Below are positions 1 to 64,000 of a stretch of 64,000 nucleotides of DNA, one piece after another. Source of the stretch: Flavicella sediminum (GTDB lineage: Bacteria; Bacteroidota; Bacteroidia; Flavobacteriales; Flavobacteriaceae); the NCBI RefSeq assembly GCF_006381105.1, contig NZ_VDET01000036.1, positions 62,001-126,000 of the forward strand. Direction: 5' to 3'. The notes beneath the pieces were generated by a model that saw nothing but the letters and a program-made list of their open reading frames with translations, was not told the origin of the DNA and did not search any database. A program made the translations under genes and the position numbers. The first letter of the stretch is position 1. Each line of letters starts with the position of its first letter.

Positions 1-931
1 ATATTCCAAAAAGATCTTTTAAAGGGGTGTCATTATAAGAAATTACACCAATATCTTCTCCTAATACCGATTCATTTTCTCTAGCTTGTCTTATAAAATT
101 CACCAAGTCAGATTCTTCTATAATGATAAATAAATCGCCTTGCTTAACAATCATATCATCATAAATTTGATCTATAACTTCAAAACCAAATTGATGTTCA
201 GCACAAAATTTTCCAATTCCATGCAAAATTCTTTTTGGATACGGATAAATCGACTCTTCAGGATACACCAAAATTATTTTTTTATATTTAGATACTTTAT
301 GAAGACCTGCTGTTAAGGCCTGATATACATCATTTTCAAAATCTTGGTAAATAGAAATAATTTGATTTTGATCGACTTCTAAATCATTATCCATTAAAAT
401 CAGTTTGTTCTCCGGTATTTTTTTTAAGGCTTTAGATACCGTTTCTGTTATACTAGAATGCTGAAGTTTGTCTGTTTTAAAATGAGGCATCACCACATAA
501 TAATCATAAGACGATTTATGTTTGTCTAATAAATTTAAAAATAAGGTTTCATCACAATGATAAATATGAAGATCGGTATGGGCATTGGCTCCAATACTCT
601 CTACAAATGAGTTGTAAATTCTCATTTTATAAGAACTTAATTTATTGATCAGGAACAAAATATTGGTTTTTGAAATAAGTTTTGTTCTAGCTATATAAAA
701 TCCTTTTCCTCTAATAGAAGAAATAACTTGTCTTTCTTTTAAAATATTATAGGCCTTTTCAACGGTATCTCTTGACACGTACAACTCCTCACTAAAATTA
801 TTTATAGAAGGAATTTTTTCATCCATCACCAAATTTCCTATGGAAATATTATGGATAATAGATTTTACAATTTGCTGGTATTTAGCCTCTCTTGAATCTT
901 CATCAATTTGAATAAATTTTGATATCTCCAT
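1..931 (-). CDS. GntR-family transcriptional regulator with LacI-like sensor domain, partial (C-terminus beyond the left edge)
   Basis: An open frame of 310 codons runs from the ATG at 929-931 to the window edge without a stop. The first ~75 residues form a GntR-type winged helix: it opens with the typical KYQQIVKSIIHNI helix, followed by IPSINNFSEEL, VSRDTVEKAYNIL and the wing IRGKGFYIA. From about residue 85 the protein continues as a periplasmic-binding-protein/LacI-like sugar sensor (ILFLINKLS, YYVVMPHF, KKIILVYPEE, IGVISYNDTPL). Such regulators in Bacteroidota commonly control monosaccharide catabolic genes. It is read away from the operon at 1373-13481 and is separated from it by a terminator. 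Its target is probably to the left of the window, and no GntR-like palindrome was noticed in the locus. Family assignment is confident; the ligand is unknown. Confidence 0.88.
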   Translation of the reverse strand, partial: MEISKFIQIDEDSREAKYQQIVKSIIHNISIGNLVMDEKIPSINNFSEELYVSRDTVEKAYNILKERQVISSIRGKGFYIARTKLISKTNILFLINKLSSYKMRIYNSFVESIGANAHTDLHIYHCDETLFLNLLDKHKSSYDYYVVMPHFKTDKLQHSSITETVSKALKKIPENKLILMDNDLEVDQNQIISIYQDFENDVYQALTAGLHKVSKYKKIILVYPEESIYPYPKRILHGIGKFCAEHQFGFEVIDQIYDDMIVKQGDLFIIIEESDLVNFIRQARENESVLGEDIGVISYNDTPLKDLFGI

Positions 932-1372
932 ATAAACTTAAATTTTAACTATTGAACAAACTTTTTGAAATTGAGCCTCAAAACATACATTAAAGTATCT
1001 TCATTTAACTCGCTAAATAAAAGAAACTCGATTCCTTTTTATTAGCACTTCAAAATTAGGTTGATTCAAGAAAAATTATGGGGACATATATCTTTTAAAT
1101 GAGGTTATATAACTAATCAAGGTGCGAAACAAAATGATAAAACATTACAATACAAGCACTTAATTATTAAACAAAAAAAAACACCTCCTAAAAGGTGTTT
1201 TTCTTGTTTTGTCCAAACTTCGACTAAAAACATCTGATTTTGTAGCCGTATGAACTAATAAGTAACGATTTAAATTCATAAAACACAAACTAATTTCTAA
1301 TCGTAAAAAACAAACATTGCTATTTCAATACTTTCCATTTTACAGATAATTTTAGTACTAGGTAATTTGAAT
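932..1372. other. Intergenic region, 441 bp
   Basis: The only structure I see is the terminator hairpin at 1177-1202, which ends the minus-strand operon. The rest is AT-rich. It must hold the promoter of the GntR gene, but I found no copy of the locus promoter motif here. Confidence 0.6.
1177..1202 (-). terminator. Rho-independent terminator of the SusC-to-1373 operon
   Basis: A perfect 10-bp stem (AAAAACACCT / AGGTGTTTTT) has a 6-base loop. On the minus strand it is followed by a run of T (the A-run at 1172-1180 of the plus strand). It lies 170 bases after the last gene of the minus-strand operon. Confidence 0.85.
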
Positions 1373-2554
1373 TTATTTATTTACGGCACTAAATTGTACT
1401 TTTAAAGGCACCCCATAAATAGATTCTAAATCTTTGACACTTTTTTTATAAAATGCCGTTTCGGGTGGTAAGCTAACCGTATCCCAAAAAACGGGATTGT
1501 ATTTCACTCCATAATCTCCAGCATCTTTGCGTTCAGAAATTACATTCTTGATATCAAATTTTTTCTTATTTGACTCAATACTTAAAACGATTGCTTCATG
1601 TCTATAAGCGCATTTTACTTTTGTTGTTTTTAAATTAAGTCGTTTTCTTTTTTGCTCACTAATAATTCCATGAAAAAACGGGTCTCTTTTATGGTAGCTT
1701 AGAACCAATTTTCCATTAATATCTTTTTTATAAAGAAAAAGTGCATTTAATCGAGATAATTCCATTTTATAAATACCATAAGTATCAATCCCTATATAAA
1801 GTCTTATAAAGTCCTTTTTCTTTATTTTGTTTCGTCCTTCAATAATCACAAGATCTTCCCCATCATAGGAGGTATCACCCGTTTTACTCCACTTATAATC
1901 TTTTAATGAAAAACCTTGTCTAATTGGATCAATTTGAGTCATTACAATTACTGTATGCACAGGTTGTTTTTGATTGACAAATCTATAATCCGCCGATTTT
2001 CTTTGCTCCGCAATCTCTATCTCATCAAAACTTGGAACACTAGGGCCGTAATCAAGTATTTTAAGATAATGTTCTACCATAAAACGTGTTTTACCATTTT
2101 CTACAGAAGACCTTCTATAAATCATGTTAATCTGATGCTTAGAACTCAATGTGTTTTTTCTAACTTTTTTTACAGCATTTTTAACATACGTAGCTGGTTT
2201 TAAAATTTCCACTTCAGAAAGGGAAACATTTTCCTCAATCAAAAGAAGAACTTTTTCTTTTTGTTGTAAATAATCTTGAACTTTTATTTTCAGTGTTTTA
2301 AAACCAATACTAGAAACTTCCAAAGTATCTAACAAATGTTCTTTTGACAATTTCAAACTAAAACCTCCATCGTCATTACTAGAAGTTCCTATATATTTTG
2401 AAGGAATTCCAATGGCTGCATAAGGAACCGATATATCAAATTCATCTTTGACAAATCCCTCAACTGTTATATCTTTTTTTTGTCCATAGGATGAAGCCGT
2501 GAATACTAAGACCAATAATACTGTCTTTAAAAATGTTTGTTTCAAATAAGTCAT
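1373..2554 (-). CDS. Secreted protein with carboxypeptidase-regulatory-like domain (function unknown)
   Basis: 393 residues with a signal peptide of about 24 residues ending ASSYGQ. Residues ~29-110 form a CarboxypepD_reg-like beta-sandwich, the domain also found at the N-terminus of SusC-type receptors. After it come the typical phrases SLSEVEIL and YVKNAVKKV. The remaining ~270 residues resemble the group of outer-membrane or periplasmic proteins of Bacteroidota annotated only as carboxypeptidase-like regulatory domain proteins. It is the last gene of the SusCD operon, 46 bases after the sulfatase at 2601-4001, and is followed by a clear terminator. A role in the cell envelope or in binding is possible, but no enzymatic motif is seen. 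Confidence 0.7.
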   Translation of the reverse strand: MTYLKQTFLKTVLLVLVFTASSYGQKKDITVEGFVKDEFDISVPYAAIGIPSKYIGTSSNDDGGFSLKLSKEHLLDTLEVSSIGFKTLKIKVQDYLQQKEKVLLLIEENVSLSEVEILKPATYVKNAVKKVRKNTLSSKHQINMIYRRSSVENGKTRFMVEHYLKILDYGPSVPSFDEIEIAEQRKSADYRFVNQKQPVHTVIVMTQIDPIRQGFSLKDYKWSKTGDTSYDGEDLVIIEGRNKIKKKDFIRLYIGIDTYGIYKMELSRLNALFLYKKDINGKLVLSYHKRDPFFHGIISEQKRKRLNLKTTKVKCAYRHEAIVLSIESNKKKFDIKNVISERKDAGDYGVKYNPVFWDTVSLPPETAFYKKSVKDLESIYGVPLKVQFSAVNK

Positions 2555-2600
2555 GTTTAAGTTTTTTTTATTTTTTTTCTAAAAAAAATACAATTCATCA

Positions 2601-4001
2601 TTAATTATTGGGTAAGCCATCTAAATAATAGTCAAAATAGTTATTCGCCGCGGCGGTCATACCTCCATTAGAAAACCCTCCTGGTGTTAGACCATTAGTC
2701 CAAACACGCAAATCTTCTTTAAGTTCGGTCGCTATTTCGGGTTCAACAGATAATAAATTATTTATTTCTCCAATATCTGCATCAAGATCAAAAAGGTATT
2801 CTCTATTATCTCCTTTTAAAAACTTCCATTTTCCTTTTCTAATAGCAGATTGTCCTCCCCATCTCCAACATAAAATTTCATGTGGAGCTCCCGCTTTTTC
2901 TCCATTCAAATAAGGAATTAAATTAACACCATCTAATGTATTATCCTTTGTCATACCGGCCAATTCTACCGCAGTAGCCGCAAAATCTAAAGCAGACACT
3001 GGGTGTTTATATACTCCATTTATCAATTTATCTTTCCAATACACCACAAAAGGCGTTCGAATACCTCCTTCAATTAAAGTTCCTTTCTCTCCATTTAAGG
3101 GATCGTTTAAAGAACCATCCCATCCAGGACCTCCACCAGGTTTGTCTTCTTTCGTTATTTTTAATGGCGCCCCATTATCTCCAATAATAAAAATAACTGT
3201 GTTTTCTAATAAGTTATTATCTTTCAAAGCTTTTACAATTTCTCCAACTCCATCGTCTACAGCAGACAACATTGCCAATGCTTGACGACGACGTTCTGGC
3301 ATTTCACCAGGAAATCTAGCTAAGTATTTTTGAGTCGCATCCAAAGGAACGTGTGGAGCTCTATATGCTAAATAGAAAAAAAACGGATTGTCTTTATTCA
3401 TTTCTATAAAAGTAGTGGCCGCTTTGCTACAGGCCTCTAAATGATATAAATTTGTCGATCCTTCCTTAATTGGGAATGTATTCCCATTTAAATCGAAATT
3501 AGCAATCTCATTATTACTGCTATTTTTTTGAAACACTTGATCAAAACCATGATCAACAATTTCTTCATTAGCACCTAAATGCCATTTACCAGCCATTCCT
3601 GTTGTGTAACCCGCTGTTTTCAATCGATCTCCAATAGTTATCTGCGCATTAAAACCTTCCTTAGAATCAGCATTAAGTTCCAATCCAAATTTTGATTGAA
3701 AACGACCTATTAAAATACCTGCTCTTGAAGGAATACATTGTGGAGCGGTAGAATAACCACTTTCCATGCGTACACCATGAACTGCCAAAGCATCAATATT
3801 TGGAGTTTTTACATCTGTTTTAACACCTTGAGCAGAAAGATCGGAATATCCATGATCATCGGTATAAATAACAATAAAATTAGGTTTCTTTTGTTCAACA
3901 ATAGGTTCTTCATTTGTTGAAGAATCTGTAACTTTTTGACATTGAACAAAAGTAAGAGCAATAATAAAATGAAAAAATATTTTAAAAATAAGTTTGCGCA
4001 T
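2601..4001 (-). CDS. Sulfatase (S1 family, lipoprotein)
   Basis: 466 residues. The N-terminus has a lipobox (LTFVQC, Cys21), so it is probably a membrane-anchored periplasmic or surface enzyme. It belongs to the formylglycine-dependent S1 sulfatases: metal-binding YTDDHGYSD at ~47-55, and the signature CIPSR at 89-93, whose Cys89 would be converted to formylglycine. C-terminal blocks include FIIGDNGAP and the KGT..EGGIRTPF strand. It would remove sulfate esters from the polysaccharide or its oligomers. It is closely similar along its whole length to the next sulfatase upstream (4076-5524), so the two arose by tandem duplication. The S1 subfamily and the sulfate position cannot be read from sequence alone. 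Confidence 0.93.
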   Translation of the reverse strand: MRKLIFKIFFHFIIALTFVQCQKVTDSSTNEEPIVEQKKPNFIVIYTDDHGYSDLSAQGVKTDVKTPNIDALAVHGVRMESGYSTAPQCIPSRAGILIGRFQSKFGLELNADSKEGFNAQITIGDRLKTAGYTTGMAGKWHLGANEEIVDHGFDQVFQKNSSNNEIANFDLNGNTFPIKEGSTNLYHLEACSKAATTFIEMNKDNPFFFYLAYRAPHVPLDATQKYLARFPGEMPERRRQALAMLSAVDDGVGEIVKALKDNNLLENTVIFIIGDNGAPLKITKEDKPGGGPGWDGSLNDPLNGEKGTLIEGGIRTPFVVYWKDKLINGVYKHPVSALDFAATAVELAGMTKDNTLDGVNLIPYLNGEKAGAPHEILCWRWGGQSAIRKGKWKFLKGDNREYLFDLDADIGEINNLLSVEPEIATELKEDLRVWTNGLTPGGFSNGGMTAAANNYFDYYLDGLPNN

Positions 4002-4075
4002 TTTCTATATTTTTTTTAAAAAAAATCAGTTACTATTCTTACACTGATAAACATAAAAAGGATATTGTAATTTAT

Positions 4076-5524
4076 CTATTGCTTGCTTACTTTAATTTTC
4101 CCCTTAGTATAAGGCAAGCCATCTAAATAAAAATCAAAATATGTATTCGCATTTTTAGACATAGTTCCTTTTGTAAATCCTTTAGGTGACAAATCTTGAC
4201 TCCAAGCAAATAATTCCTTTTTAAGCTGTGCCGCTATTTCTGGATATTGTTTTATGACATCCTTCTCTTCTTCAATATCCTTATCTAGATTGAAAAGATA
4301 TTCTCTTCCATCTCCTTTTAAAAACTTCCATTCTCCTTTTCTAATTGCAGATTGTCCTCCCCATCTCCAACAAAGACTTTCATGTGGCGCTTCTGATTTC
4401 TCACCACTTAAATAAGGGATCAAATTCACCCCATCCAAAGTATCATCATTTTCTAAACCAGCCAATTCAACTGCAGTAGCAGCAAAATCTAATGCCGATA
4501 CAGGATGCTTATAAGTTCCTTTTTGTAACTTATCTTTGTAATACACCACAAAAGGAGTTCTAATTCCCCCTTCTATCAAAGTCCCTTTTTCTCCATTTAA
4601 AGGATCATTGTAAGAACCGTCCCAACCTGGACCTCCACCTGGTTTATCATGTTTGGTGATTTTTAACGGAGCTCCATTGTCCCCAATGATAAAAATAACT
4701 GTATTTTCTAATAAATTATTTTCTTCTAATGTTTTCACTATTTCTCCAACTCCATCATCTACAGCAGACAACATGGCTAGCGCTTTGCGACGACGTTCAG
4801 GCATTTTTCCAGGGAAACGATCTAAGTATTTCTTTGTAGGATCTAAAGGAACATGGGGTGCTCTGTATGCTAAATAGAAAAAGAAAGGCTCCTCTTTATG
4901 CATATTGATAAACGTGGTTGCAGCTTTACTACAAGCATCTAAATGATACAATTTTGTAGTTCCTTTTTTTAACGGAAATGTATTTCCATTAAAGTCGAAA
5001 TTTGCCAAACCTTCACTTGCGCTATTTTTATACAGTACTTGGTCAAAACCGTGTTTGGGTATTTGATTCCCTGGTCCTAAATGCCATTTACCAGCCATAC
5101 CTGTAGCATAACCAGCCGCTTGTAATCTCTGAGCTATGGTAGTTTGTTTATCAAAACCTTCATACGTATCTCCATTTAACTCCAATCCAAATTTAGATTG
5201 ATGACGCCCTGACATAAGACCTCCGCGAGAAGGCACACATTGTGGAGCAGTAGAATAGCCACTCTCCATACGTACGCCATTACGAGCTAAGTTATCAATA
5301 TTAGGTGTTCTCACATCCTTCTTAATACCCTGTATAGAAAGGTCTGAATATCCATGATCATCTGTATAAATTAAAATAAAGTTGGGTTTCTTTTTATTTT
5401 GACTGTTACTGTTTGATGTTTTACTTACTACTTGGCATTGAACATTCATAAATGTCAACACAAACAGGAAAGATAATTTTATAGTGTTCTTTATCATTTC
5501 TAATATGTTTTTATATGTTCTCAA
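4076..5524 (-). CDS. Sulfatase (S1 family, lipoprotein), paralogue of the neighbouring sulfatase
   Basis: 482 residues from the longest start. The internal Met10 (start at 5497) gives a more typical lipoprotein signal (TFMNVQC) and is the likelier start. Metal-binding residues lie in YTDDHGYSD (~54-62), and the formylglycine signature is CVPSR at 96-100. The metal site is completed by IIGDNGAP. Large blocks are the same as in the sulfatase at 2601-4001 (for example GGGPGWDGS, DPLNGEKGTL, LCWRWGGQSAIRKG). The copies have diverged most in the signal peptide and the C-terminus, where this one has a charged tail GKIKVSKQ. It sits in the SusCD operon, 74 bases before its paralogue and 22 bases after the gene at 5547-7076. 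Confidence 0.92.
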   Translation of the reverse strand: MRTYKNILEMIKNTIKLSFLFVLTFMNVQCQVVSKTSNSNSQNKKKPNFILIYTDDHGYSDLSIQGIKKDVRTPNIDNLARNGVRMESGYSTAPQCVPSRGGLMSGRHQSKFGLELNGDTYEGFDKQTTIAQRLQAAGYATGMAGKWHLGPGNQIPKHGFDQVLYKNSASEGLANFDFNGNTFPLKKGTTKLYHLDACSKAATTFINMHKEEPFFFYLAYRAPHVPLDPTKKYLDRFPGKMPERRRKALAMLSAVDDGVGEIVKTLEENNLLENTVIFIIGDNGAPLKITKHDKPGGGPGWDGSYNDPLNGEKGTLIEGGIRTPFVVYYKDKLQKGTYKHPVSALDFAATAVELAGLENDDTLDGVNLIPYLSGEKSEAPHESLCWRWGGQSAIRKGEWKFLKGDGREYLFNLDKDIEEEKDVIKQYPEIAAQLKKELFAWSQDLSPKGFTKGTMSKNANTYFDFYLDGLPYTKGKIKVSKQ

Positions 5525-5546
5525 TTTTAGAGCGAAAATCTATTCG

Positions 5547-7076
5547 TTAATTTATTTGTATTTTTTTACTTTTCAACCCTTTATTTTGGACACCAACTCT
5601 TTCTGGATGGTATTTAGAAGCATCAAATTTTGAGTTTGCAACAGGCTGAATTGCCTTTGTGTCTTTTAAATGTTCTGTTATTAACTTGTCTAATTCAGCC
5701 ACTTTTTCAGGATAAACAGCAGCAAGGTTATTGTGCTCACTAACATCCCATTTTAAGTTGTACAACAAATAACTATGTTTTCCATTATTTCCCTGATAAA
5801 ACATTCTAATTAATTTCCAATCTTTAGCATGCACAGAAATAGCCGCTGGCAACCAGTCTGGAACAGCCGGTTGATGAGGAAAATAAGTAAATATACCTTC
5901 TCTTTTTATTGAAGCACCTTTCAGCGTTTCCGAAATATCAATTCCGTCTAACTCATGATTATCAGGAAGTTCCAAACCTGCCAAATTTAATAAGGTTGGA
6001 TAAAAATCTGTAGATTGAATTAACGCATCATTTATTGAACCTGCTACCGTAACGCCTGGGTACGAAATAATTGTTGGCACTCTTACCCCACCTTCAAACA
6101 TAGTTGCTTTTCCACCACGTAAAGGTCTGTTACTAGTTGGTGGGGCTAAATATTTTTCTCCATTTGGTAAAACATCCGTAACTCCGTCGTACATATTACC
6201 TCCATTATCACTGGTAAAAACTATAATAGTATTTTCACTAACGCCCAAACGGTCTAATTCGTCTAGTAACCTACCCACCGCCTGATCCATAGAATGTACC
6301 ATAGCTGCATAGGTAATAGAATGTTGTGCATCCGTTAAATCGACTTTGGTTCTGTAGTATTTTTTCAAACTTTCTTTTGCATCAAAAGGAGCATGCACAG
6401 AAAACTGCCAGTAGTTCATAAAAAAAGGTTTGGACGTATCTACTCTTCTTAACCAAGAAATCGCTTCATCGGCCATTCTATCTTCAATATGTTCTTTTGA
6501 AATTTTTTCTTTAAAATTTGGATATTTCCAAGGCGCCACAAAACTACCTGCCGGACCAGGACCAGGCCAATGTGGAATATCCACATCAAAACCATGTTCT
6601 AAGGGAGAATAAGGTTCTTTCCCTAAGTGCCATTTTCCAAAATGTGCCGTTTGATAACCCGCTTTTTTGAATTGCTTACCTAAAGTTGGTAATTTATTAT
6701 TTAATCTTGTTACCGATTCTAACAATACTGCTTTATTTCCTGGTGAAGGTTTTGCTTGTAATGTGGCTTTTAATTTTACATTCCCCAAATGCGCTGTTGG
6801 CGCTGTTACCCCAGTTCTAGCTGGTGTTTGCCCTGTTAAAATACTAGCTCTAGTTGGCGAACACAAGGGACTTGCAGCATAGGCACGGGTATAAGTGATT
6901 CCTCTTGCTGCTAATCGTTCTAAATTTGGTGTTTCGTATAACTTCGTTTTTCCATAAAGTGTTACATCGCTCCATCCTAAATCATCAGCCAAAATAAACA
7001 CAACATTTGGCTTATTTTGAGATTTTACACCCATAACAAGTGCACATGTAAAAAGTAAAAAAAGTACTTGTTTCAT
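5547..7076 (-). CDS. Sulfatase (S1 family), secreted
   Basis: 509 residues with a type I signal peptide ([10 protein letters not shown]...GVKSQ). S1 sulfatase: LADDLGWSD at ~29-37, formylglycine signature CSPTR at 72-76, GKWHLG, and the C-terminal metal site FTSDNGGN. The overall pattern is that of arylsulfatase-A-like bacterial enzymes, with EGGVRVPTI and [10 protein letters not shown]. It resembles the sulfatase at 20405-21925 (same [19 protein letters not shown] region, a following proline- and lysine-rich insertion, and a similar HGFDV/QGFDV and HAPF/HAPY layout), so the two probably act on related linkages. It is the fourth gene of the SusCD operon, 19 bases from the gene at 7096-8583. 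Confidence 0.93.
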
Positions 7077-7095
7077 TTTTTTCTATTCAAAATTA

Positions 7096-8583
7096 TTACT
7101 TGTTTTTTTCCTCAAAAAGTTCCATCGGATTTTTAGTGTAGTTGTATTGCCATTTTTCATTAGGCTGCACGCTTCTAAAATCTTCGGCTCCATAAAAATT
7201 ATCTTTATAGCGTTTCATCCATTGCTTTGTCAAACCTTTTAGGTGTTCTTGAATTTCTTTGTATTCTGGATGATTGTAAAGATTGTTTAATTGGTGAGGA
7301 TCTTTTTTTCGATCAAACAAGGTATTGGTAATCGGATTGGCATCTTTATCCATTGAAAATGTAAAATCGTCTGTAACCACACCACGCCAATTAATATTTT
7401 TAGCATGCCCTAATCGATATACCCAAAGCGGCACGAAGTCGTCCTTTTTTACTTCATTTTTAGCCAAACTTTTTGATAAATCTCTACCGTCATATTTTTG
7501 TTTCGAATCAATATCTAAATAGCCCAATAGGGTAGGTAAAATATCCATTGTTCCAAAAAGTGTCTTCGTTTTCGTTCCTTTTTTAATTTTCTTTGGATAT
7601 TTAATAATAAAAGGAATTTTATTTGAATAATCGTGTGGATATTGTTTCGGTAAAATTGCTTGATGAGATTCTAACATATCCCCATGATCTGCAGAAAAAG
7701 CCACCAATGTATTTTCTTCTATATCCATCTTTTTTAACTGTCCCATTAATCTTCCTAAAGCAATATCGACCCCAGAGACTTGTGCCATATGACCATGATA
7801 CATTCTTCTTCTATCAGGTGTATCTTCTAAACCTGGGCGTAAAATAATGGAATCACGATTGTATAATTTCATCAACTCTTTTTCAGTATCATATCGATAA
7901 TGCATTTTCCCATCTACGCCTTTAAATTTTCCCCAATCATGTGGTGGATGCAAAGACAATACAATGGCGAACGGTTTTGTTGGATCTATATTTTTTAAAT
8001 AATTAATTGCTTGACGTGTTTGCCCATAAGGCTCCCATTCATTAAAAAATTCTTTTTCTTCTTTTTCATTCCAAAAAAACGATTTTCCTGCCCTAAAGTC
8101 TACATGACAGTTGTTGGTTAAAACCGTATCAAAACCATAACTCAATTCCTTAGGAACTCCCCTATCTCTATTTCCTCCTAACAAATGCCATTTCCCAAAA
8201 TAAGCGGTTTGATAGCCTTTTTCTTTTAAGATTTCTGCCATTAACTTTGTTTTATTTGGCAACAATGGAACATCATTTACAAAGGCTCCATTTTTTAAGG
8301 GATGCATTCCACTCATTAACATTCCTCTAAAAGGAGTACAAACAGGTTGACTAGAAAATGCATTTTCTAATAAAATTCCTTCTCTAGAAAGTTGATCTAA
8401 ATTTGGAGTAATAATTTGTGTATTCCCATAGGCTCCCACCATATCTGCAGAATGCTGGTCTGAAAGTACAATCACAAGATTGGATAACGGTTCCTTAGTT
8501 TCTTTCGCAGAATTTTTAGGATTAAATTTACAGCCTATAACTAATGGAACAATAAAAAGGATAAAAGTATACTTCATATTCAT
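7096..8583 (-). CDS. Sulfatase (S1 family, lipoprotein) with CTPFR signature
   Basis: 495 residues with a lipobox (PLVIGC, Cys18). The metal site is VLSDQHSAD at ~39-47, with Gln where many sulfatases have Asp. The formylglycine signature is CTPFR at 82-86, and GKWHLLGG and FSADHGDMLESH follow. The DQ and CxPFR features and the HPPHDWG block put it with choline-sulfatase/phosphonate-hydrolase-like sulfatases rather than with the arylsulfatase-A-like ones in this operon. It resembles the sulfatase at 42593-44038 (same DQ, CxPF, GAFVNDV/GVFMNDV). It is the first gene after SusD, behind a 32-base palindrome at 8630-8661. Confidence 0.92.
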   Translation of the reverse strand: MNMKYTFILFIVPLVIGCKFNPKNSAKETKEPLSNLVIVLSDQHSADMVGAYGNTQIITPNLDQLSREGILLENAFSSQPVCTPFRGMLMSGMHPLKNGAFVNDVPLLPNKTKLMAEILKEKGYQTAYFGKWHLLGGNRDRGVPKELSYGFDTVLTNNCHVDFRAGKSFFWNEKEEKEFFNEWEPYGQTRQAINYLKNIDPTKPFAIVLSLHPPHDWGKFKGVDGKMHYRYDTEKELMKLYNRDSIILRPGLEDTPDRRRMYHGHMAQVSGVDIALGRLMGQLKKMDIEENTLVAFSADHGDMLESHQAILPKQYPHDYSNKIPFIIKYPKKIKKGTKTKTLFGTMDILPTLLGYLDIDSKQKYDGRDLSKSLAKNEVKKDDFVPLWVYRLGHAKNINWRGVVTDDFTFSMDKDANPITNTLFDRKKDPHQLNNLYNHPEYKEIQEHLKGLTKQWMKRYKDNFYGAEDFRSVQPNEKWQYNYTKNPMELFEEKNK

Positions 8584-8629
8584 ACTACGATTAAATTCTC
8601 TTTTAAGAGAAACTATATTAATTTTAAAA

Positions 8630-8661
8630 CTAAAAGTCGCAAAATATTTTGCGACTTTTAG
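8630..8661. terminator. 32-base perfect palindrome between susD and the sulfatase genes
   Basis: The 32 bases read the same on both strands (CTAAAAGTCGCAAAAT and its complement) and would fold into a hairpin with a stem of up to 14-16 bp. It lies 12 bases after the susD stop and is followed on the transcribed minus strand by a T-rich stretch. A partial terminator or an RNA-stabilising hairpin that keeps SusCD expression above that of the downstream sulfatases is the simplest reading (inference). Confidence 0.65.
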
Positions 8662-8673
8662 AAATATAATATT

Positions 8674-10221
8674 TTATTCTTCCCCTCCCCAACCTGGATT
8701 ATTAGGTAGTAAATTTGGGTTTTTACTAATCTCTACATCTGGAATTGGAGATAAAAAAAATTTATCATCCCAACTACTATTAGGAAAACGCCATTGTCTT
8801 AATAAGTGATCGTTAAATTCTTCCTCAGCAGTTCCCCATCGTCTTATATCGAAAAGTTCTCCCATTTCTGCAAAAAGTTCTCTGGTTCTTTCTTCTCTAA
8901 TAATAGTTCGTAAAGCCGCTGGATCAGTTTCCGTAATCTCACTAGCATTTACTCTGTCTCTAGCTATTTTCAGATAAGGCAATGCACTTCCCGATTCGCC
9001 ATTTTCATTATAGGCTTCTGCTAACATTAAAAAAGCATCAACATATCTGTAAACAATATGGTCTTTTGTGTGAGCCACGTTATTATTAGCGCCACCATCC
9101 ATATATTTAGTTGAACAAATACCACTTCTTCCTTGATAAGTTGCACCACGTGCAACAAGTGGCGTAGATCTATAAGGAACCTCATTCCCAGAACGTAAAT
9201 TAATATAAGTATTTTGATACCCTTCAGCTAACCTCACATCGTCAGGCTCATAAAGATCTAAAATTGCTGGATGCCATGCTAAAAGATAATTACTTCCGTT
9301 TCCTGATTGTATACCTCCAGTTGTACTATTATTTGGGTTAGCCCAAACTGGTAATACAGCTCCTAAACCATTTTCATAAATATTACCAAATGCAAAAATA
9401 ATCTCTTTATTTCCTTCATTACTAATATCAAATATACCGCCCCAATCAGATTCTAGTGCAACATCATAATCCCCAGGATTATCTGCTAATGGTTTTAAAG
9501 CATCTATAGCTTTTTGATAATTTTCGGTTTTTTGTAATGGCAATCCGGCAGAGGTTAAATACACCTTACCTAATAAAAATGCTGCACCTGCTTTAGTAAC
9601 CCTACCAGGAGAACCTCCCCATGTTACAGGTAAATTATCATTAGCATATTCTAAGTCTTCAATAATTAAATCGTAAATAGTTTCTGTTGCAGTTCTTCCT
9701 TTAAATAGAATTTCAGGATCAGCATTAACAACAGGCTCCGTGTACAATGGCAAATCACCAAAAATTTGTGTTAATTGAAAATACGTGTAAGCACGCATCC
9801 ATCTTGCTTCTGCAATATATCGATTTGCAATCTCTGGCTGATCTTCAAAAAATGGAGATAATGGCACATTTTTAATGATTGTATTTGCTCTACCAATAGC
9901 AATATACCCTACACGCCATAAACGATCATATCTAAACGGTTGTTGTTCAGGAGTTAAATAAGCGGAATGTATAGCAAAACCTGCACTTCTTGATGTGGCG
10001 TACTTACTACCTGCCATAGTCCCTACCATGTACATGTCTTGTTCCCAAACTACATGCTTAAATGCTTCGTAAATACCTAGGTTTTGAGCTTGTAATTGCT
10101 CTTCATTTTGGTAAAATGTGTCACTACTGTAAGTCGAAAATATTTCTTCTTCTAACGCTGTATCGCATGATAGAAAACCTACTATCATTAAACAGAAAAC
10201 TAATATTCTTTTAAGTTTCAT
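8674..10221 (-). CDS. SusD/RagB-family surface glycan-binding lipoprotein
   Basis: 515 residues. Signal peptide with lipobox (VGFLSC, Cys19) and the usual SusD opening YQNEEQLQAQNLGIYEAF. Tetratricopeptide-like helices follow, with the family blocks YIAEARWMRAYTYFQL and GKVYLTSAG, and the C-terminal RagB/SusD domain has YRYVDAFLMLAEAYNE and EERTRELFAEMGELFDIRRW. SusD proteins sit on the SusC barrel at the outer membrane, bind the oligosaccharide and deliver it to the transporter. The gene lies 26 bases after susC, as expected. No second SusD is seen in the window, so this pair would serve the whole locus unless others lie outside. Confidence 0.97.
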   Translation of the reverse strand: MKLKRILVFCLMIVGFLSCDTALEEEIFSTYSSDTFYQNEEQLQAQNLGIYEAFKHVVWEQDMYMVGTMAGSKYATSRSAGFAIHSAYLTPEQQPFRYDRLWRVGYIAIGRANTIIKNVPLSPFFEDQPEIANRYIAEARWMRAYTYFQLTQIFGDLPLYTEPVVNADPEILFKGRTATETIYDLIIEDLEYANDNLPVTWGGSPGRVTKAGAAFLLGKVYLTSAGLPLQKTENYQKAIDALKPLADNPGDYDVALESDWGGIFDISNEGNKEIIFAFGNIYENGLGAVLPVWANPNNSTTGGIQSGNGSNYLLAWHPAILDLYEPDDVRLAEGYQNTYINLRSGNEVPYRSTPLVARGATYQGRSGICSTKYMDGGANNNVAHTKDHIVYRYVDAFLMLAEAYNENGESGSALPYLKIARDRVNASEITETDPAALRTIIREERTRELFAEMGELFDIRRWGTAEEEFNDHLLRQWRFPNSSWDDKFFLSPIPDVEISKNPNLLPNNPGWGGEE

Positions 10222-10247
10222 AATATATAACTTTTTTTTTTGGACAA

Positions 10248-13200
10248 TTAAAATGTTAAGTTTACACCTAGTGTATACACCTTTGGTCTTGGATATGCTG
10301 AATAATCAATCCCTCTATTTAAAGCACCGTTTCCATTGGTACTTACTTCTGGATCTGGACCTGTATATTTTGTAATAGTTACCAAGTTAGTTCCCGTTGC
10401 AACTATAGTCGCATTTTTAAATAATGGAACCTTTTTTAAGTTATATCTAATACTTAAGTTTTTAAGTCGCACATAAGAACCATCTTCTACCAAAACAGAA
10501 TTTGGGATATTAACAACTTCTGGACTACCAGTACTTGGATATCTAACATTATTATGTTGGTTATCTAAAGTCCAACGATTTGCAAGATAATCTTGCGAAC
10601 TATTAGCACCTACCCAACCAGAACTAATAAAGGCTCTATTAAGGTTTAATATGTCATTACCGAAAGAACCTTGGACAAACATAGATATATTAAAATCTCC
10701 TACTTTGAATTGATTGTTCCATCCAAAGAAAAAGTCTGGGTTAGGATTTCCTATAACCTGTCTATCTTCTATACTTATGATACCATCGCCATTAAGGTCG
10801 TCAAATTTCCAAACCCCCGGCGTATTTGCTTGTACAGGACCATTACCATTATTATTTCGAGAGGTTGATGCAAAACGAGGATTATTTGTAGGATTACCAT
10901 CGGCATCAACTCCTGCTTCTGTTTTAATGTTAAAATTACCATTTGGATAGTCTACTAAATCATCTACTTGAATTAATCCTGTTACTTTATAACCATAAAA
11001 CAAACCTAATTGCTGCCCTGGAGTAGTTCTTGTACCATCAATTCCGAAGAAGTTTGTAGCTAAATTAGGTCCTTGAATAAATTCATTGGTACCGTATTCA
11101 ATTAATTTGGTTACGTTCTTTGTCCAGTTGAATTTGGTTGTCCATGAGAAATTCTTATTTCTAAAAATATCGTACGAAAAATCTACTTCAATACCTCTAT
11201 TTTCTAACTTACCATCATTAATTGGAATAGAACCAAAACCATTTTGAAGTGGTATTTGTAGATTATTTAATAAATTTTCAGTTATTCTTTCATAAACATC
11301 AACTGATGTTCTTAATCGGTTTCTGAATAAATTTAAATTCAATCCTAGATTTAATGTAGAACTAGTTTCCCACGTTAATTCTTTATTTGCAATACGTTCA
11401 GAAAAAGTAGCTGTGTTAAGTGTGTTATCAGTTAAACCAATTCTACCAATAGCATAAGTATCTAATGTTGAATATGGCCCCACACCAATTGAACTACCTA
11501 CTTTACCATAAGAAGTCCTTATTTTAAACTGAGAGATACTTTTAATCTTTTTCATAAAACCTTCTTTGTTTACATCCCAAGCTACTGCTACTGAAGGAAA
11601 GAACCCCCATGGATTTCCTTGACTAAACTTAGAATCTCCATCATTTCTTCCGGTTGCTGTAAACGTGTATTTCTTTTTGTATGAATACACAAATCTGAAC
11701 AATAAAGACTGGATGTAATTATTTGACTTAAAAGACTTAGGGTCTGATATTTGCTGAGCCAATTGAATAGCATCTGGCCCTAAATCATCAAATGTAAAAT
11801 CATTATATAATATACTCTTTCTATAACTAGTAACATCTGTATAACTGGCACCGGCTGTAACATTAATATTATGTCCATTAAACTTTTGATTGTTATAATT
11901 TACAAATGATTCAGCTGTAAATCTACTGGTCTCAGCATCAGAAAGAAACAACCTCCCATTTGCATTTCTTCCTAGTCTTGTTCTCTTATTTGCAAAACTT
12001 TGGTTTGTATTATTATTATAATTAAACCCCAGTCTATTCGTCCAATTTAAACCTTTTGCAATATTATAAACACCGCTAGTAGAAGCAATTAATGATTTAC
12101 CTCGTACCACATTATCCATTTGCGTAGCTTCAATTAAAGGGTTTTGTACAATATCTCCCTCTTGATCAAACTCATTTAAATCTCCTGACTCATCAAATAA
12201 ACGCACAAACGGATTGATTCTCATCGCTGAAAAAACAACACCAGCTAAACCACTCCTTGCGCTGGTTTGAACTCTTTGATTTCTAGAATTATTTAATTGC
12301 ACATTTGTGTTAAGCGTAAATTTCTCACCAACTTTCATTTTAGAATTGTATCTCAAATTCATTCTCTTAAATACGGAGTTTATAATAGTACCTTCATTTT
12401 CGTTAAAATTAACTGACAATAGTTGTGAAAATGTTTTGGTCCCGCCAGAAATACTAAAACTCAACGTTCTGTTAATACCCTGTCTAAAAATAGCATCCAT
12501 AAAATTAGTACCTACCCCTGCATTTTCAGGTAAAGGTCTGTTCGTTTCTGATCCATCAAAACGAATTCTATCAGCATCTAACAATTCCTGATATGTTAAC
12601 TGAGGACTTTGTAACACCGGTCTGTCGTTTGCAAATTGCGCATATTGACTTGCCGTAGCCAATTTATAAGGTACACCTATACTAGATATAGATGTTTTAA
12701 AAGACAGCTGAATTTTTGTTTTACCAACCTTTGCTTCTTTCGTTTTAATTAAAACAACACCATTACCCGCTCTAGCTCCATAAATAGCTGTAGCAGATGC
12801 ATCTTTTAAAACTTCTATACTTTCAATATCGTCTGGATTTAAACCTGCTAACGGATTCGTATTTGTAAAGAAACTATCACCTTCAGCCTGAGTATCTGTA
12901 CCTAAAGGAATACCGTTTATAACGTACAAAGGCTGACTACTTCCGCTTACACTATTTATACCTCTAATGTTTACAGAAATACCTCCTCCTGGCTCTCCTG
13001 AATCTTGTTGCACTAAAACTCCTGAAGCCTGACCTTGAAGTGTTTCAGTTATATTAGTAAACATCTGATCTTCTAAATCTTTACTTTTAATAGAACTTAT
13101 GGCTCCTGATACATCTTCTCTATTTGCTACTCCATAACCGATAACAACAACTTCGTCTAACGACTCCACATCATCTTTCATAATAACATCAACAACTGTT

Positions 13201-13481
13201 GACTTAATTACTATTTTTTCAGTAGTTGAAAATCCAATATAAGAATATACTAATGTAGCTGAATCTTTAGTTAAGGTAATTCGATAATTACCATCAAAAT
13301 CAGTTACTGTTCCATTTGAGGTTCCTTTTTGAACAATAGTTACACCAGGCAATGGTAAATTATCGACTGACTTAACAACCCCTGTAACTTCGCCTTTTTG
13401 TGCATAACTCCCAAAGGAAATAATTGTAAAAAGCAAGAATAAAGTCTTTTTTAAGACATTTCCGTAATTAATTAATTTCAT
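10248..13481 (-). CDS. SusC/RagA-family TonB-dependent outer-membrane transporter
   Basis: 1077 residues. Signal peptide ending FGSYAQ; CarboxypepD_reg-like domain at ~30-110 (GVVKSVDNLPLPGVTIVQ); the SusC signature LDEVVVIGYG at ~117; plug domain at ~125-245 (VNIRGINSVSG, PLYVINGIPL, IESIEVLKDASATAIYG); then the 22-strand barrel, ending in YTLGVNLTF with the terminal aromatic residue typical of outer-membrane proteins. It imports oligosaccharides with TonB/ExbBD energy. It is the first gene of a seven-gene operon and is preceded by a copy of the locus promoter motif at 13537-13580. Confidence 0.97.
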   Translation of the reverse strand: MKLINYGNVLKKTLFLLFTIISFGSYAQKGEVTGVVKSVDNLPLPGVTIVQKGTSNGTVTDFDGNYRITLTKDSATLVYSYIGFSTTEKIVIKSTVVDVIMKDDVESLDEVVVIGYGVANREDVSGAISSIKSKDLEDQMFTNITETLQGQASGVLVQQDSGEPGGGISVNIRGINSVSGSSQPLYVINGIPLGTDTQAEGDSFFTNTNPLAGLNPDDIESIEVLKDASATAIYGARAGNGVVLIKTKEAKVGKTKIQLSFKTSISSIGVPYKLATASQYAQFANDRPVLQSPQLTYQELLDADRIRFDGSETNRPLPENAGVGTNFMDAIFRQGINRTLSFSISGGTKTFSQLLSVNFNENEGTIINSVFKRMNLRYNSKMKVGEKFTLNTNVQLNNSRNQRVQTSARSGLAGVVFSAMRINPFVRLFDESGDLNEFDQEGDIVQNPLIEATQMDNVVRGKSLIASTSGVYNIAKGLNWTNRLGFNYNNNTNQSFANKRTRLGRNANGRLFLSDAETSRFTAESFVNYNNQKFNGHNINVTAGASYTDVTSYRKSILYNDFTFDDLGPDAIQLAQQISDPKSFKSNNYIQSLLFRFVYSYKKKYTFTATGRNDGDSKFSQGNPWGFFPSVAVAWDVNKEGFMKKIKSISQFKIRTSYGKVGSSIGVGPYSTLDTYAIGRIGLTDNTLNTATFSERIANKELTWETSSTLNLGLNLNLFRNRLRTSVDVYERITENLLNNLQIPLQNGFGSIPINDGKLENRGIEVDFSYDIFRNKNFSWTTKFNWTKNVTKLIEYGTNEFIQGPNLATNFFGIDGTRTTPGQQLGLFYGYKVTGLIQVDDLVDYPNGNFNIKTEAGVDADGNPTNNPRFASTSRNNNGNGPVQANTPGVWKFDDLNGDGIISIEDRQVIGNPNPDFFFGWNNQFKVGDFNISMFVQGSFGNDILNLNRAFISSGWVGANSSQDYLANRWTLDNQHNNVRYPSTGSPEVVNIPNSVLVEDGSYVRLKNLSIRYNLKKVPLFKNATIVATGTNLVTITKYTGPDPEVSTNGNGALNRGIDYSAYPRPKVYTLGVNLTF

Positions 13482-13536
13482 ACTTTCAGTTTTAGTTGGT
13501 TTAATGTTAATGAATAGTTCTTTATTATTTCTATAG

Positions 13537-13580
13537 CAATATTAGTATTATAGAAAGACAAATGCATCCTGCCGAATCTG
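13537..13580 (-). promoter_or_regulatory. Locus promoter motif, site 1 (susC operon)
   Basis: Minus strand: CAGA half-site, 5 bases, CAGGATG (GGATG at 13569-13565), 20 bases, then the -7 box TAATATTG at 13544-13537. The box is 56 bases from the susC start codon. Confidence 0.85.
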
Positions 13581-13802
13581 CATCAACAAACTATTTCGTC
13601 TCCTTTTCATTGTTAGAAAAACAGATATAAAACACTAGAAAACTGACAACTACACTCATAAAAAGGAGTTCAAGAACTCAAATTATAGAAACGGAAAGTT
13701 AAAATTATTTTACGGACGAACCTTTTATTTTTGAACGCCATTATAAAATTAAAATTCCAACAATTCTGCTTTTATTTTTTAAGTATTTGTTATTAACACA
13801 CA

Positions 13803-13839
13803 AAAAAGACCCATACAAATTAACTGCATCGGTCTTTTT
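13803..13839 (-). terminator. Terminator after the small T9SS protein gene
   Basis: AAAAAGACC at 13803-13811 pairs with GGTCTTTTT at 13831-13839. On the minus strand the stem is followed by a T-run. It ends the single-gene unit 13864-14688. Confidence 0.7.
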
Positions 13840-13863
13840 CTAAACTTAATAAAGATTTATTTC

Positions 13864-14688
13864 TTAGTTGATGATTATTTGTTTTACTATAGCTCCTTCA
13901 TTTGTATGAATTTTAAGAAAATAATTTCCACTTGCTAATGATCTTGCATCTATTGAATTTCCGTTTGCGCTTAAAACTTTTTGTCCCGCAACATTAAATA
14001 TTTCCAAAGAGTTTGCATCTACTCCAGAAACATGTACCAAACCGGTTGAAGGATTTGGATATACCGAACTTTCCTCGGCAACTTCCTCATTTGAAACATT
14101 TAACGTAGTATCCGTAATATAACTAAACGTCAAATCCACATCGTCATTATTTGTAGTTGAACCTGGTAATTTAACCGACCCAACCAAGGTACCATTTGCA
14201 TAATTAGGACTCGTGTTATCTGATTTAAGCCTAAAATATCTTGCGGCACCTGTAGCAGGTTTATGAAAAGTAAAAGTATAATCATTTCCTGAAACTAAAA
14301 TTACATCTGTACTTAAAGTTACCGTGTATTCAGATTCTGCAGTACCTCCGCTAGCACCACCCACAATAGGAAAATCTGAAATAGCAACATCATAAAGTTG
14401 GTTATCCGCAATAATATTTTCTTGACCATTTACTGTGGAAGGTTTTCCAGAGTAAACTCTAAATCGCCCAGCCGCTTGATCACTTTGACCTGCAAATTTA
14501 ACGGTCACTGAAGTAAGTTTCCCTGAATCACAAGCCTGAAAGGATTGACCAATAAAAAGTGCATCCTTTGTTCTTTTTCCAACAAAATTAGCTTGGTCAG
14601 TTTGAGCTTCTGTACAGGTCTGCGCATTCACTGTTCCTAAAGAAAACAGAGCTACTAAAAGAATTGATAAAAAAGTAATTTTTTTCAT
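13864..14688 (-). CDS. Small secreted protein with T9SS C-terminal sorting domain (function unknown)
   Basis: 274 residues. Signal peptide ending TVNAQ. The middle part (~25-195) looks like an all-beta domain (IGQSFQACDSGKLTSVTVKF, YTVTLSTDVILVSGNDYTFTF). The C-terminus (~205-274) is a type A T9SS sorting domain (VYPNPSTGLVHVSG ... GNYFLKI ... VKQIIIN). The protein should therefore be exported through the outer membrane and anchored on the surface or released. No catalytic motif is recognised, and a carbohydrate-binding or adhesive role is a guess. It forms its own transcription unit with a locus promoter motif (site 2) and a terminator, which ties it to the regulon. Confidence 0.75.
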   Translation of the reverse strand: MKKITFLSILLVALFSLGTVNAQTCTEAQTDQANFVGKRTKDALFIGQSFQACDSGKLTSVTVKFAGQSDQAAGRFRVYSGKPSTVNGQENIIADNQLYDVAISDFPIVGGASGGTAESEYTVTLSTDVILVSGNDYTFTFHKPATGAARYFRLKSDNTSPNYANGTLVGSVKLPGSTTNNDDVDLTFSYITDTTLNVSNEEVAEESSVYPNPSTGLVHVSGVDANSLEIFNVAGQKVLSANGNSIDARSLASGNYFLKIHTNEGAIVKQIIIN

Positions 14689-14722
14689 AATTGATTGTTT
14701 AAATAATTGGTTATTAGTTGCA

Positions 14723-14766
14723 CAATATTAAACTCAATAAAATTATTTCTCATCCTGCTGTTTCTG
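14723..14766 (-). promoter_or_regulatory. Locus promoter motif, site 2 (13864-14688 gene)
   Basis: Minus strand: CAGA, 5 bases, CAGGATG (GGATG at 14755-14751), 20 bases, -7 box TAATATTG at 14730-14723. The box is 35 bases from the start codon. The -7 box is the same as at site 1. Confidence 0.85.
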
Positions 14767-14817
14767 TGGCAGCAATTTGTCCCTCAGTATTCCCATACCA
14801 ACAATACTCTTTTAATC

Positions 14818-14853
14818 AAAGAAAAAGACCAACATTTACATTGGCCTTTTTCT
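14818..14853 (-). terminator. Terminator after the sulfatase at 14896-16383
   Basis: The left arm 14818-14832 (AAAGAAAAAGACCAA) pairs with 14841-14853 (TTGGCCTTTTTCT) with one mismatch, and T-rich sequence follows on the minus strand. It separates this sulfatase from the next minus-strand unit. Confidence 0.65.
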
Positions 14854-14895
14854 GTTTTTTATAATTCTAATTTCTCTTTCTATACCGATTATAAA

Positions 14896-16383
14896 CTACT
14901 TTATTGTTTGACGTGTTTTTATTTTTGCAGGATTATCCTCGACATCACCAGTTTCTTTTCTCCATGTAATCAATGCAGTATTTAACTCTTCTTTCTTTTC
15001 TTTAAATTTTACTTTTCCAGCTAAATTAACAAGTTGGTAAGGATCATTTTTCATATCATACAATTCTTCCTCAGGTCTTCCTGATTCTAACAATCGTAAA
15101 ATTTCATATTGCTTAGGATACGTAAATTGTGCTTTTACCGTGGCTTCATAACTTCTATTGTTCCATCCTTTTACATCCATTAAATCGGCAGGCAACAAAT
15201 AATTTTTATTGGGCATTAAATTTTTTATAAAATAAAATTCCCCATCAAATACCATACGACTTGGGTAATGTTCTTTTGGATTTGGTCCGTGAGAATTGTG
15301 TTCGCCAAAAATATAGCTCCTTCCTTTTACTTTTTTCTGATGACCTGTTAAAACAGGAAGCAAAGATTTTCCTTGAACCGTTTTTGGAATGGGTAATTTT
15401 AAAAAATCTAAAACCGTAGGCATAATATCAATATGCGAAATGAGCGCCTCTGAAACTTGACACTTTTTTACTTTTGGTCCCACTACAGCAAAAGGCACAT
15501 GCAAGCCTTCTGCATAAGCGGATGCTTTTGCCCTGTGATATGGCTGCCCTTGGTCTGAAGTAAAAATAATCAACGTATTGTCATACACTCCTTTTGATTT
15601 CAGTGCCGAAACAACTGCTCCTGCACAAGCATCTGCCAATTGTATGCAACCATAATATTTACTCAAATCTTTTCGCATTAATGGTGTATCAGGTAGATAA
15701 TCAGGTACCGTAATTTCGTTAGGATCTGTCATATACTCCGGAAAATGCTTCATATGCTCCTCAAAATTTCTATGTGGCGGTGAAATATTGGCTTGAAAGA
15801 AAAATGGTTTATCTCCTGATTTCTCAATAAATTCAGCAATTACTTTTTTATATTCTTTAGGGCTATTATGAACAGGATCTTTGTCTGAATATGGAAATTT
15901 CCACGGCGGACTCATGTGAAATTTTTGAGTAATTGCTGTGAAAAACCCATTTGCTTTTAAAATCTCTGGCAATGTTTTAATGTATTCATGAACTCCTACT
16001 TTGTCAACTGTTGGCGATTTCCTTCCAAAAAACTCAATGGGATCAGTTAACTTTGGTGTAATGGTATTTCTCCAATGGCCATTTGCATGAGGAAACATAC
16101 CCGTATTAATTGAACTTCTACTTGGAGAACAGGAAGGAACTGCAGCATATGAATTTGTAAAACGAACTCCGCTTTTTGAAAAAGCATCAAAATTTGGTGT
16201 TTTTACCCCTTTCGCACCATCAATTGCGGTATCATAACCTTGATCATCTAATAAAATAAGCACCACATTTAATGGTTTTTTATTTTTACCAATTTCGTTT
16301 ATTGTGCTTTGACTTACACTTGGAAATACTATAAAACAACTAATAATGAGAAGTACTAAATATTGCTTTTTTATTGAAAACAT
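14896..16383 (-). CDS. Sulfatase (S1 family, heparan-N-sulfatase-like layout)
   Basis: 495 residues with a signal peptide ending PSVSQS. Metal site LLDDQGYDT at ~44-52; formylglycine signature CSPSR at 85-89 followed by SSINTGMFPHANG; FFFQANISPPHRN and FTSDQGQPYHRAK in the second half. The DDQGYD start, the INTG-PHANG block and the relatively short enzyme resemble bacterial N-sulfoglucosamine-sulfohydrolase-like members of S1. On algal polysaccharides the real substrate may be an O-sulfated sugar. It is transcribed alone from site 3, divergently from the sulfatase at 16545. Confidence 0.92.
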   Translation of the reverse strand: MFSIKKQYLVLLIISCFIVFPSVSQSTINEIGKNKKPLNVVLILLDDQGYDTAIDGAKGVKTPNFDAFSKSGVRFTNSYAAVPSCSPSRSSINTGMFPHANGHWRNTITPKLTDPIEFFGRKSPTVDKVGVHEYIKTLPEILKANGFFTAITQKFHMSPPWKFPYSDKDPVHNSPKEYKKVIAEFIEKSGDKPFFFQANISPPHRNFEEHMKHFPEYMTDPNEITVPDYLPDTPLMRKDLSKYYGCIQLADACAGAVVSALKSKGVYDNTLIIFTSDQGQPYHRAKASAYAEGLHVPFAVVGPKVKKCQVSEALISHIDIMPTVLDFLKLPIPKTVQGKSLLPVLTGHQKKVKGRSYIFGEHNSHGPNPKEHYPSRMVFDGEFYFIKNLMPNKNYLLPADLMDVKGWNNRSYEATVKAQFTYPKQYEILRLLESGRPEEELYDMKNDPYQLVNLAGKVKFKEKKEELNTALITWRKETGDVEDNPAKIKTRQTIK

Positions 16384-16405
16384 AAAATTATTTTTTAACT
16401 ATAGT

Positions 16406-16450
16406 CAAAAGTATTTAAAAAAAATTAGGCAATCATCCTGCTTTAACATG
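16406..16450 (-). promoter_or_regulatory. Locus promoter motif, site 3 (sulfatase 14896-16383)
   Basis: Minus strand: GCAGGATG (GGATG at 16438-16434), 20 bases, perfect -7 box TACTTTTG at 16413-16406. The upstream half-site is weak (CATG, 10 bases away). It is one half of a divergent promoter pair with site 4. Confidence 0.83.
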
Positions 16451-16469
16451 CTAAACCTATCTGTAACAA

Positions 16470-16514
16470 CAGGTTTCGACAGGATGCAAAATTCAACTGT
16501 AATCTTTTTTTTTG
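16470..16514 (+). promoter_or_regulatory. Locus promoter motif, site 4 (sulfatase 16545-18521)
   Basis: CAGG half-site at 16470, 10-base period, CAGGATG (GGATG at 16482-16486), 20 bases, -7 box TTTTTTTG at 16507-16514. The start codon is 31 bases downstream of the box. Confidence 0.83.
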
Positions 16515-16544
16515 TTAGGTAATTTCATACCTTATACCTAAAAC

Positions 16545-18521
16545 ATGTGCTATAAATCTTCTTTTCTATTTATTTTGTTTTGCCTCCTATATACTTCTCA
16601 AAAAACAATAGGTCAAACAACAAAACCAAATATCGTTTTAATTGTGGCTGACGATTTAGGCTATAGCGACATCAGTTGTTTTGGTGGTGAAATACAAACA
16701 CCTCAAATTGATAAACTAGCCAAAAATGGCGTGCGATTTAATAAATTTTATGTTTCTCCTATGTGTGTTACTAGCAGGGTAGCAATTCTATCTGGAATGG
16801 AATATCAAGCGGCTGGACAAAATAATTTCCGCAAAGGAATTAGCATTGCAGAACCTCTAAGAAAACAAGGGTACGCAACAAGTCTTGTAGGAAAAAACCA
16901 CGGAATGCCTTCCTTAAAAATTGGCAACCCCAAAACCGATTTTGGCTTTGACCATTTCTATGGTTTTACGGGTGGACAAATAAATAGTTTTACAGGTAAA
17001 GGAAATGTAAAATGGCAGAATGACGGCAACATCTTTCCAAACACAAAACTTCCTAAGGATTTTTATGCGTCTAATAACTTTACAGATTACGCACTCTCTT
17101 ACATGAAAGAAGCTATTAACAACAACAAACCGTTCTTCACTTTTGTTGCATACAATGCGCCTCATAGTCCATTGGATGCCCCAGAAAAAAATGTCAAAAA
17201 ATATTATGACCCCGAAAACGGTATAAATGTTTACCAAAAAGGTTATGATAAAATGAGAGAAGAACGCTTAAAGCGTATGAAAAAAATGGGTATAGTTGAT
17301 AAACATGTTAAACTATCTGAGCAAGGTGTTGAAATACCTGATTGGAATTTGTTGCCTAAAACATCAAAAAACTCTTGGGATTTACAAAAAGATTTTGAAG
17401 CTTTATCAAGAAGTGCTTATGCAGGTATGGTAGACAATCTTGATGAAAATATTGGAAGAATTGTTTCTTTTATTGAAGATCCTAATCAGGATGGAAATAC
17501 AAATGACAGCCAGTTAGACAATACCATTATTATATTTATTTCAGACAATGGCGGATGTTATGCAGGCTCCTATACCAATAGAAATGCACTTCCTTGGAGT
17601 CAACAAAATAGAGGAGCCGGTTTTACAACAAATTATGGATGGGCAACTTTAAGCAACACACCATTCCGCTATTACAAACACGCAAGTCATGAAGGAGCCA
17701 TTCGTTCACCAATGGTTATGCACTGGCCTAAAGGAATGCAATTAAAAAACAATAGTATCAATTCAGAAATGCTGACACTTTGGGACTTATACCCAACATT
17801 TTTAGAGCTAGCAGATGCTAGCTACCCTAAGAACAAAAAAAAACTACCCGGAAAAAGTTTCTTGCCCTTACTAAAAGGTGAAAAATTTGAATCGGAAGAG
17901 TTCTTTGTATCAACATTTTATCGTTCAAAAGGAATCATCAAAGGAAACTGGAAACTCGTAAGTTATTTCGACAGTCCTTTCGAATTGTATAATTTAAAAA
18001 AAGACCCAACAGAGCTAATTAATTTAGCAGATTCTTGTCCAAAAGAGCATGAAAAATTGATGAAAGCTTGGGATGATTATACCTATACACACGGTTTTGA
18101 AGACGACAAACATTGGAATACTTCACCTGGAAAAACAACAAGGGGCTGGGGATTTGACAGAATGAGCAAAGGTTTGTTAAAAACTATGCCCGAATATATG
18201 AGTCACCAAGTGGCAATTGACCAAAAATTAACATTAATTTTTAAAAGTAAAATTTCATTTGAAAACACAAAAGGAAAATCTATTCGATTGCAGAAATACG
18301 GAAATCCAGAAATAATTTGGTCAAAAGATTTAGATGAAAACAGTTCATTTCAAGGAAAAAAAGAAATAGTTTTCGACGATTTCCCTGTATTAGAGCCAAA
18401 TTCTCATTATTACATTACTTGGGATTCTGGATGGGTAAAGTACTTCGAAAAAGGCAAATGGAACCCCTTAAGCGCGGTTAGAGAAAGCGCCTACGCCTAT
18501 AGGTTTAAAACTGGCTCATAA
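16545..18521 (+). CDS. Sulfatase (S1 family) with atypical CVTSR signature and C-terminal Ig-like extension
   Basis: 658 residues with a signal peptide ending TIGQ. Metal site VADDLGYSD at ~34-42. The formylglycine region is SPMCVTSR (Cys74): it keeps Cys and Arg but has Thr where the rule C-x-P/A-x-R has Pro or Ala. Further S1 blocks are HGMPSLK (in place of GKWHLG), APHSPLDAP and FISDNGGC, with EGAIRSPMV near 400. The C-terminus (~545-658) is an extra beta domain that looks Ig-like (LTLIFKSKISF, SIRLQKYGNPE, VFDDFPVLEPNSHYYITWD), uncommon in sulfatases. Its own promoter (site 4) lies divergently to site 3. The fold assignment is sure; whether the Thr variant is matured is open. Confidence 0.88.
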   Translation: MCYKSSFLFILFCLLYTSQKTIGQTTKPNIVLIVADDLGYSDISCFGGEIQTPQIDKLAKNGVRFNKFYVSPMCVTSRVAILSGMEYQAAGQNNFRKGISIAEPLRKQGYATSLVGKNHGMPSLKIGNPKTDFGFDHFYGFTGGQINSFTGKGNVKWQNDGNIFPNTKLPKDFYASNNFTDYALSYMKEAINNNKPFFTFVAYNAPHSPLDAPEKNVKKYYDPENGINVYQKGYDKMREERLKRMKKMGIVDKHVKLSEQGVEIPDWNLLPKTSKNSWDLQKDFEALSRSAYAGMVDNLDENIGRIVSFIEDPNQDGNTNDSQLDNTIIIFISDNGGCYAGSYTNRNALPWSQQNRGAGFTTNYGWATLSNTPFRYYKHASHEGAIRSPMVMHWPKGMQLKNNSINSEMLTLWDLYPTFLELADASYPKNKKKLPGKSFLPLLKGEKFESEEFFVSTFYRSKGIIKGNWKLVSYFDSPFELYNLKKDPTELINLADSCPKEHEKLMKAWDDYTYTHGFEDDKHWNTSPGKTTRGWGFDRMSKGLLKTMPEYMSHQVAIDQKLTLIFKSKISFENTKGKSIRLQKYGNPEIIWSKDLDENSSFQGKKEIVFDDFPVLEPNSHYYITWDSGWVKYFEKGKWNPLSAVRESAYAYRFKTGS

Positions 18522-18555
18522 ACAACCTTAACATCTAAATCACATAAGTATTCGA

Positions 18556-18600
18556 CAGGTTTCAACAGGATGCAATTTATAGTTTACATAGTTACTTTTA
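18556..18600 (+). promoter_or_regulatory. Locus promoter motif, site 5 (18642-27378 operon)
   Basis: CAGG at 18556-18559, 10-base period, CAGGATG (GGATG at 18568-18572), 20 bases, -7 box TACTTTTA at 18593-18600. The ATG at 18570 is part of this motif. It lies upstream of the inferred transcription start and cannot serve as the start codon of the mRNA made from it. Confidence 0.85.
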
Positions 18601-18641
18601 CGTACATAAAAACTATTAATCCATTTCCAAAAGTTGAAAAA

Positions 18642-20399
18642 ATGACAAAAAAACACGCTATATTATTGCTGTTCCTTTTTATACAAACCTTGTTTTACGG
18701 TCAACTCCCTCCTGTCTTTGATCAAAACGACGAGGCTAGAGCGAGTCATTCTGAAATGACAAAAACATACCTAACTCCTGCTCGAATCATTTGGAAATCT
18801 GACACTTCTGATACTTATATTCAAAATGAGGAGAGTTTATTAAAAAAAGGGAATGGTCAAGTTGCTGTAAATGATAAAAATTCATTCAGATTAATTAGTA
18901 CAAAAGATCATAAACCCGGAATAATTTTAGATTTCGGAAAAGAAATTCATGGAGGTGTAAAAATTTCTATGGGAATAAGACCTAGTAAAAAACCACTTAA
19001 ATTAAGGGTTCGCTTTGGAGAATCTGTCTCGGAAACACTTTCTGATGTAGGTGGTAAAAACACGGCGACAAACGAGCATTCCCTTAGAGATTTTATCATA
19101 GAAGTACCATGGTTAGGTTCTGTAGAAGTAGGTGAAACAGGATATCGTTTTCTTAGAATTGATATAGTTGACGCCAATGAAATTGCACCAATCAAAGAAA
19201 TTGCTGCTGCCTTTATATATAGAGATATTCCTTATGTAGGCTCTTTTGAAAGTAACGACCAACGTTTGAATGACATTTGGATGACAGGTGCCTATACGGT
19301 TCAACTAAATATGCAAAACTATTTATGGGATGGAATTAAAAGAGACCGATTGGTTTGGGTTGGAGATATGCACCCTGAAGTAATGACTATTAATACTGTT
19401 TTTGGAAAAAATGATATTGTTCCTAAAAGTTTAGACTTGGCAAGAGACCAACACCCTTTACCACAATGGATGAATACTATTAGCTCTTATTCTATGTGGT
19501 GGTTATTGATTCACAAAAATTGGTACGATTATCATGGAGATTTGGCCTATTTAAAAGAACAAGAAACCTATATGATTGGCTTATTAAATCAACTGAGTAC
19601 TTTTATCGACAAGGACAATAAAGAAATTTTAAACGGAGGTAGGTTTTTAGATTGGCCTACTAGTACCGACCCTAAAGCAGTGCATGCAGGTTTACAAGCC
19701 ATGATGATTCTAACTTTTGAAGCTGGTTCCGAAATAATGCAAGCTTTAAACAGAAGTGACTTAGAGAAAAAGTATAAAAAAATAGCAAAAAAATTAAAGA
19801 AACATACCCCTAAAGGAAATACGTCTAAACAAGCAGCTTCTATGATGGTGTTAGCTGAAATTTCTAAGGCTAAAAAAACAAACAAAGAAATATTAAGTAA
19901 AGACGGAGTGCAAAACATGTCTACTTTCTATGGATATTATATTCTAGAAGCCATGGCAAAAGCAGATGATTACGACGGTGCCTTAACCGTAATAAGAGAT
20001 TATTGGGGTGGTATGTTAGATCTTGGCGCGACTACATTCTGGGAAGATTTTAATATAGAAGAAGCAGCAACTAGCGAAAGAATAGATAGAATGCCAACCG
20101 CAAATAAAAATGATATCCATAAAGATTTTGGCGCTTTTTGTTATGTTGGTTTGAGACATAGTTTATGTCATGGTTGGGCAAGTGGACCTACTTCATGGTT
20201 GACACAACACGTCCTTGGTGTAAATGTTCTAGATGGCGGAAACACAATTAAACTGGAGCCTCATCTTGGCGATTTAAAATTTGCCAACGGTACATTTCCA
20301 ACAAAATTTGGGGTATTAAAAATCAAACATAAAAGAAATTCGCAAGGTAAAACAATCACTTCTTTTGAAGCTCCTAAAGGCTTGAAAGTAATACAATAA
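18642..20399 (+). CDS. GH78-like alpha-L-rhamnosidase family protein
   Basis: 585 residues from the ATG at 18642. This start gives a clean signal peptide (MTKKHAILLLFLF...YGQ), whereas the in-frame ATG at 18570 lies inside the promoter motif. An N-terminal beta region (~60-200) precedes an (alpha/alpha)6 barrel. The GH78 active-site block appears as DGIKRDRLVWVGD (~229-241), compared with the usual DCPxRERxGWTGD: the Asp, Arg and last Asp are kept, and Glu is replaced by Asp. The second catalytic block is TTFWEDF (~463). The C-terminal beta domain contains GVLKIKH. It probably removes terminal rhamnose or a related 6-deoxy sugar in the periplasm. It is the first gene of a five-gene operon, and the next gene starts 5 bases later. 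Confidence 0.8.
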   Translation: MTKKHAILLLFLFIQTLFYGQLPPVFDQNDEARASHSEMTKTYLTPARIIWKSDTSDTYIQNEESLLKKGNGQVAVNDKNSFRLISTKDHKPGIILDFGKEIHGGVKISMGIRPSKKPLKLRVRFGESVSETLSDVGGKNTATNEHSLRDFIIEVPWLGSVEVGETGYRFLRIDIVDANEIAPIKEIAAAFIYRDIPYVGSFESNDQRLNDIWMTGAYTVQLNMQNYLWDGIKRDRLVWVGDMHPEVMTINTVFGKNDIVPKSLDLARDQHPLPQWMNTISSYSMWWLLIHKNWYDYHGDLAYLKEQETYMIGLLNQLSTFIDKDNKEILNGGRFLDWPTSTDPKAVHAGLQAMMILTFEAGSEIMQALNRSDLEKKYKKIAKKLKKHTPKGNTSKQAASMMVLAEISKAKKTNKEILSKDGVQNMSTFYGYYILEAMAKADDYDGALTVIRDYWGGMLDLGATTFWEDFNIEEAATSERIDRMPTANKNDIHKDFGAFCYVGLRHSLCHGWASGPTSWLTQHVLGVNVLDGGNTIKLEPHLGDLKFANGTFPTKFGVLKIKHKRNSQGKTITSFEAPKGLKVIQ

Positions 20400-20404
20400 T
20401 CATT

Positions 20405-21925
20405 ATGATAAAATCTTTAAAAGCAATTCGTTTATTCGCATTTGTTATTGGAACACTAACACTTGTTTCATTTACTAATAAGAATAACAAATCTCCAGAA
20501 AAACCGAATATCATTTTCTTTTTAGTAGATGACATGGGATGGATGGATACTAGTATTAATGGGAGTCAATACTATGAAACGCCAAACATGGAACGATTGG
20601 CAAAAATGGGAATGAAATTTACACACGCCTATGCAGCCAATCCTTTATGCTCGCCTACTAGAGCAAGTATTTTAACCGGTCAGGACCCTGCCAGAATTCG
20701 TTTAACAACACCTGGGGGGCATTTACCTCCAAATCCTAAAAAAGTATTAGCAGCTAAAAAAGGGGCACCTTGGCAAAAGGTAGCAACTCCAGCTTCCCTT
20801 ACATTTCTTCCTACTGAGCAGTTTACAATTGCCGAAGCCCTAAAAGAAAACGGATACACAACCGGACATATTGGAAAATGGCATTTAGGTCAAAAAGGCT
20901 ATTGGCCAGAAGACCAAGGTTTCGATGTTAATATAGGAGGACAACAACATCCTGGTCCTCCAAGCTACTTTTCTCCTTATAAAATACCGAACCTTCCTAA
21001 CGGAAAAAACAAAGAATATATTACCGACAGAGTAACCCTGGAAACTGTACAATTTTTAGAAAACCAAACAAAAGACAAACCATTTTATTTAAACGTTTGG
21101 CAATATGGAGTTCATGCACCCTACCAAGCTCCAAAAAACTTGATAGCAAAATACACTGCTAAAAAAGACCCAAGAGGAAAACAAAACAGTCCGATTATGG
21201 GAGGTATGATGGAAAAAGTAGATGAAAGTTTGGGTATTATTCTTGACAAATTAGAAGCCTTAGACATAATGGACAATACGTTAATTATTTTTTACTCGGA
21301 TAATGGCGGAAACATGTACGATGAATTACCAAATGGTTTTCCTACCAATAATTTCCCGCTAAGTTATGGTAAAGGAAATATTTACGAAGGTGGTATCAGA
21401 GTGCCATGTATTGTTTCATGGAAAGGTAAGATTGAAGCTAACTCAATTTCTGACGAACTTATTCAAAGTACCGATTTTTACCCAACTTTATTAGACATAA
21501 CGAATACTAAAAAGAATTCAAAACAACTTTTGGATGGAACATCTTTAACCAATTTATTATTAAAGAAAAAACCACTAAAAAGAAAAGCAATTTTTTGTCA
21601 TTTCCCACATTATATCTCCGCAACTACAAACTACCCTACTACTGCTGTTTGGCATAAAAACTACAAGTTGCTTAAAGTTTATGGTGAAGGTACTGATAGA
21701 GCTCCAGAATACAAATTATTCGATTTAGACAAGGATATTTCAGAGACTCATGATATTGCAAATAACGAAAAGAAAACAGTGCAAAAAATGAAGAAAATGT
21801 TAAATAATTATCTATCTGACATTGACGCCTTAGTTCCTGTAAAAAACCCTAATTATAAAAAAGATAGCCGAACTAATTTTGGAAAAACGCATAAATTCCC
21901 CATTAAAAGTTACCCTAGTTACTAA
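20405..21925 (+). CDS. Sulfatase (S1 family), secreted
   Basis: 506 residues. N-terminal hydrophobic segment ~8-24, probably a signal peptide or lipid-free anchor. Metal site FLVDDMGWMD at ~39-48, formylglycine signature CSPTR at 82-86, GKWHLGQKGYWPEDQGFDV, and second metal site FYSDNGGN. The YWPEDQGFD, HAPYQAP and [12 protein letters not shown] blocks are those of arylsulfatase-A-like enzymes. It resembles the sulfatase at 5547-7076. It is flanked by the GH78-like gene (5 bases) and the GH43-like gene (11 bases) in one operon, so desulfation and hydrolysis of the same side chain are probably coupled. Confidence 0.93.
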   Translation: MIKSLKAIRLFAFVIGTLTLVSFTNKNNKSPEKPNIIFFLVDDMGWMDTSINGSQYYETPNMERLAKMGMKFTHAYAANPLCSPTRASILTGQDPARIRLTTPGGHLPPNPKKVLAAKKGAPWQKVATPASLTFLPTEQFTIAEALKENGYTTGHIGKWHLGQKGYWPEDQGFDVNIGGQQHPGPPSYFSPYKIPNLPNGKNKEYITDRVTLETVQFLENQTKDKPFYLNVWQYGVHAPYQAPKNLIAKYTAKKDPRGKQNSPIMGGMMEKVDESLGIILDKLEALDIMDNTLIIFYSDNGGNMYDELPNGFPTNNFPLSYGKGNIYEGGIRVPCIVSWKGKIEANSISDELIQSTDFYPTLLDITNTKKNSKQLLDGTSLTNLLLKKKPLKRKAIFCHFPHYISATTNYPTTAVWHKNYKLLKVYGEGTDRAPEYKLFDLDKDISETHDIANNEKKTVQKMKKMLNNYLSDIDALVPVKNPNYKKDSRTNFGKTHKFPIKSYPSY

Positions 21926-21936
21926 AAACAAAACTC

Positions 21937-23271
21937 ATGAAAATAATTTTTAAATCCCTATTAATTCTATTTCTAGTTATTCATTATTCTGGAAATATTT
22001 CTGCACAAAACCCAATTATGCGTGGTTATGCAGACCCTGCTATGAAAGTACATAACGGTAAAATGTATATGGCCATTGGTAAAGACAAAGCCATTGGAAC
22101 AAAAGGATTTAACATGCCTTATTGGACAATTATCTCTTCTACAGATTTAAGGGACTGGAAAGTAGAAACACATATAGACCCAAAAGACACGTATCTTGGA
22201 AAAGAAAGTATGCGTTGTTGGGCAGCAGATTTGGCTTTTAAAGATGACAAAGTATTTTTCTACTTTTCTAATGGAGGATTAGAAACTGGTTTGCTAGTTG
22301 CCGATCAACCTGAGGGACCTTATGTTGATATTTATAACAAAGCATTTTTACCTAAAGAAATGTCCACAAATTATGAATATGACCCAACAACATTTACAGA
22401 TGATGATGGTAAAAATTATTTGATTTATGGTAGAAATGGTTTCTTTCAAAACAAGATGTTGTATTACCAATTGATCGAATTAAACGAAGATATGGTATCG
22501 ATAAAAGGAAAACCTATTTCTTTAAAAACAGACACTGAGTTTGGTTTTGGAGAAAATGGAAGAGCTAGAGATCATCAATATTTTCACAAATATGGAGATA
22601 CTTATTACTTGAGTTGTGCAGGTATTTATAGAACGTCTAAAAATATTGAAGGCCCTTATATTAACGAAAGAAGTACGGGGCAACCAAAAGGACATACAAG
22701 TTTTGCCAATTTCAATGGGCAAAGTTACCATGCTTGGGAATTTACTTGTGCGCCATACGACAATAGAGCTTACAGACAAACAATGATGACGTATTTACAT
22801 TACAAAGATAATGGTGATATGCTAAGTGATTTAAACTTTGTTGAAGGTGGAAAATACTATGAAACAGGTGTAGGTAGTTACAACGCTAACTGGGATACAA
22901 TTGAAGCAGAATGGTTCTTTAAAAAATCTGAAGGAATTGTTAAAAAAGAAGGTCAAGGTGGATTTGTTTTGAAAAATATTCAAAACAATGATTTTGTAAA
23001 CTTTCCTAATATGATTAAAATGAAAAAAGACACTCGTATTCATTTTAATATAGCTTCTAAATCAAAAGGCGGAACTATAGAAATTCGATTAGACAGTCCG
23101 ACTGGTGAAATAATAGGTACTTGTGCTATTCCTTACACAAAAAAATGGAGTTCTTACAAAACGGTTTCAGCACAACTAACAAATAAAGAAAAAACTCATA
23201 ATCTTTATTTTGTATTCAAAGGAAAAAAAGGTGAGTTAGCTCATTTAAATTCATTTAGTATTAAAAAATAA
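21937..23271 (+). CDS. GH43-like five-bladed beta-propeller glycosidase with C-terminal CBM6-like domain
   Basis: 444 residues with a signal peptide ending GNISAQ. The catalytic region has the GH43-clan layout: IMRGYADPAMKVHNGKMYM near residue 26-44 contains the likely base Asp, followed by SSTDLRDWK, YEYDPTTFTDDDGKNYLIYG (~146-165) and HQYFHKYGDTYYLSC. From about residue 295 the protein is a CBM6-like beta-sandwich (DTIEAEWFF, FVNFPNMIKM, IEIRLDSPTGEIIG). The family would hydrolyse xylose, arabinose, galactose or anhydrogalactose linkages, and the sequence does not decide which. It lies in the operon between two sulfatases with 10-11 base gaps. Confidence 0.8.
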   Translation: MKIIFKSLLILFLVIHYSGNISAQNPIMRGYADPAMKVHNGKMYMAIGKDKAIGTKGFNMPYWTIISSTDLRDWKVETHIDPKDTYLGKESMRCWAADLAFKDDKVFFYFSNGGLETGLLVADQPEGPYVDIYNKAFLPKEMSTNYEYDPTTFTDDDGKNYLIYGRNGFFQNKMLYYQLIELNEDMVSIKGKPISLKTDTEFGFGENGRARDHQYFHKYGDTYYLSCAGIYRTSKNIEGPYINERSTGQPKGHTSFANFNGQSYHAWEFTCAPYDNRAYRQTMMTYLHYKDNGDMLSDLNFVEGGKYYETGVGSYNANWDTIEAEWFFKKSEGIVKKEGQGGFVLKNIQNNDFVNFPNMIKMKKDTRIHFNIASKSKGGTIEIRLDSPTGEIIGTCAIPYTKKWSSYKTVSAQLTNKEKTHNLYFVFKGKKGELAHLNSFSIKK

Positions 23272-23280
23272 TTATATCCT

Positions 23281-24732
23281 ATGAAAAATTATCTGATCTT
23301 AGGTATAGTGTTAACTGCATTCTTAAGTTTTCATAAAACACAATCACAGAATAAAAAAAAGCCGAATGTAGTTATTGTATTTATAGATGATGAAGGATAT
23401 GGTGATGTTGGAGTTTATGGAGCAACAGGTTTTCAGACACCACATATAGACAAAATGGCGAGTGAAGGAATGCGCTTTACAAATTTTTATGCAGCGCAAC
23501 CAGTATGTAGCGCTTCTCGTGCAGGAATAATGACAGGTTGTTATCCGAATAGAGTTGGAATTAATGGCGCATTATTTCCTTTTCATAAAAAAGGATTGAA
23601 CCAAAATGAATATACGATTGCTGAAATGTTTAAAGATCAAGGTTATGCAACAGCATGTGTTGGAAAATGGCACTTAGGGCATCAAAAAGAATTTCTACCG
23701 TTACAACACGGTTTTGACGAATTTGTTGGATTGCCTTACTCTAACGACATATGGCCTTACAGTAGCCAAACAGGAAAAAGACTTCCAAAAAATAAAGGAC
23801 GTGGTAAGCTTCCCGATCTTCCTTTGATTGAAGGGAATGAAACTGTTAGTTATATCACCTCTTTTGAGGATCAAGATAACTTAACTACTATGTATACTGA
23901 GAAATCAGTAGAATTTATAAATAAAAATGCAAACAAACCATTCTTTTTATACTTACCACATAGTATGGGACACATTCCTTTGGGTGTTTCTGATAAATTT
24001 AGAGGAAAAAGTGAACAAGGAATGTATGGTGACGTAATGATGGAAATTGACTGGTCGGTTGGTCAAATTAATAAAGCGCTAAAAAAGAATAATCTTGAAG
24101 ACAATACCATCGTAATTTTCACTTCAGACAATGGGCCTTGGCTTAGTTTTGGTAACCATGCAGGATCTTCTGGTGGTTTAAAAGAGGGAAAACTTAGTAG
24201 CTGGGAAGGTGGACAACGCGTGCCATTTATCATACGTTATCCAAATAAAATTCCTCCAGGAACTGTTTGTAATAAATTAGGTTGTGCAATTGACTTACTT
24301 CCTACCCTAGCTTCTATGACAAAAGGAAAACTGTCTAAAAATAAAATTGACGGTGTTGACATAAGCTCACTTTTAGAAGGTGATTTTCAATCTAATCCTC
24401 GTAAAACCCTTTTATACTATTATGGAAAAAACAATTTGAACGGCGTTAGAAAAGGAAACTGGAAATTAATATTACCACACAGTTATAGTACTTATCAAGG
24501 CGCTTTAGGTAATGACAGAAGTGGGAGTAAAAAAACGAAAATAGTTATTACTAAACCTGAACTTTATAATATGATTCGTGATCCTGGGGAACAATACAAT
24601 GTGTATGCAAACTACCCTGAAAAGGTAAAAGAACTCATGGAAGTTGTTGAAGCAGCACGTAAAGAATTAGGCGATTTAAATGTAGGAATCGAAAAAGGGA
24701 CTGGAAACAGAGAACCCGGTATCGTAAAGTAG
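23281..24732 (+). CDS. Sulfatase (S1 family) with CSASR signature
   Basis: 483 residues with a signal peptide ending KTQSQ. Metal site FIDDEGYGD at ~34-42. The formylglycine signature is CSASR at 76-80, the C-x-A-x-R variant, followed by AGIMTGCYPNRVGI. GKWHLGH, the metal site FTSDNGPW and SWEGGQRVPF complete the arylsulfatase-A-like pattern. The C-terminus ends in an unusual polar stretch (GTGNREPGIVK). It comes 9 bases after the GH43-like gene and 75 bases before the GH3 gene in the same operon. Confidence 0.92.
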   Translation: MKNYLILGIVLTAFLSFHKTQSQNKKKPNVVIVFIDDEGYGDVGVYGATGFQTPHIDKMASEGMRFTNFYAAQPVCSASRAGIMTGCYPNRVGINGALFPFHKKGLNQNEYTIAEMFKDQGYATACVGKWHLGHQKEFLPLQHGFDEFVGLPYSNDIWPYSSQTGKRLPKNKGRGKLPDLPLIEGNETVSYITSFEDQDNLTTMYTEKSVEFINKNANKPFFLYLPHSMGHIPLGVSDKFRGKSEQGMYGDVMMEIDWSVGQINKALKKNNLEDNTIVIFTSDNGPWLSFGNHAGSSGGLKEGKLSSWEGGQRVPFIIRYPNKIPPGTVCNKLGCAIDLLPTLASMTKGKLSKNKIDGVDISSLLEGDFQSNPRKTLLYYYGKNNLNGVRKGNWKLILPHSYSTYQGALGNDRSGSKKTKIVITKPELYNMIRDPGEQYNVYANYPEKVKELMEVVEAARKELGDLNVGIEKGTGNREPGIVK

Positions 24733-24807
24733 TAAACTCACATATAGAACTCTTACGACTAAAAAAACACTAAAAAACAGAATGTTTAATTAAAATAAAA
24801 ACATCTT

Positions 24808-27378
24808 ATGAAGTTAATTTCAGCTATCACCTTATTATTGTTAATCTCTTGCGGATCAAATCCACAAGCCACAAAAGATGACATTACACAAAACCCAATT
24901 AATAGCTCATCAAAAAAGTACAACGAATTTTTCACCCCAGAAATGGAAATAGCGGTAGAGAAAGTTCTTAAGGGAATGACATTGGATGAAAAACTTACCA
25001 TGTTGCAAGGTGATATTGACGGTCAAGCACCACCTAGTAGAGGTTCAGCAGCTGTAAAACGTTTAGGTGTCGGTGCCATGATTTTTTATAATGGTCCTAG
25101 AGGACTACAAACGTCATATAAAAGCACCCTTTTTCCAACAGGTATTGCGCAAGCTGCAAGTTTTAAACCTACCCTAGTAAAAGAAATTGGTGCTGCAATT
25201 TCTTCAGAGTTATTAGAGGCCGGATGGGATATTCTAGAAGCACCTTCCATCAATATTATTAGAGACCCTTTGAATGGACGAAATTTTGAATATTATACCG
25301 AAGATCCTTATTTAAATGCAAAAGTAACAAGTGCATTTATTATAGGAGGACAAGGTGCAGGTGCATTAAACTCTGCAAAGCATTTTATAGGAAATAATAA
25401 AGAACAAAATAGAGGTCAAGTAAATGCGGTTATTGATGAAAGGGCTATGCATGAAATTTACTTACCCGCATTTAAAGCAGCTTGTGAAGTTGGAGTATTG
25501 AGTATAATGACCGGAGCAAATAGAGTGAATGGCCCTCATGCTTCTGACAACCCGGATATAATCAATATATTGAAAGAAGAATGGAATTGGCCTGGCTTTT
25601 TATATACCGATTGGAACGGAGTGCAAACATCAAAGCAAGCTTTTGAAGCTGGGCTAGACTTATCTATGCCAGGAAAAGTTAAATCTCCATTTTCAGTTAA
25701 CAAAATAAAACCTATAGCGAAAGCAAGTAAAACTAATTTACTAGCATTAGATGATAAGGTGAGACGTTTATTACGTGGTAATTATTTTGCAGGAAAACTA
25801 CCTGGATCTCCAGCGAAACCATCAGTAATTGTTGATTATGATAAACACCATCAATTAGCATTTGATGCAGCATTGGCGAGTATGGTATTGGTTAAAAATA
25901 ATAAGAACCTATTACCTATATCCAGTAAAGTAAACAAGATAGCTGTACTAGGACCTATGGCGAATAAAAAATTCTTTAAAGAATCTGGAGGAAGTTCAGG
26001 TGTTAGAGGAGTAATGTATGAAATATCAGCGCTACAAGGTCTTAAAAAAAGATTTGGAGATAAAGTTACGAATGTACCTTTTTCAATCAATGAATTATAC
26101 AAAAAAATTGCAGCTCCTAACGTATTTCATATTGATAAAACTGGTAATAAAAAAGAAGGATTCTTAGCTACTTACTCAGGTAAACACCCTAATACTGATA
26201 AAAAAAATATCGTATACCATAGTACTCCCGATATTAATTTTAATTGGGAAATGGCTTCACCGGACCGTGATGAATTAAGCTCTGATAGATATATTGCAGA
26301 ATTTACTGGTACACTGGTTCCTCCAACATCTGGAAATTATACCATTAGAATAAAAGGGAGTCAGAAAGTAACACTTGAGCTAGATGATAAATTGGTTTCT
26401 AACAAAATGTTTATTCAAAGATTTCGTGAGTCTACTATGAAATTAGAAGGCGGAAAAAAGTACAAAATCAAACTTACGTTCCGTAAAGCTCGTGGTGATG
26501 GAAATATTCAATTATCTTGGATAACTCCAAATTCTGAGCAACAATTAAATAACAAACTTGACAGATCCGTGGAAGCAGCTCGTAATGCAGAATTTGTTGT
26601 TTTAGCTGTAGGTTTAGATCATAATACCGAATCTGAGGGTATGGATAGATTAAGTATGGGACTTCAAGACTATCAAGATAAATTGATAGAGCGCGTAATT
26701 GCTGTAAATCCTAATACTGCCATAATACTATACGGAGGAACACCTATGTCTATGCCTTGGTTTGATAAAGCTCCTGCCCTAGTACTACCTTGGTATGCAG
26801 GTATTGAAAATGGTAATGCATTGGCTTCTTTATTAGCTGGAGACAATGATTTTGGGGGAAGAATGCCGATAACTTTTCCGAAAAAATATGAAGACTCACC
26901 GGCAGCACCTTTTCGCCAAAACTCAGCTAAAAATGATACTATAGAACATAATGAAGGGGTTTTTGTTGGTTATCGTTGGTATGATAGCAATAAAATAGCC
27001 CCATTAATTCCTTTTGGGAAAGGATTGAGTTATTCAACTTATTCTTATGGCAAACCAACTATAAAAAAAGATGGAGAAAATGTTACTGTATCACTTTCTG
27101 TAAAAAACACAGGAGATGTTGAAGGAATAGATGTTGTACAATTATACATACATGATCAACAATCTAGTTTCCCTAGACCTTTAAAAGAATTAAAAGGATT
27201 CAAAAGCATCAAATTAGCAGCAGGAGAAACCAAAGAAGTTTCATTCCAACTTAATGAAAGTTCATTTTCTTATTACAACCCCGACACTCATAAATGGTGG
27301 TTAGAACCAGGTAAATTCGATATATTAATTGGCCAATCTTCTGATAATATTTTGAGAAAAGTATCAATTAGACGTTAG
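24808..27378 (+). CDS. GH3 glycoside hydrolase with inserted PA14 domain, lipoprotein
   Basis: 856 residues with a lipobox (LLLISC, Cys15). The first GH3 domain has GMTLDEKLTMLQGD and EAPSINIIRDPLNGRNFEYYTEDP, the conserved KHF (SAKHFIGNNKEQNR), and the nucleophile Asp268 in YTDWNGV. The second alpha/beta domain follows at ~350-430 and continues after a PA14 domain at roughly 445-585 (NWEMASPDRDELSSDRYIAEF, IQLSWITP). The fibronectin-like C-terminal domain has VSLSVKNTGDVEG. PA14-containing GH3 enzymes are usually beta-glucosidases or beta-xylosidases, and PA14 shapes the substrate pocket. Last gene of the 18642 operon, with a strong hairpin behind it. The exact sugar is unknown. Confidence 0.93.
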   Translation: MKLISAITLLLLISCGSNPQATKDDITQNPINSSSKKYNEFFTPEMEIAVEKVLKGMTLDEKLTMLQGDIDGQAPPSRGSAAVKRLGVGAMIFYNGPRGLQTSYKSTLFPTGIAQAASFKPTLVKEIGAAISSELLEAGWDILEAPSINIIRDPLNGRNFEYYTEDPYLNAKVTSAFIIGGQGAGALNSAKHFIGNNKEQNRGQVNAVIDERAMHEIYLPAFKAACEVGVLSIMTGANRVNGPHASDNPDIINILKEEWNWPGFLYTDWNGVQTSKQAFEAGLDLSMPGKVKSPFSVNKIKPIAKASKTNLLALDDKVRRLLRGNYFAGKLPGSPAKPSVIVDYDKHHQLAFDAALASMVLVKNNKNLLPISSKVNKIAVLGPMANKKFFKESGGSSGVRGVMYEISALQGLKKRFGDKVTNVPFSINELYKKIAAPNVFHIDKTGNKKEGFLATYSGKHPNTDKKNIVYHSTPDINFNWEMASPDRDELSSDRYIAEFTGTLVPPTSGNYTIRIKGSQKVTLELDDKLVSNKMFIQRFRESTMKLEGGKKYKIKLTFRKARGDGNIQLSWITPNSEQQLNNKLDRSVEAARNAEFVVLAVGLDHNTESEGMDRLSMGLQDYQDKLIERVIAVNPNTAIILYGGTPMSMPWFDKAPALVLPWYAGIENGNALASLLAGDNDFGGRMPITFPKKYEDSPAAPFRQNSAKNDTIEHNEGVFVGYRWYDSNKIAPLIPFGKGLSYSTYSYGKPTIKKDGENVTVSLSVKNTGDVEGIDVVQLYIHDQQSSFPRPLKELKGFKSIKLAAGETKEVSFQLNESSFSYYNPDTHKWWLEPGKFDILIGQSSDNILRKVSIRR

Positions 27379-27400
27379 TAAAACATAGAAAAAAAGTACT

Positions 27401-27448
27401 AAATAGTTATTTACATATCCCCTAATAAAAACATGTAAATAACTATTT
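27401..27448 (+). terminator. Terminator of the 18642-27378 operon
   Basis: The arms 27401-27416 (AAATAGTTATTTACAT) and 27433-27448 are complementary over 16 bp with a 16-base loop, and TTGTTGTTTT follows on the plus strand. Confidence 0.7.
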
Positions 27449-27656
27449 TGTTGTTTTATAATAATCTTATATAGAAACAACTCCTAAATATTTCAATCTT
27501 TTTAAATCCACAAATAAAAGTTTGAACTGTCAATATTCTTGAGATTATTTAGTTAAATAAAATTCCAACATTCAAATAATTAACAATAATACATATACAT
27601 TATTAGAATACTATTTATTTAAACATAAAAACCACTAAAACCATATAAAAACGGAG

Positions 27657-27700
27657 CAGATGTAACAGGATGCAATTGTCACAGTTTTTCACAAACTTTG
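27657..27700 (+). promoter_or_regulatory. Locus promoter motif, site 6 (G8-protein operon)
   Basis: CAGA at 27657-27660, CAGGATG (GGATG at 27668-27672) with a 9-base period, 20 bases, -7 box AAACTTTG at 27693-27700. The start codon is 48 bases downstream. Confidence 0.85.
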
Positions 27701-27747
27701 ATACAAATTAAATATTTTTTATAGCCACTTTAAAAAAATCAATATTT

Positions 27748-30700
27748 ATGAAAAAAATACTCCTTTTCATTTTCCTTTTATCTATAAATTTCATTTCAGT
27801 TTCGTATTCACATTACGAAGGAAAGAATGAGGTCATTAATCCCAATGATCATTACTCTATAAATGCACTAGCATCTATCACTGCAATCTCAAATGGTGAA
27901 TGGAATAATAATTCTACATGGAGTTCTAATTCCATTCCTACAAACCTTGATGATGTTATCATTCCGAATGGAATTAGAGTTACACTATCAGGTACAATGA
28001 CAGCTAGAAGTATAAGTGTTTTTGGAATTTTAAGTCCTTTTAGTCTAACCACAAATTTCGAGTTAACAACCAAGGGTGTGATGATACAAAATGGTGGATT
28101 AATGCAAATTGGTAGTACAGCGTCTCCCTATTCGGCAAATGGTATTATTACACTTACAGGGTCAAACCCTTCGGAGGTATTAATGGGAAGCTCTGTAATG
28201 GGTTCCAAATTAATTGGGGTCATGTCAAATGGACGATTAGAACTTCATGGTATTGCAAAAAAAAGTTGGACACAATTGAACGCTACCGCATTAGCAGGGG
28301 CTAATAACATTACTTTAAAAGAAACTATTGATTGGGAAATTGGTGATGAAATTGTTATTGCATCAACAGACTTTGACCCACATCAAGCGGAAAAAAGAAA
28401 AATCACTTCAATAACAGGTAATATTTTAGGACTAGATGCTCCATTAAACTATATGCATTGGGGTGTTGAACAAACGTATAACAATGGTACCAAAGACCTT
28501 ATTTTAGACGAAAGAGCTGAAGTCGGTTTATTAACACATAATTTAAAAATACAAGGAGACATTTCAAGTGAATCAAACGGTTTTGGTGGGCATATTATGT
28601 CTATGTCCGGCTCTATTTCAAAAGCTTCAAATATTGAATTGTATAGAATGGGACAAAAATCTCAACTCGGTAAGTATCCTTGGCACTGGCATTTATTAGG
28701 AAATGCCAATGGACAATACATTAAAAACTCAGGTATTCACACCTCATACAATAGAGTTATTACTGTTCATGGAACAAACAATACAGTGGTAGAAGGTAAT
28801 GTTGGTTTTGATTTTCTGGGACATGGATATTTTTTAGAGGACGGAGATGAAACTGGTAATTTATTTAAAAACAACTTGGGTGTTTTATGTAAAAGACCCA
28901 AAGATGGAGAGGAAACTACACCTAATGATATTGGTATTGGTGCCGACAGAGGTGTCCCTGAAGAGGCATTTCCATCAACATTTTGGATTACAAACCCCAA
29001 CAATGACTTTATAGGAAATGTTGCTGCCGGTTCAGATGGTTCAGGATTTTGGCATCTCGTTTTAATAGAGCCAATAAATGAATCTGGTTCAAGCTATGAA
29101 CCAGGAATTCAACCTATGGGAGTTTTTGATGATAACAAAGCTCATTCAAACTTATTTAATTGGGGTATCGATAGTGGAGTAGATAAAACTACGGAAGAAC
29201 TGACAAATGGACATTACAGACCACAAAATGCCAATGGAAGTCAATTCATTCCAACCATTAATCGATTTACAGGTTATAAATCAGTTGATAGAAATGTTTG
29301 GATTAGAGCCAATAAAATGGATTTTTATGATTGTAAATTTGCAGATAATGGACGTTCTGATTTTTTCTCATATACACAAACTTTATTCAATTCATTAGTT
29401 GTTGGTAAATCTGACAATATTGGTACGCCTACATCTGCAAGTGAGATTGAAGCAGGCAGAACATTGCCCTATCCTGATAGAGGAGCAAAAGTTTTTAGCA
29501 ATGGTTTTAGAGGACATAGTATTTACGACGGTCCTTCTGGAATTGTAGATACACATTTTGCAGGTTTCGATTCTAACGGAGCTAATGCTTTTTGTTTCCA
29601 AACCAATGGAGCTTCACGAAAATCGACCAATCATTTTGCCAGAGGAATTACTTATGACGCTGCTATACCGGAAGCTAATAAATTTGATTTCACCAATACT
29701 TCTTATGTAAGCTATATGTATTTAAGTGGTATTATTGACGAAGATGGAAGTCTTACAGGACATGCTGGTAGCCGAGTATCTCCTATTATTTCATCGCATC
29801 CTAACGGGCGAAACTTATTTGAAAAAGGTGCCAACGTACAACAAACTGATATTATTGAAAAACCAGAATGGGGTGCTTGGATTACTTCAGTAAAAGAATA
29901 TAATTATTTTAGAAATATTGATTTTACGGATAAAGCAAATGGTGCTTTTACACCACGTTATTTTATTACAGAATATCCTGATAAAACCACTCATGCTGTT
30001 TTTAATGTACAGACACAGCAAATATATTTTGATGGTCCTGTTATTACAAACGATTTAGAGTACACTTATTATCTTCAATACCATAAACTCTCTAAATACA
30101 TGGTAGGCGTTTTAGACGGTTGTAAAACAAATTCTGAAAACATGATTGTTGCGTATTCAAACATTCCAGGCATAGCATATGGTGGAAATGCTACAAGAGT
30201 TACAAGTATGGCACAACTAAAATCAAGTACTAACCAAGCCTATTTTATAAAAGATAACACCTTTTATTTTAAATTTATTAGTACAGGAATACAAAGTAAT
30301 CATCTACAAAGACAGTTTGGACAAGACTTCAGGTTTAGAAATAGTGCGACTATTTGTAATGCCGGAAATTGCAATGATGATTCAGAATGGGGAGATATTT
30401 TAGATGATGTTACCTTAATAGATTATAGCATTCGATCTATGGATTTAGGATCTATTGACACTAATGACGATTCTAGAGATAGCGCAACTACAACAGATGG
30501 CTTGACCGTTCCCTCTTTTACTTATGCAAATACCAAAGTAAATTTTACTATTGAAAACAATGGTAATGGTCAAGCTGGTTATACCGATTATGTAATTAAT
30601 TTAGCTTCTAGACAAGTTTGGGAATATTTCAATACGTTGAATATTAATTATACCGGACCTGATGTAGAAGTATTAATTGAAGATACCGAAGGTGCAACAT

Positions 30701-31716
30701 TAAGTTTAGGAACTTATGCGTCTTCGGACATCGAAAACATTCGTATTGGTCAAGACTCTGAATTTGATAAATTTACAAAAGTTAAAAAATTAATATTACG
30801 TTTTCACGAATCTCATATAGGAGATATTCATAGTACATCTTCTGCAAATGTTCAGATCAATTACATAAAATTAGGTCTTGATATTCCAGAAAATTATAGT
30901 GTATCATCAACATCCACAATTCAAGATTCTGATGGAGATGGAATTTTAGATGCCGATGAAATAAGCCTTTGTAGAGATTCTAATTCCGCTTCAGATTTTG
31001 CTTTAGAATTTAATAGTGACAGTACGATTTTTGATGGATTTACACAAAAAAATGCAGATGGTAGTATTACAGAAGAATTAGGAGTATTAAAGGGAACCTC
31101 CTCGTCTAGCAGTGGTGATGTTCAAATTATAAAAAATGGTTTCTTAGACATGTTAGGTTCAGACATTAGTACACTTAGTATCAGACTTAAAGCTAATACA
31201 GCCAGCAGCAGAGTACAATTTTTTTGGCAAAATGAAAATAGTGGTCCTGCTTCAACAAGAACAGTTTTCAAAAATTACACGGGCAATGGTAATTTCCAAA
31301 CTCTTTCTTTTGATATGACTTCGAATAGCGAATGGCAAGGACAAAAAATTAAAGGTTTTAGAATAGATCCTATTTCTAATACCAATGTTTCTTTTGAAAT
31401 TGATTGGATTCGTGCGAACAATGCCATTGACCCTACACTACCATGCGCTGATTTAGCTGTTGAAAAAATTGCCCCAAAGAATGCGATAAAACTATATCCT
31501 AATCCTATTAAACCTAACCAAATAATAAATGTTATTGGTATAGAAAACTATAATAATATTAAGATTATGGTTTACAATATTACTGGAAAAGAAGTGCCTT
31601 CAGAAATCATAGGAAACACAATAAAACTTCATAAAACTTCATCCGGAATTTATTTTATAAAATTCTTCCTAGAAGATAAAAATCAAATCATTACAAAGAA
31701 ATTATTTGTAAAATAA
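27748..31716 (+). CDS. Secreted G8-domain / right-handed beta-helix protein with T9SS sorting domain (CEMIP-like)
   Basis: 1322 residues with a signal peptide ending VSYS. G8 domain at ~42-170 (GEWNNNSTWSSNSIPTNLDD, then GRLELHGIAKKSWTQL). A long parallel beta-helix follows, with the histidine-rich core LGKYPWHWHLLG (His313, His315), NRVITVHGTNNTVVEGN and LGHGYFLEDGDE. This G8 plus beta-helix arrangement is known from animal CEMIP/TMEM2, which depolymerise hyaluronan. Later come a calcium-binding DSDGDGILDADE loop (~1070), a beta-sandwich (~1090-1230) that may be a carbohydrate-binding module, and a T9SS sorting domain (KLYPNPI ... ITKKLFVK). It is a good candidate for a surface or secreted endo-acting depolymerase; this is inference. 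Its stop codon overlaps the start of its paralogue. Confidence 0.85.
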   Translation: MKKILLFIFLLSINFISVSYSHYEGKNEVINPNDHYSINALASITAISNGEWNNNSTWSSNSIPTNLDDVIIPNGIRVTLSGTMTARSISVFGILSPFSLTTNFELTTKGVMIQNGGLMQIGSTASPYSANGIITLTGSNPSEVLMGSSVMGSKLIGVMSNGRLELHGIAKKSWTQLNATALAGANNITLKETIDWEIGDEIVIASTDFDPHQAEKRKITSITGNILGLDAPLNYMHWGVEQTYNNGTKDLILDERAEVGLLTHNLKIQGDISSESNGFGGHIMSMSGSISKASNIELYRMGQKSQLGKYPWHWHLLGNANGQYIKNSGIHTSYNRVITVHGTNNTVVEGNVGFDFLGHGYFLEDGDETGNLFKNNLGVLCKRPKDGEETTPNDIGIGADRGVPEEAFPSTFWITNPNNDFIGNVAAGSDGSGFWHLVLIEPINESGSSYEPGIQPMGVFDDNKAHSNLFNWGIDSGVDKTTEELTNGHYRPQNANGSQFIPTINRFTGYKSVDRNVWIRANKMDFYDCKFADNGRSDFFSYTQTLFNSLVVGKSDNIGTPTSASEIEAGRTLPYPDRGAKVFSNGFRGHSIYDGPSGIVDTHFAGFDSNGANAFCFQTNGASRKSTNHFARGITYDAAIPEANKFDFTNTSYVSYMYLSGIIDEDGSLTGHAGSRVSPIISSHPNGRNLFEKGANVQQTDIIEKPEWGAWITSVKEYNYFRNIDFTDKANGAFTPRYFITEYPDKTTHAVFNVQTQQIYFDGPVITNDLEYTYYLQYHKLSKYMVGVLDGCKTNSENMIVAYSNIPGIAYGGNATRVTSMAQLKSSTNQAYFIKDNTFYFKFISTGIQSNHLQRQFGQDFRFRNSATICNAGNCNDDSEWGDILDDVTLIDYSIRSMDLGSIDTNDDSRDSATTTDGLTVPSFTYANTKVNFTIENNGNGQAGYTDYVINLASRQVWEYFNTLNINYTGPDVEVLIEDTEGATLSLGTYASSDIENIRIGQDSEFDKFTKVKKLILRFHESHIGDIHSTSSANVQINYIKLGLDIPENYSVSSTSTIQDSDGDGILDADEISLCRDSNSASDFALEFNSDSTIFDGFTQKNADGSITEELGVLKGTSSSSSGDVQIIKNGFLDMLGSDISTLSIRLKANTASSRVQFFWQNENSGPASTRTVFKNYTGNGNFQTLSFDMTSNSEWQGQKIKGFRIDPISNTNVSFEIDWIRANNAIDPTLPCADLAVEKIAPKNAIKLYPNPIKPNQIINVIGIENYNNIKIMVYNITGKEVPSEIIGNTIKLHKTSSGIYFIKFFLEDKNQIITKKLFVK

Positions 31717-34700
31717 TGAGAAACACGCGAGTGAAAAATAAAAATAGATTAATCAATTTTATGAAAAACAGCTTATTGAATCAGAAATACTTAGTTCTAC
31801 TTCTCTTACTTGTATCAGGAGTATTATTGCATGCTAACAACAAGGATTCAGATAGCTATATCACATCTAGCAAATCAAGAAAAACAAATAGCATCAGGTT
31901 TTCTTCAAAACCTGATGCTATATTGTCTACTATAACGTCTATCCCCTATAGCGGGAATGTTAGCCTACCAGTAGGTAGTAATATTACAGGGCTTCATAAA
32001 TGGTCATCTATAAACAGTTGGGTTGGAAACTTAAAGCCAACAAATACAGATGATGTTTTTATAGATGAAAATTCTGTGTTGGTATTAGATGAAAACATCA
32101 GTGTAAAATCTATTACCGTTGCTGGAAAATTAATTGTCGATCTTTCAAAAGACATTCGCATTTCCACAGAATTTATTTTCGTAAAAGGAGCACAAGCCTA
32201 CTTTGAATGGGGAACAGAAACGGAACCCTATTTAAAAAATGGAGTCATAACTTTGATTGGTACGGATACTGAGAAAAAAATTCCCAATACAAACGTCTCA
32301 ACAAAATCAATTGTTGTTATGGACAATGGAGTTCTTGAACTACATGGTGAAAAAAAATTATCTTGGACAAAACTAAGTGCCAATGCAATAAAAAATAGAA
32401 ATGTTATAAGCTTGGTAGACCCTGCTACAAATTGGAAGGTTGGAGATTCTATAATTATTCTATCTTCTCGAATTAATATGAATCAAGCGGAAGTAAAAAC
32501 TATAAAAAGCATTTCGAATAATAAAAAAACAATTAGATTAGATTCGGTATTACAATATCCACATATCGGTACAGCTCATTCTTATACTAGTCCATCAAAC
32601 AAAACATGGAATGCTGATATTAGAGCAGAGGTAGGATTGTTATCAAAAAGCATAAAAATCCAAGGAGATTCTGATTCAGAAGATTTACAATATGGTGGCC
32701 ACATTATGGTTCATTTCAATGGTATTGCTCATGTTGAAGATATAGAGTTGCATAAAATGGGGCAAAAAAAGGTACTTGGTAGATACCCTTTCCATTGGCA
32801 TTTAGTAGAAGAAAGAGGTGCTGGGCAATATTTAAAAAACACGAGTATTTATAGAAGCTATAACCGTGCAATTACAATTCATGGAACAGAGTCTACATTA
32901 GTTGAGGGTAATTTCTGTGTGGACCATCTAGGTCATGGTTTATTTATGGAAGATGGAGGCGAACGTTTTAATATTATTAGAAATAATGTAGTAGCCGTTA
33001 CAAGAAAGCCAGACGAGGGAGACGAATTAACACCTTCTGACAATCAATTCAGCACCCCACAAAATGCTTCGCCATCTAGTTATTGGCTTACAAACCCAAA
33101 CAATATTGTTACAAACAATATAGCAGGAGGTTCAGATGGTACCGGTTTTTGGTTTATTTTTCCAGATAAGCCCATTCAACAGTCTTCAGGTGTAGACAGA
33201 CTAAAAAATTTAAATCCGAGAGGAGATAAATTAGGTGAATTTTCAGGAAATACAGCCCATAGTAATAAAAATGGCTTTGATATATTTGATATTCTAAGAG
33301 AAGATCATTCCATAGGAGCCAATGCAAGTTGGAACAGAACAGAAAAACGCTATTTAGACAACAATACTTGGTATGCAAATGAAATTGGCGTGTATGGTGG
33401 TATTGGTGGTGGCGTCCCTACTAGAAACGTTATTTTTAGAAATAATGTGTTTGTTGACAACGAAATTCATTTAATGCATGCGAATTATACAGATCATCTC
33501 AACTGTATATTTATTGCAAAATCAGGTGAAAGTGTATTTAATGGAGAACGTGTTTTAATGAAAGCATACGACGGAGCGTTTTCTATAACTAACTCTTATT
33601 TAGTAGGTTGGAATCAGCCAGAAACAAAATACGCAGCATCAATTGGAGGCTCTAAAAAGCATCCAAATTATGTGGTATCAGGTATTGAGAAAGATTTTAC
33701 GGGACCTCCCAATTTTAATCTTCCAAATTATGACAGGTTGCAGAATGGCCCTGCAGGTGCCAATAGTACATCACATGTTCGAGTATGGATCTTTGCTATA
33801 TGGGACAAAGATGGTTCTTTAACTGGTGTACCAGGTGGAGGAACTATAATATCTAATCACAATATGCTCCGTGATGGTACAGAAAAACCTTTTGAAAATT
33901 GGCGGAATACCTACTTCACAAAAAAACGTATTGGACATCTTAATTTCCCAATAATTAGCGGTAATGAAAATGACCCTAATGCTCCTAGAATGACTTTTAC
34001 AAGAACTAAAGCAGGAACATCTAAAGCAGGGCATTATCATTCTAATGGTTTTTATAATATTCCTCAAACGGCTGTCATTTTAAATGATGATTTTCTCTAC
34101 ACGATTCAATTTGAAAATCTACCTGATAGCAGAAAACTTACATTAAGATTGGAAGACACTTACAAAGATGGTGACCATATAATCATTAGAATGAAGAATT
34201 TTGCGAAACTTGCAGGGATTACTACAGAAGAAAACTATCCTGTAGCTACAACCTTAACAGCTTTAGAAAACTCAAGCGAAACAACAGTTGCCAAACTAGG
34301 AAACCATTTTTACGTAAAGTTCTTTGGTACAAAACTAGGAGTTTCTGTTATTAATTTTAAATGGAATATACAACCTGCGGGTTGGCCCGTATTAGATACC
34401 GATAATGATGGTGTTACAGATAGAGATGAAACTTTTGCAGGAACCGAGTATATAGGTTTAGGTCCACTATATGAAAATGAACCACTGTTAAATATTCAAT
34501 CTGTACAAGTAAACAATAGTATAACTTTATACCCTAATCCTATCAACTCTAACCAAATAATAAATATTGTCGGTTTAGAAAGCTACAATGATGTTAAGGT
34601 TATGGTATATAATATTACTGGAAAAGAAGTGCATTCAGAAATCATAGGAAACACAATAAAACTTCATCATATTTCAACAGGAATTTATTTTATAAAATTC

Positions 34701-34751
34701 TTTATTGAAGATAAAAAACAAATTCTTACGAAGAAATTATTTGTGAAATAA
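31716..34751 (+). CDS. Secreted G8-domain / right-handed beta-helix protein with T9SS sorting domain, paralogue
   Basis: 1011 residues from the ATG that overlaps the previous stop (TAATG). The in-frame ATG at 31761 gives a more standard signal peptide (MKNSLLNQKYLVLLLLL...LHA). G8 domain at ~95-225 (HKWSSINSWVGNLKPTNTDD, GVLELHGEKKLSWTKL). The beta-helix carries the same core as its neighbour: LGRYPFHWHLVE (His360 and His362 from the first ATG), NRAITIHGTESTLVEGN and LGHGLFMEDGGE. Near the end are a DTDNDGVTDRDE calcium-loop and a T9SS sorting domain nearly identical in DNA to that of the upstream gene. It lacks the extra beta-sandwich of the larger paralogue. A 15-bp inverted repeat lies inside the coding region at 31888-31921. 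Role as above: candidate depolymerase. Confidence 0.85.
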   Translation: MRNTRVKNKNRLINFMKNSLLNQKYLVLLLLLVSGVLLHANNKDSDSYITSSKSRKTNSIRFSSKPDAILSTITSIPYSGNVSLPVGSNITGLHKWSSINSWVGNLKPTNTDDVFIDENSVLVLDENISVKSITVAGKLIVDLSKDIRISTEFIFVKGAQAYFEWGTETEPYLKNGVITLIGTDTEKKIPNTNVSTKSIVVMDNGVLELHGEKKLSWTKLSANAIKNRNVISLVDPATNWKVGDSIIILSSRINMNQAEVKTIKSISNNKKTIRLDSVLQYPHIGTAHSYTSPSNKTWNADIRAEVGLLSKSIKIQGDSDSEDLQYGGHIMVHFNGIAHVEDIELHKMGQKKVLGRYPFHWHLVEERGAGQYLKNTSIYRSYNRAITIHGTESTLVEGNFCVDHLGHGLFMEDGGERFNIIRNNVVAVTRKPDEGDELTPSDNQFSTPQNASPSSYWLTNPNNIVTNNIAGGSDGTGFWFIFPDKPIQQSSGVDRLKNLNPRGDKLGEFSGNTAHSNKNGFDIFDILREDHSIGANASWNRTEKRYLDNNTWYANEIGVYGGIGGGVPTRNVIFRNNVFVDNEIHLMHANYTDHLNCIFIAKSGESVFNGERVLMKAYDGAFSITNSYLVGWNQPETKYAASIGGSKKHPNYVVSGIEKDFTGPPNFNLPNYDRLQNGPAGANSTSHVRVWIFAIWDKDGSLTGVPGGGTIISNHNMLRDGTEKPFENWRNTYFTKKRIGHLNFPIISGNENDPNAPRMTFTRTKAGTSKAGHYHSNGFYNIPQTAVILNDDFLYTIQFENLPDSRKLTLRLEDTYKDGDHIIIRMKNFAKLAGITTEENYPVATTLTALENSSETTVAKLGNHFYVKFFGTKLGVSVINFKWNIQPAGWPVLDTDNDGVTDRDETFAGTEYIGLGPLYENEPLLNIQSVQVNNSITLYPNPINSNQIINIVGLESYNDVKVMVYNITGKEVHSEIIGNTIKLHHISTGIYFIKFFIEDKKQILTKKLFVK
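31888..31921 (+). repeat. Perfect inverted repeat (15-bp arms, 4-base loop) inside a coding sequence
   Basis: ATAGCATCAGGTTTT, loop CTTC, then the exact complement. It lies 172 bases into the second G8 gene, between the signal peptide and the G8 domain. As RNA it would form a very stable hairpin, and no T-run follows. Confidence 0.8.
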
Positions 34752-34770
34752 TGATAGACAACAAAATTAA

Positions 34771-34824
34771 GGTTCTTAGTACAATGATAAATAAGCAACT
34801 CTTTTTATCATTATACTAAGAACC
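34771..34824 (+). terminator. Long inverted repeat directly in front of the DUF1080 gene (terminator or RNA element)
   Basis: Arms 34771-34791 and 34804-34824 are 21 bases each with one mismatch and a 12-base loop. No T-run follows on the plus strand. The right arm ends 6 bases before the ATG at 34831, so the hairpin would cover the ribosome-binding region of that gene. It lies 20 bases after the stop of the second G8 gene. Confidence 0.65.
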
Positions 34825-34830
34825 ATTTAG

Positions 34831-35616
34831 ATGAATCTGCATATGAACAAAAAACAATTACAACCATTCACACCTATTTTATATATAGTGATTTCAGCAT
34901 TTATTATGTTGTCATGCAATACTAACATATCAAAACATGAAGATTTCAAACCAATATTTGATGGTAAATCTTTAGATAATTGGGAAGGAAATTTAAATAT
35001 CTGGACTGTAGAAAATGGAATTATTTATGGAATAACAACACCTAAAATTCAACTTAAAAAAAACACGTTCCTTATTTGGAAAGGAGGAACTCCAAGTGAC
35101 TTCGAACTAAAATTAGAATTTAAAATTTCAAAAAACGGGAATAGTGGTGTCAATTATAGAAGTGAAACGGTTAAAGGAATTCCTTATGCCCTTCGAGGAT
35201 ATCAAGCGGATATAGATGGAAAACATAAATATACAGGTCAGAATTATGAGGAAAGAAAGAGAGCAACCTTAGGGTATAGAGGTGAAAAAGCAGCTATTTA
35301 TTCTCAAGACAAAAACTATAACGGTGGTTCATTAAGAGCTAATATCACAAAAAACTGTTGGACTCATAGAAAGGTTTTACAAACACTAAATGATTCAGAT
35401 TCTCTGAAAGCAAAAATCAAGAATCATGACTGGAATCAACTTCACTTAATCATTAAAGGAAACAGATTGAAACATTATGTAAACGGAGTGTTATTTAGTG
35501 ATGTAATAGACAAAGACAGTATTAACAGAGCCCTTTCTGGAAAAATTGGACTACAGGTTCATGTGGGGCCTCCCATGAAAGTTCAGTATCGAAATATCTT
35601 ATTGAAAGAAATCTAA
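34831..35616 (+). CDS. DUF1080 (3-keto-disaccharide hydrolase-like) lipoprotein
   Basis: 261 residues. A second in-frame ATG at 34843 (MNKKQLQPF) is the better signal start because the first one sits 6 bases behind a hairpin. The lipobox is FIMLSC (Cys29 from the first Met). The rest is one concanavalin-like beta-sandwich of the DUF1080 family: FKPIFDGKSLDNWEG, NGIIYGITTP, DFELKLEFKISKNGNSGVNYRS, GYQADID, WNQLHLIIKGNRLKHYVNG. Some members hydrolyse 3-keto-glycosides, and many are uncharacterised glycan-binding or glycosidase proteins. It is followed by a clear terminator. It has no promoter motif of its own, so it probably depends on read-through from the G8 genes. Confidence 0.85.
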   Translation: MNLHMNKKQLQPFTPILYIVISAFIMLSCNTNISKHEDFKPIFDGKSLDNWEGNLNIWTVENGIIYGITTPKIQLKKNTFLIWKGGTPSDFELKLEFKISKNGNSGVNYRSETVKGIPYALRGYQADIDGKHKYTGQNYEERKRATLGYRGEKAAIYSQDKNYNGGSLRANITKNCWTHRKVLQTLNDSDSLKAKIKNHDWNQLHLIIKGNRLKHYVNGVLFSDVIDKDSINRALSGKIGLQVHVGPPMKVQYRNILLKEI

Positions 35617-35640
35617 CTTTGAGTTTCGTGAACAAAAACA

Positions 35641-35671
35641 AAAATCCTTAACAATATTCGTTAAGGATTTT
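35641..35671 (+). terminator. Terminator after the DUF1080 gene
   Basis: AAAATCCTTAAC (35641-35652) pairs with GTTAAGGATTTT (35660-35671) around a 7-base loop, followed by a T-run to 35674. Confidence 0.85.
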
Positions 35672-35754
35672 TTTGTACCTAAACAGTAGTATGATTCCAT
35701 AGATTACAGCTACTTATATATTGATTCCATTTAAAAATTCTCTTAAGCCCCTTA

Positions 35755-35798
35755 CAGAAGCAGCAGGATGTAATTTTGTTATTTTAACTAGACTTTTG
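35755..35798 (+). promoter_or_regulatory. Locus promoter motif, site 7 (35855-37222 gene)
   Basis: CAGA at 35755-35758, CAGGATG (GGATG at 35766-35770) with a 9-base period, 20 bases, -7 box GACTTTTG at 35791-35798. The start codon is 57 bases downstream of the box. Confidence 0.85.
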
Positions 35799-35854
35799 AA
35801 CTACAATGAATAACTAAAATATAAGTATTCACAACAACCATTAAAACTTTAACC

Positions 35855-37222
35855 ATGAAAAAAATTATTTTAAAAGTAACAATCATTACTAGCCTTCTAC
35901 TGTCTCTCGATAGTTATAGTCAATATCAAGTTTGGCTAGGTACCATAGCTGCACCAAGGAGTTCATTAGATGTAACTGACCAATGGGAAGACGCCGCCAG
36001 AAAAGTACAAGGGTTAAATATTAAACGTGCCAACAAGTTCGTTTCATTGCCTGGGACTCCCAACGATGGTGAAGAAAACTTAGGTAATGGAGATGAGTTT
36101 GATTCTTTTGTTAGAACTTTTAATGCAGCTAGTCTTAATAATACAAATACTGGATATGTAGAAATAGCAAGAACAAAGTTCAAGGTTCTTAGGCCTAATG
36201 CTCCCGATTACCTTTTAGAGAGACCTGAATTAGATGATTATTTAGTAGATCTATTTCGTACGACCAGTGATCGAGGTGGATATAGTGTTAATGCTCTTAT
36301 GTTTTATGATAATTATGAAGGAAGTAATTCTGAGAACAACCTTATTTATAGATGGTCTAAGAATGAAGTTCAAAGAATGAGAGATTGGTTGGATGCAAAC
36401 GGAAGAGCTGGTGTTAAACTTTATTCTACCGCTCGGGGTAACTCCTCTAATAGTCAAGAGTTTATTGAAGACACAAATGTAGATGGTGTTGTTATAGAGG
36501 GTATTCCTCAAAAATGGTATGATACAACTAAAAACCAAAACAGACAAGATTTACTTAGGTGGATAGTAGGTGAGCCAACCCTTAACAACAAAAGGATTAT
36601 TTTTCAACTACCTGTAAGTAGTATGGATAACCCTTACGGAACCCCTAGTGGTTTTGAACAAACGCGAGAATTTGTTAGATGGCTTGGAAGTAGAACCTAC
36701 TTGAGATTTGAGTTTCTACAAAATAATAGAGTAGTGATTATGCCTGTAACTTACAATCCTGCTTTTACTTTTTATCCCGAAACAGAAAATAATGGAAGAA
36801 ATTATGCTAATAGTATGACAGGTATTGCTTTATCGCTAATAGAACAAAAAAAGAATTTTCAAGGTCTAACTAGTATTTTACCTACGAAAAAATTTGCTGC
36901 TAGAACTGTAAGACCTAATGCTTTTAGAAAATCTGGAGATTCATCTAAAGATAAACGATCTATAGAAACTTTAAACTTAGAATCTACAGATATTCTAATA
37001 TATCCAAATCCATTAAACAATGGTAACTCGTTAAATGTAAAAAACTTAACATTAAATCAAAATGTACAGGTTGAAATCACTGATGTAACAGGAAAAACAA
37101 TTCAATACAAGAAAACAGAAAACACTTTAAACTTACAAAATACAAGTGCTGGAATATATATTGTTAAGTTCTTTATTGAAGACGCTAATGAAGTAATTAT
37201 TAAAAAGCTTTTTATTAATTAA
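35855..37222 (+). CDS. Uncharacterised secreted protein with T9SS sorting domain, possible (beta/alpha)-barrel enzyme
   Basis: 455 residues with a signal peptide ending SYSQ. I do not recognise the family. From residue ~25 to ~350 short hydrophobic strands alternate with helices, as in a (beta/alpha)8 barrel: QVWLGTI, NALMFYDNY (~146-154), GVKLYSTARG (~186-195), DGVVIEGIP (~210-218), RIIFQLPVSS (~247-256) and RVVIMPVTYNP. Asp152, Glu155 and Glu215, at or after strand ends, could be catalytic. The C-terminus (~385-455) is a T9SS sorting domain (ILIYPNPLNNG ... IKKLFIN). It is a single-gene unit with its own promoter motif and terminator. Export outside the cell plus co-regulation suggest an endo-acting glycoside hydrolase, but this is inference. 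Confidence 0.7.
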   Translation: MKKIILKVTIITSLLLSLDSYSQYQVWLGTIAAPRSSLDVTDQWEDAARKVQGLNIKRANKFVSLPGTPNDGEENLGNGDEFDSFVRTFNAASLNNTNTGYVEIARTKFKVLRPNAPDYLLERPELDDYLVDLFRTTSDRGGYSVNALMFYDNYEGSNSENNLIYRWSKNEVQRMRDWLDANGRAGVKLYSTARGNSSNSQEFIEDTNVDGVVIEGIPQKWYDTTKNQNRQDLLRWIVGEPTLNNKRIIFQLPVSSMDNPYGTPSGFEQTREFVRWLGSRTYLRFEFLQNNRVVIMPVTYNPAFTFYPETENNGRNYANSMTGIALSLIEQKKNFQGLTSILPTKKFAARTVRPNAFRKSGDSSKDKRSIETLNLESTDILIYPNPLNNGNSLNVKNLTLNQNVQVEITDVTGKTIQYKKTENTLNLQNTSAGIYIVKFFIEDANEVIIKKLFIN

Positions 37223-37248
37223 TCTCTTTTACAAGAAAGTGCTAAGTT

Positions 37249-37278
37249 ACCACCTTACCTATCATTTGGTAAGGTGGT
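37249..37278 (+). terminator. Terminator after the 35855-37222 gene
   Basis: ACCACCTTACC (37249-37259) pairs perfectly with GGTAAGGTGGT (37268-37278) around an 8-base loop, followed by TTTT and an AT-rich tail. Confidence 0.88.
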
Positions 37279-37383
37279 TTTTACTATTTTGTCCATTTGT
37301 CAAATAACAGTATAATATTCAGTTCCTTCCATATTAAAAATAATACTTCGGTTTATTAATCCATCAACACACTACCTAAAAAA

Positions 37384-39054
37384 ATGAAACAAATTTTATT
37401 AACGCTTATAATTATTGTTTCTCAAAACACTATAAACGCACAACAAACAGGAAGATGGGGAGATCAAGGAAATGGAACCTACAAAAATCCAATTCTTCAA
37501 AGTAATTACCCCGATAATGACGTTATTAGAATGGGAGATACGTTTTATATGATGTCTTCCACAAATCATTTTGTTCCTGGTATGGTCCTCTTAAAATCAA
37601 AAGATTTAGTAAACTGGGAATTTTCAAACCATATCATGAATGCTCCAGTAGATTATGATGAAAATTTTAGTATTACTCAAGAAAGGAAACTAACAAGTCG
37701 CGGAAACTGGGCGGGTTCTTTTGGTTATAATGGGGAAGAGTACTTTGCCTATTGGTGCTACAACAAACGAAATATAAAGCCTGGAGGTACACATATTATA
37801 GTCTATTCTAAAGCGAAAACGATGGAAGGACCATGGAGTATCCCTAAAGAAATTACTTGGGCAAATGGCAGTCATATAAACACCACAGATCCAGGTGTGT
37901 TTTGGGACTTAGAAACTAAGAAAGCATGGATAGGCCTATGGACTCATGGAGAAGTTAGAATCTACCCTATGACATGGGATGGGACTGAAATATTAGAAAA
38001 CAAAGGAGAAGGAATTCTTGTAACAAACACTTATCAAGGAGAGGCTGTAAAGATCTTTAAGTTCAAAAACAGGTACTATGTTTCGAATGTTTATGTAGAA
38101 AAAGATGCTCAAGGCAACAGACTAAGAAAAGGAGCTATTCAACGCTCAAAAAGTATAAAAGGTCCTTGGGAAGGAAAACTTATCTTAGAAAACGGAAATG
38201 GAACTAATAGAAACCCTGCACAAGGAGCTTTCATTAATTTAGAAAATGGCACAAGCTGGTTTTTACATCAATTGTCTACAGGAACTCCCCAGGAAAGATA
38301 TATGGGAAGACCACAATTTCTAGAGCCTGTAATTTGGAAAGATGGTTGGCCAAATGTAGGTATTGATACCGATGGAAATGGTATTGGAGAAGTTATTTGG
38401 CAACATAAAAAGCCAATACAGGGTCATGCCGTAAAAGCGCCTGCAACTGATGACTATTTTAACCTTCCTGAATTAGGGATGCAATGGAACTGGCGCTTTA
38501 ACCCTGATATGGAAAAATGGTCCCTTACAGAAAGGCCTGGTTTTTTAAGATTAAAATCATCTGTCCCTTCTTCCTCAAAAAATAACAGTCTAGATGAACT
38601 TCCAAATATTATTGGACAACGTTTAATGGGAAGAAATAATAATGTAATGACCACTAAAATAGAGCTAAGCAAAATGGTTTTTGGGCAAGAAATCGGGTTT
38701 CACATTTCTTCTCAACAAAACAACGCTATCGCCCTAAAAAAAGAAAAATCCGGAAAATTACAGTTGCTGTTTAGATCCGGTAAAAATGATATTCCTACAA
38801 TTCAAAAAGGCAAATTACTCGATACTAACGTAATTTGGTTCCAAGCAAAAGTAAACGATGGTTTAGCTACTTTTTATTATAGTTTAGATGGAAAAAAATT
38901 CAACCAATTTGGACAAGAAGTTCGTTTATTATTTTCTGGCTTTACGCCCAATATGGTAGGTTATTACAGTATGAATTCTCAACCTAAAGGCGCTATTGAT
39001 ATTGATTGGTTTACCTATAGCTATGACGGGCCGAAAGGAGCATCTAAAAAATAA
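37384..39054 (+). CDS. GH43 family glycoside hydrolase (beta-xylosidase-like) with C-terminal concanavalin-like domain
   Basis: 556 residues with a signal peptide ending TINAQ. Five-bladed propeller of GH43: KNPILQSNYPDNDVIRMGDTF with the likely base Asp46, YMMSSTNHFVPGMVLLKSKDLVNWE, and the second acidic block HINTTDPGVFWDLE. The likely acid Glu lies in TYQGEAVKIFKF, and RNPAQGAFINLENG follows. From ~355 to the end there is a beta-sandwich (MQWNWRFNPDMEKW, QEIGFHISSQQNNAIAL, DIDWFTYSYDG) as in GH43 beta-xylosidases. The probable role is removal of xylose or arabinose side residues in the periplasm. I found no convincing locus promoter motif before it, and a terminator separates it from the previous gene. 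Confidence 0.92.
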   Translation: MKQILLTLIIIVSQNTINAQQTGRWGDQGNGTYKNPILQSNYPDNDVIRMGDTFYMMSSTNHFVPGMVLLKSKDLVNWEFSNHIMNAPVDYDENFSITQERKLTSRGNWAGSFGYNGEEYFAYWCYNKRNIKPGGTHIIVYSKAKTMEGPWSIPKEITWANGSHINTTDPGVFWDLETKKAWIGLWTHGEVRIYPMTWDGTEILENKGEGILVTNTYQGEAVKIFKFKNRYYVSNVYVEKDAQGNRLRKGAIQRSKSIKGPWEGKLILENGNGTNRNPAQGAFINLENGTSWFLHQLSTGTPQERYMGRPQFLEPVIWKDGWPNVGIDTDGNGIGEVIWQHKKPIQGHAVKAPATDDYFNLPELGMQWNWRFNPDMEKWSLTERPGFLRLKSSVPSSSKNNSLDELPNIIGQRLMGRNNNVMTTKIELSKMVFGQEIGFHISSQQNNAIALKKEKSGKLQLLFRSGKNDIPTIQKGKLLDTNVIWFQAKVNDGLATFYYSLDGKKFNQFGQEVRLLFSGFTPNMVGYYSMNSQPKGAIDIDWFTYSYDGPKGASKK

Positions 39055-39115
39055 TTACTATTGAAATATTGATTCTGACTCATATCTGATATATAATAAA
39101 AATAGTTGATGATTT

Positions 39116-39335
39116 CTAGTAGGACTTAGAATGAAAACCTACCCCAATTTTAGAAATTTCCATGTCAATTTCTGCTGGAGCACCAGAGAAACCTACAATT
39201 AAGTAACCGCAGGCAACTTTCTAAATAACCACACCTTTATATCCTAACTCCGCAATTAAAGCTAGGCGATTCATAGTTCCTAAATTTTGAAGGGTCAAAG
39301 CCATTGCTGAAGCTTTTGCATTAACAACATCCTTT
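39116..39335 (-). pseudogene. Decayed fragment, possibly of a GlcG/HbpS-like heme-binding protein
   Basis: Translated on the minus strand from about 39335, the frame gives KASAMALTLQNLGT and LALIAELGYKGVVI, then an in-frame TAG. It continues in the same frame with YLIVGFSGAPAEIDMEISKI before stopping at 39116. The last block resembles the end of GlcG/HbpS proteins (glycine-rich, SGAPxEID, then a helix). The internal stop and the missing N-terminus mark it as a relic. It overlaps the end of the truncated sulfatase in another frame. The family call is weak. Confidence 0.4.
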
Positions 39336-39603
39336 GTATTGCCAAACGAGAAGGAGAACATGCAGGCGATGCACAATGTGCATTTTTGAATAACATAGAT
39401 TCTGATGCTAGTTTATCTAAATTAGGTGTTTTACTTAAACCCATACCGCCTAATGGTCCTATCCAATCATTCATAGCATCTACAGGGATAAAAAGAATAT
39501 TTGGTTTTGAGTCGCTATTTTGTGCAAAACTAAAACTGTTAATTATTAGCAGAAAACACAATACTATTAAATAATTATGATCTTTTAAAATGGTATATTT
39601 CAT
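39295..39603 (-). pseudogene. Truncated sulfatase (S1 family) remnant
   Basis: 102 residues: signal peptide ending SFAQ, then NILFIPVDAMNDWIG, KTPNLDKLASES and the formylglycine signature CSPSR at 82-86. The sulfatase homology stops after LAI and unrelated residues follow to a stop. A sulfatase needs about 450 residues, so this cannot be active. In VDAMNDWIG the second metal-binding Asp is already Ala, compared with VDDLNDWIG in the intact sulfatase at 56414-57862, its closest relative here. The junction leads into another decayed gene, which points to a deletion that fused two genes. It lies 11 bases after the GH78 gene. Confidence 0.85.
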
Positions 39604-39614
39604 ATAGGATTTCT

Positions 39615-42353
39615 TTATGAATTTTTCATTTCAATATTATAAGTCCCTGAAGCAAAAGAACCAATATTCGTAAAATCAGCAGATAGATCTTGGTTACTAA
39701 CTGCTTCTCCGTTTATGGTTATTGAAACATTTTCCCCATAATTAGGAACAAATATCTCTCCATTTGAGTTTTTCGGTATTTGAAGCTCCCAAGAAAAAAC
39801 ACCTCCTTTATTTATCCAAGAACTTTTAATAACCCCATATTTTGATTTATACGAAGCTTCAACGTGTTCTATTTGCCTTGTTAAATACGGCTTAAAAATT
39901 ATTTTCTTAAATCCTGGCTCCTCCTCTGACGGATTTATTCCTGCAATACCCGAATAAAACCAAGCATCAAACCCACCTTGCATTGGATGGCTATGACTTC
40001 TTAGCATCAATTTATCATATTCTTCTGGGTTTGTGTTAACTGGTAAAATTTCCCATAAAGTGGTAGCATCATAATGTGACCACATGGCTTCAAAACTATG
40101 ATCTCCTTTTTTAGTAAGTAATTGGTATGCCTTCTCTTCTTGTCCATTTTCGCATAAAGCTTGAAAAACTCTAGAAATTCCAAAAATCCCAGTACTTAAA
40201 AAATCGTTGTGATTTTTAGCACTATCATCAACAATTGCTTTCGCAACTTTTTTCCTATAGGCTTCAGGGGTAATTCCTATTTCCAATGCCATACTATTGG
40301 CGGTTTGGCTACCATAAGTTCCTTTTTCTTTATCTAAAAAAGAACTGTTAAAACTTTCTTTAAGTTGCTTTTCTAATAACTTATACTTTTGTTCATCCTC
40401 TTTATAGCCCAATATTTTTGCCGTTTTCCTTAAAATAGATACATCTAAAATGTGGTAAGCCGAGGAACTAACAGGTACAGGACATTCAATGCTACTAGTT
40501 CCTTTTGGAGGACACCAATCTCCCAATCCATGAACAATAAGTCCATTTTCTTTTTTAGAACCTACATAATTCACCCAAGTAGTCATATCATTATAAAACT
40601 CTTTTAGGATGGTTTTATCTCCATAATAAGTATAAATATACCAGGGCAATTGTACAACAGCTGTTCCCCAATCTGGAGATGCCGTACCACTTGTTCGTCT
40701 TCCTGGGGCAATCATTGTTGTTATTCCTTTAGGTTTTGTTATTATACTACGATCATGAAAATTTCTTCCAAAATAAAGTTCCTTTTTTTTATTTTTTCCA
40801 GAAGATCTCATGTCATAAGCATATTTTTTTAAAAACTTATGGGCTTGAAAATTATGAATAAGTGTTTTTGCAACGGCATGCGCATCACCCGTCCATCCAC
40901 ATTTTTCACGATGTGGACAATCTGTTGGAATACCTTGCATATTGCCTTTTAAAGTCCAAACCGTTAAATCGTGTAATTTATTAATATTAGGTTCCGAAGT
41001 TTTAAAACTACCCATTACCTCCATAGAAGAATACACTAACAATCCAGTTAACATTTTTTTTGATGGCTTCTTATTAAGGCCTGATACTTCTGCATACCTA
41101 AAACCGTGATAGGTAAATCGAGGTTCCCAAATTTCCAATCCACCACCTTTACAAATATATTTTTCGGTCTGTATATTTTTAGTCGCTTTGATTCCTGTTG
41201 ATCTAAAATCTAATTCACCCGATTTCCCCATTTCTTCGGAATAGCGTATGATAATCTCTTGTCCTTTTTCTCCTTCAATTTGCAACTTAGTCCAACCTGT
41301 GAAATTTTGACCAAAATCATAGATATACTTCCCTTCGCTACTTGCTGTTACTTTTATTGGAACAATAGTATCCATCACTCTAATTGGTTCTACAAACTGT
41401 TCTACAAGTTTCCTGGGGTGTTTTTGACTTAATAGTGCTTTATTCCAAAGCGAATCGTTTTCTAAATTTGATGACCAATCTTGAATCTCTTTTCTCGCAT
41501 CATAATGCTCTCCTGTGTAAATATTAGTATAAGTAATTGGTCCTTCCGTCCAGCTCCAAGAAGTATCTGTACCTATTATTTCCGAAGTTCCATCTTTATA
41601 AAATAGTTGTAATTGCCCTATTAGATTTGGTTGTCCATAAATCATAGATGTATTCCAAACCACATTTTGATTGTACCAACCATTACCTAGCATAATACCC
41701 AGTACATTCTCTTTTTTTAATTGTTCTAACGGAATATCATAGGCGGTATAAAACATATAATCATTAAAATTAGTCTGAGCAGGATCTAATACATTTTCTC
41801 CTATTTTTTTCCCATTTATATACGCTTCATAAAAACCTGGTGCCGCAATATAAAAACGTATATAATCAATTTCTAAGTTTTCATTTACCTTGAAACCTTT
41901 TCGAAATATTGGTAGCGGATTTTCTGATTTATAATCGTAAGTAATCCATTGAGCTCCCCAGTCTTCATTATTTACTAAAGGAGCGATTAGCTTTTGAGGT
42001 ATACTCCATTCTGATTCATTATTATTTTCATCCCAAATTTTAACTTTAGAGAAATATTCATGTCCCCCTTTCAAATTGGCTCCTTCATATGGAATAAAGT
42101 TTTGCTCTTTACTCTTAACTTTTCCTGAATCCCAAACAACACTTGTAGCATTGTTTTTTTTATTTAGTGAATAAAGTACAATTTGATAGGCAGTTTGTTC
42201 ATTGTCTTCTGTTGTATTGAATCTCCAACTAAAAGTGATGGGATTCGTATCCAACGAATTTAATTCTGACTTGTGCGAAATACTGTATTCCGTAGGTTTC
42301 TGGCAAGCGAAAAGAGTCGAAAGCATCAATAATACTAAAATGTGTATCCTCAT
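39615..42353 (-). CDS. GH78 alpha-L-rhamnosidase, lipoprotein
   Basis: 912 residues with a lipobox (LSTLFAC, Cys17). The domain order is that of complete GH78 enzymes: N-terminal beta domain (~20-130), the carbohydrate-binding domain with FYIAAPGFYEAYINGKKIG (~170-190), a second beta domain with YDFGQNFTGW, then the (alpha/alpha)6 barrel with the active-site block TDCPHREKCGWTGD around residue 480 and ATTLWEILP around 765. A beta-sandwich closes the protein. It releases terminal alpha-L-rhamnose from oligosaccharides. A weak version of the locus promoter motif precedes it (42381-42415). The gene is followed by two decayed genes that may once have been in its operon. Confidence 0.95.
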   Translation of the reverse strand: MRIHILVLLMLSTLFACQKPTEYSISHKSELNSLDTNPITFSWRFNTTEDNEQTAYQIVLYSLNKKNNATSVVWDSGKVKSKEQNFIPYEGANLKGGHEYFSKVKIWDENNNESEWSIPQKLIAPLVNNEDWGAQWITYDYKSENPLPIFRKGFKVNENLEIDYIRFYIAAPGFYEAYINGKKIGENVLDPAQTNFNDYMFYTAYDIPLEQLKKENVLGIMLGNGWYNQNVVWNTSMIYGQPNLIGQLQLFYKDGTSEIIGTDTSWSWTEGPITYTNIYTGEHYDARKEIQDWSSNLENDSLWNKALLSQKHPRKLVEQFVEPIRVMDTIVPIKVTASSEGKYIYDFGQNFTGWTKLQIEGEKGQEIIIRYSEEMGKSGELDFRSTGIKATKNIQTEKYICKGGGLEIWEPRFTYHGFRYAEVSGLNKKPSKKMLTGLLVYSSMEVMGSFKTSEPNINKLHDLTVWTLKGNMQGIPTDCPHREKCGWTGDAHAVAKTLIHNFQAHKFLKKYAYDMRSSGKNKKKELYFGRNFHDRSIITKPKGITTMIAPGRRTSGTASPDWGTAVVQLPWYIYTYYGDKTILKEFYNDMTTWVNYVGSKKENGLIVHGLGDWCPPKGTSSIECPVPVSSSAYHILDVSILRKTAKILGYKEDEQKYKLLEKQLKESFNSSFLDKEKGTYGSQTANSMALEIGITPEAYRKKVAKAIVDDSAKNHNDFLSTGIFGISRVFQALCENGQEEKAYQLLTKKGDHSFEAMWSHYDATTLWEILPVNTNPEEYDKLMLRSHSHPMQGGFDAWFYSGIAGINPSEEEPGFKKIIFKPYLTRQIEHVEASYKSKYGVIKSSWINKGGVFSWELQIPKNSNGEIFVPNYGENVSITINGEAVSNQDLSADFTNIGSFASGTYNIEMKNS

Positions 42354-42380
42354 TTTTCTAAGAAATTTTAAAATATTTTT

Positions 42381-42415
42381 TAAAGATGATCATTCTATTT
42401 TTAAAACGTGTCCTG
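42381..42415 (-). promoter_or_regulatory. Possible degenerate locus promoter motif (GH78 gene)
   Basis: Minus strand: ACAGGACAC (GGACA at 42413-42409), 20 bases, then CATCTTTA at 42388-42381. The spacing agrees with the 13 good sites, but both boxes deviate and no clear upstream half-site is present. Confidence 0.45.
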
Positions 42416-42592
42416 TAGCATGCTTGGTTGAATGTATAAGTTTATCAATAAATTTTATTCTATCCATATACTTAAAAAACATAAAACAGCCTTATTGATC
42501 ACTAACTTACTTGTCGATTAGTAATTAATTTGTTTTGAAAAAAATCAGTTCTATATCAAATAGAATTCTTAATTTCCTAGTATCATTTTACT

Positions 42593-44038
42593 CTAATGTG
42601 TATAAGGAACAGTTCCTGTTGCATCTAAAGGATACCCCCATTTATCTACATAATGCCTTCCGGGAAGAAATTCATCATTTGTATCTTTTAATAACTTTGC
42701 CAATTCTTTTTCTAAATTATTTTGAATAGAAGCATACGCTTTATTCCCAACTAAATTATTTATTTGGAAAGGATCATTCTCGTCATCAAATAACAACCAA
42801 GCACCTTTCAAATCTTTTGCATAGGTATATTTCTTTGTCTTCACAGCTCTATATTCTTTTCCACCATGTTGTACCTCATTCCATTGACCGAATGGTTGTA
42901 CACATGTCAATAAAGTAGATTCACCAACGTTTTCTTTTCCTTCTAAATAAGGTCTATAGTTTATTCCTTCTACTGTGTCAGGAATTTCAACATCACACAA
43001 AGCCAAAATTGTTGGCATAATATCTTCTGAATTCATCAATGCATCTCTAGTACCTGGAGTTATATTCATACTTTGTGGAATATGATATAACATAGGGACT
43101 CCTGCAGATTCCTTATAAGGTTGTTGCTTTTTGTAAGCTCCGTGAGAACCTAATAAATCACCATGATCTGCCGTTACTACAATAATGGTATTGTCTAACT
43201 GATTGGTATTTCTTAAGTTTTGAACAACCTTTCCAATCATGTCATCCAAAGCCGAAATATGTGCATAATAACCTGCAAGATCTTTTCTAACTTTTTTCTT
43301 CATATGCTCAGGAACATTCCCTCGCAAAATCATATCCTCCGGACGAAACTTAGCTCTATACTCCTTAGGAGCAGAATGATAGGGCGCATGGGGTGTTCCA
43401 TAAGAAAGCAGTAATAAAAATGGCTTTTCGCTAGTGTCTTTTGTATTCATATACTCAATTGCAGCATCCGTTTGTGCAAAAGTATCATAGCCCTTCCATA
43501 TATTTCTTTTAGGATCATCATTGTCATAATATACAGACCCGTTGTAGTTATGCGTACATTCATTCCCCATCCAAAATTGGAATCCCTGTCTTCTATTACC
43601 AGGTAATACATTTTGCAATCTACCATGTCCATCTATATGCCATTTTCCAATAAAGCCAGTTTCGTATCCTTGCTTGCTTAGTACTTTAGCCATACTAACA
43701 GCATTGGTGTCCAATTGAACATCGTTCATAAAAACACCATGAGTTAATGGTCGTTGCCCTGTTAAAAGAGAAGCTTTAAAAGGCGAACAAACGGGCATAC
43801 CTGATACCGCGTTTTTAAAATTAACACTAATCGCTGCTAAACTATCTAAATGTGGGGTTTTGATATTCGGATCACCTGCATAGCCAGTTGCCTGAGCTCT
43901 CCACTGATCTGCCAAAATAATTAATACATTTGGCTTTTTTTCTGTCGCTGTATCTACCGTATTTCCTTTTTTCATCGTACAGGATATGACTAAGCTAAGT
44001 CCCAAAATCAACAGTACTATTTTATTTGTTCTAATCAT
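42593..44038 (-). CDS. Sulfatase (S1 family, lipoprotein) with atypical CSPFK signature
   Basis: 481 residues with a lipobox (LSLVISC, Cys20). Metal site ILADQWRAQ at ~41-49. The signature region reads GMPVCSPFKASLLTGQ: Cys84 and Pro86 are present, but the Arg that both formylglycine maturation and the active site normally need is Lys88. The rest is well kept (GKWHIDGHG, VTADHGDLLGSHG), so the gene is not decaying. DQ, CxPF and MNDVQLDTNA place it near the sulfatase at 7096-8583, which has CTPFR. It is the last gene of the minus-strand operon from 49916, 82 bases after rhaM. Confidence 0.88.
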   Translation of the reverse strand: MIRTNKIVLLILGLSLVISCTMKKGNTVDTATEKKPNVLIILADQWRAQATGYAGDPNIKTPHLDSLAAISVNFKNAVSGMPVCSPFKASLLTGQRPLTHGVFMNDVQLDTNAVSMAKVLSKQGYETGFIGKWHIDGHGRLQNVLPGNRRQGFQFWMGNECTHNYNGSVYYDNDDPKRNIWKGYDTFAQTDAAIEYMNTKDTSEKPFLLLLSYGTPHAPYHSAPKEYRAKFRPEDMILRGNVPEHMKKKVRKDLAGYYAHISALDDMIGKVVQNLRNTNQLDNTIIVVTADHGDLLGSHGAYKKQQPYKESAGVPMLYHIPQSMNITPGTRDALMNSEDIMPTILALCDVEIPDTVEGINYRPYLEGKENVGESTLLTCVQPFGQWNEVQHGGKEYRAVKTKKYTYAKDLKGAWLLFDDENDPFQINNLVGNKAYASIQNNLEKELAKLLKDTNDEFLPGRHYVDKWGYPLDATGTVPYTH

Positions 44039-44120
44039 TTTTTATTTCTTTGAAATTATATTTTGATAACGTCCCATTTCTTTATTACAAAAAAAGAATA
44101 GACAACATTATTTTTAATTT

Positions 44121-44435
44121 TTACTCCATGTAAAAAACTTCTTTCAATTCGGTAGCCACAGGACTATTATCTTCATTAGTTTCCATTAAAAAAGCCATAT
44201 GCTCCCACCACTTTTTACAGATTTCTGTTTTCGATATTGCGGCCCACATTTCTTCTGAAGCAATTTCAGCATATGCAAATAAGCTATTCGTTTCTTCATC
44301 TAAAGAAATACTATAATTGGTCACACCATATTCCTTTAACATGTCATATAATTCTAACCAAATGGGGTTATGTCTTTTTGTGTATTCTTCCAAGTTATTT
44401 GGAAGCAACTTCATTTTAAATACTTTTCTAATCAT
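44121..44435 (-). CDS. rhaM: L-rhamnose mutarotase
   Basis: 104 residues, the usual length of this family, and no signal peptide, so it is cytoplasmic. It interconverts the alpha and beta anomers of L-rhamnose before isomerisation. Tyr18 and His22 (EEYTKRHNPIW) match the catalytic pair known from the Escherichia coli enzyme. NYSISLDEETNSLFAYAEI and CKKWWEHMAFLME are family blocks. It lies inside the GH106 operon, between the CBM9-like protein gene (77 bases) and the sulfatase gene (82 bases). It is the clearest sign in the window that free rhamnose is a product of this locus. Confidence 0.93.
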   Translation of the reverse strand: MIRKVFKMKLLPNNLEEYTKRHNPIWLELYDMLKEYGVTNYSISLDEETNSLFAYAEIASEEMWAAISKTEICKKWWEHMAFLMETNEDNSPVATELKEVFYME

Positions 44436-44512
44436 TTCAGTAAATCTTTATTTTTCAGTTATAAGTTTTAACCATTAACCTATTTACATAGGATGAAAAA
44501 ATAGTTATCAAT

Positions 44513-45592
44513 TTATTCTGTAACAATTTCCCACACTTTTGAACGAACTGAAGTTTCACTAGAACTTGAAATTGTCAATACAACGATCCATTCGCCTCCT
44601 TTTTCATAATGGTGTGATGGGTTCTTCTCATTTGATATAGTTCCATCTCCAAAATCCCAATGCCACGTTTCTATATCTCCAAACGATTTATCTTTAAATT
44701 GAATCCATCGTTCTTTTCTATCTATTTCTATAAAAGACCAATCTGCTTGAATGTTATTTTGATGCTCTTTCTCTAAAGGCATCAACCTAAATAAATTCAA
44801 ATAACTTGCATTTCGAATCATTCGGGTATCATGTGCTAAGTTGATAAAAGACTCTGATTTCCCTCCATCATAATCGATACCACACCAGGACAAACCAATA
44901 ATTTCATTTTCTTGTAGCTGACTTATTCTAGAAGCTTCAATTCCCGAATAATCAGCATGATCAAAAGGAGTAATCCAAAACTCCATTTTAAGTTTTCCTT
45001 TTTTCCCATGCTTAAATTTGTAATCATAAGCAATATTAAAATACGGAAAGTCCTTTATCCATGGTGTGTTTCCCCAAACCATAGCAGGGTCTTTATTTAC
45101 AGCAGGAGTAAAAACATGATAATTCTGTGCATGAGAACCATGACCTTTGAAATGCAATTTTTCTACAGAAAAATGGTCTAAATTACCATTGTCCTTTTTA
45201 ATAAAAGGACCACCTGATAAATCAGCATCTACAACTACTTCAAAAATATCTTGTCTCAAGCCTTTGTCTTCAAAATCCCAAAAATCATCATACGATTCTA
45301 CATAAAAATAAAGTCTATTCAAATCTTTTACCCAAGCTACCTTCACATCTACATCATAATCTTTAGGGTCTAAATCAAAATCTAATCCCCTTACGGTTTC
45401 CTTCATTTGTTTTAAACCTATGCTATAAGAATCTGGTACGCTTTTCCAGTCAGAAAACTCACCATCAATTCTTGGCATTTCATTCTTCGGAAACTGATAC
45501 ACTTTATATTCTTTAGATCTTTGTCCAAAAGAGCAAAATGAACATCCTAGAAAGAATGTAACACAAATTATATATAAAATTTTTCTACTCAT
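44513..45592 (-). CDS. Secreted CBM9-like carbohydrate-binding protein with C-terminal PKD domain
   Basis: 359 residues with an N-terminal hydrophobic segment and Cys16/Cys19 (FFLGCSFC), so it is possibly a lipoprotein. Residues ~33-260 form a CBM9/DOMON-type beta-sandwich: PRIDGEFSDWKSVPDS, VKVAWVKDLNRLYFYVES, QDIFEVVVDADLSGG and KMEFWITPFDHADYSG. Residues ~285-359 form a PKD domain (IQFKDKSFGDIETWHWDFGDG, NPSHHYEKGGEWIVVLTI). No catalytic motif is visible, so a glycan-binding surface role fits. It sits 29 bases after the unknown gene at 45622-46653 and before rhaM. Confidence 0.8.
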   Translation of the reverse strand: MSRKILYIICVTFFLGCSFCSFGQRSKEYKVYQFPKNEMPRIDGEFSDWKSVPDSYSIGLKQMKETVRGLDFDLDPKDYDVDVKVAWVKDLNRLYFYVESYDDFWDFEDKGLRQDIFEVVVDADLSGGPFIKKDNGNLDHFSVEKLHFKGHGSHAQNYHVFTPAVNKDPAMVWGNTPWIKDFPYFNIAYDYKFKHGKKGKLKMEFWITPFDHADYSGIEASRISQLQENEIIGLSWCGIDYDGGKSESFINLAHDTRMIRNASYLNLFRLMPLEKEHQNNIQADWSFIEIDRKERWIQFKDKSFGDIETWHWDFGDGTISNEKNPSHHYEKGGEWIVVLTISSSSETSVRSKVWEIVTE

Positions 45593-45621
45593 GTATAAAT
45601 AGCTAGAAATAGCAACTGTCT

Positions 45622-46653
45622 TTATTTCAGTGTCTCATTCAGTTTGTAAACTTTAGAACGTATGTCATCTAAATCACCTACAATTAACCAATAATCATAT
45701 TCAAACACATCGTTTTTCTTCAATGCAACTGCTTTTATAGGCGCTATATAAGAAGTTTGACTATCTGTACTTTCGAACCCAGGAGCACCTGCCATACCTG
45801 CTAAGAAATTTGAAGCAATAGGAGTATACACTCCCAATCCCCATTTATTGTCATCAACAAACGCCATCCAATGTTCTGATACTTTTTGATTCTTATAACG
45901 TCCCCAAAAACCATCTTCTAAATGTTCAACAACGGGGTTGTCTAAAGTATCTCCTGTAAAAGGAGCTTTTCCAAAATAGCTGTATAAATTTTTAAGCGCA
46001 GAAATAGGATACACTGCAGGAAGTTCTTGACTCGGAGCTCCCCCATCTTCCGTATATATATCATACAATCCTTTTTCTGATTCTGATTTTACAGCATTAG
46101 CTTTTTTATCTCTTTGAGTATCATAGATACTGTCTTTTCGAAAACAAGTCAATCTATTATGAACTTTGATTACGTTCCCTTCTAACGTACTCCATTGTTC
46201 AATAGTTGCCTCGGCAGGTTCGTTATTCATATCCCATAACATTGGTATACATTTTACATACAAGGTATTTTCTGTTTTTGTACAAGCAACAATCTCGGCT
46301 CTATTTTTATAAGAATCTCCTACTTGAATAGGATTCCAAGACCAAGGAGACCAATCTGGATTTTGTCCATCTTTAGTTCTATTTATGCTTTTACCGGCAT
46401 AATAAGATTGCTGAATATAACGACCTTCATCGTGTACATTCACAATATTTCTTTCTTTCCCAGATTCGGAAATATAAAAAATAGCTCCTCCTCTAGTCAA
46501 ATCTAATTTCAAAGACAAGACACCATTATCGAGACCAACTTCTTTTTGGTTGGTATCAATAATTGTTGCAACAGATTTCTCCGAATTATTCTTATTGACT
46601 TTACAACTGACTATAGAGAATAATATAACAGTGCTAAAAATGAACTTTTTCAT
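45622..46653 (-). CDS. Uncharacterised lipoprotein, probably all-beta (mutarotase-like fold)
   Basis: 343 residues with a lipobox (SIVSC, Cys17). I do not recognise a named family. The sequence is beta-rich: VGLDNGVLSLKLDLTRGGAI, ERNIVNVHDEGRYIQQSYYA, SPWSWNPIQVGD, TIEQWSTLEGNVIKVHNRLT, HWMAFVDDNKWGLGVYTP and FEYDYWLIVGDL. The GGAI...NIVNVHDEGRYIQQ block parallels GGVINEIII...GRAGQVAIRD in the lipoproteins at 50209 and 51688, and the supersandwich of galactose-mutarotase-like or lyase proteins would suit. It is 5 bases after the GH106 gene, so it should work on the same glycan. It could be a binding protein or a new lyase/hydrolase; the sequence does not decide. Confidence 0.65.
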   Translation of the reverse strand: MKKFIFSTVILFSIVSCKVNKNNSEKSVATIIDTNQKEVGLDNGVLSLKLDLTRGGAIFYISESGKERNIVNVHDEGRYIQQSYYAGKSINRTKDGQNPDWSPWSWNPIQVGDSYKNRAEIVACTKTENTLYVKCIPMLWDMNNEPAEATIEQWSTLEGNVIKVHNRLTCFRKDSIYDTQRDKKANAVKSESEKGLYDIYTEDGGAPSQELPAVYPISALKNLYSYFGKAPFTGDTLDNPVVEHLEDGFWGRYKNQKVSEHWMAFVDDNKWGLGVYTPIASNFLAGMAGAPGFESTDSQTSYIAPIKAVALKKNDVFEYDYWLIVGDLDDIRSKVYKLNETLK

Positions 46654-46658
46654 TCTAT

Positions 46659-49600
46659 TTAATTTTTTGCTGCTTGAATTGTAACAGGTCCTAATAAGCC
46701 AGAAGTAATTAGCTCTTCTGCTTTTGTAGCACTATCTATAATAACCCAAGTCGTTCGCTCTTCTTTACTTAAAGCTCTATCACCAGTTAATCTATTTCTC
46801 CAAACATTCACAACTTCTACTTCAATTGTATTTTCACCTTCTTTAAGTACATTATTCGCATTTAATTTAAAAGGGGCTATCCATGTAGTTCCAATATTTT
46901 TTCCATTAATTTTAACAGTCGCCATAATACCTACTTTCCCTAAATCAATAAAAACATCATTCTCAGTGTCCTTTGCCGAATAATCAAAAGTTGACGTGTA
47001 AACAGCCGTACCTGAGTAGAACTTTATTTTATCATCTTCACTAGTTATCCAGTCAGTTAACGATGGGAAATCAACGATAGTTTTTGGTCCAATTTCTTTG
47101 TTTTTGAAATCAACTTTCCAAGAATTTTCTAATGTCTGTACAATTTTTGTTTCAGGGAAATTATTTTGATTCTTAACATCTTTCGTGTTTTCTGCTTCAG
47201 TAAAGACAACAAACCAACTTTGCAATGCTTCCATTTTTATTGGCACTGCAGTACGACCATTTACATTCTTAAAATCAGGTAAATCCTTCATTGTTCCACT
47301 AACTGCATCCCATAATTGAGGCTTCATTCCATTGACTCTAAATGAAGGTGAGAATTCAATTACTTGATCACTTTGGTTAGTTAAGAAATAAATTTCCATA
47401 CCTGGCATTGTTCTGTGTGTCCAAAGAACAGATGCTTGTCCATTTAAATCTACATCCTTGTCGATGTTCAATTTCGTAAGTGCATCTTGCAATTCCAAAC
47501 CGTCTACAATAGCACCTTTTCCATATGATTTTAGTTTAGCATCACTGCTTCCCCACATTTTAGCTGCAACCGCTTTCACTTTTTCATCACTTTCAGGATA
47601 GTTTTGTAAACTTGGAGATTTCACAGGAGCCTTTCCATAAATCTTACCACCTTGTGCTACTAAAGATTCTAATTTCTCTAAAAGCTCTGGTCTCATGGTA
47701 TCAAATGGAGGCAATACCATTAAACTGTATGTCATTCCATCAGGTAAAACTAACTTTCCATCTTTTACAGACATTCCATTTATAATTACCTCAGCATTGA
47801 TATAATCATAAGAATATCCTTTTGGTAATTCCGGATTTCTAACTCCTGTCATAATTGGTGCATCTTCTCCAATAAAATAACAAACATCTGCCGCATATTT
47901 TCCTTGTTGCAGCATATGTTGAGATCTTCTCAAATAATCGAAATAAGATTTAGATTTTTTAAACCATGTATTGTGACGGTTAAATTCTGTACTAAACCAA
48001 GCATTTACTCCTGGTACTCTAGCATCGTCTGGTTGATGGATATATAAATGCAACACAAAATGATTGATTCCTTCTGTTAAAGACCAATCCCCTCTTTTCT
48101 TAAGCATTGCAGGATGTCGAACATATGAACGATTTCCAGCAGTGAACGCCTCAGCAGACACTCTGTTTTTCCCATAAATATGAGCTGCAGATGATGCAGA
48201 TTTACATTCTATATCTCCTAAAGTTCCTTCATTCCAAAATTCTCCACTAACTAAATCAGATTGACCACCATACATTAAGAATTCTGATGGAAATCCCCAG
48301 TGACCATAATTTTCTAACCAAAGTTGTAAATTGTCTTTATTACTTGCTTCTCTTAAACCTCCTGTATATTCGTAAGCAACTGCATCTGCAATAGAACGAC
48401 GTAAATCCCACAAGAAACGTTCAGACTCTTCTACACTTCCTACAATTCTTCCTGTAAATACAGGTAAATATTTCTTAGGATTGTAACCAAACTTGGCTTC
48501 AAATTTAGCTTCATAACCGTCTGTCCAGTTTTGAGAACCCATTTCGTAACTATCAGCAATTACATATTTAAAGGCGCTTTTACTTTCTTCAGGAATTCGT
48601 TTTAAAAATTCCCCGATAAATTGTGAGTAATGATACTGAGCCAAGGCTTTATTTGCTTTATCCACTTCATATCCTTTTCCTTGTGGTGCCGATGGTGAAT
48701 TTTTTGTTCCAGTAGGTGTCATTCCAAAACGTTGTACTGTCCAATTACCTGCTGGTGCATTCCAACTAAGCTTTCCACTAGCATCCATTTTATCGCTAAT
48801 GTCAATCACGTCATTTGATCCTACTTTTAAAGAAGCATCCACGTCTTTTTGTTGATCCCATTTATAACTATTCCAAGCTGGAAATGGTGTTGGATGCATT
48901 TTAGCCAAACTTTTTCTAGCAAAACTCTCCATTCCTGATGCTTCAGAAATTACAAGTTCTCCAAGATCCCAAGATTGCTTTTGCTGTGCAGCGTTTCCTT
49001 TATTTAACTGTTTAAAAATTACTTTAAAACGATTTGATTTTACTCCAGGTAAACTTATTACTAAATGAGCGTACTTATCGGCTCCCACGTTTGGTGTTAG
49101 TTTTCGTCTATCAACCGTAAATGTTTTAATTTTTTTATATTTTCCATCAGTCATGGCGAATACCTCAGCTTTCAAAAACATATTCTTTTGTCCTGGAATA
49201 AGATGTAAACTATTCGCTACTATCTCATTTTTAGTTGTTAGTTCAACTTCATATTTCCCAACTTTATTTGCAAAACTAGTTACAGAATTATTATTCCCAT
49301 CAGTTAAGTTATTCCCATTTTTAACTGTAGGCTTAATTACAATTTTAGTGCTTTTTTGAGAACTTGTAATTCCCTCTGCCTTTATGGATGGAAATGCCAA
49401 CACATACGTATCTTGAAATTCTTCAAAAGGTTGTGCTAATTGTACATCTATATTTTTCCCTCCTTCTAATTTAACTTCAGAATAAGTTACATAACGCATC
49501 GCCATATCCGACTTTACCCAAGGTCCACCAGACTGACTCCAACCCGGACAATTAAATGCACCGATATCAACACCTATACGTTTTCCTTCATTGACTGCAT

Positions 49601-49916
49601 GCACCATATGCGACCACCATTCCTCACTTAACATAGGAACTTTTCCGTCTTTTTCATCAGGATTTATATTTCCTATCAAAGCACCACCAATTCCGGCTGC
49701 CTTCATTGCTTCTAAATCTTTGGTAATTCCATCTTTAGAAATATCATCACCAATCCAATACCAATAACACCAAAGTGTATTATCATCTGTTGGAGTAATA
49801 AATCCAGCTTTTAGTTTTTCTAAATCAAGTTTATCCTCTTTAGAGGTTTCACAACTATTGAAAATAAGTGCGAATAAAACGATAATAATTTTAAAATTTG
49901 TTGATAGAAATTTCAT
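46659..49916 (-). CDS. GH106 alpha-L-rhamnosidase-family glycoside hydrolase, lipoprotein
   Basis: 1085 residues with a lipobox (LIFNSC, Cys22). GH106 layout: GITKDLEAMKAAGIGGALIG (~62-81), AVNEGKRIGVDIGAFNCPGWSQSGGPW (~108-134), DSYEMGSQNWTDGYEAKFEAKFGYNP around 450, SAEAFTAGNRSYVRHPAMLK around 590, and EGINHFVLHLYIHQPDD. The Glu residues in DSYEMG and SAEAFT correspond to the conserved acidic pair of the family. The C-terminal beta-sandwich (~930-1080) ends with NTIEVEVVNVWRNRLTGD and GLLGPVTI. The family cleaves alpha-L-rhamnose linkages. It is the first gene of the minus-strand operon from promoter site 8. Confidence 0.94.
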   Translation of the reverse strand: MKFLSTNFKIIIVLFALIFNSCETSKEDKLDLEKLKAGFITPTDDNTLWCYWYWIGDDISKDGITKDLEAMKAAGIGGALIGNINPDEKDGKVPMLSEEWWSHMVHAVNEGKRIGVDIGAFNCPGWSQSGGPWVKSDMAMRYVTYSEVKLEGGKNIDVQLAQPFEEFQDTYVLAFPSIKAEGITSSQKSTKIVIKPTVKNGNNLTDGNNNSVTSFANKVGKYEVELTTKNEIVANSLHLIPGQKNMFLKAEVFAMTDGKYKKIKTFTVDRRKLTPNVGADKYAHLVISLPGVKSNRFKVIFKQLNKGNAAQQKQSWDLGELVISEASGMESFARKSLAKMHPTPFPAWNSYKWDQQKDVDASLKVGSNDVIDISDKMDASGKLSWNAPAGNWTVQRFGMTPTGTKNSPSAPQGKGYEVDKANKALAQYHYSQFIGEFLKRIPEESKSAFKYVIADSYEMGSQNWTDGYEAKFEAKFGYNPKKYLPVFTGRIVGSVEESERFLWDLRRSIADAVAYEYTGGLREASNKDNLQLWLENYGHWGFPSEFLMYGGQSDLVSGEFWNEGTLGDIECKSASSAAHIYGKNRVSAEAFTAGNRSYVRHPAMLKKRGDWSLTEGINHFVLHLYIHQPDDARVPGVNAWFSTEFNRHNTWFKKSKSYFDYLRRSQHMLQQGKYAADVCYFIGEDAPIMTGVRNPELPKGYSYDYINAEVIINGMSVKDGKLVLPDGMTYSLMVLPPFDTMRPELLEKLESLVAQGGKIYGKAPVKSPSLQNYPESDEKVKAVAAKMWGSSDAKLKSYGKGAIVDGLELQDALTKLNIDKDVDLNGQASVLWTHRTMPGMEIYFLTNQSDQVIEFSPSFRVNGMKPQLWDAVSGTMKDLPDFKNVNGRTAVPIKMEALQSWFVVFTEAENTKDVKNQNNFPETKIVQTLENSWKVDFKNKEIGPKTIVDFPSLTDWITSEDDKIKFYSGTAVYTSTFDYSAKDTENDVFIDLGKVGIMATVKINGKNIGTTWIAPFKLNANNVLKEGENTIEVEVVNVWRNRLTGDRALSKEERTTWVIIDSATKAEELITSGLLGPVTIQAAKN

Positions 49917-50012
49917 AATTGGTATACCTTGTAATTATATAATTATTGTTTATTGTCTTCTCAGTAATTTCTTAAATTCTAATAAAAAACATTTTTCACT
50001 GATAAGCTTCCG

Positions 50013-50056
50013 TAAATAAACAATTAAATGCTGTTTTACGCATCCTGCACTTTATG
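50013..50056 (-). promoter_or_regulatory. Locus promoter motif, site 8 (GH106-to-sulfatase operon)
   Basis: Minus strand: CATA half-site, 5 bases, CAGGATG (GGATG at 50045-50041), 20 bases, -7 box TTTATTTA at 50020-50013. The start codon is about 97 bases downstream. It forms a divergent pair with site 9. Confidence 0.78.
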
Positions 50057-50104
50057 GTCTAAACTAAAGAATAAAAAAGTTACTTCACTTTATTTGACCC
50101 AAAC

Positions 50105-50148
50105 CATAAACAACAGGATACAATTTAAGCATCAGTACTTTATATTTG
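50105..50148 (+). promoter_or_regulatory. Locus promoter motif, site 9 (50209-51513 gene)
   Basis: CATA at 50105-50108, CAGGATA (GGATA at 50116-50120) with a 9-base period, 20 bases, perfect -7 box TATATTTG at 50141-50148. Confidence 0.83.
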
Positions 50149-50208
50149 AAGCTGAACACTTCTTGTACTCATAGTTGTAACTAGGAACAAGAATCATTTA
50201 TAATACGC

Positions 50209-51513
50209 ATGAAAATAAATAAACTTGTTTTTTTAAACATTCTTTTAATTACAATATTTCAACTGATAACTAGTTGCCAAAAAGACGCAATAATCTTGGA
50301 GGAAGAAGAAGTTCCAGAGGAACCTTTAACAGAATTTGCAATCATTTCAGAGTCTAACCCTCGAATTACCACACATCATTTGACATCTGGTTCCTCGGGT
50401 TTTCAATTGGGTATCACATCAAACGCGGGTGGTGTGATTAACGAGATTATCATTCCGGGTATTGGAGATATCATGACAGAAGAAGCAGATTTATATGGTA
50501 GAGCTGGACAAGTCGCCATAAGAGACTCATCTCATGGTGGTAGATACAACCCAACACAAGCTGGCTTCAATGAAACTTTAGGATCAAAATGTGCCATTAC
50601 TCAAACACCTAATAAATTAGTGGTTGAACCGAGGCCAATGGCTTTATGGCATGGAGATGGTCAATACGACTTTACCCGCTGGGAAAACATAGGTGCTGAT
50701 CCCTATAAAACTGATGGTGGAAATACGGATGAAGATGGACTTGATGAAGAGGACTTACCGGGAAAACAATTAGATGAAGTAAGAAGTGAGTTTGATTATT
50801 ATGGAACTTACGAAGATATTTCTGGTAAAAACGGAATTGATATCGCTATTATAAGACATTACTACCAAATATCTTTTATTCGTCCGCCAGGACACTGTAT
50901 CAATCAACATAGAGCTGGCACAAAATTATGGAATCCTCAACCAGTTCAGTCAGACATTTCAGTTAAAAACCCTGCAGGAGTACATCCAGGTTCAGATAAA
51001 GATTTGAATAGAATGACAAGCGTTTGGTCTTTAAGACACGATAGAGCAAAATGGACTCCCAAGTATACCTATTATAGAAAAACAAATGGAGCATGGGCAA
51101 CACTTATTATGGACAATGTAGGCAAAATAGATGGAGAAGAAGATTTCCCTTCTGGCGACAATACTATTTTTATAAATGCTGATTCTAATATTGAAACACA
51201 AGGGAAAGCACTAGCAATTTATCGCCCTAAAACAGACATCAATACAAATACCATTATTGGAGTTAATGAAACTAATGGAAGCATTGTGTATAAAGACAAA
51301 AGAACGACTACACAGAAAATTCAATACAGTCCTAAACGAATTCAAACAATGAGTAAATATGGTTTTGTTGATCTGTTACGAGGAATGATTAATAGAACGC
51401 AACTAGATGGAAACACATATGAAGCTTTTCGAAATGAAGTTTACATACTTTATGGCACACCAAAAGAGATTATGGATGCTATAGCTATTTTGGATGTTAG
51501 TTTAGGAGTTTAA
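50209..51513 (+). CDS. Uncharacterised secreted lipoprotein, paralogue 1
   Basis: 434 residues with a lipobox (LITSC, Cys23), then an acidic linker (EEEEVPEEP) as in surface-exposed Bacteroidota lipoproteins. I do not recognise a family. The body is beta-rich with many conserved blocks shared with the next gene: GFQLGITSNAGGVINEIIIP, GIGDIM, GRAGQVAIRDSSHGG, YNPTQAGFNE, ALWHGDGQYD, DLPGKQLDEVRSEFDY, RPPGHCINQH, VWSLRHDRAKW and YEAFRNEVYILYGTP. Conserved His, Asp, Arg and Glu residues in these blocks suggest an active or metal site. The fold may be related to mutarotase-like or lyase beta-sandwiches. It is controlled by its own promoter motif. A new glycan lyase, hydrolase or binding protein are the options. 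Confidence 0.7.
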   Translation: MKINKLVFLNILLITIFQLITSCQKDAIILEEEEVPEEPLTEFAIISESNPRITTHHLTSGSSGFQLGITSNAGGVINEIIIPGIGDIMTEEADLYGRAGQVAIRDSSHGGRYNPTQAGFNETLGSKCAITQTPNKLVVEPRPMALWHGDGQYDFTRWENIGADPYKTDGGNTDEDGLDEEDLPGKQLDEVRSEFDYYGTYEDISGKNGIDIAIIRHYYQISFIRPPGHCINQHRAGTKLWNPQPVQSDISVKNPAGVHPGSDKDLNRMTSVWSLRHDRAKWTPKYTYYRKTNGAWATLIMDNVGKIDGEEDFPSGDNTIFINADSNIETQGKALAIYRPKTDINTNTIIGVNETNGSIVYKDKRTTTQKIQYSPKRIQTMSKYGFVDLLRGMINRTQLDGNTYEAFRNEVYILYGTPKEIMDAIAILDVSLGV

Positions 51514-51593
51514 AACGTATCAAATAATTTTCCCTTATATAAATTACTTCATCAATACAGCAATAGTATAACAACATTTAAAAAATTACTAGA

Positions 51594-51637
51594 CAGAAAC
51601 AACGGGATGTCATTAAGATTTCTATCACATACCTTGC
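51594..51637 (+). promoter_or_regulatory. Locus promoter motif, site 10 (51688-53070 gene)
   Basis: CAGA at 51594-51597, CGGGATG (GGATG at 51605-51609) with a 9-base period, 20 bases, -7 box TACCTTGC at 51630-51637. Confidence 0.8.
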
Positions 51638-51687
51638 CAAAAGATACACATAAGTGTATGTATAAACCAAAAAAATAAACCAAGAGT

Positions 51688-53070
51688 ATGAACAAAAGAA
51701 AAATTAATTTTTTAAGGGTAATTTTACCAATTTCACTAGTATTAGTAGCTAGTTGTAATAATGAAATTGACTTTGACAATTCCAACGCTTTAGAAAATTC
51801 AGAAACAGAAAAAAAATCTAAATTAAGCTCTTTAGAAAACAAATCTTTACCTGTCATTGCATTTTCTGACACAATACCAGGCACACCTACTTACTTTAGA
51901 AGAACCACACACACTTTACCGTCTGGTAATTCAGGCTTTCAAATTGGAGTTACTGATCAGGCAGGTGGTGTAATTAACCAAATTATAATTCCTGGTATCG
52001 GTGATATTATGGGGCAAGAAGCAGATAAGTATGGTAGAGTAGGACAAGTTGCAATAAGAGATAGTGGACATGGAGGTGTTTACAACCCTACCCAAGCAGG
52101 ATTTAATGAATACCAAGGTACTCCCGTTGTAATTAACACATCTGCAGATGGAAAAACTTTAACAATGCCAAGAAGAAAATTAGCTACATGGCATGGTGAT
52201 GGTAAATATGATTATACGGAATGGGAAAACATTGGTCCAGGTTCTGAAAAAAACGATCTTAAAAATGCAGATAGGGATGATATTGATGAAAGTGATTTAC
52301 CTGGAAAACAATTAACTGAAGTTAGAAGTGAATGGGATTACAATGGATTTTATAAAGACATCTCTGGTCAATATGGAATTAACATAGGTATTATCAAGCA
52401 CAGTTACAGAATGTCATTTATACGTAAAGCAGGACATTGTATCAACCAACATAGTAGTGATATATCACCTTTATGGAAGCCGAGTGCTATTCAAAATGAT
52501 ATTTCCGTAAATGCACCTGTAGGTGTTTACCCAGGAACTGATATAGATATGAATAAGATGATCATGGTTTGGTCTTTAAGACATGATTTAGCAAGATGGA
52601 ATCCTAAAAATGTTATCTATAGAAAAACAGACCGCACTTGGGCAACAATAACACCTAACGACAAAATTGAACTTAAAACACAACCAGCAGATAGTGATGG
52701 AACTGCATTTATGATTGCTGATAACACAAATAGAAACCTTGGAAAAGCGCTTTGTGTTTACAGGCCTAAAACAGCAGTAAATACTGAAGTAGTTATTGGT
52801 GTTAAAGGAAACAACATTATTTATACAGATTCTAGAGAATCTACTTCAGGTATGATTTGGGATGCAACGCGTAATGCATCAATGAGCAAATATGGTTTTG
52901 CGGGTAGATTAAAAGGAATGATAAGTCGTGATAGACTAGATGATATTGGAACTTATGCAGGTGAAGGAGTCTATGAAGCCTACAGAAATGAGGTGTATAT
53001 CTTATACGGAACTCCAAATGAAATTATAACCGCTACTAGAAGGTTGGATAACAATCTAACACTTTTTTAA
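51688..53070 (+). CDS. Uncharacterised secreted lipoprotein, paralogue 2
   Basis: 460 residues with a lipobox (VASC, Cys23), a polar linker of ~30 residues, and then the same conserved body as the preceding gene: GFQIGVTDQAGGVINQIIIP, GRVGQVAIRDSGHGG, YNPTQAGFNEY, ATWHGDGKYDYTEWENIG, DLPGKQLTEVRSEWDY, KAGHCINQH, MVWSLRHDLARW and YEAYRNEVYILYGTP. The two genes are tandem duplicates, yet each kept its own promoter motif, so both are probably needed, perhaps for differently decorated substrates. Function unknown, as for the paralogue. A terminator hairpin follows. Confidence 0.7.
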   Translation: MNKRKINFLRVILPISLVLVASCNNEIDFDNSNALENSETEKKSKLSSLENKSLPVIAFSDTIPGTPTYFRRTTHTLPSGNSGFQIGVTDQAGGVINQIIIPGIGDIMGQEADKYGRVGQVAIRDSGHGGVYNPTQAGFNEYQGTPVVINTSADGKTLTMPRRKLATWHGDGKYDYTEWENIGPGSEKNDLKNADRDDIDESDLPGKQLTEVRSEWDYNGFYKDISGQYGINIGIIKHSYRMSFIRKAGHCINQHSSDISPLWKPSAIQNDISVNAPVGVYPGTDIDMNKMIMVWSLRHDLARWNPKNVIYRKTDRTWATITPNDKIELKTQPADSDGTAFMIADNTNRNLGKALCVYRPKTAVNTEVVIGVKGNNIIYTDSRESTSGMIWDATRNASMSKYGFAGRLKGMISRDRLDDIGTYAGEGVYEAYRNEVYILYGTPNEIITATRRLDNNLTLF

Positions 53071-53089
53071 AAACACTTAATTTATTAAA

Positions 53090-53121
53090 AAAAGTCAGAG
53101 AATTATAAGTCTCTGGCTTTT
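53090..53121 (+). terminator. Terminator after the 51688-53070 gene
   Basis: AAAAGTCAGAG (53090-53100) pairs with CTCTGGCTTTT (53111-53121) with one mismatch and a 10-base loop, followed by T-rich sequence. Confidence 0.8.
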
Positions 53122-53136
53122 CTTGCTTAAAGTAAC

Positions 53137-53180
53137 TAGAAACAACAGGATGCCTTAGAATTTTTTAATTGATAATATTG
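53137..53180 (+). promoter_or_regulatory. Locus promoter motif, site 11 (53261-53887 gene)
   Basis: TAGA at 53137-53140, CAGGATG (GGATG at 53148-53152) with a 9-base period, 20 bases, -7 box TAATATTG at 53173-53180, the same box as at sites 1 and 2. Confidence 0.85.
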
Positions 53181-53260
53181 TACTCTTAACAGATTAACCT
53201 AAAAATAATACTATAGCAAACAACTACGCATATTTTCATTAATTAATTAAATCAAATATT

Positions 53261-53887
53261 ATGAGACATTTATTCGTATGCTTTTGCTTAGTTGCATTTA
53301 CTATTTCTTGCACAGAATCAGATAATTCTACTGATGATAATTTTTTTGCTTTAACTGTGGGCAATTATTGGGTCTACAAAAACTACAAGTATAACCGATA
53401 TACAGAAACCTATAATGATGTTGGCGTTAAAGATTCTATCAGTATTGTAAGCACTCAAAAAATTTCAGGAGAAACTTATTATAAATTTAGACGATTTACA
53501 ACAGGAAACGAACAGAACATCGTTTTAGATAATGAGAATGGGGAACATTTTGAATTTTTAAGAGAATTTGAAGGCAACTTGATAAATGAAAAAGGAGCTA
53601 TAAAATTTACAAATAATAATTTTGAAGAACGGTTATTGAAAGAAAATGATTGGGGCAATATATATGAAACTTTAATTGATGAAACTACAACTCTAAATGT
53701 TGAAGCAGGTGAATTTTCATGTATAAATTCAGAGCGATATGCCAAGAATCCTGAAGGAGAACGACTTACTGGCTTAGACCGTTTTTATTATGCAAATGGT
53801 TTTGGACTTATTTACGACACAAAATCAGTGATTTCTATCGATACACCCATTATTATTAGAAGATTATATTCTTTTGAGGTTCAATAA
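53261..53887 (+). CDS. Uncharacterised lipoprotein, 208 residues
   Basis: Short lipoprotein with a lipobox (VAFTISC, Cys17) and a serine/aspartate-rich linker (TESDNSTDDN). The rest alternates short beta strands (FFALTVGNYWVYKNY, SIVSTQKISGETYYKFRRF, TLNVEAGEFSCINSER, DRFYYANGFGLIYDTKSV), as in small beta-sandwich or barrel lipoproteins that begin with LTVGNYWVY. No known enzymatic motif is visible. Its promoter motif puts it in the regulon of the locus. Behind it lies a decayed rhamnosidase fragment, so the gene order here has been rearranged. Confidence 0.7.
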   Translation: MRHLFVCFCLVAFTISCTESDNSTDDNFFALTVGNYWVYKNYKYNRYTETYNDVGVKDSISIVSTQKISGETYYKFRRFTTGNEQNIVLDNENGEHFEFLREFEGNLINEKGAIKFTNNNFEERLLKENDWGNIYETLIDETTTLNVEAGEFSCINSERYAKNPEGERLTGLDRFYYANGFGLIYDTKSVISIDTPIIIRRLYSFEVQ

Positions 53888-53896
53888 AAAAAACTG

Positions 53897-54033
53897 AAAT
53901 AGAAAAAATGATACACTAAAAGAGGCTAATAATTCTTTAAAAGAAAGTGATCTAAAAAACATAAAAAAGAGATGGAATTTACCAAGCATTAGAAATTGGA
54001 TCAGGAACCTATTCGTTTACCTCAGAAATATAA
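53897..54033 (+). pseudogene. Frameshifted C-terminal remnant, probably of a GH78 rhamnosidase
   Basis: Between two intact genes, one frame reads NDTLKEANNSLKESDLKNIK. A second frame from 53971 reads DGIYQALEIGSGTYSFTSEI before a stop at 54033. The pattern (short acidic helix, then a strand ending in GSGxYxF) is how many GH78 proteins end. The two parts lie in different frames and nothing precedes them, so the rest of the gene was lost. The family call rests on this short motif only. Confidence 0.5.
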
Positions 54034-54060
54034 TTTTATAATTTAAACCAGAAAGCAAAA

Positions 54061-55971
54061 ATGAAAATAATAAATTTTTTACTCTTATTCTCTATACTTC
54101 TAAATGCACAGTCTAAACAGAATAATAACAATGCTTCAAAGCCAAATATACTTTGGATAGTAGCAGAAGATCATGGCCCACATATGGGGTGTTATGGCGA
54201 TGCTTTTGCAACTACACCGCATATAGATAAATTTGCAGAAAAAGGAATGTGCTTTAATTATGCATGGTCTTCTGCCCCTGTCTGTGCTGCTGCACGTACC
54301 ACACTTTGGTCAGGTATTTCCGGTCCTAGTTCGGGTGGAGAACATATGCGAAGCATGTCTAAATATCCAGAAGGAAAAAACATGTTTCCTAAATACTTAA
54401 GAGATATAGGATATTATTGTGCTGGAAATGGAAAAGAAGATTACAATCTAACTACGCCTGAAGGAGTTTGGGACGAGTCTTCTATAAAAGCACACTACAA
54501 CAAACGTAAACCTGGACAACCTTTTTTTGCTTATTTTAACAATACGCAAAGCCATGAAGGTCATATACATGACATTACTAGAAAAGCTAAAAGCAAAAGA
54601 ACAAAGTCACTACACGATCCTTCAAAAGTAAAACTACCTAAATACCATCCAGACTGTGAAGCGATGCGTTTAGAGTGGGCTGCTTATTATAATAGTGTAA
54701 CGAAAGTAGATGCAGCTGCAGGAAAGCGACTTGCTGAACTTGCCGAAGCAGGATTGGAAGATAATACAATTGTATTTTATTTCGCAGACCATGGAGCAGG
54801 TTTCGCGCGTCAAAAAAGATGGCCAAATAATGCAGGATTACAAGTTCCGGTTGTTGTTTATTTTCCTGAAAAATGGAAACATCTTGCGCCTAAGGAATAC
54901 AAAGCAGGTGGAAGATCGGACCGTTTGATTAGTTTTGTAGACTTTGCACCAACTGTACTTAGTATCGCAGGTATTGAAGCTCCTAAATGGATGCAAGGAT
55001 ATGCTTTCGCAGGAAAACACCAAACTAAAGAACAACCCTATGTTTATGGATTTAGAGGTCGTATGGACGAACGTCTAGATTTAGTAAGAAGTGTCTCTAA
55101 TGGACGTTACGTATATCTTAGAAATTATATGCCACAATTTTCACAAGGACAACGAGTAAATTCTCAAATTCGCTTCCCCTTCTCATCAACTGCAGCTTGG
55201 AAAAAATTGTATGACGAAGGAAAACTAAACAAAGCACAAAGTCTTTTTTGGGAAACACCAAAAGCACCTGAAGAATTATATGATCTAAAAAATGATCCTG
55301 ATGAAATAAACAATCTTGCAAATTCAAAAGAACATCAACGTATTTTAAAGAAAATGCGTGAAGCACAACAAACCTATGCTCGTGATATTCGTGATGTTGG
55401 ATTTATTCCTGAAAACGAAAGATTTACAAATACTGTAGCTCCTTATGATTTTGGACACGATCCTAAATTATACCCATTTGATCGTATTATCTCAACGGCT
55501 GAAATGGCTTCGTTAATGAAACCTGAAGATATCTCTAACTTGACTCATCTTATGTCTGATGAAAACAAAATAGTAAGATATTGGGCAACTATGGGAATAA
55601 TGATGCATGGTGAAAAAGCAGTAGAACAAAGCAAAAAAGAGTTAGAAAAAGCGCTCACAGATACTTCTGATGATGTAAAAATTGCAGCTGCGTGGGCTTT
55701 AGTCAAATACACTTCATCTAAATACTCTAAAGACGCATTACAATTACTATCTGAACAAGCATTAAGAAAAGACAATATATTTGTTGTTATTGCTGCTCTT
55801 ACAGCTTTGGATGATTGCGAATTAAAAACGAAGAGTTTGCAAAATGATTTTGCTAAATGGGAAATAAACCCTGATACACCTAATAAACGTTACGCATCAT
55901 ATCCTGGTAAATTAATGACAAGTATATTTCTAAGATATGGTATACCAGTAAAAAAAGGAAAAAGAAAATAA
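54061..55971 (+). CDS. Sulfatase (S1 family) with CAAAR signature and C-terminal HEAT-like repeats
   Basis: 636 residues with a short signal peptide ending LLNAQ. Metal site IVAEDHGPHMG at ~33-43. The signature is CAAAR at 75-79, the C-x-A-x-R variant, followed by TTLWSGISGPSSGGEH. The second metal site is YFADHGAG, as in heparan-N-sulfatase-like members. After the sulfatase domain (to about residue 480) the chain continues with ~120 residues of paired helices (NLTHLMSDENKIVRYWATMG, DVKIAAAWALVKY, NIFVVIAALTAL) that look like HEAT repeats, probably for protein contact. It has no clear promoter motif of its own. A bidirectional terminator follows. Confidence 0.92.
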   Translation: MKIINFLLLFSILLNAQSKQNNNNASKPNILWIVAEDHGPHMGCYGDAFATTPHIDKFAEKGMCFNYAWSSAPVCAAARTTLWSGISGPSSGGEHMRSMSKYPEGKNMFPKYLRDIGYYCAGNGKEDYNLTTPEGVWDESSIKAHYNKRKPGQPFFAYFNNTQSHEGHIHDITRKAKSKRTKSLHDPSKVKLPKYHPDCEAMRLEWAAYYNSVTKVDAAAGKRLAELAEAGLEDNTIVFYFADHGAGFARQKRWPNNAGLQVPVVVYFPEKWKHLAPKEYKAGGRSDRLISFVDFAPTVLSIAGIEAPKWMQGYAFAGKHQTKEQPYVYGFRGRMDERLDLVRSVSNGRYVYLRNYMPQFSQGQRVNSQIRFPFSSTAAWKKLYDEGKLNKAQSLFWETPKAPEELYDLKNDPDEINNLANSKEHQRILKKMREAQQTYARDIRDVGFIPENERFTNTVAPYDFGHDPKLYPFDRIISTAEMASLMKPEDISNLTHLMSDENKIVRYWATMGIMMHGEKAVEQSKKELEKALTDTSDDVKIAAAWALVKYTSSKYSKDALQLLSEQALRKDNIFVVIAALTALDDCELKTKSLQNDFAKWEINPDTPNKRYASYPGKLMTSIFLRYGIPVKKGKRK

Positions 55972-55992
55972 ACTTGCCTTAGCTACTCATAA

Positions 55993-56026
55993 AAAAAGCC
56001 AGAAAATTAAATTTCTCTGGCTTTTT
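55993..56026. terminator. Bidirectional terminator between convergent genes
   Basis: AAAAAGCCAGA (55993-56003) pairs perfectly with TCTGGCTTTTT (56016-56026) around a 12-base loop, with A-run before and T-run after, so it can act for the plus-strand sulfatase and the minus-strand EthD-like gene. Confidence 0.88.
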
Positions 56027-56048
56027 CTTTTGATTTTATAACTATCAT

Positions 56049-56372
56049 TTAAATTTTAACTTCACTAATTTGGAAGTAAGGTGTTACATTGGTATAGTTT
56101 TTAATATCTCCCATAATTTCATCTAAATATGGTTCAAACGACTTATGCATCTCGTCTATCGAATCAAAATATAGATGTCCACATGCCATAAAAGTACATT
56201 CAGAACCTATTTCAAAACCACTCAAGCCATGCTCAACTGCCGAGTGTTTTAAAGAATCCCCTAACAGCCTTACCACCATTGGTGTATGCGTATTGCAGTA
56301 ATAGTCAATATCAAAATGACTCCCTTCTTGTTTAGGATATAATGCACTTAATTTTATCATTCCTTTATTCAT
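56049..56372 (-). CDS. EthD-family small cytoplasmic protein
   Basis: 107 residues without a signal peptide. It matches the EthD family of dimeric alpha/beta-barrel proteins: MIKLSALYPKQEGSHFDIDYYCNTHTPMVVRLLG at the start, with the family's YY...HxPMV block, then FMACGHLYFDSIDEMHKSF and a final strand YFQISEVKI. Other members take part in ether or catechol degradation, and many have no known role. It has the same overall fold class as L-rhamnose mutarotase, also encoded in this locus. It lies 41 bases after the sulfatase at 56414-57862 and is the last gene of that unit. A role in handling a released sugar is a guess. Confidence 0.85.
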   Translation of the reverse strand: MNKGMIKLSALYPKQEGSHFDIDYYCNTHTPMVVRLLGDSLKHSAVEHGLSGFEIGSECTFMACGHLYFDSIDEMHKSFEPYLDEIMGDIKNYTNVTPYFQISEVKI

Positions 56373-56413
56373 AATTAATTATAATTTGAAGTGTTACTAT
56401 TTATTTCTATACT

Positions 56414-57862
56414 TTAATTTTTATCTGCTGCTTTGTAAGACAAATGCCCTGTAGATCCTTTACCTAATACACTATGGTACTTCTTTGGTATTTCTGCGCG
56501 ATGTTTAGCTATAACATCTGCGTAATCTATATTCTGTATTTTATTATACCATTCATTCGGATCTTTTGTATGATTGTAAAACTCTTCCGAACCGTCTTTG
56601 TATTGAATAAAACGATAGTCTTCAGAAACAATTGCATAGTTACCAGGACCAAAACTAGTTCTTGCATAATGTGGCCAATTAGCTTGCGTATTTTTCAATA
56701 AAGGCACCAAAGAATTCCCTTCCAATTTTGAATCTGCTTTAAGACCAGTTAACTCCAACAACGTAGGATAAATATCTAATAACTGAACAGGTTTAGTACA
56801 TACTTTTCCTTTTTCAATACCAGGACCTATAATAATCAAAGGTACTCTTGTACCATCTTCCCATAAGCTTCGTTTTGCATAACGGTCTTTTTCTCCTAAA
56901 TGGAATCCGTGATCACTAAACAAAACCACATACGTATTATCTCCATATTCCCCATTATCTAAAGCGGTTAGTACTCTTCCCACTTGTTCATCTACAAAAC
57001 TAACACATGCTAAATAGGATTGAACTAATGGCTTCCAAGCATCATTTTCTAAAACCCACTTATGTGTTGGCGAAACGTGTTTTTCTCTTGTAATATCTAT
57101 TCCATAAGAAGAAATATCACTTAAATCATCTTTAATTGTTTTTGGTAATTGTATACTTTCCAATGGATACATATCAAACCATTTTTGCGGCGCAAATTGC
57201 GGCACATGTGGTCGATAAAACCCAACCCCCATCCAAAAAGGGTTTTCATATTTCTCCTTCAACTTACCTTCTGCCCAAGTCGCAATTTTATAATCGGGCA
57301 TTTGAGCATCTTTTTCTGGAAACACACCCCAGTCCCAAAGTGGATGCCCTGGATAATCACTAATTTTTTCTTTAGGCATAGGTCCAAAACCTCCAAACTG
57401 TCCCGCATAATTTGGAATATGAGCTTCGTTAATACCTTTTCCGTTATGCAATAATTTTCCACCACCAAAAACTGTATACCCTTCTTGCTCAAATCTTTTA
57501 GGCATCACAACTTGCTTTTTCGCAACTGGAGAATTATTGATATCAGGATTTAAAAAATAAATTCCTGTAGTACTTGGATACAAAGAAGTCATCATACTAG
57601 CACGGGAAGGATTGCAAACGGGTGCCTGACAATGGGCATTGTTAAATACAACACCACGAGCTGCTAACCTGTCTATATTTGGAGTTTTGGCCTGAGGATG
57701 TCCTCCCAATACTCCTATCCAATCATTCAAATCATCCACAGCTATAAACAGCACATTTGGTTTTTCTTCTGATTTATTTTTTGATTCTTCCTTTTTTCCT
57801 TTGCATGAAACTAAACTATGCAATAGGCCTACCATCAAAACAAATACTATTTTTTTTCTCAT
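56414..57862 (-). CDS. Sulfatase (S1 family, iduronate-2-sulfatase-like layout), lipoprotein
   Basis: 482 residues with a lipobox (LHSLVSC, Cys20). Metal site IAVDDLNDWIG at ~40-50, as in iduronate-2-sulfatase-like enzymes. The formylglycine signature is CNPSR at 83-87, followed by ASMMTSLYPSTTGIY. Further on: GGGKLLHN, FWMGVGFYRPHVP, LFSDHGFHLGEKDRYAKRSLWEDGTRVP. Enzymes of this layout often act on 2-O-sulfated uronic acids, but relatives desulfate other sugars in algal polysaccharides. The truncated sulfatase at 39295-39603 is related to it. It is transcribed from promoter site 12, divergently from the GH106 gene, and is followed by the EthD-like gene. Confidence 0.93.
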   Translation of the reverse strand: MRKKIVFVLMVGLLHSLVSCKGKKEESKNKSEEKPNVLFIAVDDLNDWIGVLGGHPQAKTPNIDRLAARGVVFNNAHCQAPVCNPSRASMMTSLYPSTTGIYFLNPDINNSPVAKKQVVMPKRFEQEGYTVFGGGKLLHNGKGINEAHIPNYAGQFGGFGPMPKEKISDYPGHPLWDWGVFPEKDAQMPDYKIATWAEGKLKEKYENPFWMGVGFYRPHVPQFAPQKWFDMYPLESIQLPKTIKDDLSDISSYGIDITREKHVSPTHKWVLENDAWKPLVQSYLACVSFVDEQVGRVLTALDNGEYGDNTYVVLFSDHGFHLGEKDRYAKRSLWEDGTRVPLIIIGPGIEKGKVCTKPVQLLDIYPTLLELTGLKADSKLEGNSLVPLLKNTQANWPHYARTSFGPGNYAIVSEDYRFIQYKDGSEEFYNHTKDPNEWYNKIQNIDYADVIAKHRAEIPKKYHSVLGKGSTGHLSYKAADKN

Positions 57863-57908
57863 TAAATAAGTTATAATCTGAATTCAATTATTGATTTAAT
57901 TACTTCTA

Positions 57909-57953
57909 TAAATAAAACGAATTCAAATCTATTCTCCATCCTGCAAAACCCTG
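57909..57953 (-). promoter_or_regulatory. Locus promoter motif, site 12 (sulfatase 56414-57862 and EthD-like gene)
   Basis: Minus strand: CAGG half-site, 10-base period, CAGGATG (GGATG at 57941-57937), 20 bases, -7 box TTTATTTA at 57916-57909, the same box as at site 8. It forms a divergent pair with site 13. Confidence 0.8.
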
Positions 57954-57985
57954 AACAAATAACAGATCCGTTTTAATAACTCCCA

Positions 57986-58029
57986 CAGATTCGACAGGAT
58001 AAATATATCGGCAAGGCTTATTACTTTTA
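57986..58029 (+). promoter_or_regulatory. Locus promoter motif, site 13 (GH106-sulfatase-GH78 operon)
   Basis: CAGA at 57986-57989, CAGGATA (GGATA at 57997-58001) with a 9-base period, 20 bases, -7 box TACTTTTA at 58022-58029, the same box as at site 5. Confidence 0.83.
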
Positions 58030-58104
58030 TATGTCAGTAAACAAGGTTTTATTAAAAAAACTAATTCAAGACTCCATAAAACATGTCCCATAAATTAAAA
58101 AAAA

Positions 58105-60987
58105 ATGCATTTTAAATACCCTTTTTCTATCATCGTCATCTTGGTAAGTCTATTTTCAATTTTAGCTTTTACAAATCTTTTAGACAAAGAACAACAACTA
58201 GAAGCCTCTTTTTTAAATCCGCCTAATTCAGCTCGTGCTCATACTTGGTGGCATTGGGTCAATGGTAATGTTTCTAAAGAAGGTATTACCAAAGATTTAG
58301 AATCTTTTAAAAAAGTAGGTTTAAGCGGATTTCAATTATTTGATGTTGGACTGAGGATTCCTCATGGAGGAACTGTTTTTAATTCCAAAGAGTATCACGA
58401 CAAAGTCGCATTTGCTATATCCGAAGCTGACAGATTAGGTTTAGAAATGGGTATCAATAGTGCTTCAGGCTGGTCTAGTACGGGTGGTCCATGGATCAAA
58501 CCTAAAAATTCTATGAAAATGTTAGTTTGGAGTGAACAGGAAATAAATAAGAAAACAACGACACCTTTTCAATTAAAACTTCCTGAATTAAATAAAATTC
58601 AAAAAGAATTTAATTTTTACAAAGACATTGCGATTCTAGCCTTTCCAAAACCAAAAAATGCTGCGTATAGAATTTCTAACTGGGAAGCAAAATCATTGAC
58701 AGATCTAAAAGCAAAAGCAAATGAATTTGCTCCTTCTTCTAAAAAAGCTCCAAAAGATGCAATCATAAAACTTAGCGATGTCATAATTTTAACAGATAAA
58801 ATAGATACAAACGGAAAACTTAATTGGACACCTCCATCTGATAATTGGACAGTAGTTCGTATTGGTTACACAACAACAGCTGCAAAAACTAGACCTGCAT
58901 CAAAAGGAGGTATTGGTTTAGAATTAGATAAATTAAGTAAGGAAGCTGTTACAATTCACTGGGAGGCCTTACTAGATAAAATAACAGAGGATGCTAAAGG
59001 AAGCAAGGCCTATACTACAATTCTTATAGATAGTTATGAAGTAGGTCATCAAAATTGGACAGCTAATTTTGAAGATACTTTTCAAGAAAAGCGTGGGTAT
59101 AATTTAATTCCTAGATTGCTTTGTGCAACAGGTCGTATTATAGAAAGTAATGAATATTCTGAACGTGTTTTATGGGATTTCAGAAAAACTGTTGCAGACG
59201 AAATATACGAGAACTACTTTAAATTTTTCAAAGAAAAATGTCATGAGAACGGTCTTAAATTAGCAACAGAAGCATACGGTTCTGGATCTTTTGATGCTCT
59301 GGAAGTAAGTAAACTTGTTGACATCCCAATGACTGAATTTTGGTATAAAGACAAAGCGAAAGGACAAAGAAATATTTGGAAATGGACAAGCCATATTTCG
59401 TCTTCAGCCGCACATTTATCTGGTAGATCAGTTGTAGGTGCAGAAGCATTTACAAGAATGAAAGGAGACTGGACGGTACATCCTTATAATTTAAAGGTTA
59501 TAGGAGACAAAGCTTTTACAGAAGGAATTAATCGCTACTATTTCCACACCTCTGCACATCAACCTTGGAATGATAATATAAAACCAGGAATGACAATGAG
59601 TAGATTTGGATCTAATATACACCGAAACAACACTTGGTTTTATAAATCTAAACCATGGCTCAACTATATTGCTAGATGTCAATACATAATGCAAACAGGA
59701 ACGAACCAAGCAGATGCATTGGTTATGTATGGTGACGAACGTGGATTTAATAATTTTTTAGGAAGAGTAGAACATTTGGATTTTGACTTTTTAGAAGGTT
59801 ATAAATTTGACGTAGCCGGTATTGATTCCTTAGATGATTTGAGTGTTGATGAAAATGGAGAAATTAGAGTAAGCTACGAAGGGAAGTTATTGGATACAAA
59901 ATACAAAATACTCTCTTTAAAAAGAGATCTATTAATGCGAATAGCATCTATCAAAAAACTTGGAAAACTAGCTGAAGATGGAGCTATGGTAATTGCTCAA
60001 AAACCAATAAGAACTCCGGGAATAGAAACCAATCCAAACGCAACTAAAGAATTTAATGCATTGGTGAAGAAATATTGGGATTCGGGACTGATCCACTTAC
60101 CATCAACCTATAAAAAATCATTAAGTGCAGTAACTCCTGATTGTAAATTGCCTATAGGAATGGAGTATGCTCACCATAAAATTAACGATGGTGATTTCTA
60201 TTTTGTATCCAATCAATCTTATGATGCTAACAAAGGGGCTTGCATTTTTAGAGTAACAGGAAAACAACCAGAACTATGGGATCCTGAAACAGGTAAGATT
60301 TCTAAAAACCTCAACTGGAAACAATTGAAAAATGGAACTACTGAAGTTCAATTAGATATGACTTCTGCACAATCTATATTTGTTGTATTTCAAAAGGAAA
60401 CTAAAAAAACTAGTGGATCGTTCAAATCTCCAAACTATAAGAAAATTCAAAACATAGAGGGTGATTGGAATGTAACATTGGACAAACGTTTTGGGACAAG
60501 CGAAACGATTGTATTTGATAAATTAACTCCTTGGAATGAACATACCAATGAGGATATCAAATATTATTCTGGGACAGCTACTTATAAAACTAGTTTTAAT
60601 TTTAATACTAGTACAAAAAAGAAATCGGTTCTATTAGATTTAGGTGAAGTTGCAGTAATAGCAGAGGTTAAATTAAACGGAAAAGAGCTTGGTACGCTTT
60701 GGAAACCTCCATTTAAAATAGATATAAAAGAAGCGCTAAAAAGGGGAAAGAATACGTTAGAAATTAAAGTAACGAACCTTTGGCCAAATCGTCTTATTGG
60801 GGATGCACAATATCCTAAGTTTAAAGAATCAAATACATCACTTCCTAGTTGGCTAATGGATGGAACGGGAATTCCTGCAACTTCAAAACGAAAAACATAC
60901 GCTGCTCATAATCATTATAAAGCAGATGCAGAACTTTTAACCTCAGGACTTATGGGCCCCGTAAGCATCTTAGCCGCGAAAAAATAA
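58105..60987 (+). CDS. GH106 alpha-L-rhamnosidase-family glycoside hydrolase
   Basis: 960 residues with an N-terminal hydrophobic segment (~6-24). GH106 layout: WWHWVNGNVSKEGITKDLES (~48-67), AISEADRLGLEMGINSASGW (~110-130), DSYEVGHQNWTANFEDTF around 310, GAEAFTRMKGDWTVHPYN around 446, and EGINRYYFHTSAHQPWND. The conserved Glu pair lies in DSYEVG and GAEAFT. A C-terminal beta-sandwich (IKYYSGTATYKTSF, LGEVAVIAEVKLNGKELG, NTLEIKVTNLWPNRLIGD) ends with GLMGPVSI. It is clearly a paralogue of the GH106 at 46659-49916 but considerably diverged, so the two probably differ in linkage or in neighbouring residues. The next gene starts 15 bases downstream. Confidence 0.94.
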   Translation: MHFKYPFSIIVILVSLFSILAFTNLLDKEQQLEASFLNPPNSARAHTWWHWVNGNVSKEGITKDLESFKKVGLSGFQLFDVGLRIPHGGTVFNSKEYHDKVAFAISEADRLGLEMGINSASGWSSTGGPWIKPKNSMKMLVWSEQEINKKTTTPFQLKLPELNKIQKEFNFYKDIAILAFPKPKNAAYRISNWEAKSLTDLKAKANEFAPSSKKAPKDAIIKLSDVIILTDKIDTNGKLNWTPPSDNWTVVRIGYTTTAAKTRPASKGGIGLELDKLSKEAVTIHWEALLDKITEDAKGSKAYTTILIDSYEVGHQNWTANFEDTFQEKRGYNLIPRLLCATGRIIESNEYSERVLWDFRKTVADEIYENYFKFFKEKCHENGLKLATEAYGSGSFDALEVSKLVDIPMTEFWYKDKAKGQRNIWKWTSHISSSAAHLSGRSVVGAEAFTRMKGDWTVHPYNLKVIGDKAFTEGINRYYFHTSAHQPWNDNIKPGMTMSRFGSNIHRNNTWFYKSKPWLNYIARCQYIMQTGTNQADALVMYGDERGFNNFLGRVEHLDFDFLEGYKFDVAGIDSLDDLSVDENGEIRVSYEGKLLDTKYKILSLKRDLLMRIASIKKLGKLAEDGAMVIAQKPIRTPGIETNPNATKEFNALVKKYWDSGLIHLPSTYKKSLSAVTPDCKLPIGMEYAHHKINDGDFYFVSNQSYDANKGACIFRVTGKQPELWDPETGKISKNLNWKQLKNGTTEVQLDMTSAQSIFVVFQKETKKTSGSFKSPNYKKIQNIEGDWNVTLDKRFGTSETIVFDKLTPWNEHTNEDIKYYSGTATYKTSFNFNTSTKKKSVLLDLGEVAVIAEVKLNGKELGTLWKPPFKIDIKEALKRGKNTLEIKVTNLWPNRLIGDAQYPKFKESNTSLPSWLMDGTGIPATSKRKTYAAHNHYKADAELLTSGLMGPVSILAAKK

Positions 60988-61002
60988 TTTCAAGTTTCAA
61001 AC

Positions 61003-62445
61003 ATGAATATCTTTAATAAAATAATTTGCGGTTTTATAGTACTAATATATAACTTCTCTACTGCGCAGGTAAAAAAGCCAAATTTTGTAATCGTCATAGC
61101 GGATGACCATGGGGTATTTCATTCTACTCCTTACGGATCAACAATTATTGAAACTCCAAACATGCAAAAGCTTGCAGATGAGGGAATTCGTTTTGACAAT
61201 GCCTATATTGCATCGCCCGCTTGCGCACCGAGTAGAGCTGCCTTATTCACTGGTTTAATGCCTTATAATAACGGAATTGTTGGAAATCATGAAAAAAATT
61301 TAAAACCTGGTGTATTATCTCTAATACCTAATCTTATAGAGCAAGGATATGAGGTAGTTTTTCAGGGTAAAGTTGCACATGCTCGTAACAATCAGCATAA
61401 AGGCTATGTTCCTAAAGCAGTGAAAATTCTAAAAAGAGCACCTACAAACGATCAGAAATTAAGCGTTGTAGATGATTTTCTTAAAAACAGAGAAACTACC
61501 CGTCCATTAGCCTTATTTGTGGGATGTACAGATACACATACCCCCTACCCTCCGGCAGGTGAATCAAGAATCAAACCAGAGGATGTTATTATAAACAAAC
61601 GAATCTATACCACTCCTGAAGCTCAATTAGAAATGAGTAGATACATCCAAGCAGCAGAATCTATAGATACCAAACTTGGAAATATCCTAAAAATGTCAGA
61701 TATCTATTTAGACAAAAAAAATACGATGACGGTATATACATCAGATCATGGAATGGCGTGGCCGTTTGCTAAATGGTCTCTTTATGAAACAGGAATACGT
61801 ACACCATTACTAATCTCTTGGCCAGGAAAAATTCAACCACATACAACAACAAAAGCCATGGTTAGTTGGATTGACTTACTTCCAACATTGATAGATATTG
61901 CCGATGGAACAGTACCTGAAAATATTGATGGGAAACCTTTTACAGCAGTCATTTTAGGAAAGAAAAACAAACACAGAGACGCTATTTACGCAACGCATAA
62001 AGGTGATAATGAAAAAAACGTATACCCTATCCGATCTGTTAGAGTTGGGAAATGGAAATATATTCGGAATTTACATCCGGAATTTGCCTATACAACGCAT
62101 ACTGACACATGGGCTACAGAAGTACCAATGACAAAACTACATGCCAATCATGCTGGGCGTCACTGGAATTCCTATTTAGCTGCAGCAAAAAGAGATCCTG
62201 CCGCAGTTGCTTTCTTAATAGATTATCATACCAATCCTGCAGAAGAATTGTATAATATTGAAAAAGACCCTTTAGAACAAAATAATCTTGCAGACGACCC
62301 TAAGTGTGCTAAAAAACTTAGTACTCTTAGAGAAAAAGTGACACAACATATGAAAGAAGTTAAGGATGATGAATCCCTAAGTGGCCCTCCTAAACTACTT
62401 AAAGACTTTTCTATAATGAAATCGAAAATAAAGAGCACTGATTAA
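61003..62445 (+). CDS. Sulfatase (S1 family, heparan-sulfatase-like layout)
   Basis: 480 residues with a short signal peptide ending FSTAQ. Metal site VIADDHGVFHSTPYG at ~31-45, formylglycine signature CAPSR at 74-78, and ALFTGLMPYNNGIVGNHE, typical of N-sulfoglucosamine-sulfohydrolase-like enzymes. Further blocks are FQGKVAHARN (in place of GKWH), FVGCTDTHTPYPP and TSDHGMAWPFAKWSLYETGIRTP. It sits between a GH106 (15 bases) and a GH78 gene (31 bases), so it most likely desulfates rhamnose-containing oligosaccharides before or between these hydrolases. Confidence 0.93.
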   Translation: MNIFNKIICGFIVLIYNFSTAQVKKPNFVIVIADDHGVFHSTPYGSTIIETPNMQKLADEGIRFDNAYIASPACAPSRAALFTGLMPYNNGIVGNHEKNLKPGVLSLIPNLIEQGYEVVFQGKVAHARNNQHKGYVPKAVKILKRAPTNDQKLSVVDDFLKNRETTRPLALFVGCTDTHTPYPPAGESRIKPEDVIINKRIYTTPEAQLEMSRYIQAAESIDTKLGNILKMSDIYLDKKNTMTVYTSDHGMAWPFAKWSLYETGIRTPLLISWPGKIQPHTTTKAMVSWIDLLPTLIDIADGTVPENIDGKPFTAVILGKKNKHRDAIYATHKGDNEKNVYPIRSVRVGKWKYIRNLHPEFAYTTHTDTWATEVPMTKLHANHAGRHWNSYLAAAKRDPAAVAFLIDYHTNPAEELYNIEKDPLEQNNLADDPKCAKKLSTLREKVTQHMKEVKDDESLSGPPKLLKDFSIMKSKIKSTD

Positions 62446-62476
62446 TTCTAATTTATATACCTAAAAGCACCATACA

Positions 62477-64000
62477 ATGACATCATTAATAAATTTCAGG
62501 ATTTCTTTATACGCTTTAACAAGTTTACTTGTTCTCTCACTATTATTCAGTTGTAAAAATACACCACTTGTTACAGGAGCGATAACAGAATTAAAAGCAG
62601 AAGGATTTTCTAATTGGAGCGTTATAGATGAACCAATACCAAAATTATCCTGGAATTCAATTGTAGAAATCGAAGGTAAAAAAGTGATTGCTTATGAAGT
62701 AATAGCTGCTGATACTAAGAGTAACTTAGATAAAAACAAAGGAAACTTACTAGAATTGACAAGAACAGAAGCTGAAGAAGGTCCATGGATTTATTTCAAT
62801 GCTTCAAAATTATCTTCCCGTACTACCGTTTTTTGGAAAGTTAGAGCAATCTTAGAAGATGACAGCCGTGATAATTGGAGCAAAATAGCAACTTTTGAAA
62901 TAGGTCTGAAGAAAAAATCAGACTGGACTGGGAAATGGATTGGAATGCCTAAAGACCTTCGTAAAGATGCTGCTCCTTGGTTTAGAAACTCATTTGACAT
63001 CACTAAAAAAATCACAAAAGCAAGACTTTATGTATGCGGATTAGGTATGCATGAAAGCTGGATCAATGGTTCTAAAATAGGAAACGAAGTATTACAACCA
63101 GCACAAACAGATTATAATACTCGCAGTTTTTACGTAGCTCATGACATAACCTCTGTAATCCAAAAAGGAACGAACACATTAGGGTTTTGGTTAGGAGATG
63201 GTTTTTACAATCAGAATAAAGTTTGGGGAGCAAAAGGTTTGAGTTATGGACAACCAAAAGTACTAGCGCAACTTGAAATTACATTTGAAGATGGTAGCAA
63301 TACAATTATTTCAACAAATGAAAATTGGTTGTGTAAAAATAGTCCTATTAGTTCTTCTAATGTTTATGCAGGAGAAAAATACAATGCTCAAAATTACGAT
63401 TCAAAATGGGCTGATAACAAAGACGAATTACATAACTGGAATCCAGTTGTTATGGAGACTTCGCCAGGAAAAAAATTGATTGCACAACAATTACCTCCTG
63501 CTCGTATTAAAAATACTGTACAAGTAAAAGAGGTAAAACAATTACACCCCAATACTTGGATTTTTGACTTCGGACAAAACCTAGTAGGATGGGCTAAACT
63601 AAAAGTAAATGCCTCTAAAGGAACAGAAATTACGATGCGTTTTGCTGAACACCAACAAAGCAATGGTGAACTAAATTTTGAAACTAGTGGTGTAAGAGCT
63701 ACGAAAGTAATTCAGACGGACACATATATTTGCAAGGGGAATGGGAAAGAAACATGGGAACCTAGATTTACAAACCATGGATTTAGATATGCTGAGGTTA
63801 CTATAAAAAACGGAACCTTAAAAAACAAAACACCCGGAAAAGACTTTCTTGAAGGAATGGTCATTTATACAGATATGGCAATCACTGGAGAGTTTTCTAG
63901 TTCAGACACTACTTTGAATAAAATATTTGACATGGCACATTGGACACAATCTGGTGGTTTATTAGGAGTTCCTGTAGATTGTCCTATTCGTGAACGTTGT
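62477..64000 (+). CDS. GH78 alpha-L-rhamnosidase, lipoprotein, partial (cut by the right edge)
   Basis: The frame is open from the ATG at 62477 for 508 codons to the edge. Lipobox SLLFSC (Cys26). Domain order as in full GH78 enzymes: N-terminal beta domain (~38-145), the carbohydrate-binding domain with YVCGLGMHESWINGSKIGNE, LGDGFYNQNKVWG, then IFDFGQNLVGWAKL and YICKGNGKETWEPRFTNHGF. The start of the (alpha/alpha)6 barrel contains the active-site block VDCPIRERC just before the edge. About 400 residues, including the second catalytic Glu region, lie outside. It follows the sulfatase by 31 bases and belongs to the operon from site 13. It resembles the GH78 at 39615-42353 in layout. Confidence 0.95.
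   Translation, partial: MTSLINFRISLYALTSLLVLSLLFSCKNTPLVTGAITELKAEGFSNWSVIDEPIPKLSWNSIVEIEGKKVIAYEVIAADTKSNLDKNKGNLLELTRTEAEEGPWIYFNASKLSSRTTVFWKVRAILEDDSRDNWSKIATFEIGLKKKSDWTGKWIGMPKDLRKDAAPWFRNSFDITKKITKARLYVCGLGMHESWINGSKIGNEVLQPAQTDYNTRSFYVAHDITSVIQKGTNTLGFWLGDGFYNQNKVWGAKGLSYGQPKVLAQLEITFEDGSNTIISTNENWLCKNSPISSSNVYAGEKYNAQNYDSKWADNKDELHNWNPVVMETSPGKKLIAQQLPPARIKNTVQVKEVKQLHPNTWIFDFGQNLVGWAKLKVNASKGTEITMRFAEHQQSNGELNFETSGVRATKVIQTDTYICKGNGKETWEPRFTNHGFRYAEVTIKNGTLKNKTPGKDFLEGMVIYTDMAITGEFSSSDTTLNKIFDMAHWTQSGGLLGVPVDCPIRERC

Follow-up and report, generated by a model that had tools for sequence, protein, structure and literature searches.

Tandem G8/beta-helix genes of Flavicella sediminum as likely accessory, extracellular components of a locus targeting a sulfated, rhamnose-rich polysaccharide

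Two tandem genes of Flavicella sediminum, G8A and G8B, most likely encode accessory proteins that act outside the cell as members of a locus for a sulfated, rhamnose-rich polysaccharide. They lie in the window, i.e. the whole stretch of 64,000 nucleotides that was analyzed, on contig C30. What can be established from sequence are the domains, the T9SS tails, the tandem layout, a context kept across genera, a shared upstream motif and a fold near that of TMEM2. Participation in the locus regulon together with an extracellular location seems to be highly probable, and catalysis of some kind on a glycan is somewhat favored. That both proteins are endo-acting depolymerases (glycan hydrolases) of the locus polymer is our leading proposal, with a probability of about 0.45. 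The label "depolymerase" is one that we infer, since the activity of TMEM2 is disputed, its lectin insert is missing here, and a DUF5722 protein and an orphan protein encoded at 35855-37222 are rivals for the role.

G8A (27748..31716, plus strand) encodes 1322 residues and G8B (31716..34751, plus strand) 1011 residues, both with a signal-like N terminus (judged by eye in G8A). The G8 domain spans residues 57-178 of G8A and 101-221 of G8B (82.7 and 85.2 bits; curated Pfam cut-off 22.9), followed by the CEMIP beta-helix at 278-469 and 326-520 (216.3 and 222 bits; cut-off 27.3). Since both domains exceed the curated cut-offs in both proteins, they belong to the CEMIP/TMEM2 family. The T9SS tails at 1249-1321 and 938-1010 score 32.6 and 36.3 bits for Por_Secre_tail (cut-off 27) and 38.0 and 39.7 bits for TIGR04183, the C-terminal T9SS type A sorting domain (cut-off 23). 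By these profiles, G8A and G8B are paralogous right-handed beta-helix proteins predicted to be exported by the T9SS; the C-terminal region of G8A between its beta-helix and its tail matches no Pfam family. The sequence-only reading had already described two G8 plus beta-helix genes at 27748-34751, a T9SS route and the motifs HWH, NRxITxHGT and LGHGxFxEDG; the ORFs and Pfam scores bear out the genes, the tails the putative route, and all three motifs occur in both translations. Its description of the genes as overlapping holds for the annotated start of G8B, where the ORFs share 1 base, but this overlap is conditional on the choice of start, because M16 (31761) is signal-peptide-like and equally plausible, and with it the overlap vanishes. 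The G8B homologue of A. lectus begins 22 bases 3' of the end of the G8A gene.

Upstream of G8A, at 27656..27676 (plus strand), we found a putative regulator site common to susC, GH106b and other locus genes. The window contains 11 matches to the motif where 1.37 would be expected, and the G8A copy reaches a leave-one-out score of 21.5; further copies precede susC (13561-13581), the orphan gene (35754-35774) and the second GH106 gene (57985-58005). Nine further sites occur in A. lectus, each 19 to 112 bases upstream of a gene, including those before both G8A copies and susC. No site scoring at least 17.5 was found in the scanned stretches of four other genomes (G227, G237, G125, G212), and a score of 18.0 was obtained in an unrelated stretch (L045). 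As for the "locus promoter" proposed from sequence, the motif shared with susC agrees with it, but a classic TAnnTTTG promoter was rejected because this element does not occur within 300 bases upstream of G8A. Terminator-like inverted repeats lie between GH3 and G8A (27392..27457, with a T-rich 3' end) and after G8B (34771..34824).

The surrounding locus contains SusD and SusC (8674..13481, minus strand), a GH78 rhamnosidase (18570..20399, plus strand) with homologues in the loci of A. lectus, G153, G227, G237 and G125, a GH106 rhamnosidase (46659..49916, minus strand) with homologues in the same five loci and in that of G339, and a second GH106 (58105..60987, plus strand). A recognized endo-acting lyase had been said to be lacking, and Pfam indeed gave none in 32 of the 34 ORFs of at least 120 residues; the other two are truncated at the edges of the window and fell outside the scan. 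Two endo-acting candidates of uncharacterized family are nevertheless at hand. One is the T9SS-tailed orphan at 35855..37222 (plus strand), for which Pfam gave the tail alone; the other is the DUF5722 protein (C30:136801-138984), about 11 kb beyond the right end of the window. PDB searches with a DUF5722 protein, and with profiles of DUF5722 and of the orphan family, returned nothing useful.

To place the G8 proteins among their relatives, we built a FastTree phylogeny of 27 proteins matching the core at E <= 1e-15 plus two phage proteins, in which the G8B clade has a support of 1.0. Five of the eight sampled members of this clade (Flavicella sediminum, A. lectus, G153, G339 and G227) are encoded in loci with GH106, a GH78, sulfatases and DUF5722. 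The linkage recurs in three lineages, namely the source with A. lectus, G153 with G339, and G227. Gene order varies: G8B is part of a plus-strand run in the source genome, whereas in G153 and G339 it is transcribed divergently from GH106, and such variation speaks for linkage that has been retained. Besides the source, 6 genomes carry DUF5722, and 3 of these have a strong G8 match, compared with 11 of 396 across the sample (P about 3e-4, kinship ignored). No strong G8 match was found anywhere in G237, G125 or G212; the comparable loci of the first two have no G8 gene, nor does the part seen of the G212 locus, where only sulfatases adjoin DUF5722. G8 is therefore an optional component of such loci, and the constancy of DUF5722 across them is partly built in, because it served as the survey marker. 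In the other three clade members (G138, G981, G271) the gene adjoins unrelated genes and the genomes carry no DUF5722; no GH106 gene was found in G138 or in G271, whose genome is 76% complete with the clade gene on a 10 kb contig. In G981, several GH106 genes lie more than 100 kb from the clade gene on the same contig, and a motif score of 18.1 occurs 33 bases upstream of the latter. The idea that all bacterial G8 proteins are encoded in polysaccharide loci was rejected, because the others inspected have unrelated neighbors outside such loci.

Human TMEM2 was the sole match of both proteins in a PDB sequence search. The comparison of a predicted structure with TMEM2, which the sequence-only reading had proposed, came out in favor of the family likeness: a G8B core model (pLDDT 70.5, pTM 0.77), built with two phage sequences added and poor beyond about residue 340, fits TMEM2 best (Z 26.1, rmsd 3.2 over 405 residues, 31% identity; Foldseek E 2.1e-20). 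An earlier model of residues 46-935 with 4 relatives was set aside (pLDDT 37.9). The next matches are AlgG epimerase (Z 20 to 21), the Sf6 tailspike, PL6 lyases and chondroitinase B, with AlgE modules at Z 17 and the adhesin PfbA at Z 18.8. The model thus supports a beta-helix close to that of TMEM2 and to those of many polysaccharide-active enzymes. Chondroitinase B (1OFM, Z 18.2; also 1DBG) and alginate lyases of the PL6 type, at Z about 18 to 19, are known to cleave polysaccharides, but at 8 to 15% identity to G8B in fold alignments they have only the right-handed beta-helix in common, and no lyase family appears among the matches of G8A and G8B to the general Pfam profiles up to E 1. Phage tailspikes and depolymerases (Sf6, 2vbk, Z 19.3; Dettilon, CBA120 and Klebsiella phages) likewise use a beta-helix to act on surface polysaccharide, and that of Sf6 is presumably an endorhamnosidase; however, identities are about 5 to 13% in fold alignments, and G8A and G8B are bacterial proteins destined for export.

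With TMEM2 (PDB 8C6I) and its paralogue CEMIP, G8A and G8B share the G8 domain, the CEMIP beta-helix and the HxH, HGT, LGH and EDGxE elements. They differ in having T9SS tails, in being encoded in a rhamnosidase/sulfatase locus, and in lacking the lectin-like domain that interrupts the helix of TMEM2, the gap between matched helix stretches being 7 residues in G8A and 8 in G8B against 172 in 8C6I. At the C-terminal lectin-like domain 2 of TMEM2, neither protein has a Pfam match, and the C-terminal model is unreliable there. The hyaluronan-degrading activity of TMEM2 is contested (PMC10206443 versus PMC10474455), its structure has no assignable active site (PMC10206443), and reported loss-of-function substitutions map to the lectin-like domain. 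The analogy with animal hyaluronan depolymerization drawn from sequence is therefore sound for family and fold, but weaker than stated for function.

The candidate active site is given by H360, H362, H389, E412 and E416 of G8B (codons within 32793..32963, plus strand), which are invariant in all 29 aligned bacterial and phage proteins and correspond to H313, H315, H341, E364 and E368 of G8A (28684..28851, plus strand). All five are also present in TMEM2, as aligned by sequence with G8A and G8B. The 29 proteins are those of the tree, weak or partial PF24606 matches (e.g. L014-L019, L021-L023, L029) being left out, and the counts exclude alignment A1, whose rows L004 and L009 were trimmed badly. 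In the G8B model, HxH, HGT and E412 lie on strands 266-269, 293-296 and 318-319, i.e. three successive turns of the helix, with E416 off the strand; it is this strand order that suggests a cluster of the five residues. They could also be structural, or bind a metal without catalysis. Of the two acidic Ca2+ ligands of PL6, Niu et al. found just one in TMEM2.

If G8A and G8B are depolymerases, the uncut polymer would be bound along the helix, and its internal linkages would be hydrolyzed, not cleaved by beta-elimination, at a site made up of the HxH, the histidine of HGT and the ExxxE residues; the released oligosaccharides would be imported by SusCD and processed by the sulfatases, GH78, GH106, GH43 and GH3. 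A lyase mechanism was dropped as the first choice because contig C30 has no GH88-type gene at E <= 0.001, so hydrolysis fits better. This argument is weak, because a gene of this type is present in the locus of G153 and in that of G339; together with those elsewhere in the source genome, they mean that lyase action may still apply.

That the G8 pair are prime suspects for the first cut, as had been claimed, goes too far, given the loci without G8, the three clade genomes without DUF5722 and the two other candidate enzymes. The main alternative is that the pair are non-catalytic surface or secreted polymer binders, with the first cut made by DUF5722 or the orphan; we regard this as possible but rather unlikely. 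DUF5722 occurs with GH106, a GH78 and sulfatases in the source, A. lectus, G153, G339, G227, G237 and G125, the last two without G8 in the locus, and among six aligned DUF5722 proteins the stretches IHNEVDAG and YLSENGTNSP, which we take to be similar to those around the catalytic glutamates in enzymes of clan GH-A, vary little or not at all. However, neither of the two DUF5722 proteins scanned has a T9SS tail, and DUF5722 is thus not obviously an enzyme that works outside the cell. The orphan family does carry the tail in Flavicella sediminum and A. lectus, and its gene has the shared motif, but a search found the family in just 2 of 395 genomes, the source and one of the same genus, and it was otherwise seen in A. 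lectus. The PfbA match also suits a binder, although conservation of five polar residues from phages and bacteria to human TMEM2 exceeds, in our judgement, what is usual for binders.

Alteration of the polymer without backbone cleavage, e.g. by an epimerase or an ester-removing beta-helix enzyme, seems to be improbable. AlgG and the AlgE modules are indeed among the closest folds after TMEM2, but at 9 to 14% identity these matches reflect a shared fold, and we saw no locus feature that specifically requires such a step. Slightly less probable still is a passenger role, with the pair acting elsewhere, e.g. in attachment or biofilm: this would suit the bacterial G8 stretches and the three clade members found outside such loci, but sits poorly with a motif shared with susC in two species and a linkage repeated in three lineages.

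These compact bacterial relatives, lying beside known sugar enzymes, free of the lectin insert and sharing five residues from phage to human, reduce the disputed hyaluronidase status and active site of TMEM2/CEMIP to mutagenesis and assay. If active, the G8 proteins would represent a new means of attacking sulfated polymers rich in rhamnose. It is conceivable, though we consider it doubtful, that the G8/CEMIP beta-helix proteins of bacteria, phages and animals form one enzyme class that cuts anionic polysaccharides at a shared active site, with TMEM2 H550, H552, H585, E608 and E612 equivalent to the five G8B residues in their order. The proposed substrates would be rhamnose-rich sulfated polymers in the present locus, glycans of the host surface for phages and hyaluronan in animals. 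If true, the dispute over TMEM2 would be resolved and the proteins would make up a new glycanase family. Among the matches listed in a literature search with most subscription journals outside its coverage, we found no report of activity for any bacterial G8 protein, nor any study devoted to one from a bacterium or phage; with subscription journals thinly covered, no paper joined "G8 domain" with "Bacteroidetes" or concerned "DUF5722".

If active, the phage members, relatives of the window proteins that are phage-encoded, might represent a novel kind of glycan enzyme in virions. These phage proteins had no match in 50,697 phage records, and the window proteins as queries retrieved no relatives from viral contigs; in motif scans, 2 of the 240 loci listed, of identical sequence, encode a relative. 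In all, two independent and unrelated IMG/VR phage contigs (UViG_3300035181_000241 / 3300035182_000247, and 3300035661_000262) encode the family, in one of them beside portal and terminase genes. The protein of the former matches CEMIP_beta-hel at E 1.3e-45, and both phage proteins carry all five invariant residues.

The two open reading frames proposed in the sequence-only reading are present at its coordinates and match its description: G8A (27748-31716, plus strand) encodes 1322 residues and G8B (31716-34751, plus strand) 1011. Both proteins also carry the domains assigned to them, with the G8 domain, CEMIP beta-helix and type A T9SS tail each scoring above the curated cut-off. A sequence search of the PDB up to an E value of 1 matched nothing but the ectodomain of human TMEM2 (8C6I), with E 1.7e-62 for G8A and 1.1e-42 for G8B. 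Judged by sequence, the two are paralogues that have diverged: they share 36% identity in the core and 70% in the last 87 residues. The nearest named relative is Algibacter lectus, which has a tandem of three such genes, two of G8A and one of G8B type, the latter 91% identical over the aligned part. The assignment of the pair to this family and locus is firm.

A model of the G8B core (residues 94-560), built with two phage sequences added, gave a pLDDT of 70.5 and a pTM of 0.77. TMEM2, with which the sequence-only reading suggested a comparison, is the best PDB match of this model (Foldseek E 2.1e-20; Z 26.1). Next, with Z of 17 to 21, come AlgG epimerase, the Sf6 and other tailspikes, the adhesin PfbA, PL6 lyases, NosD and chondroitinase B; at the level of the model, such a list reflects a common fold rather than a function. 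The residues H360, H362, H389, E412 and E416 (G8B numbering) are invariant across the 29 bacterial and phage proteins compared, as are W240, G349, Y357 and W457 among others, and H407 of the LGHG motif is kept in 26 of the 29. The proposed HWH core holds for its two histidines, H360 and H362, but not for the middle tryptophan, which is not general (HFH in TMEM2), and HxH is the better description. Model strands 266-269 (F-H-W-H), 293-296 (I-T-I-H) and 318-319 (M-E) lie one per turn on three successive turns with alternating hydrophobic residues, and in such an arrangement the histidines and E412 would face outwards on the same side, with E416 placed just beyond the last strand. By alignment, the TMEM2 equivalents are H550, H552, H585, E608 and E612. 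According to the part consulted of Niu et al. (PMC10206443), the active site of TMEM2 could not be assigned. A putative shared site offers a real and cheap test of a standing question.

By Pfam, the window contains SusC/SusD, 12 sulfatases, two GH78, two GH106, two GH43, one GH3 and one DUF1080-type gene. The GH78, GH106 and sulfatase genes point to a sulfated rhamnose-containing polymer as the probable substrate. Since two terminator-like inverted repeats flank the G8 pair, it may form a separate transcription unit. Comparison of intergenic stretches revealed a motif upstream of G8A, the pattern of which matches 11 places in the window where 1.37 would be expected (11 reached in 0 of 100 shuffles); the susC, G8A and 35855 sites are not independent of this count because the pattern was written from them. 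Of the 11 matches, eight stand on the strand of a following gene, 59 to 125 bases ahead of its start. This regulator-like motif, GCAGANNNNRCAGGATGNAWT, precedes locus genes at 13561-13581, 14747-14767, 27656-27676, 35754-35774, 50104-50124, 51593-51613, 53136-53156 and 57985-58005, and is kept in A. lectus. With a matrix from these eight window sites, leave-one-out scores range from 18.1 to 26.5, and scores of at least 18 arise at 0.1 per 64 kb in 20 simulated sequences. In A. lectus, five stretches that did not enter the model contain nine sites with scores from 19.6 to 29.4. Every one of them precedes a gene by 19 to 112 bases, and susC (29.4) and the two G8A copies (29.3 and 21.3) are among these genes. 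The G8B gene of genome G153 is preceded at 173 bases by a weaker site (18.2), and that of G339 by a marginal one (14.1). The motif is not a general one, and a score near 18 is unsafe by itself, because no scanned stretch of G227, G237, G125 or G212 gave a site of at least 17.5, a G981 site scores 18.1, and the unrelated stretch L045 holds a score of 18.0. The G981 site (contig C1, L083 17982) precedes the G8B-clade gene of that genome.

PF24606 was detected at E ≤ 0.001 in 18 of 397 genomes of the family sample (12 of them below 1e-40, including this genome) and in 5 of 395 of the phylum sample. Eight of the proteins in the set used form the G8B clade (support 1.0). Five of them, from this genome, A. 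lectus, G153, G339 and G227, belong to loci where GH106 and a GH78 occur together with sulfatases and DUF5722. The other three lie outside such loci, next to DUF885 with a GH9 5 kb off (G138), tryptophan genes as judged by eye (G981) and central metabolism genes on a short contig (G271). These three genomes lack DUF5722, and G138 and G271 also lack GH106; G981 carries several GH106 genes on the contig of its G8B-clade gene, more than 100 kb away. DUF5722 is present in 7 of 359 family genomes, three of which have no strong G8 match: none in G125 and G212, and in G237 one partial match (E 1.4e-6), located elsewhere. G8 genes thus often belong to the locus but are an optional component of it. The G237 and G125 loci have homologues of GH106, GH78 and SusCD; in G212, the 40 kb examined from the contig end hold DUF5722 and sulfatases without GH106 or GH78, and its GH106 sits on a different contig from DUF5722. 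A weak, partial CEMIP-beta-helix match lies near sulfatase and GH3 homologues in the same-genus genome G237 (L048, C1:987000-1006999). Some alphaproteobacterial and planctomycete G8 genes (L070, L072) are carried by plasmids, with genes for metal transport (P-type ATPase, CusA/CzcA-type efflux) nearby.

As depolymerases, G8A and G8B would be extracellular, as their secretion signal predicts, and induced along with the locus, in keeping with the shared upstream motif; the polymer would presumably be bound on the beta-helix and cut internally. We put this function at somewhat under even odds. The optional occurrence of the genes counts against it, as does the missing lectin insert in the window proteins. 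The activity of TMEM2 itself is contested, and PMC10276149 denies it in its title. In the parts consulted, PMC10474455 claims the activity, PMC10206443 found none, and the review PMC11275217 calls it unclear.

The enzyme might instead be another locus protein. The DUF5722 protein, a marker of related loci, is encoded right of the window (contig C30:136801-138984; L074 10801-12984). Its conserved stretches IHNEVDAG and YLSENGTNSP resemble, we assume, the catalytic glutamates of clan GH-A; PDB searches returned no relative, and no literature was found under the name DUF5722. The other candidate is the orphan at 35855-37222, whose family (L073 18594-19805; L090 16422-17702; L102 18233-19288) was found only in this genome, one same-genus genome and A. 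lectus. Two members have a T9SS tail, beyond which the family has no Pfam match, and none in the PDB.

Relatives of the G8 proteins are also encoded by phages. Motif scans of viral contigs gave many chance matches, yet two loci with one and the same sequence (L268 and L310) encode a G8 protein of 1198 residues (L310 2358-5954, minus strand; also L359 8001-11597). A second, unrelated contig encodes a 987-residue relative (38% identity) near phage NAD-salvage genes (L360 1192-4155). Neither protein matched anything in the phage records searched. The 1198-residue gene adjoins an SU10-type portal (677 bits), with the terminase large subunit upstream; its position next to the portal suggests a virion protein, possibly a tailspike.
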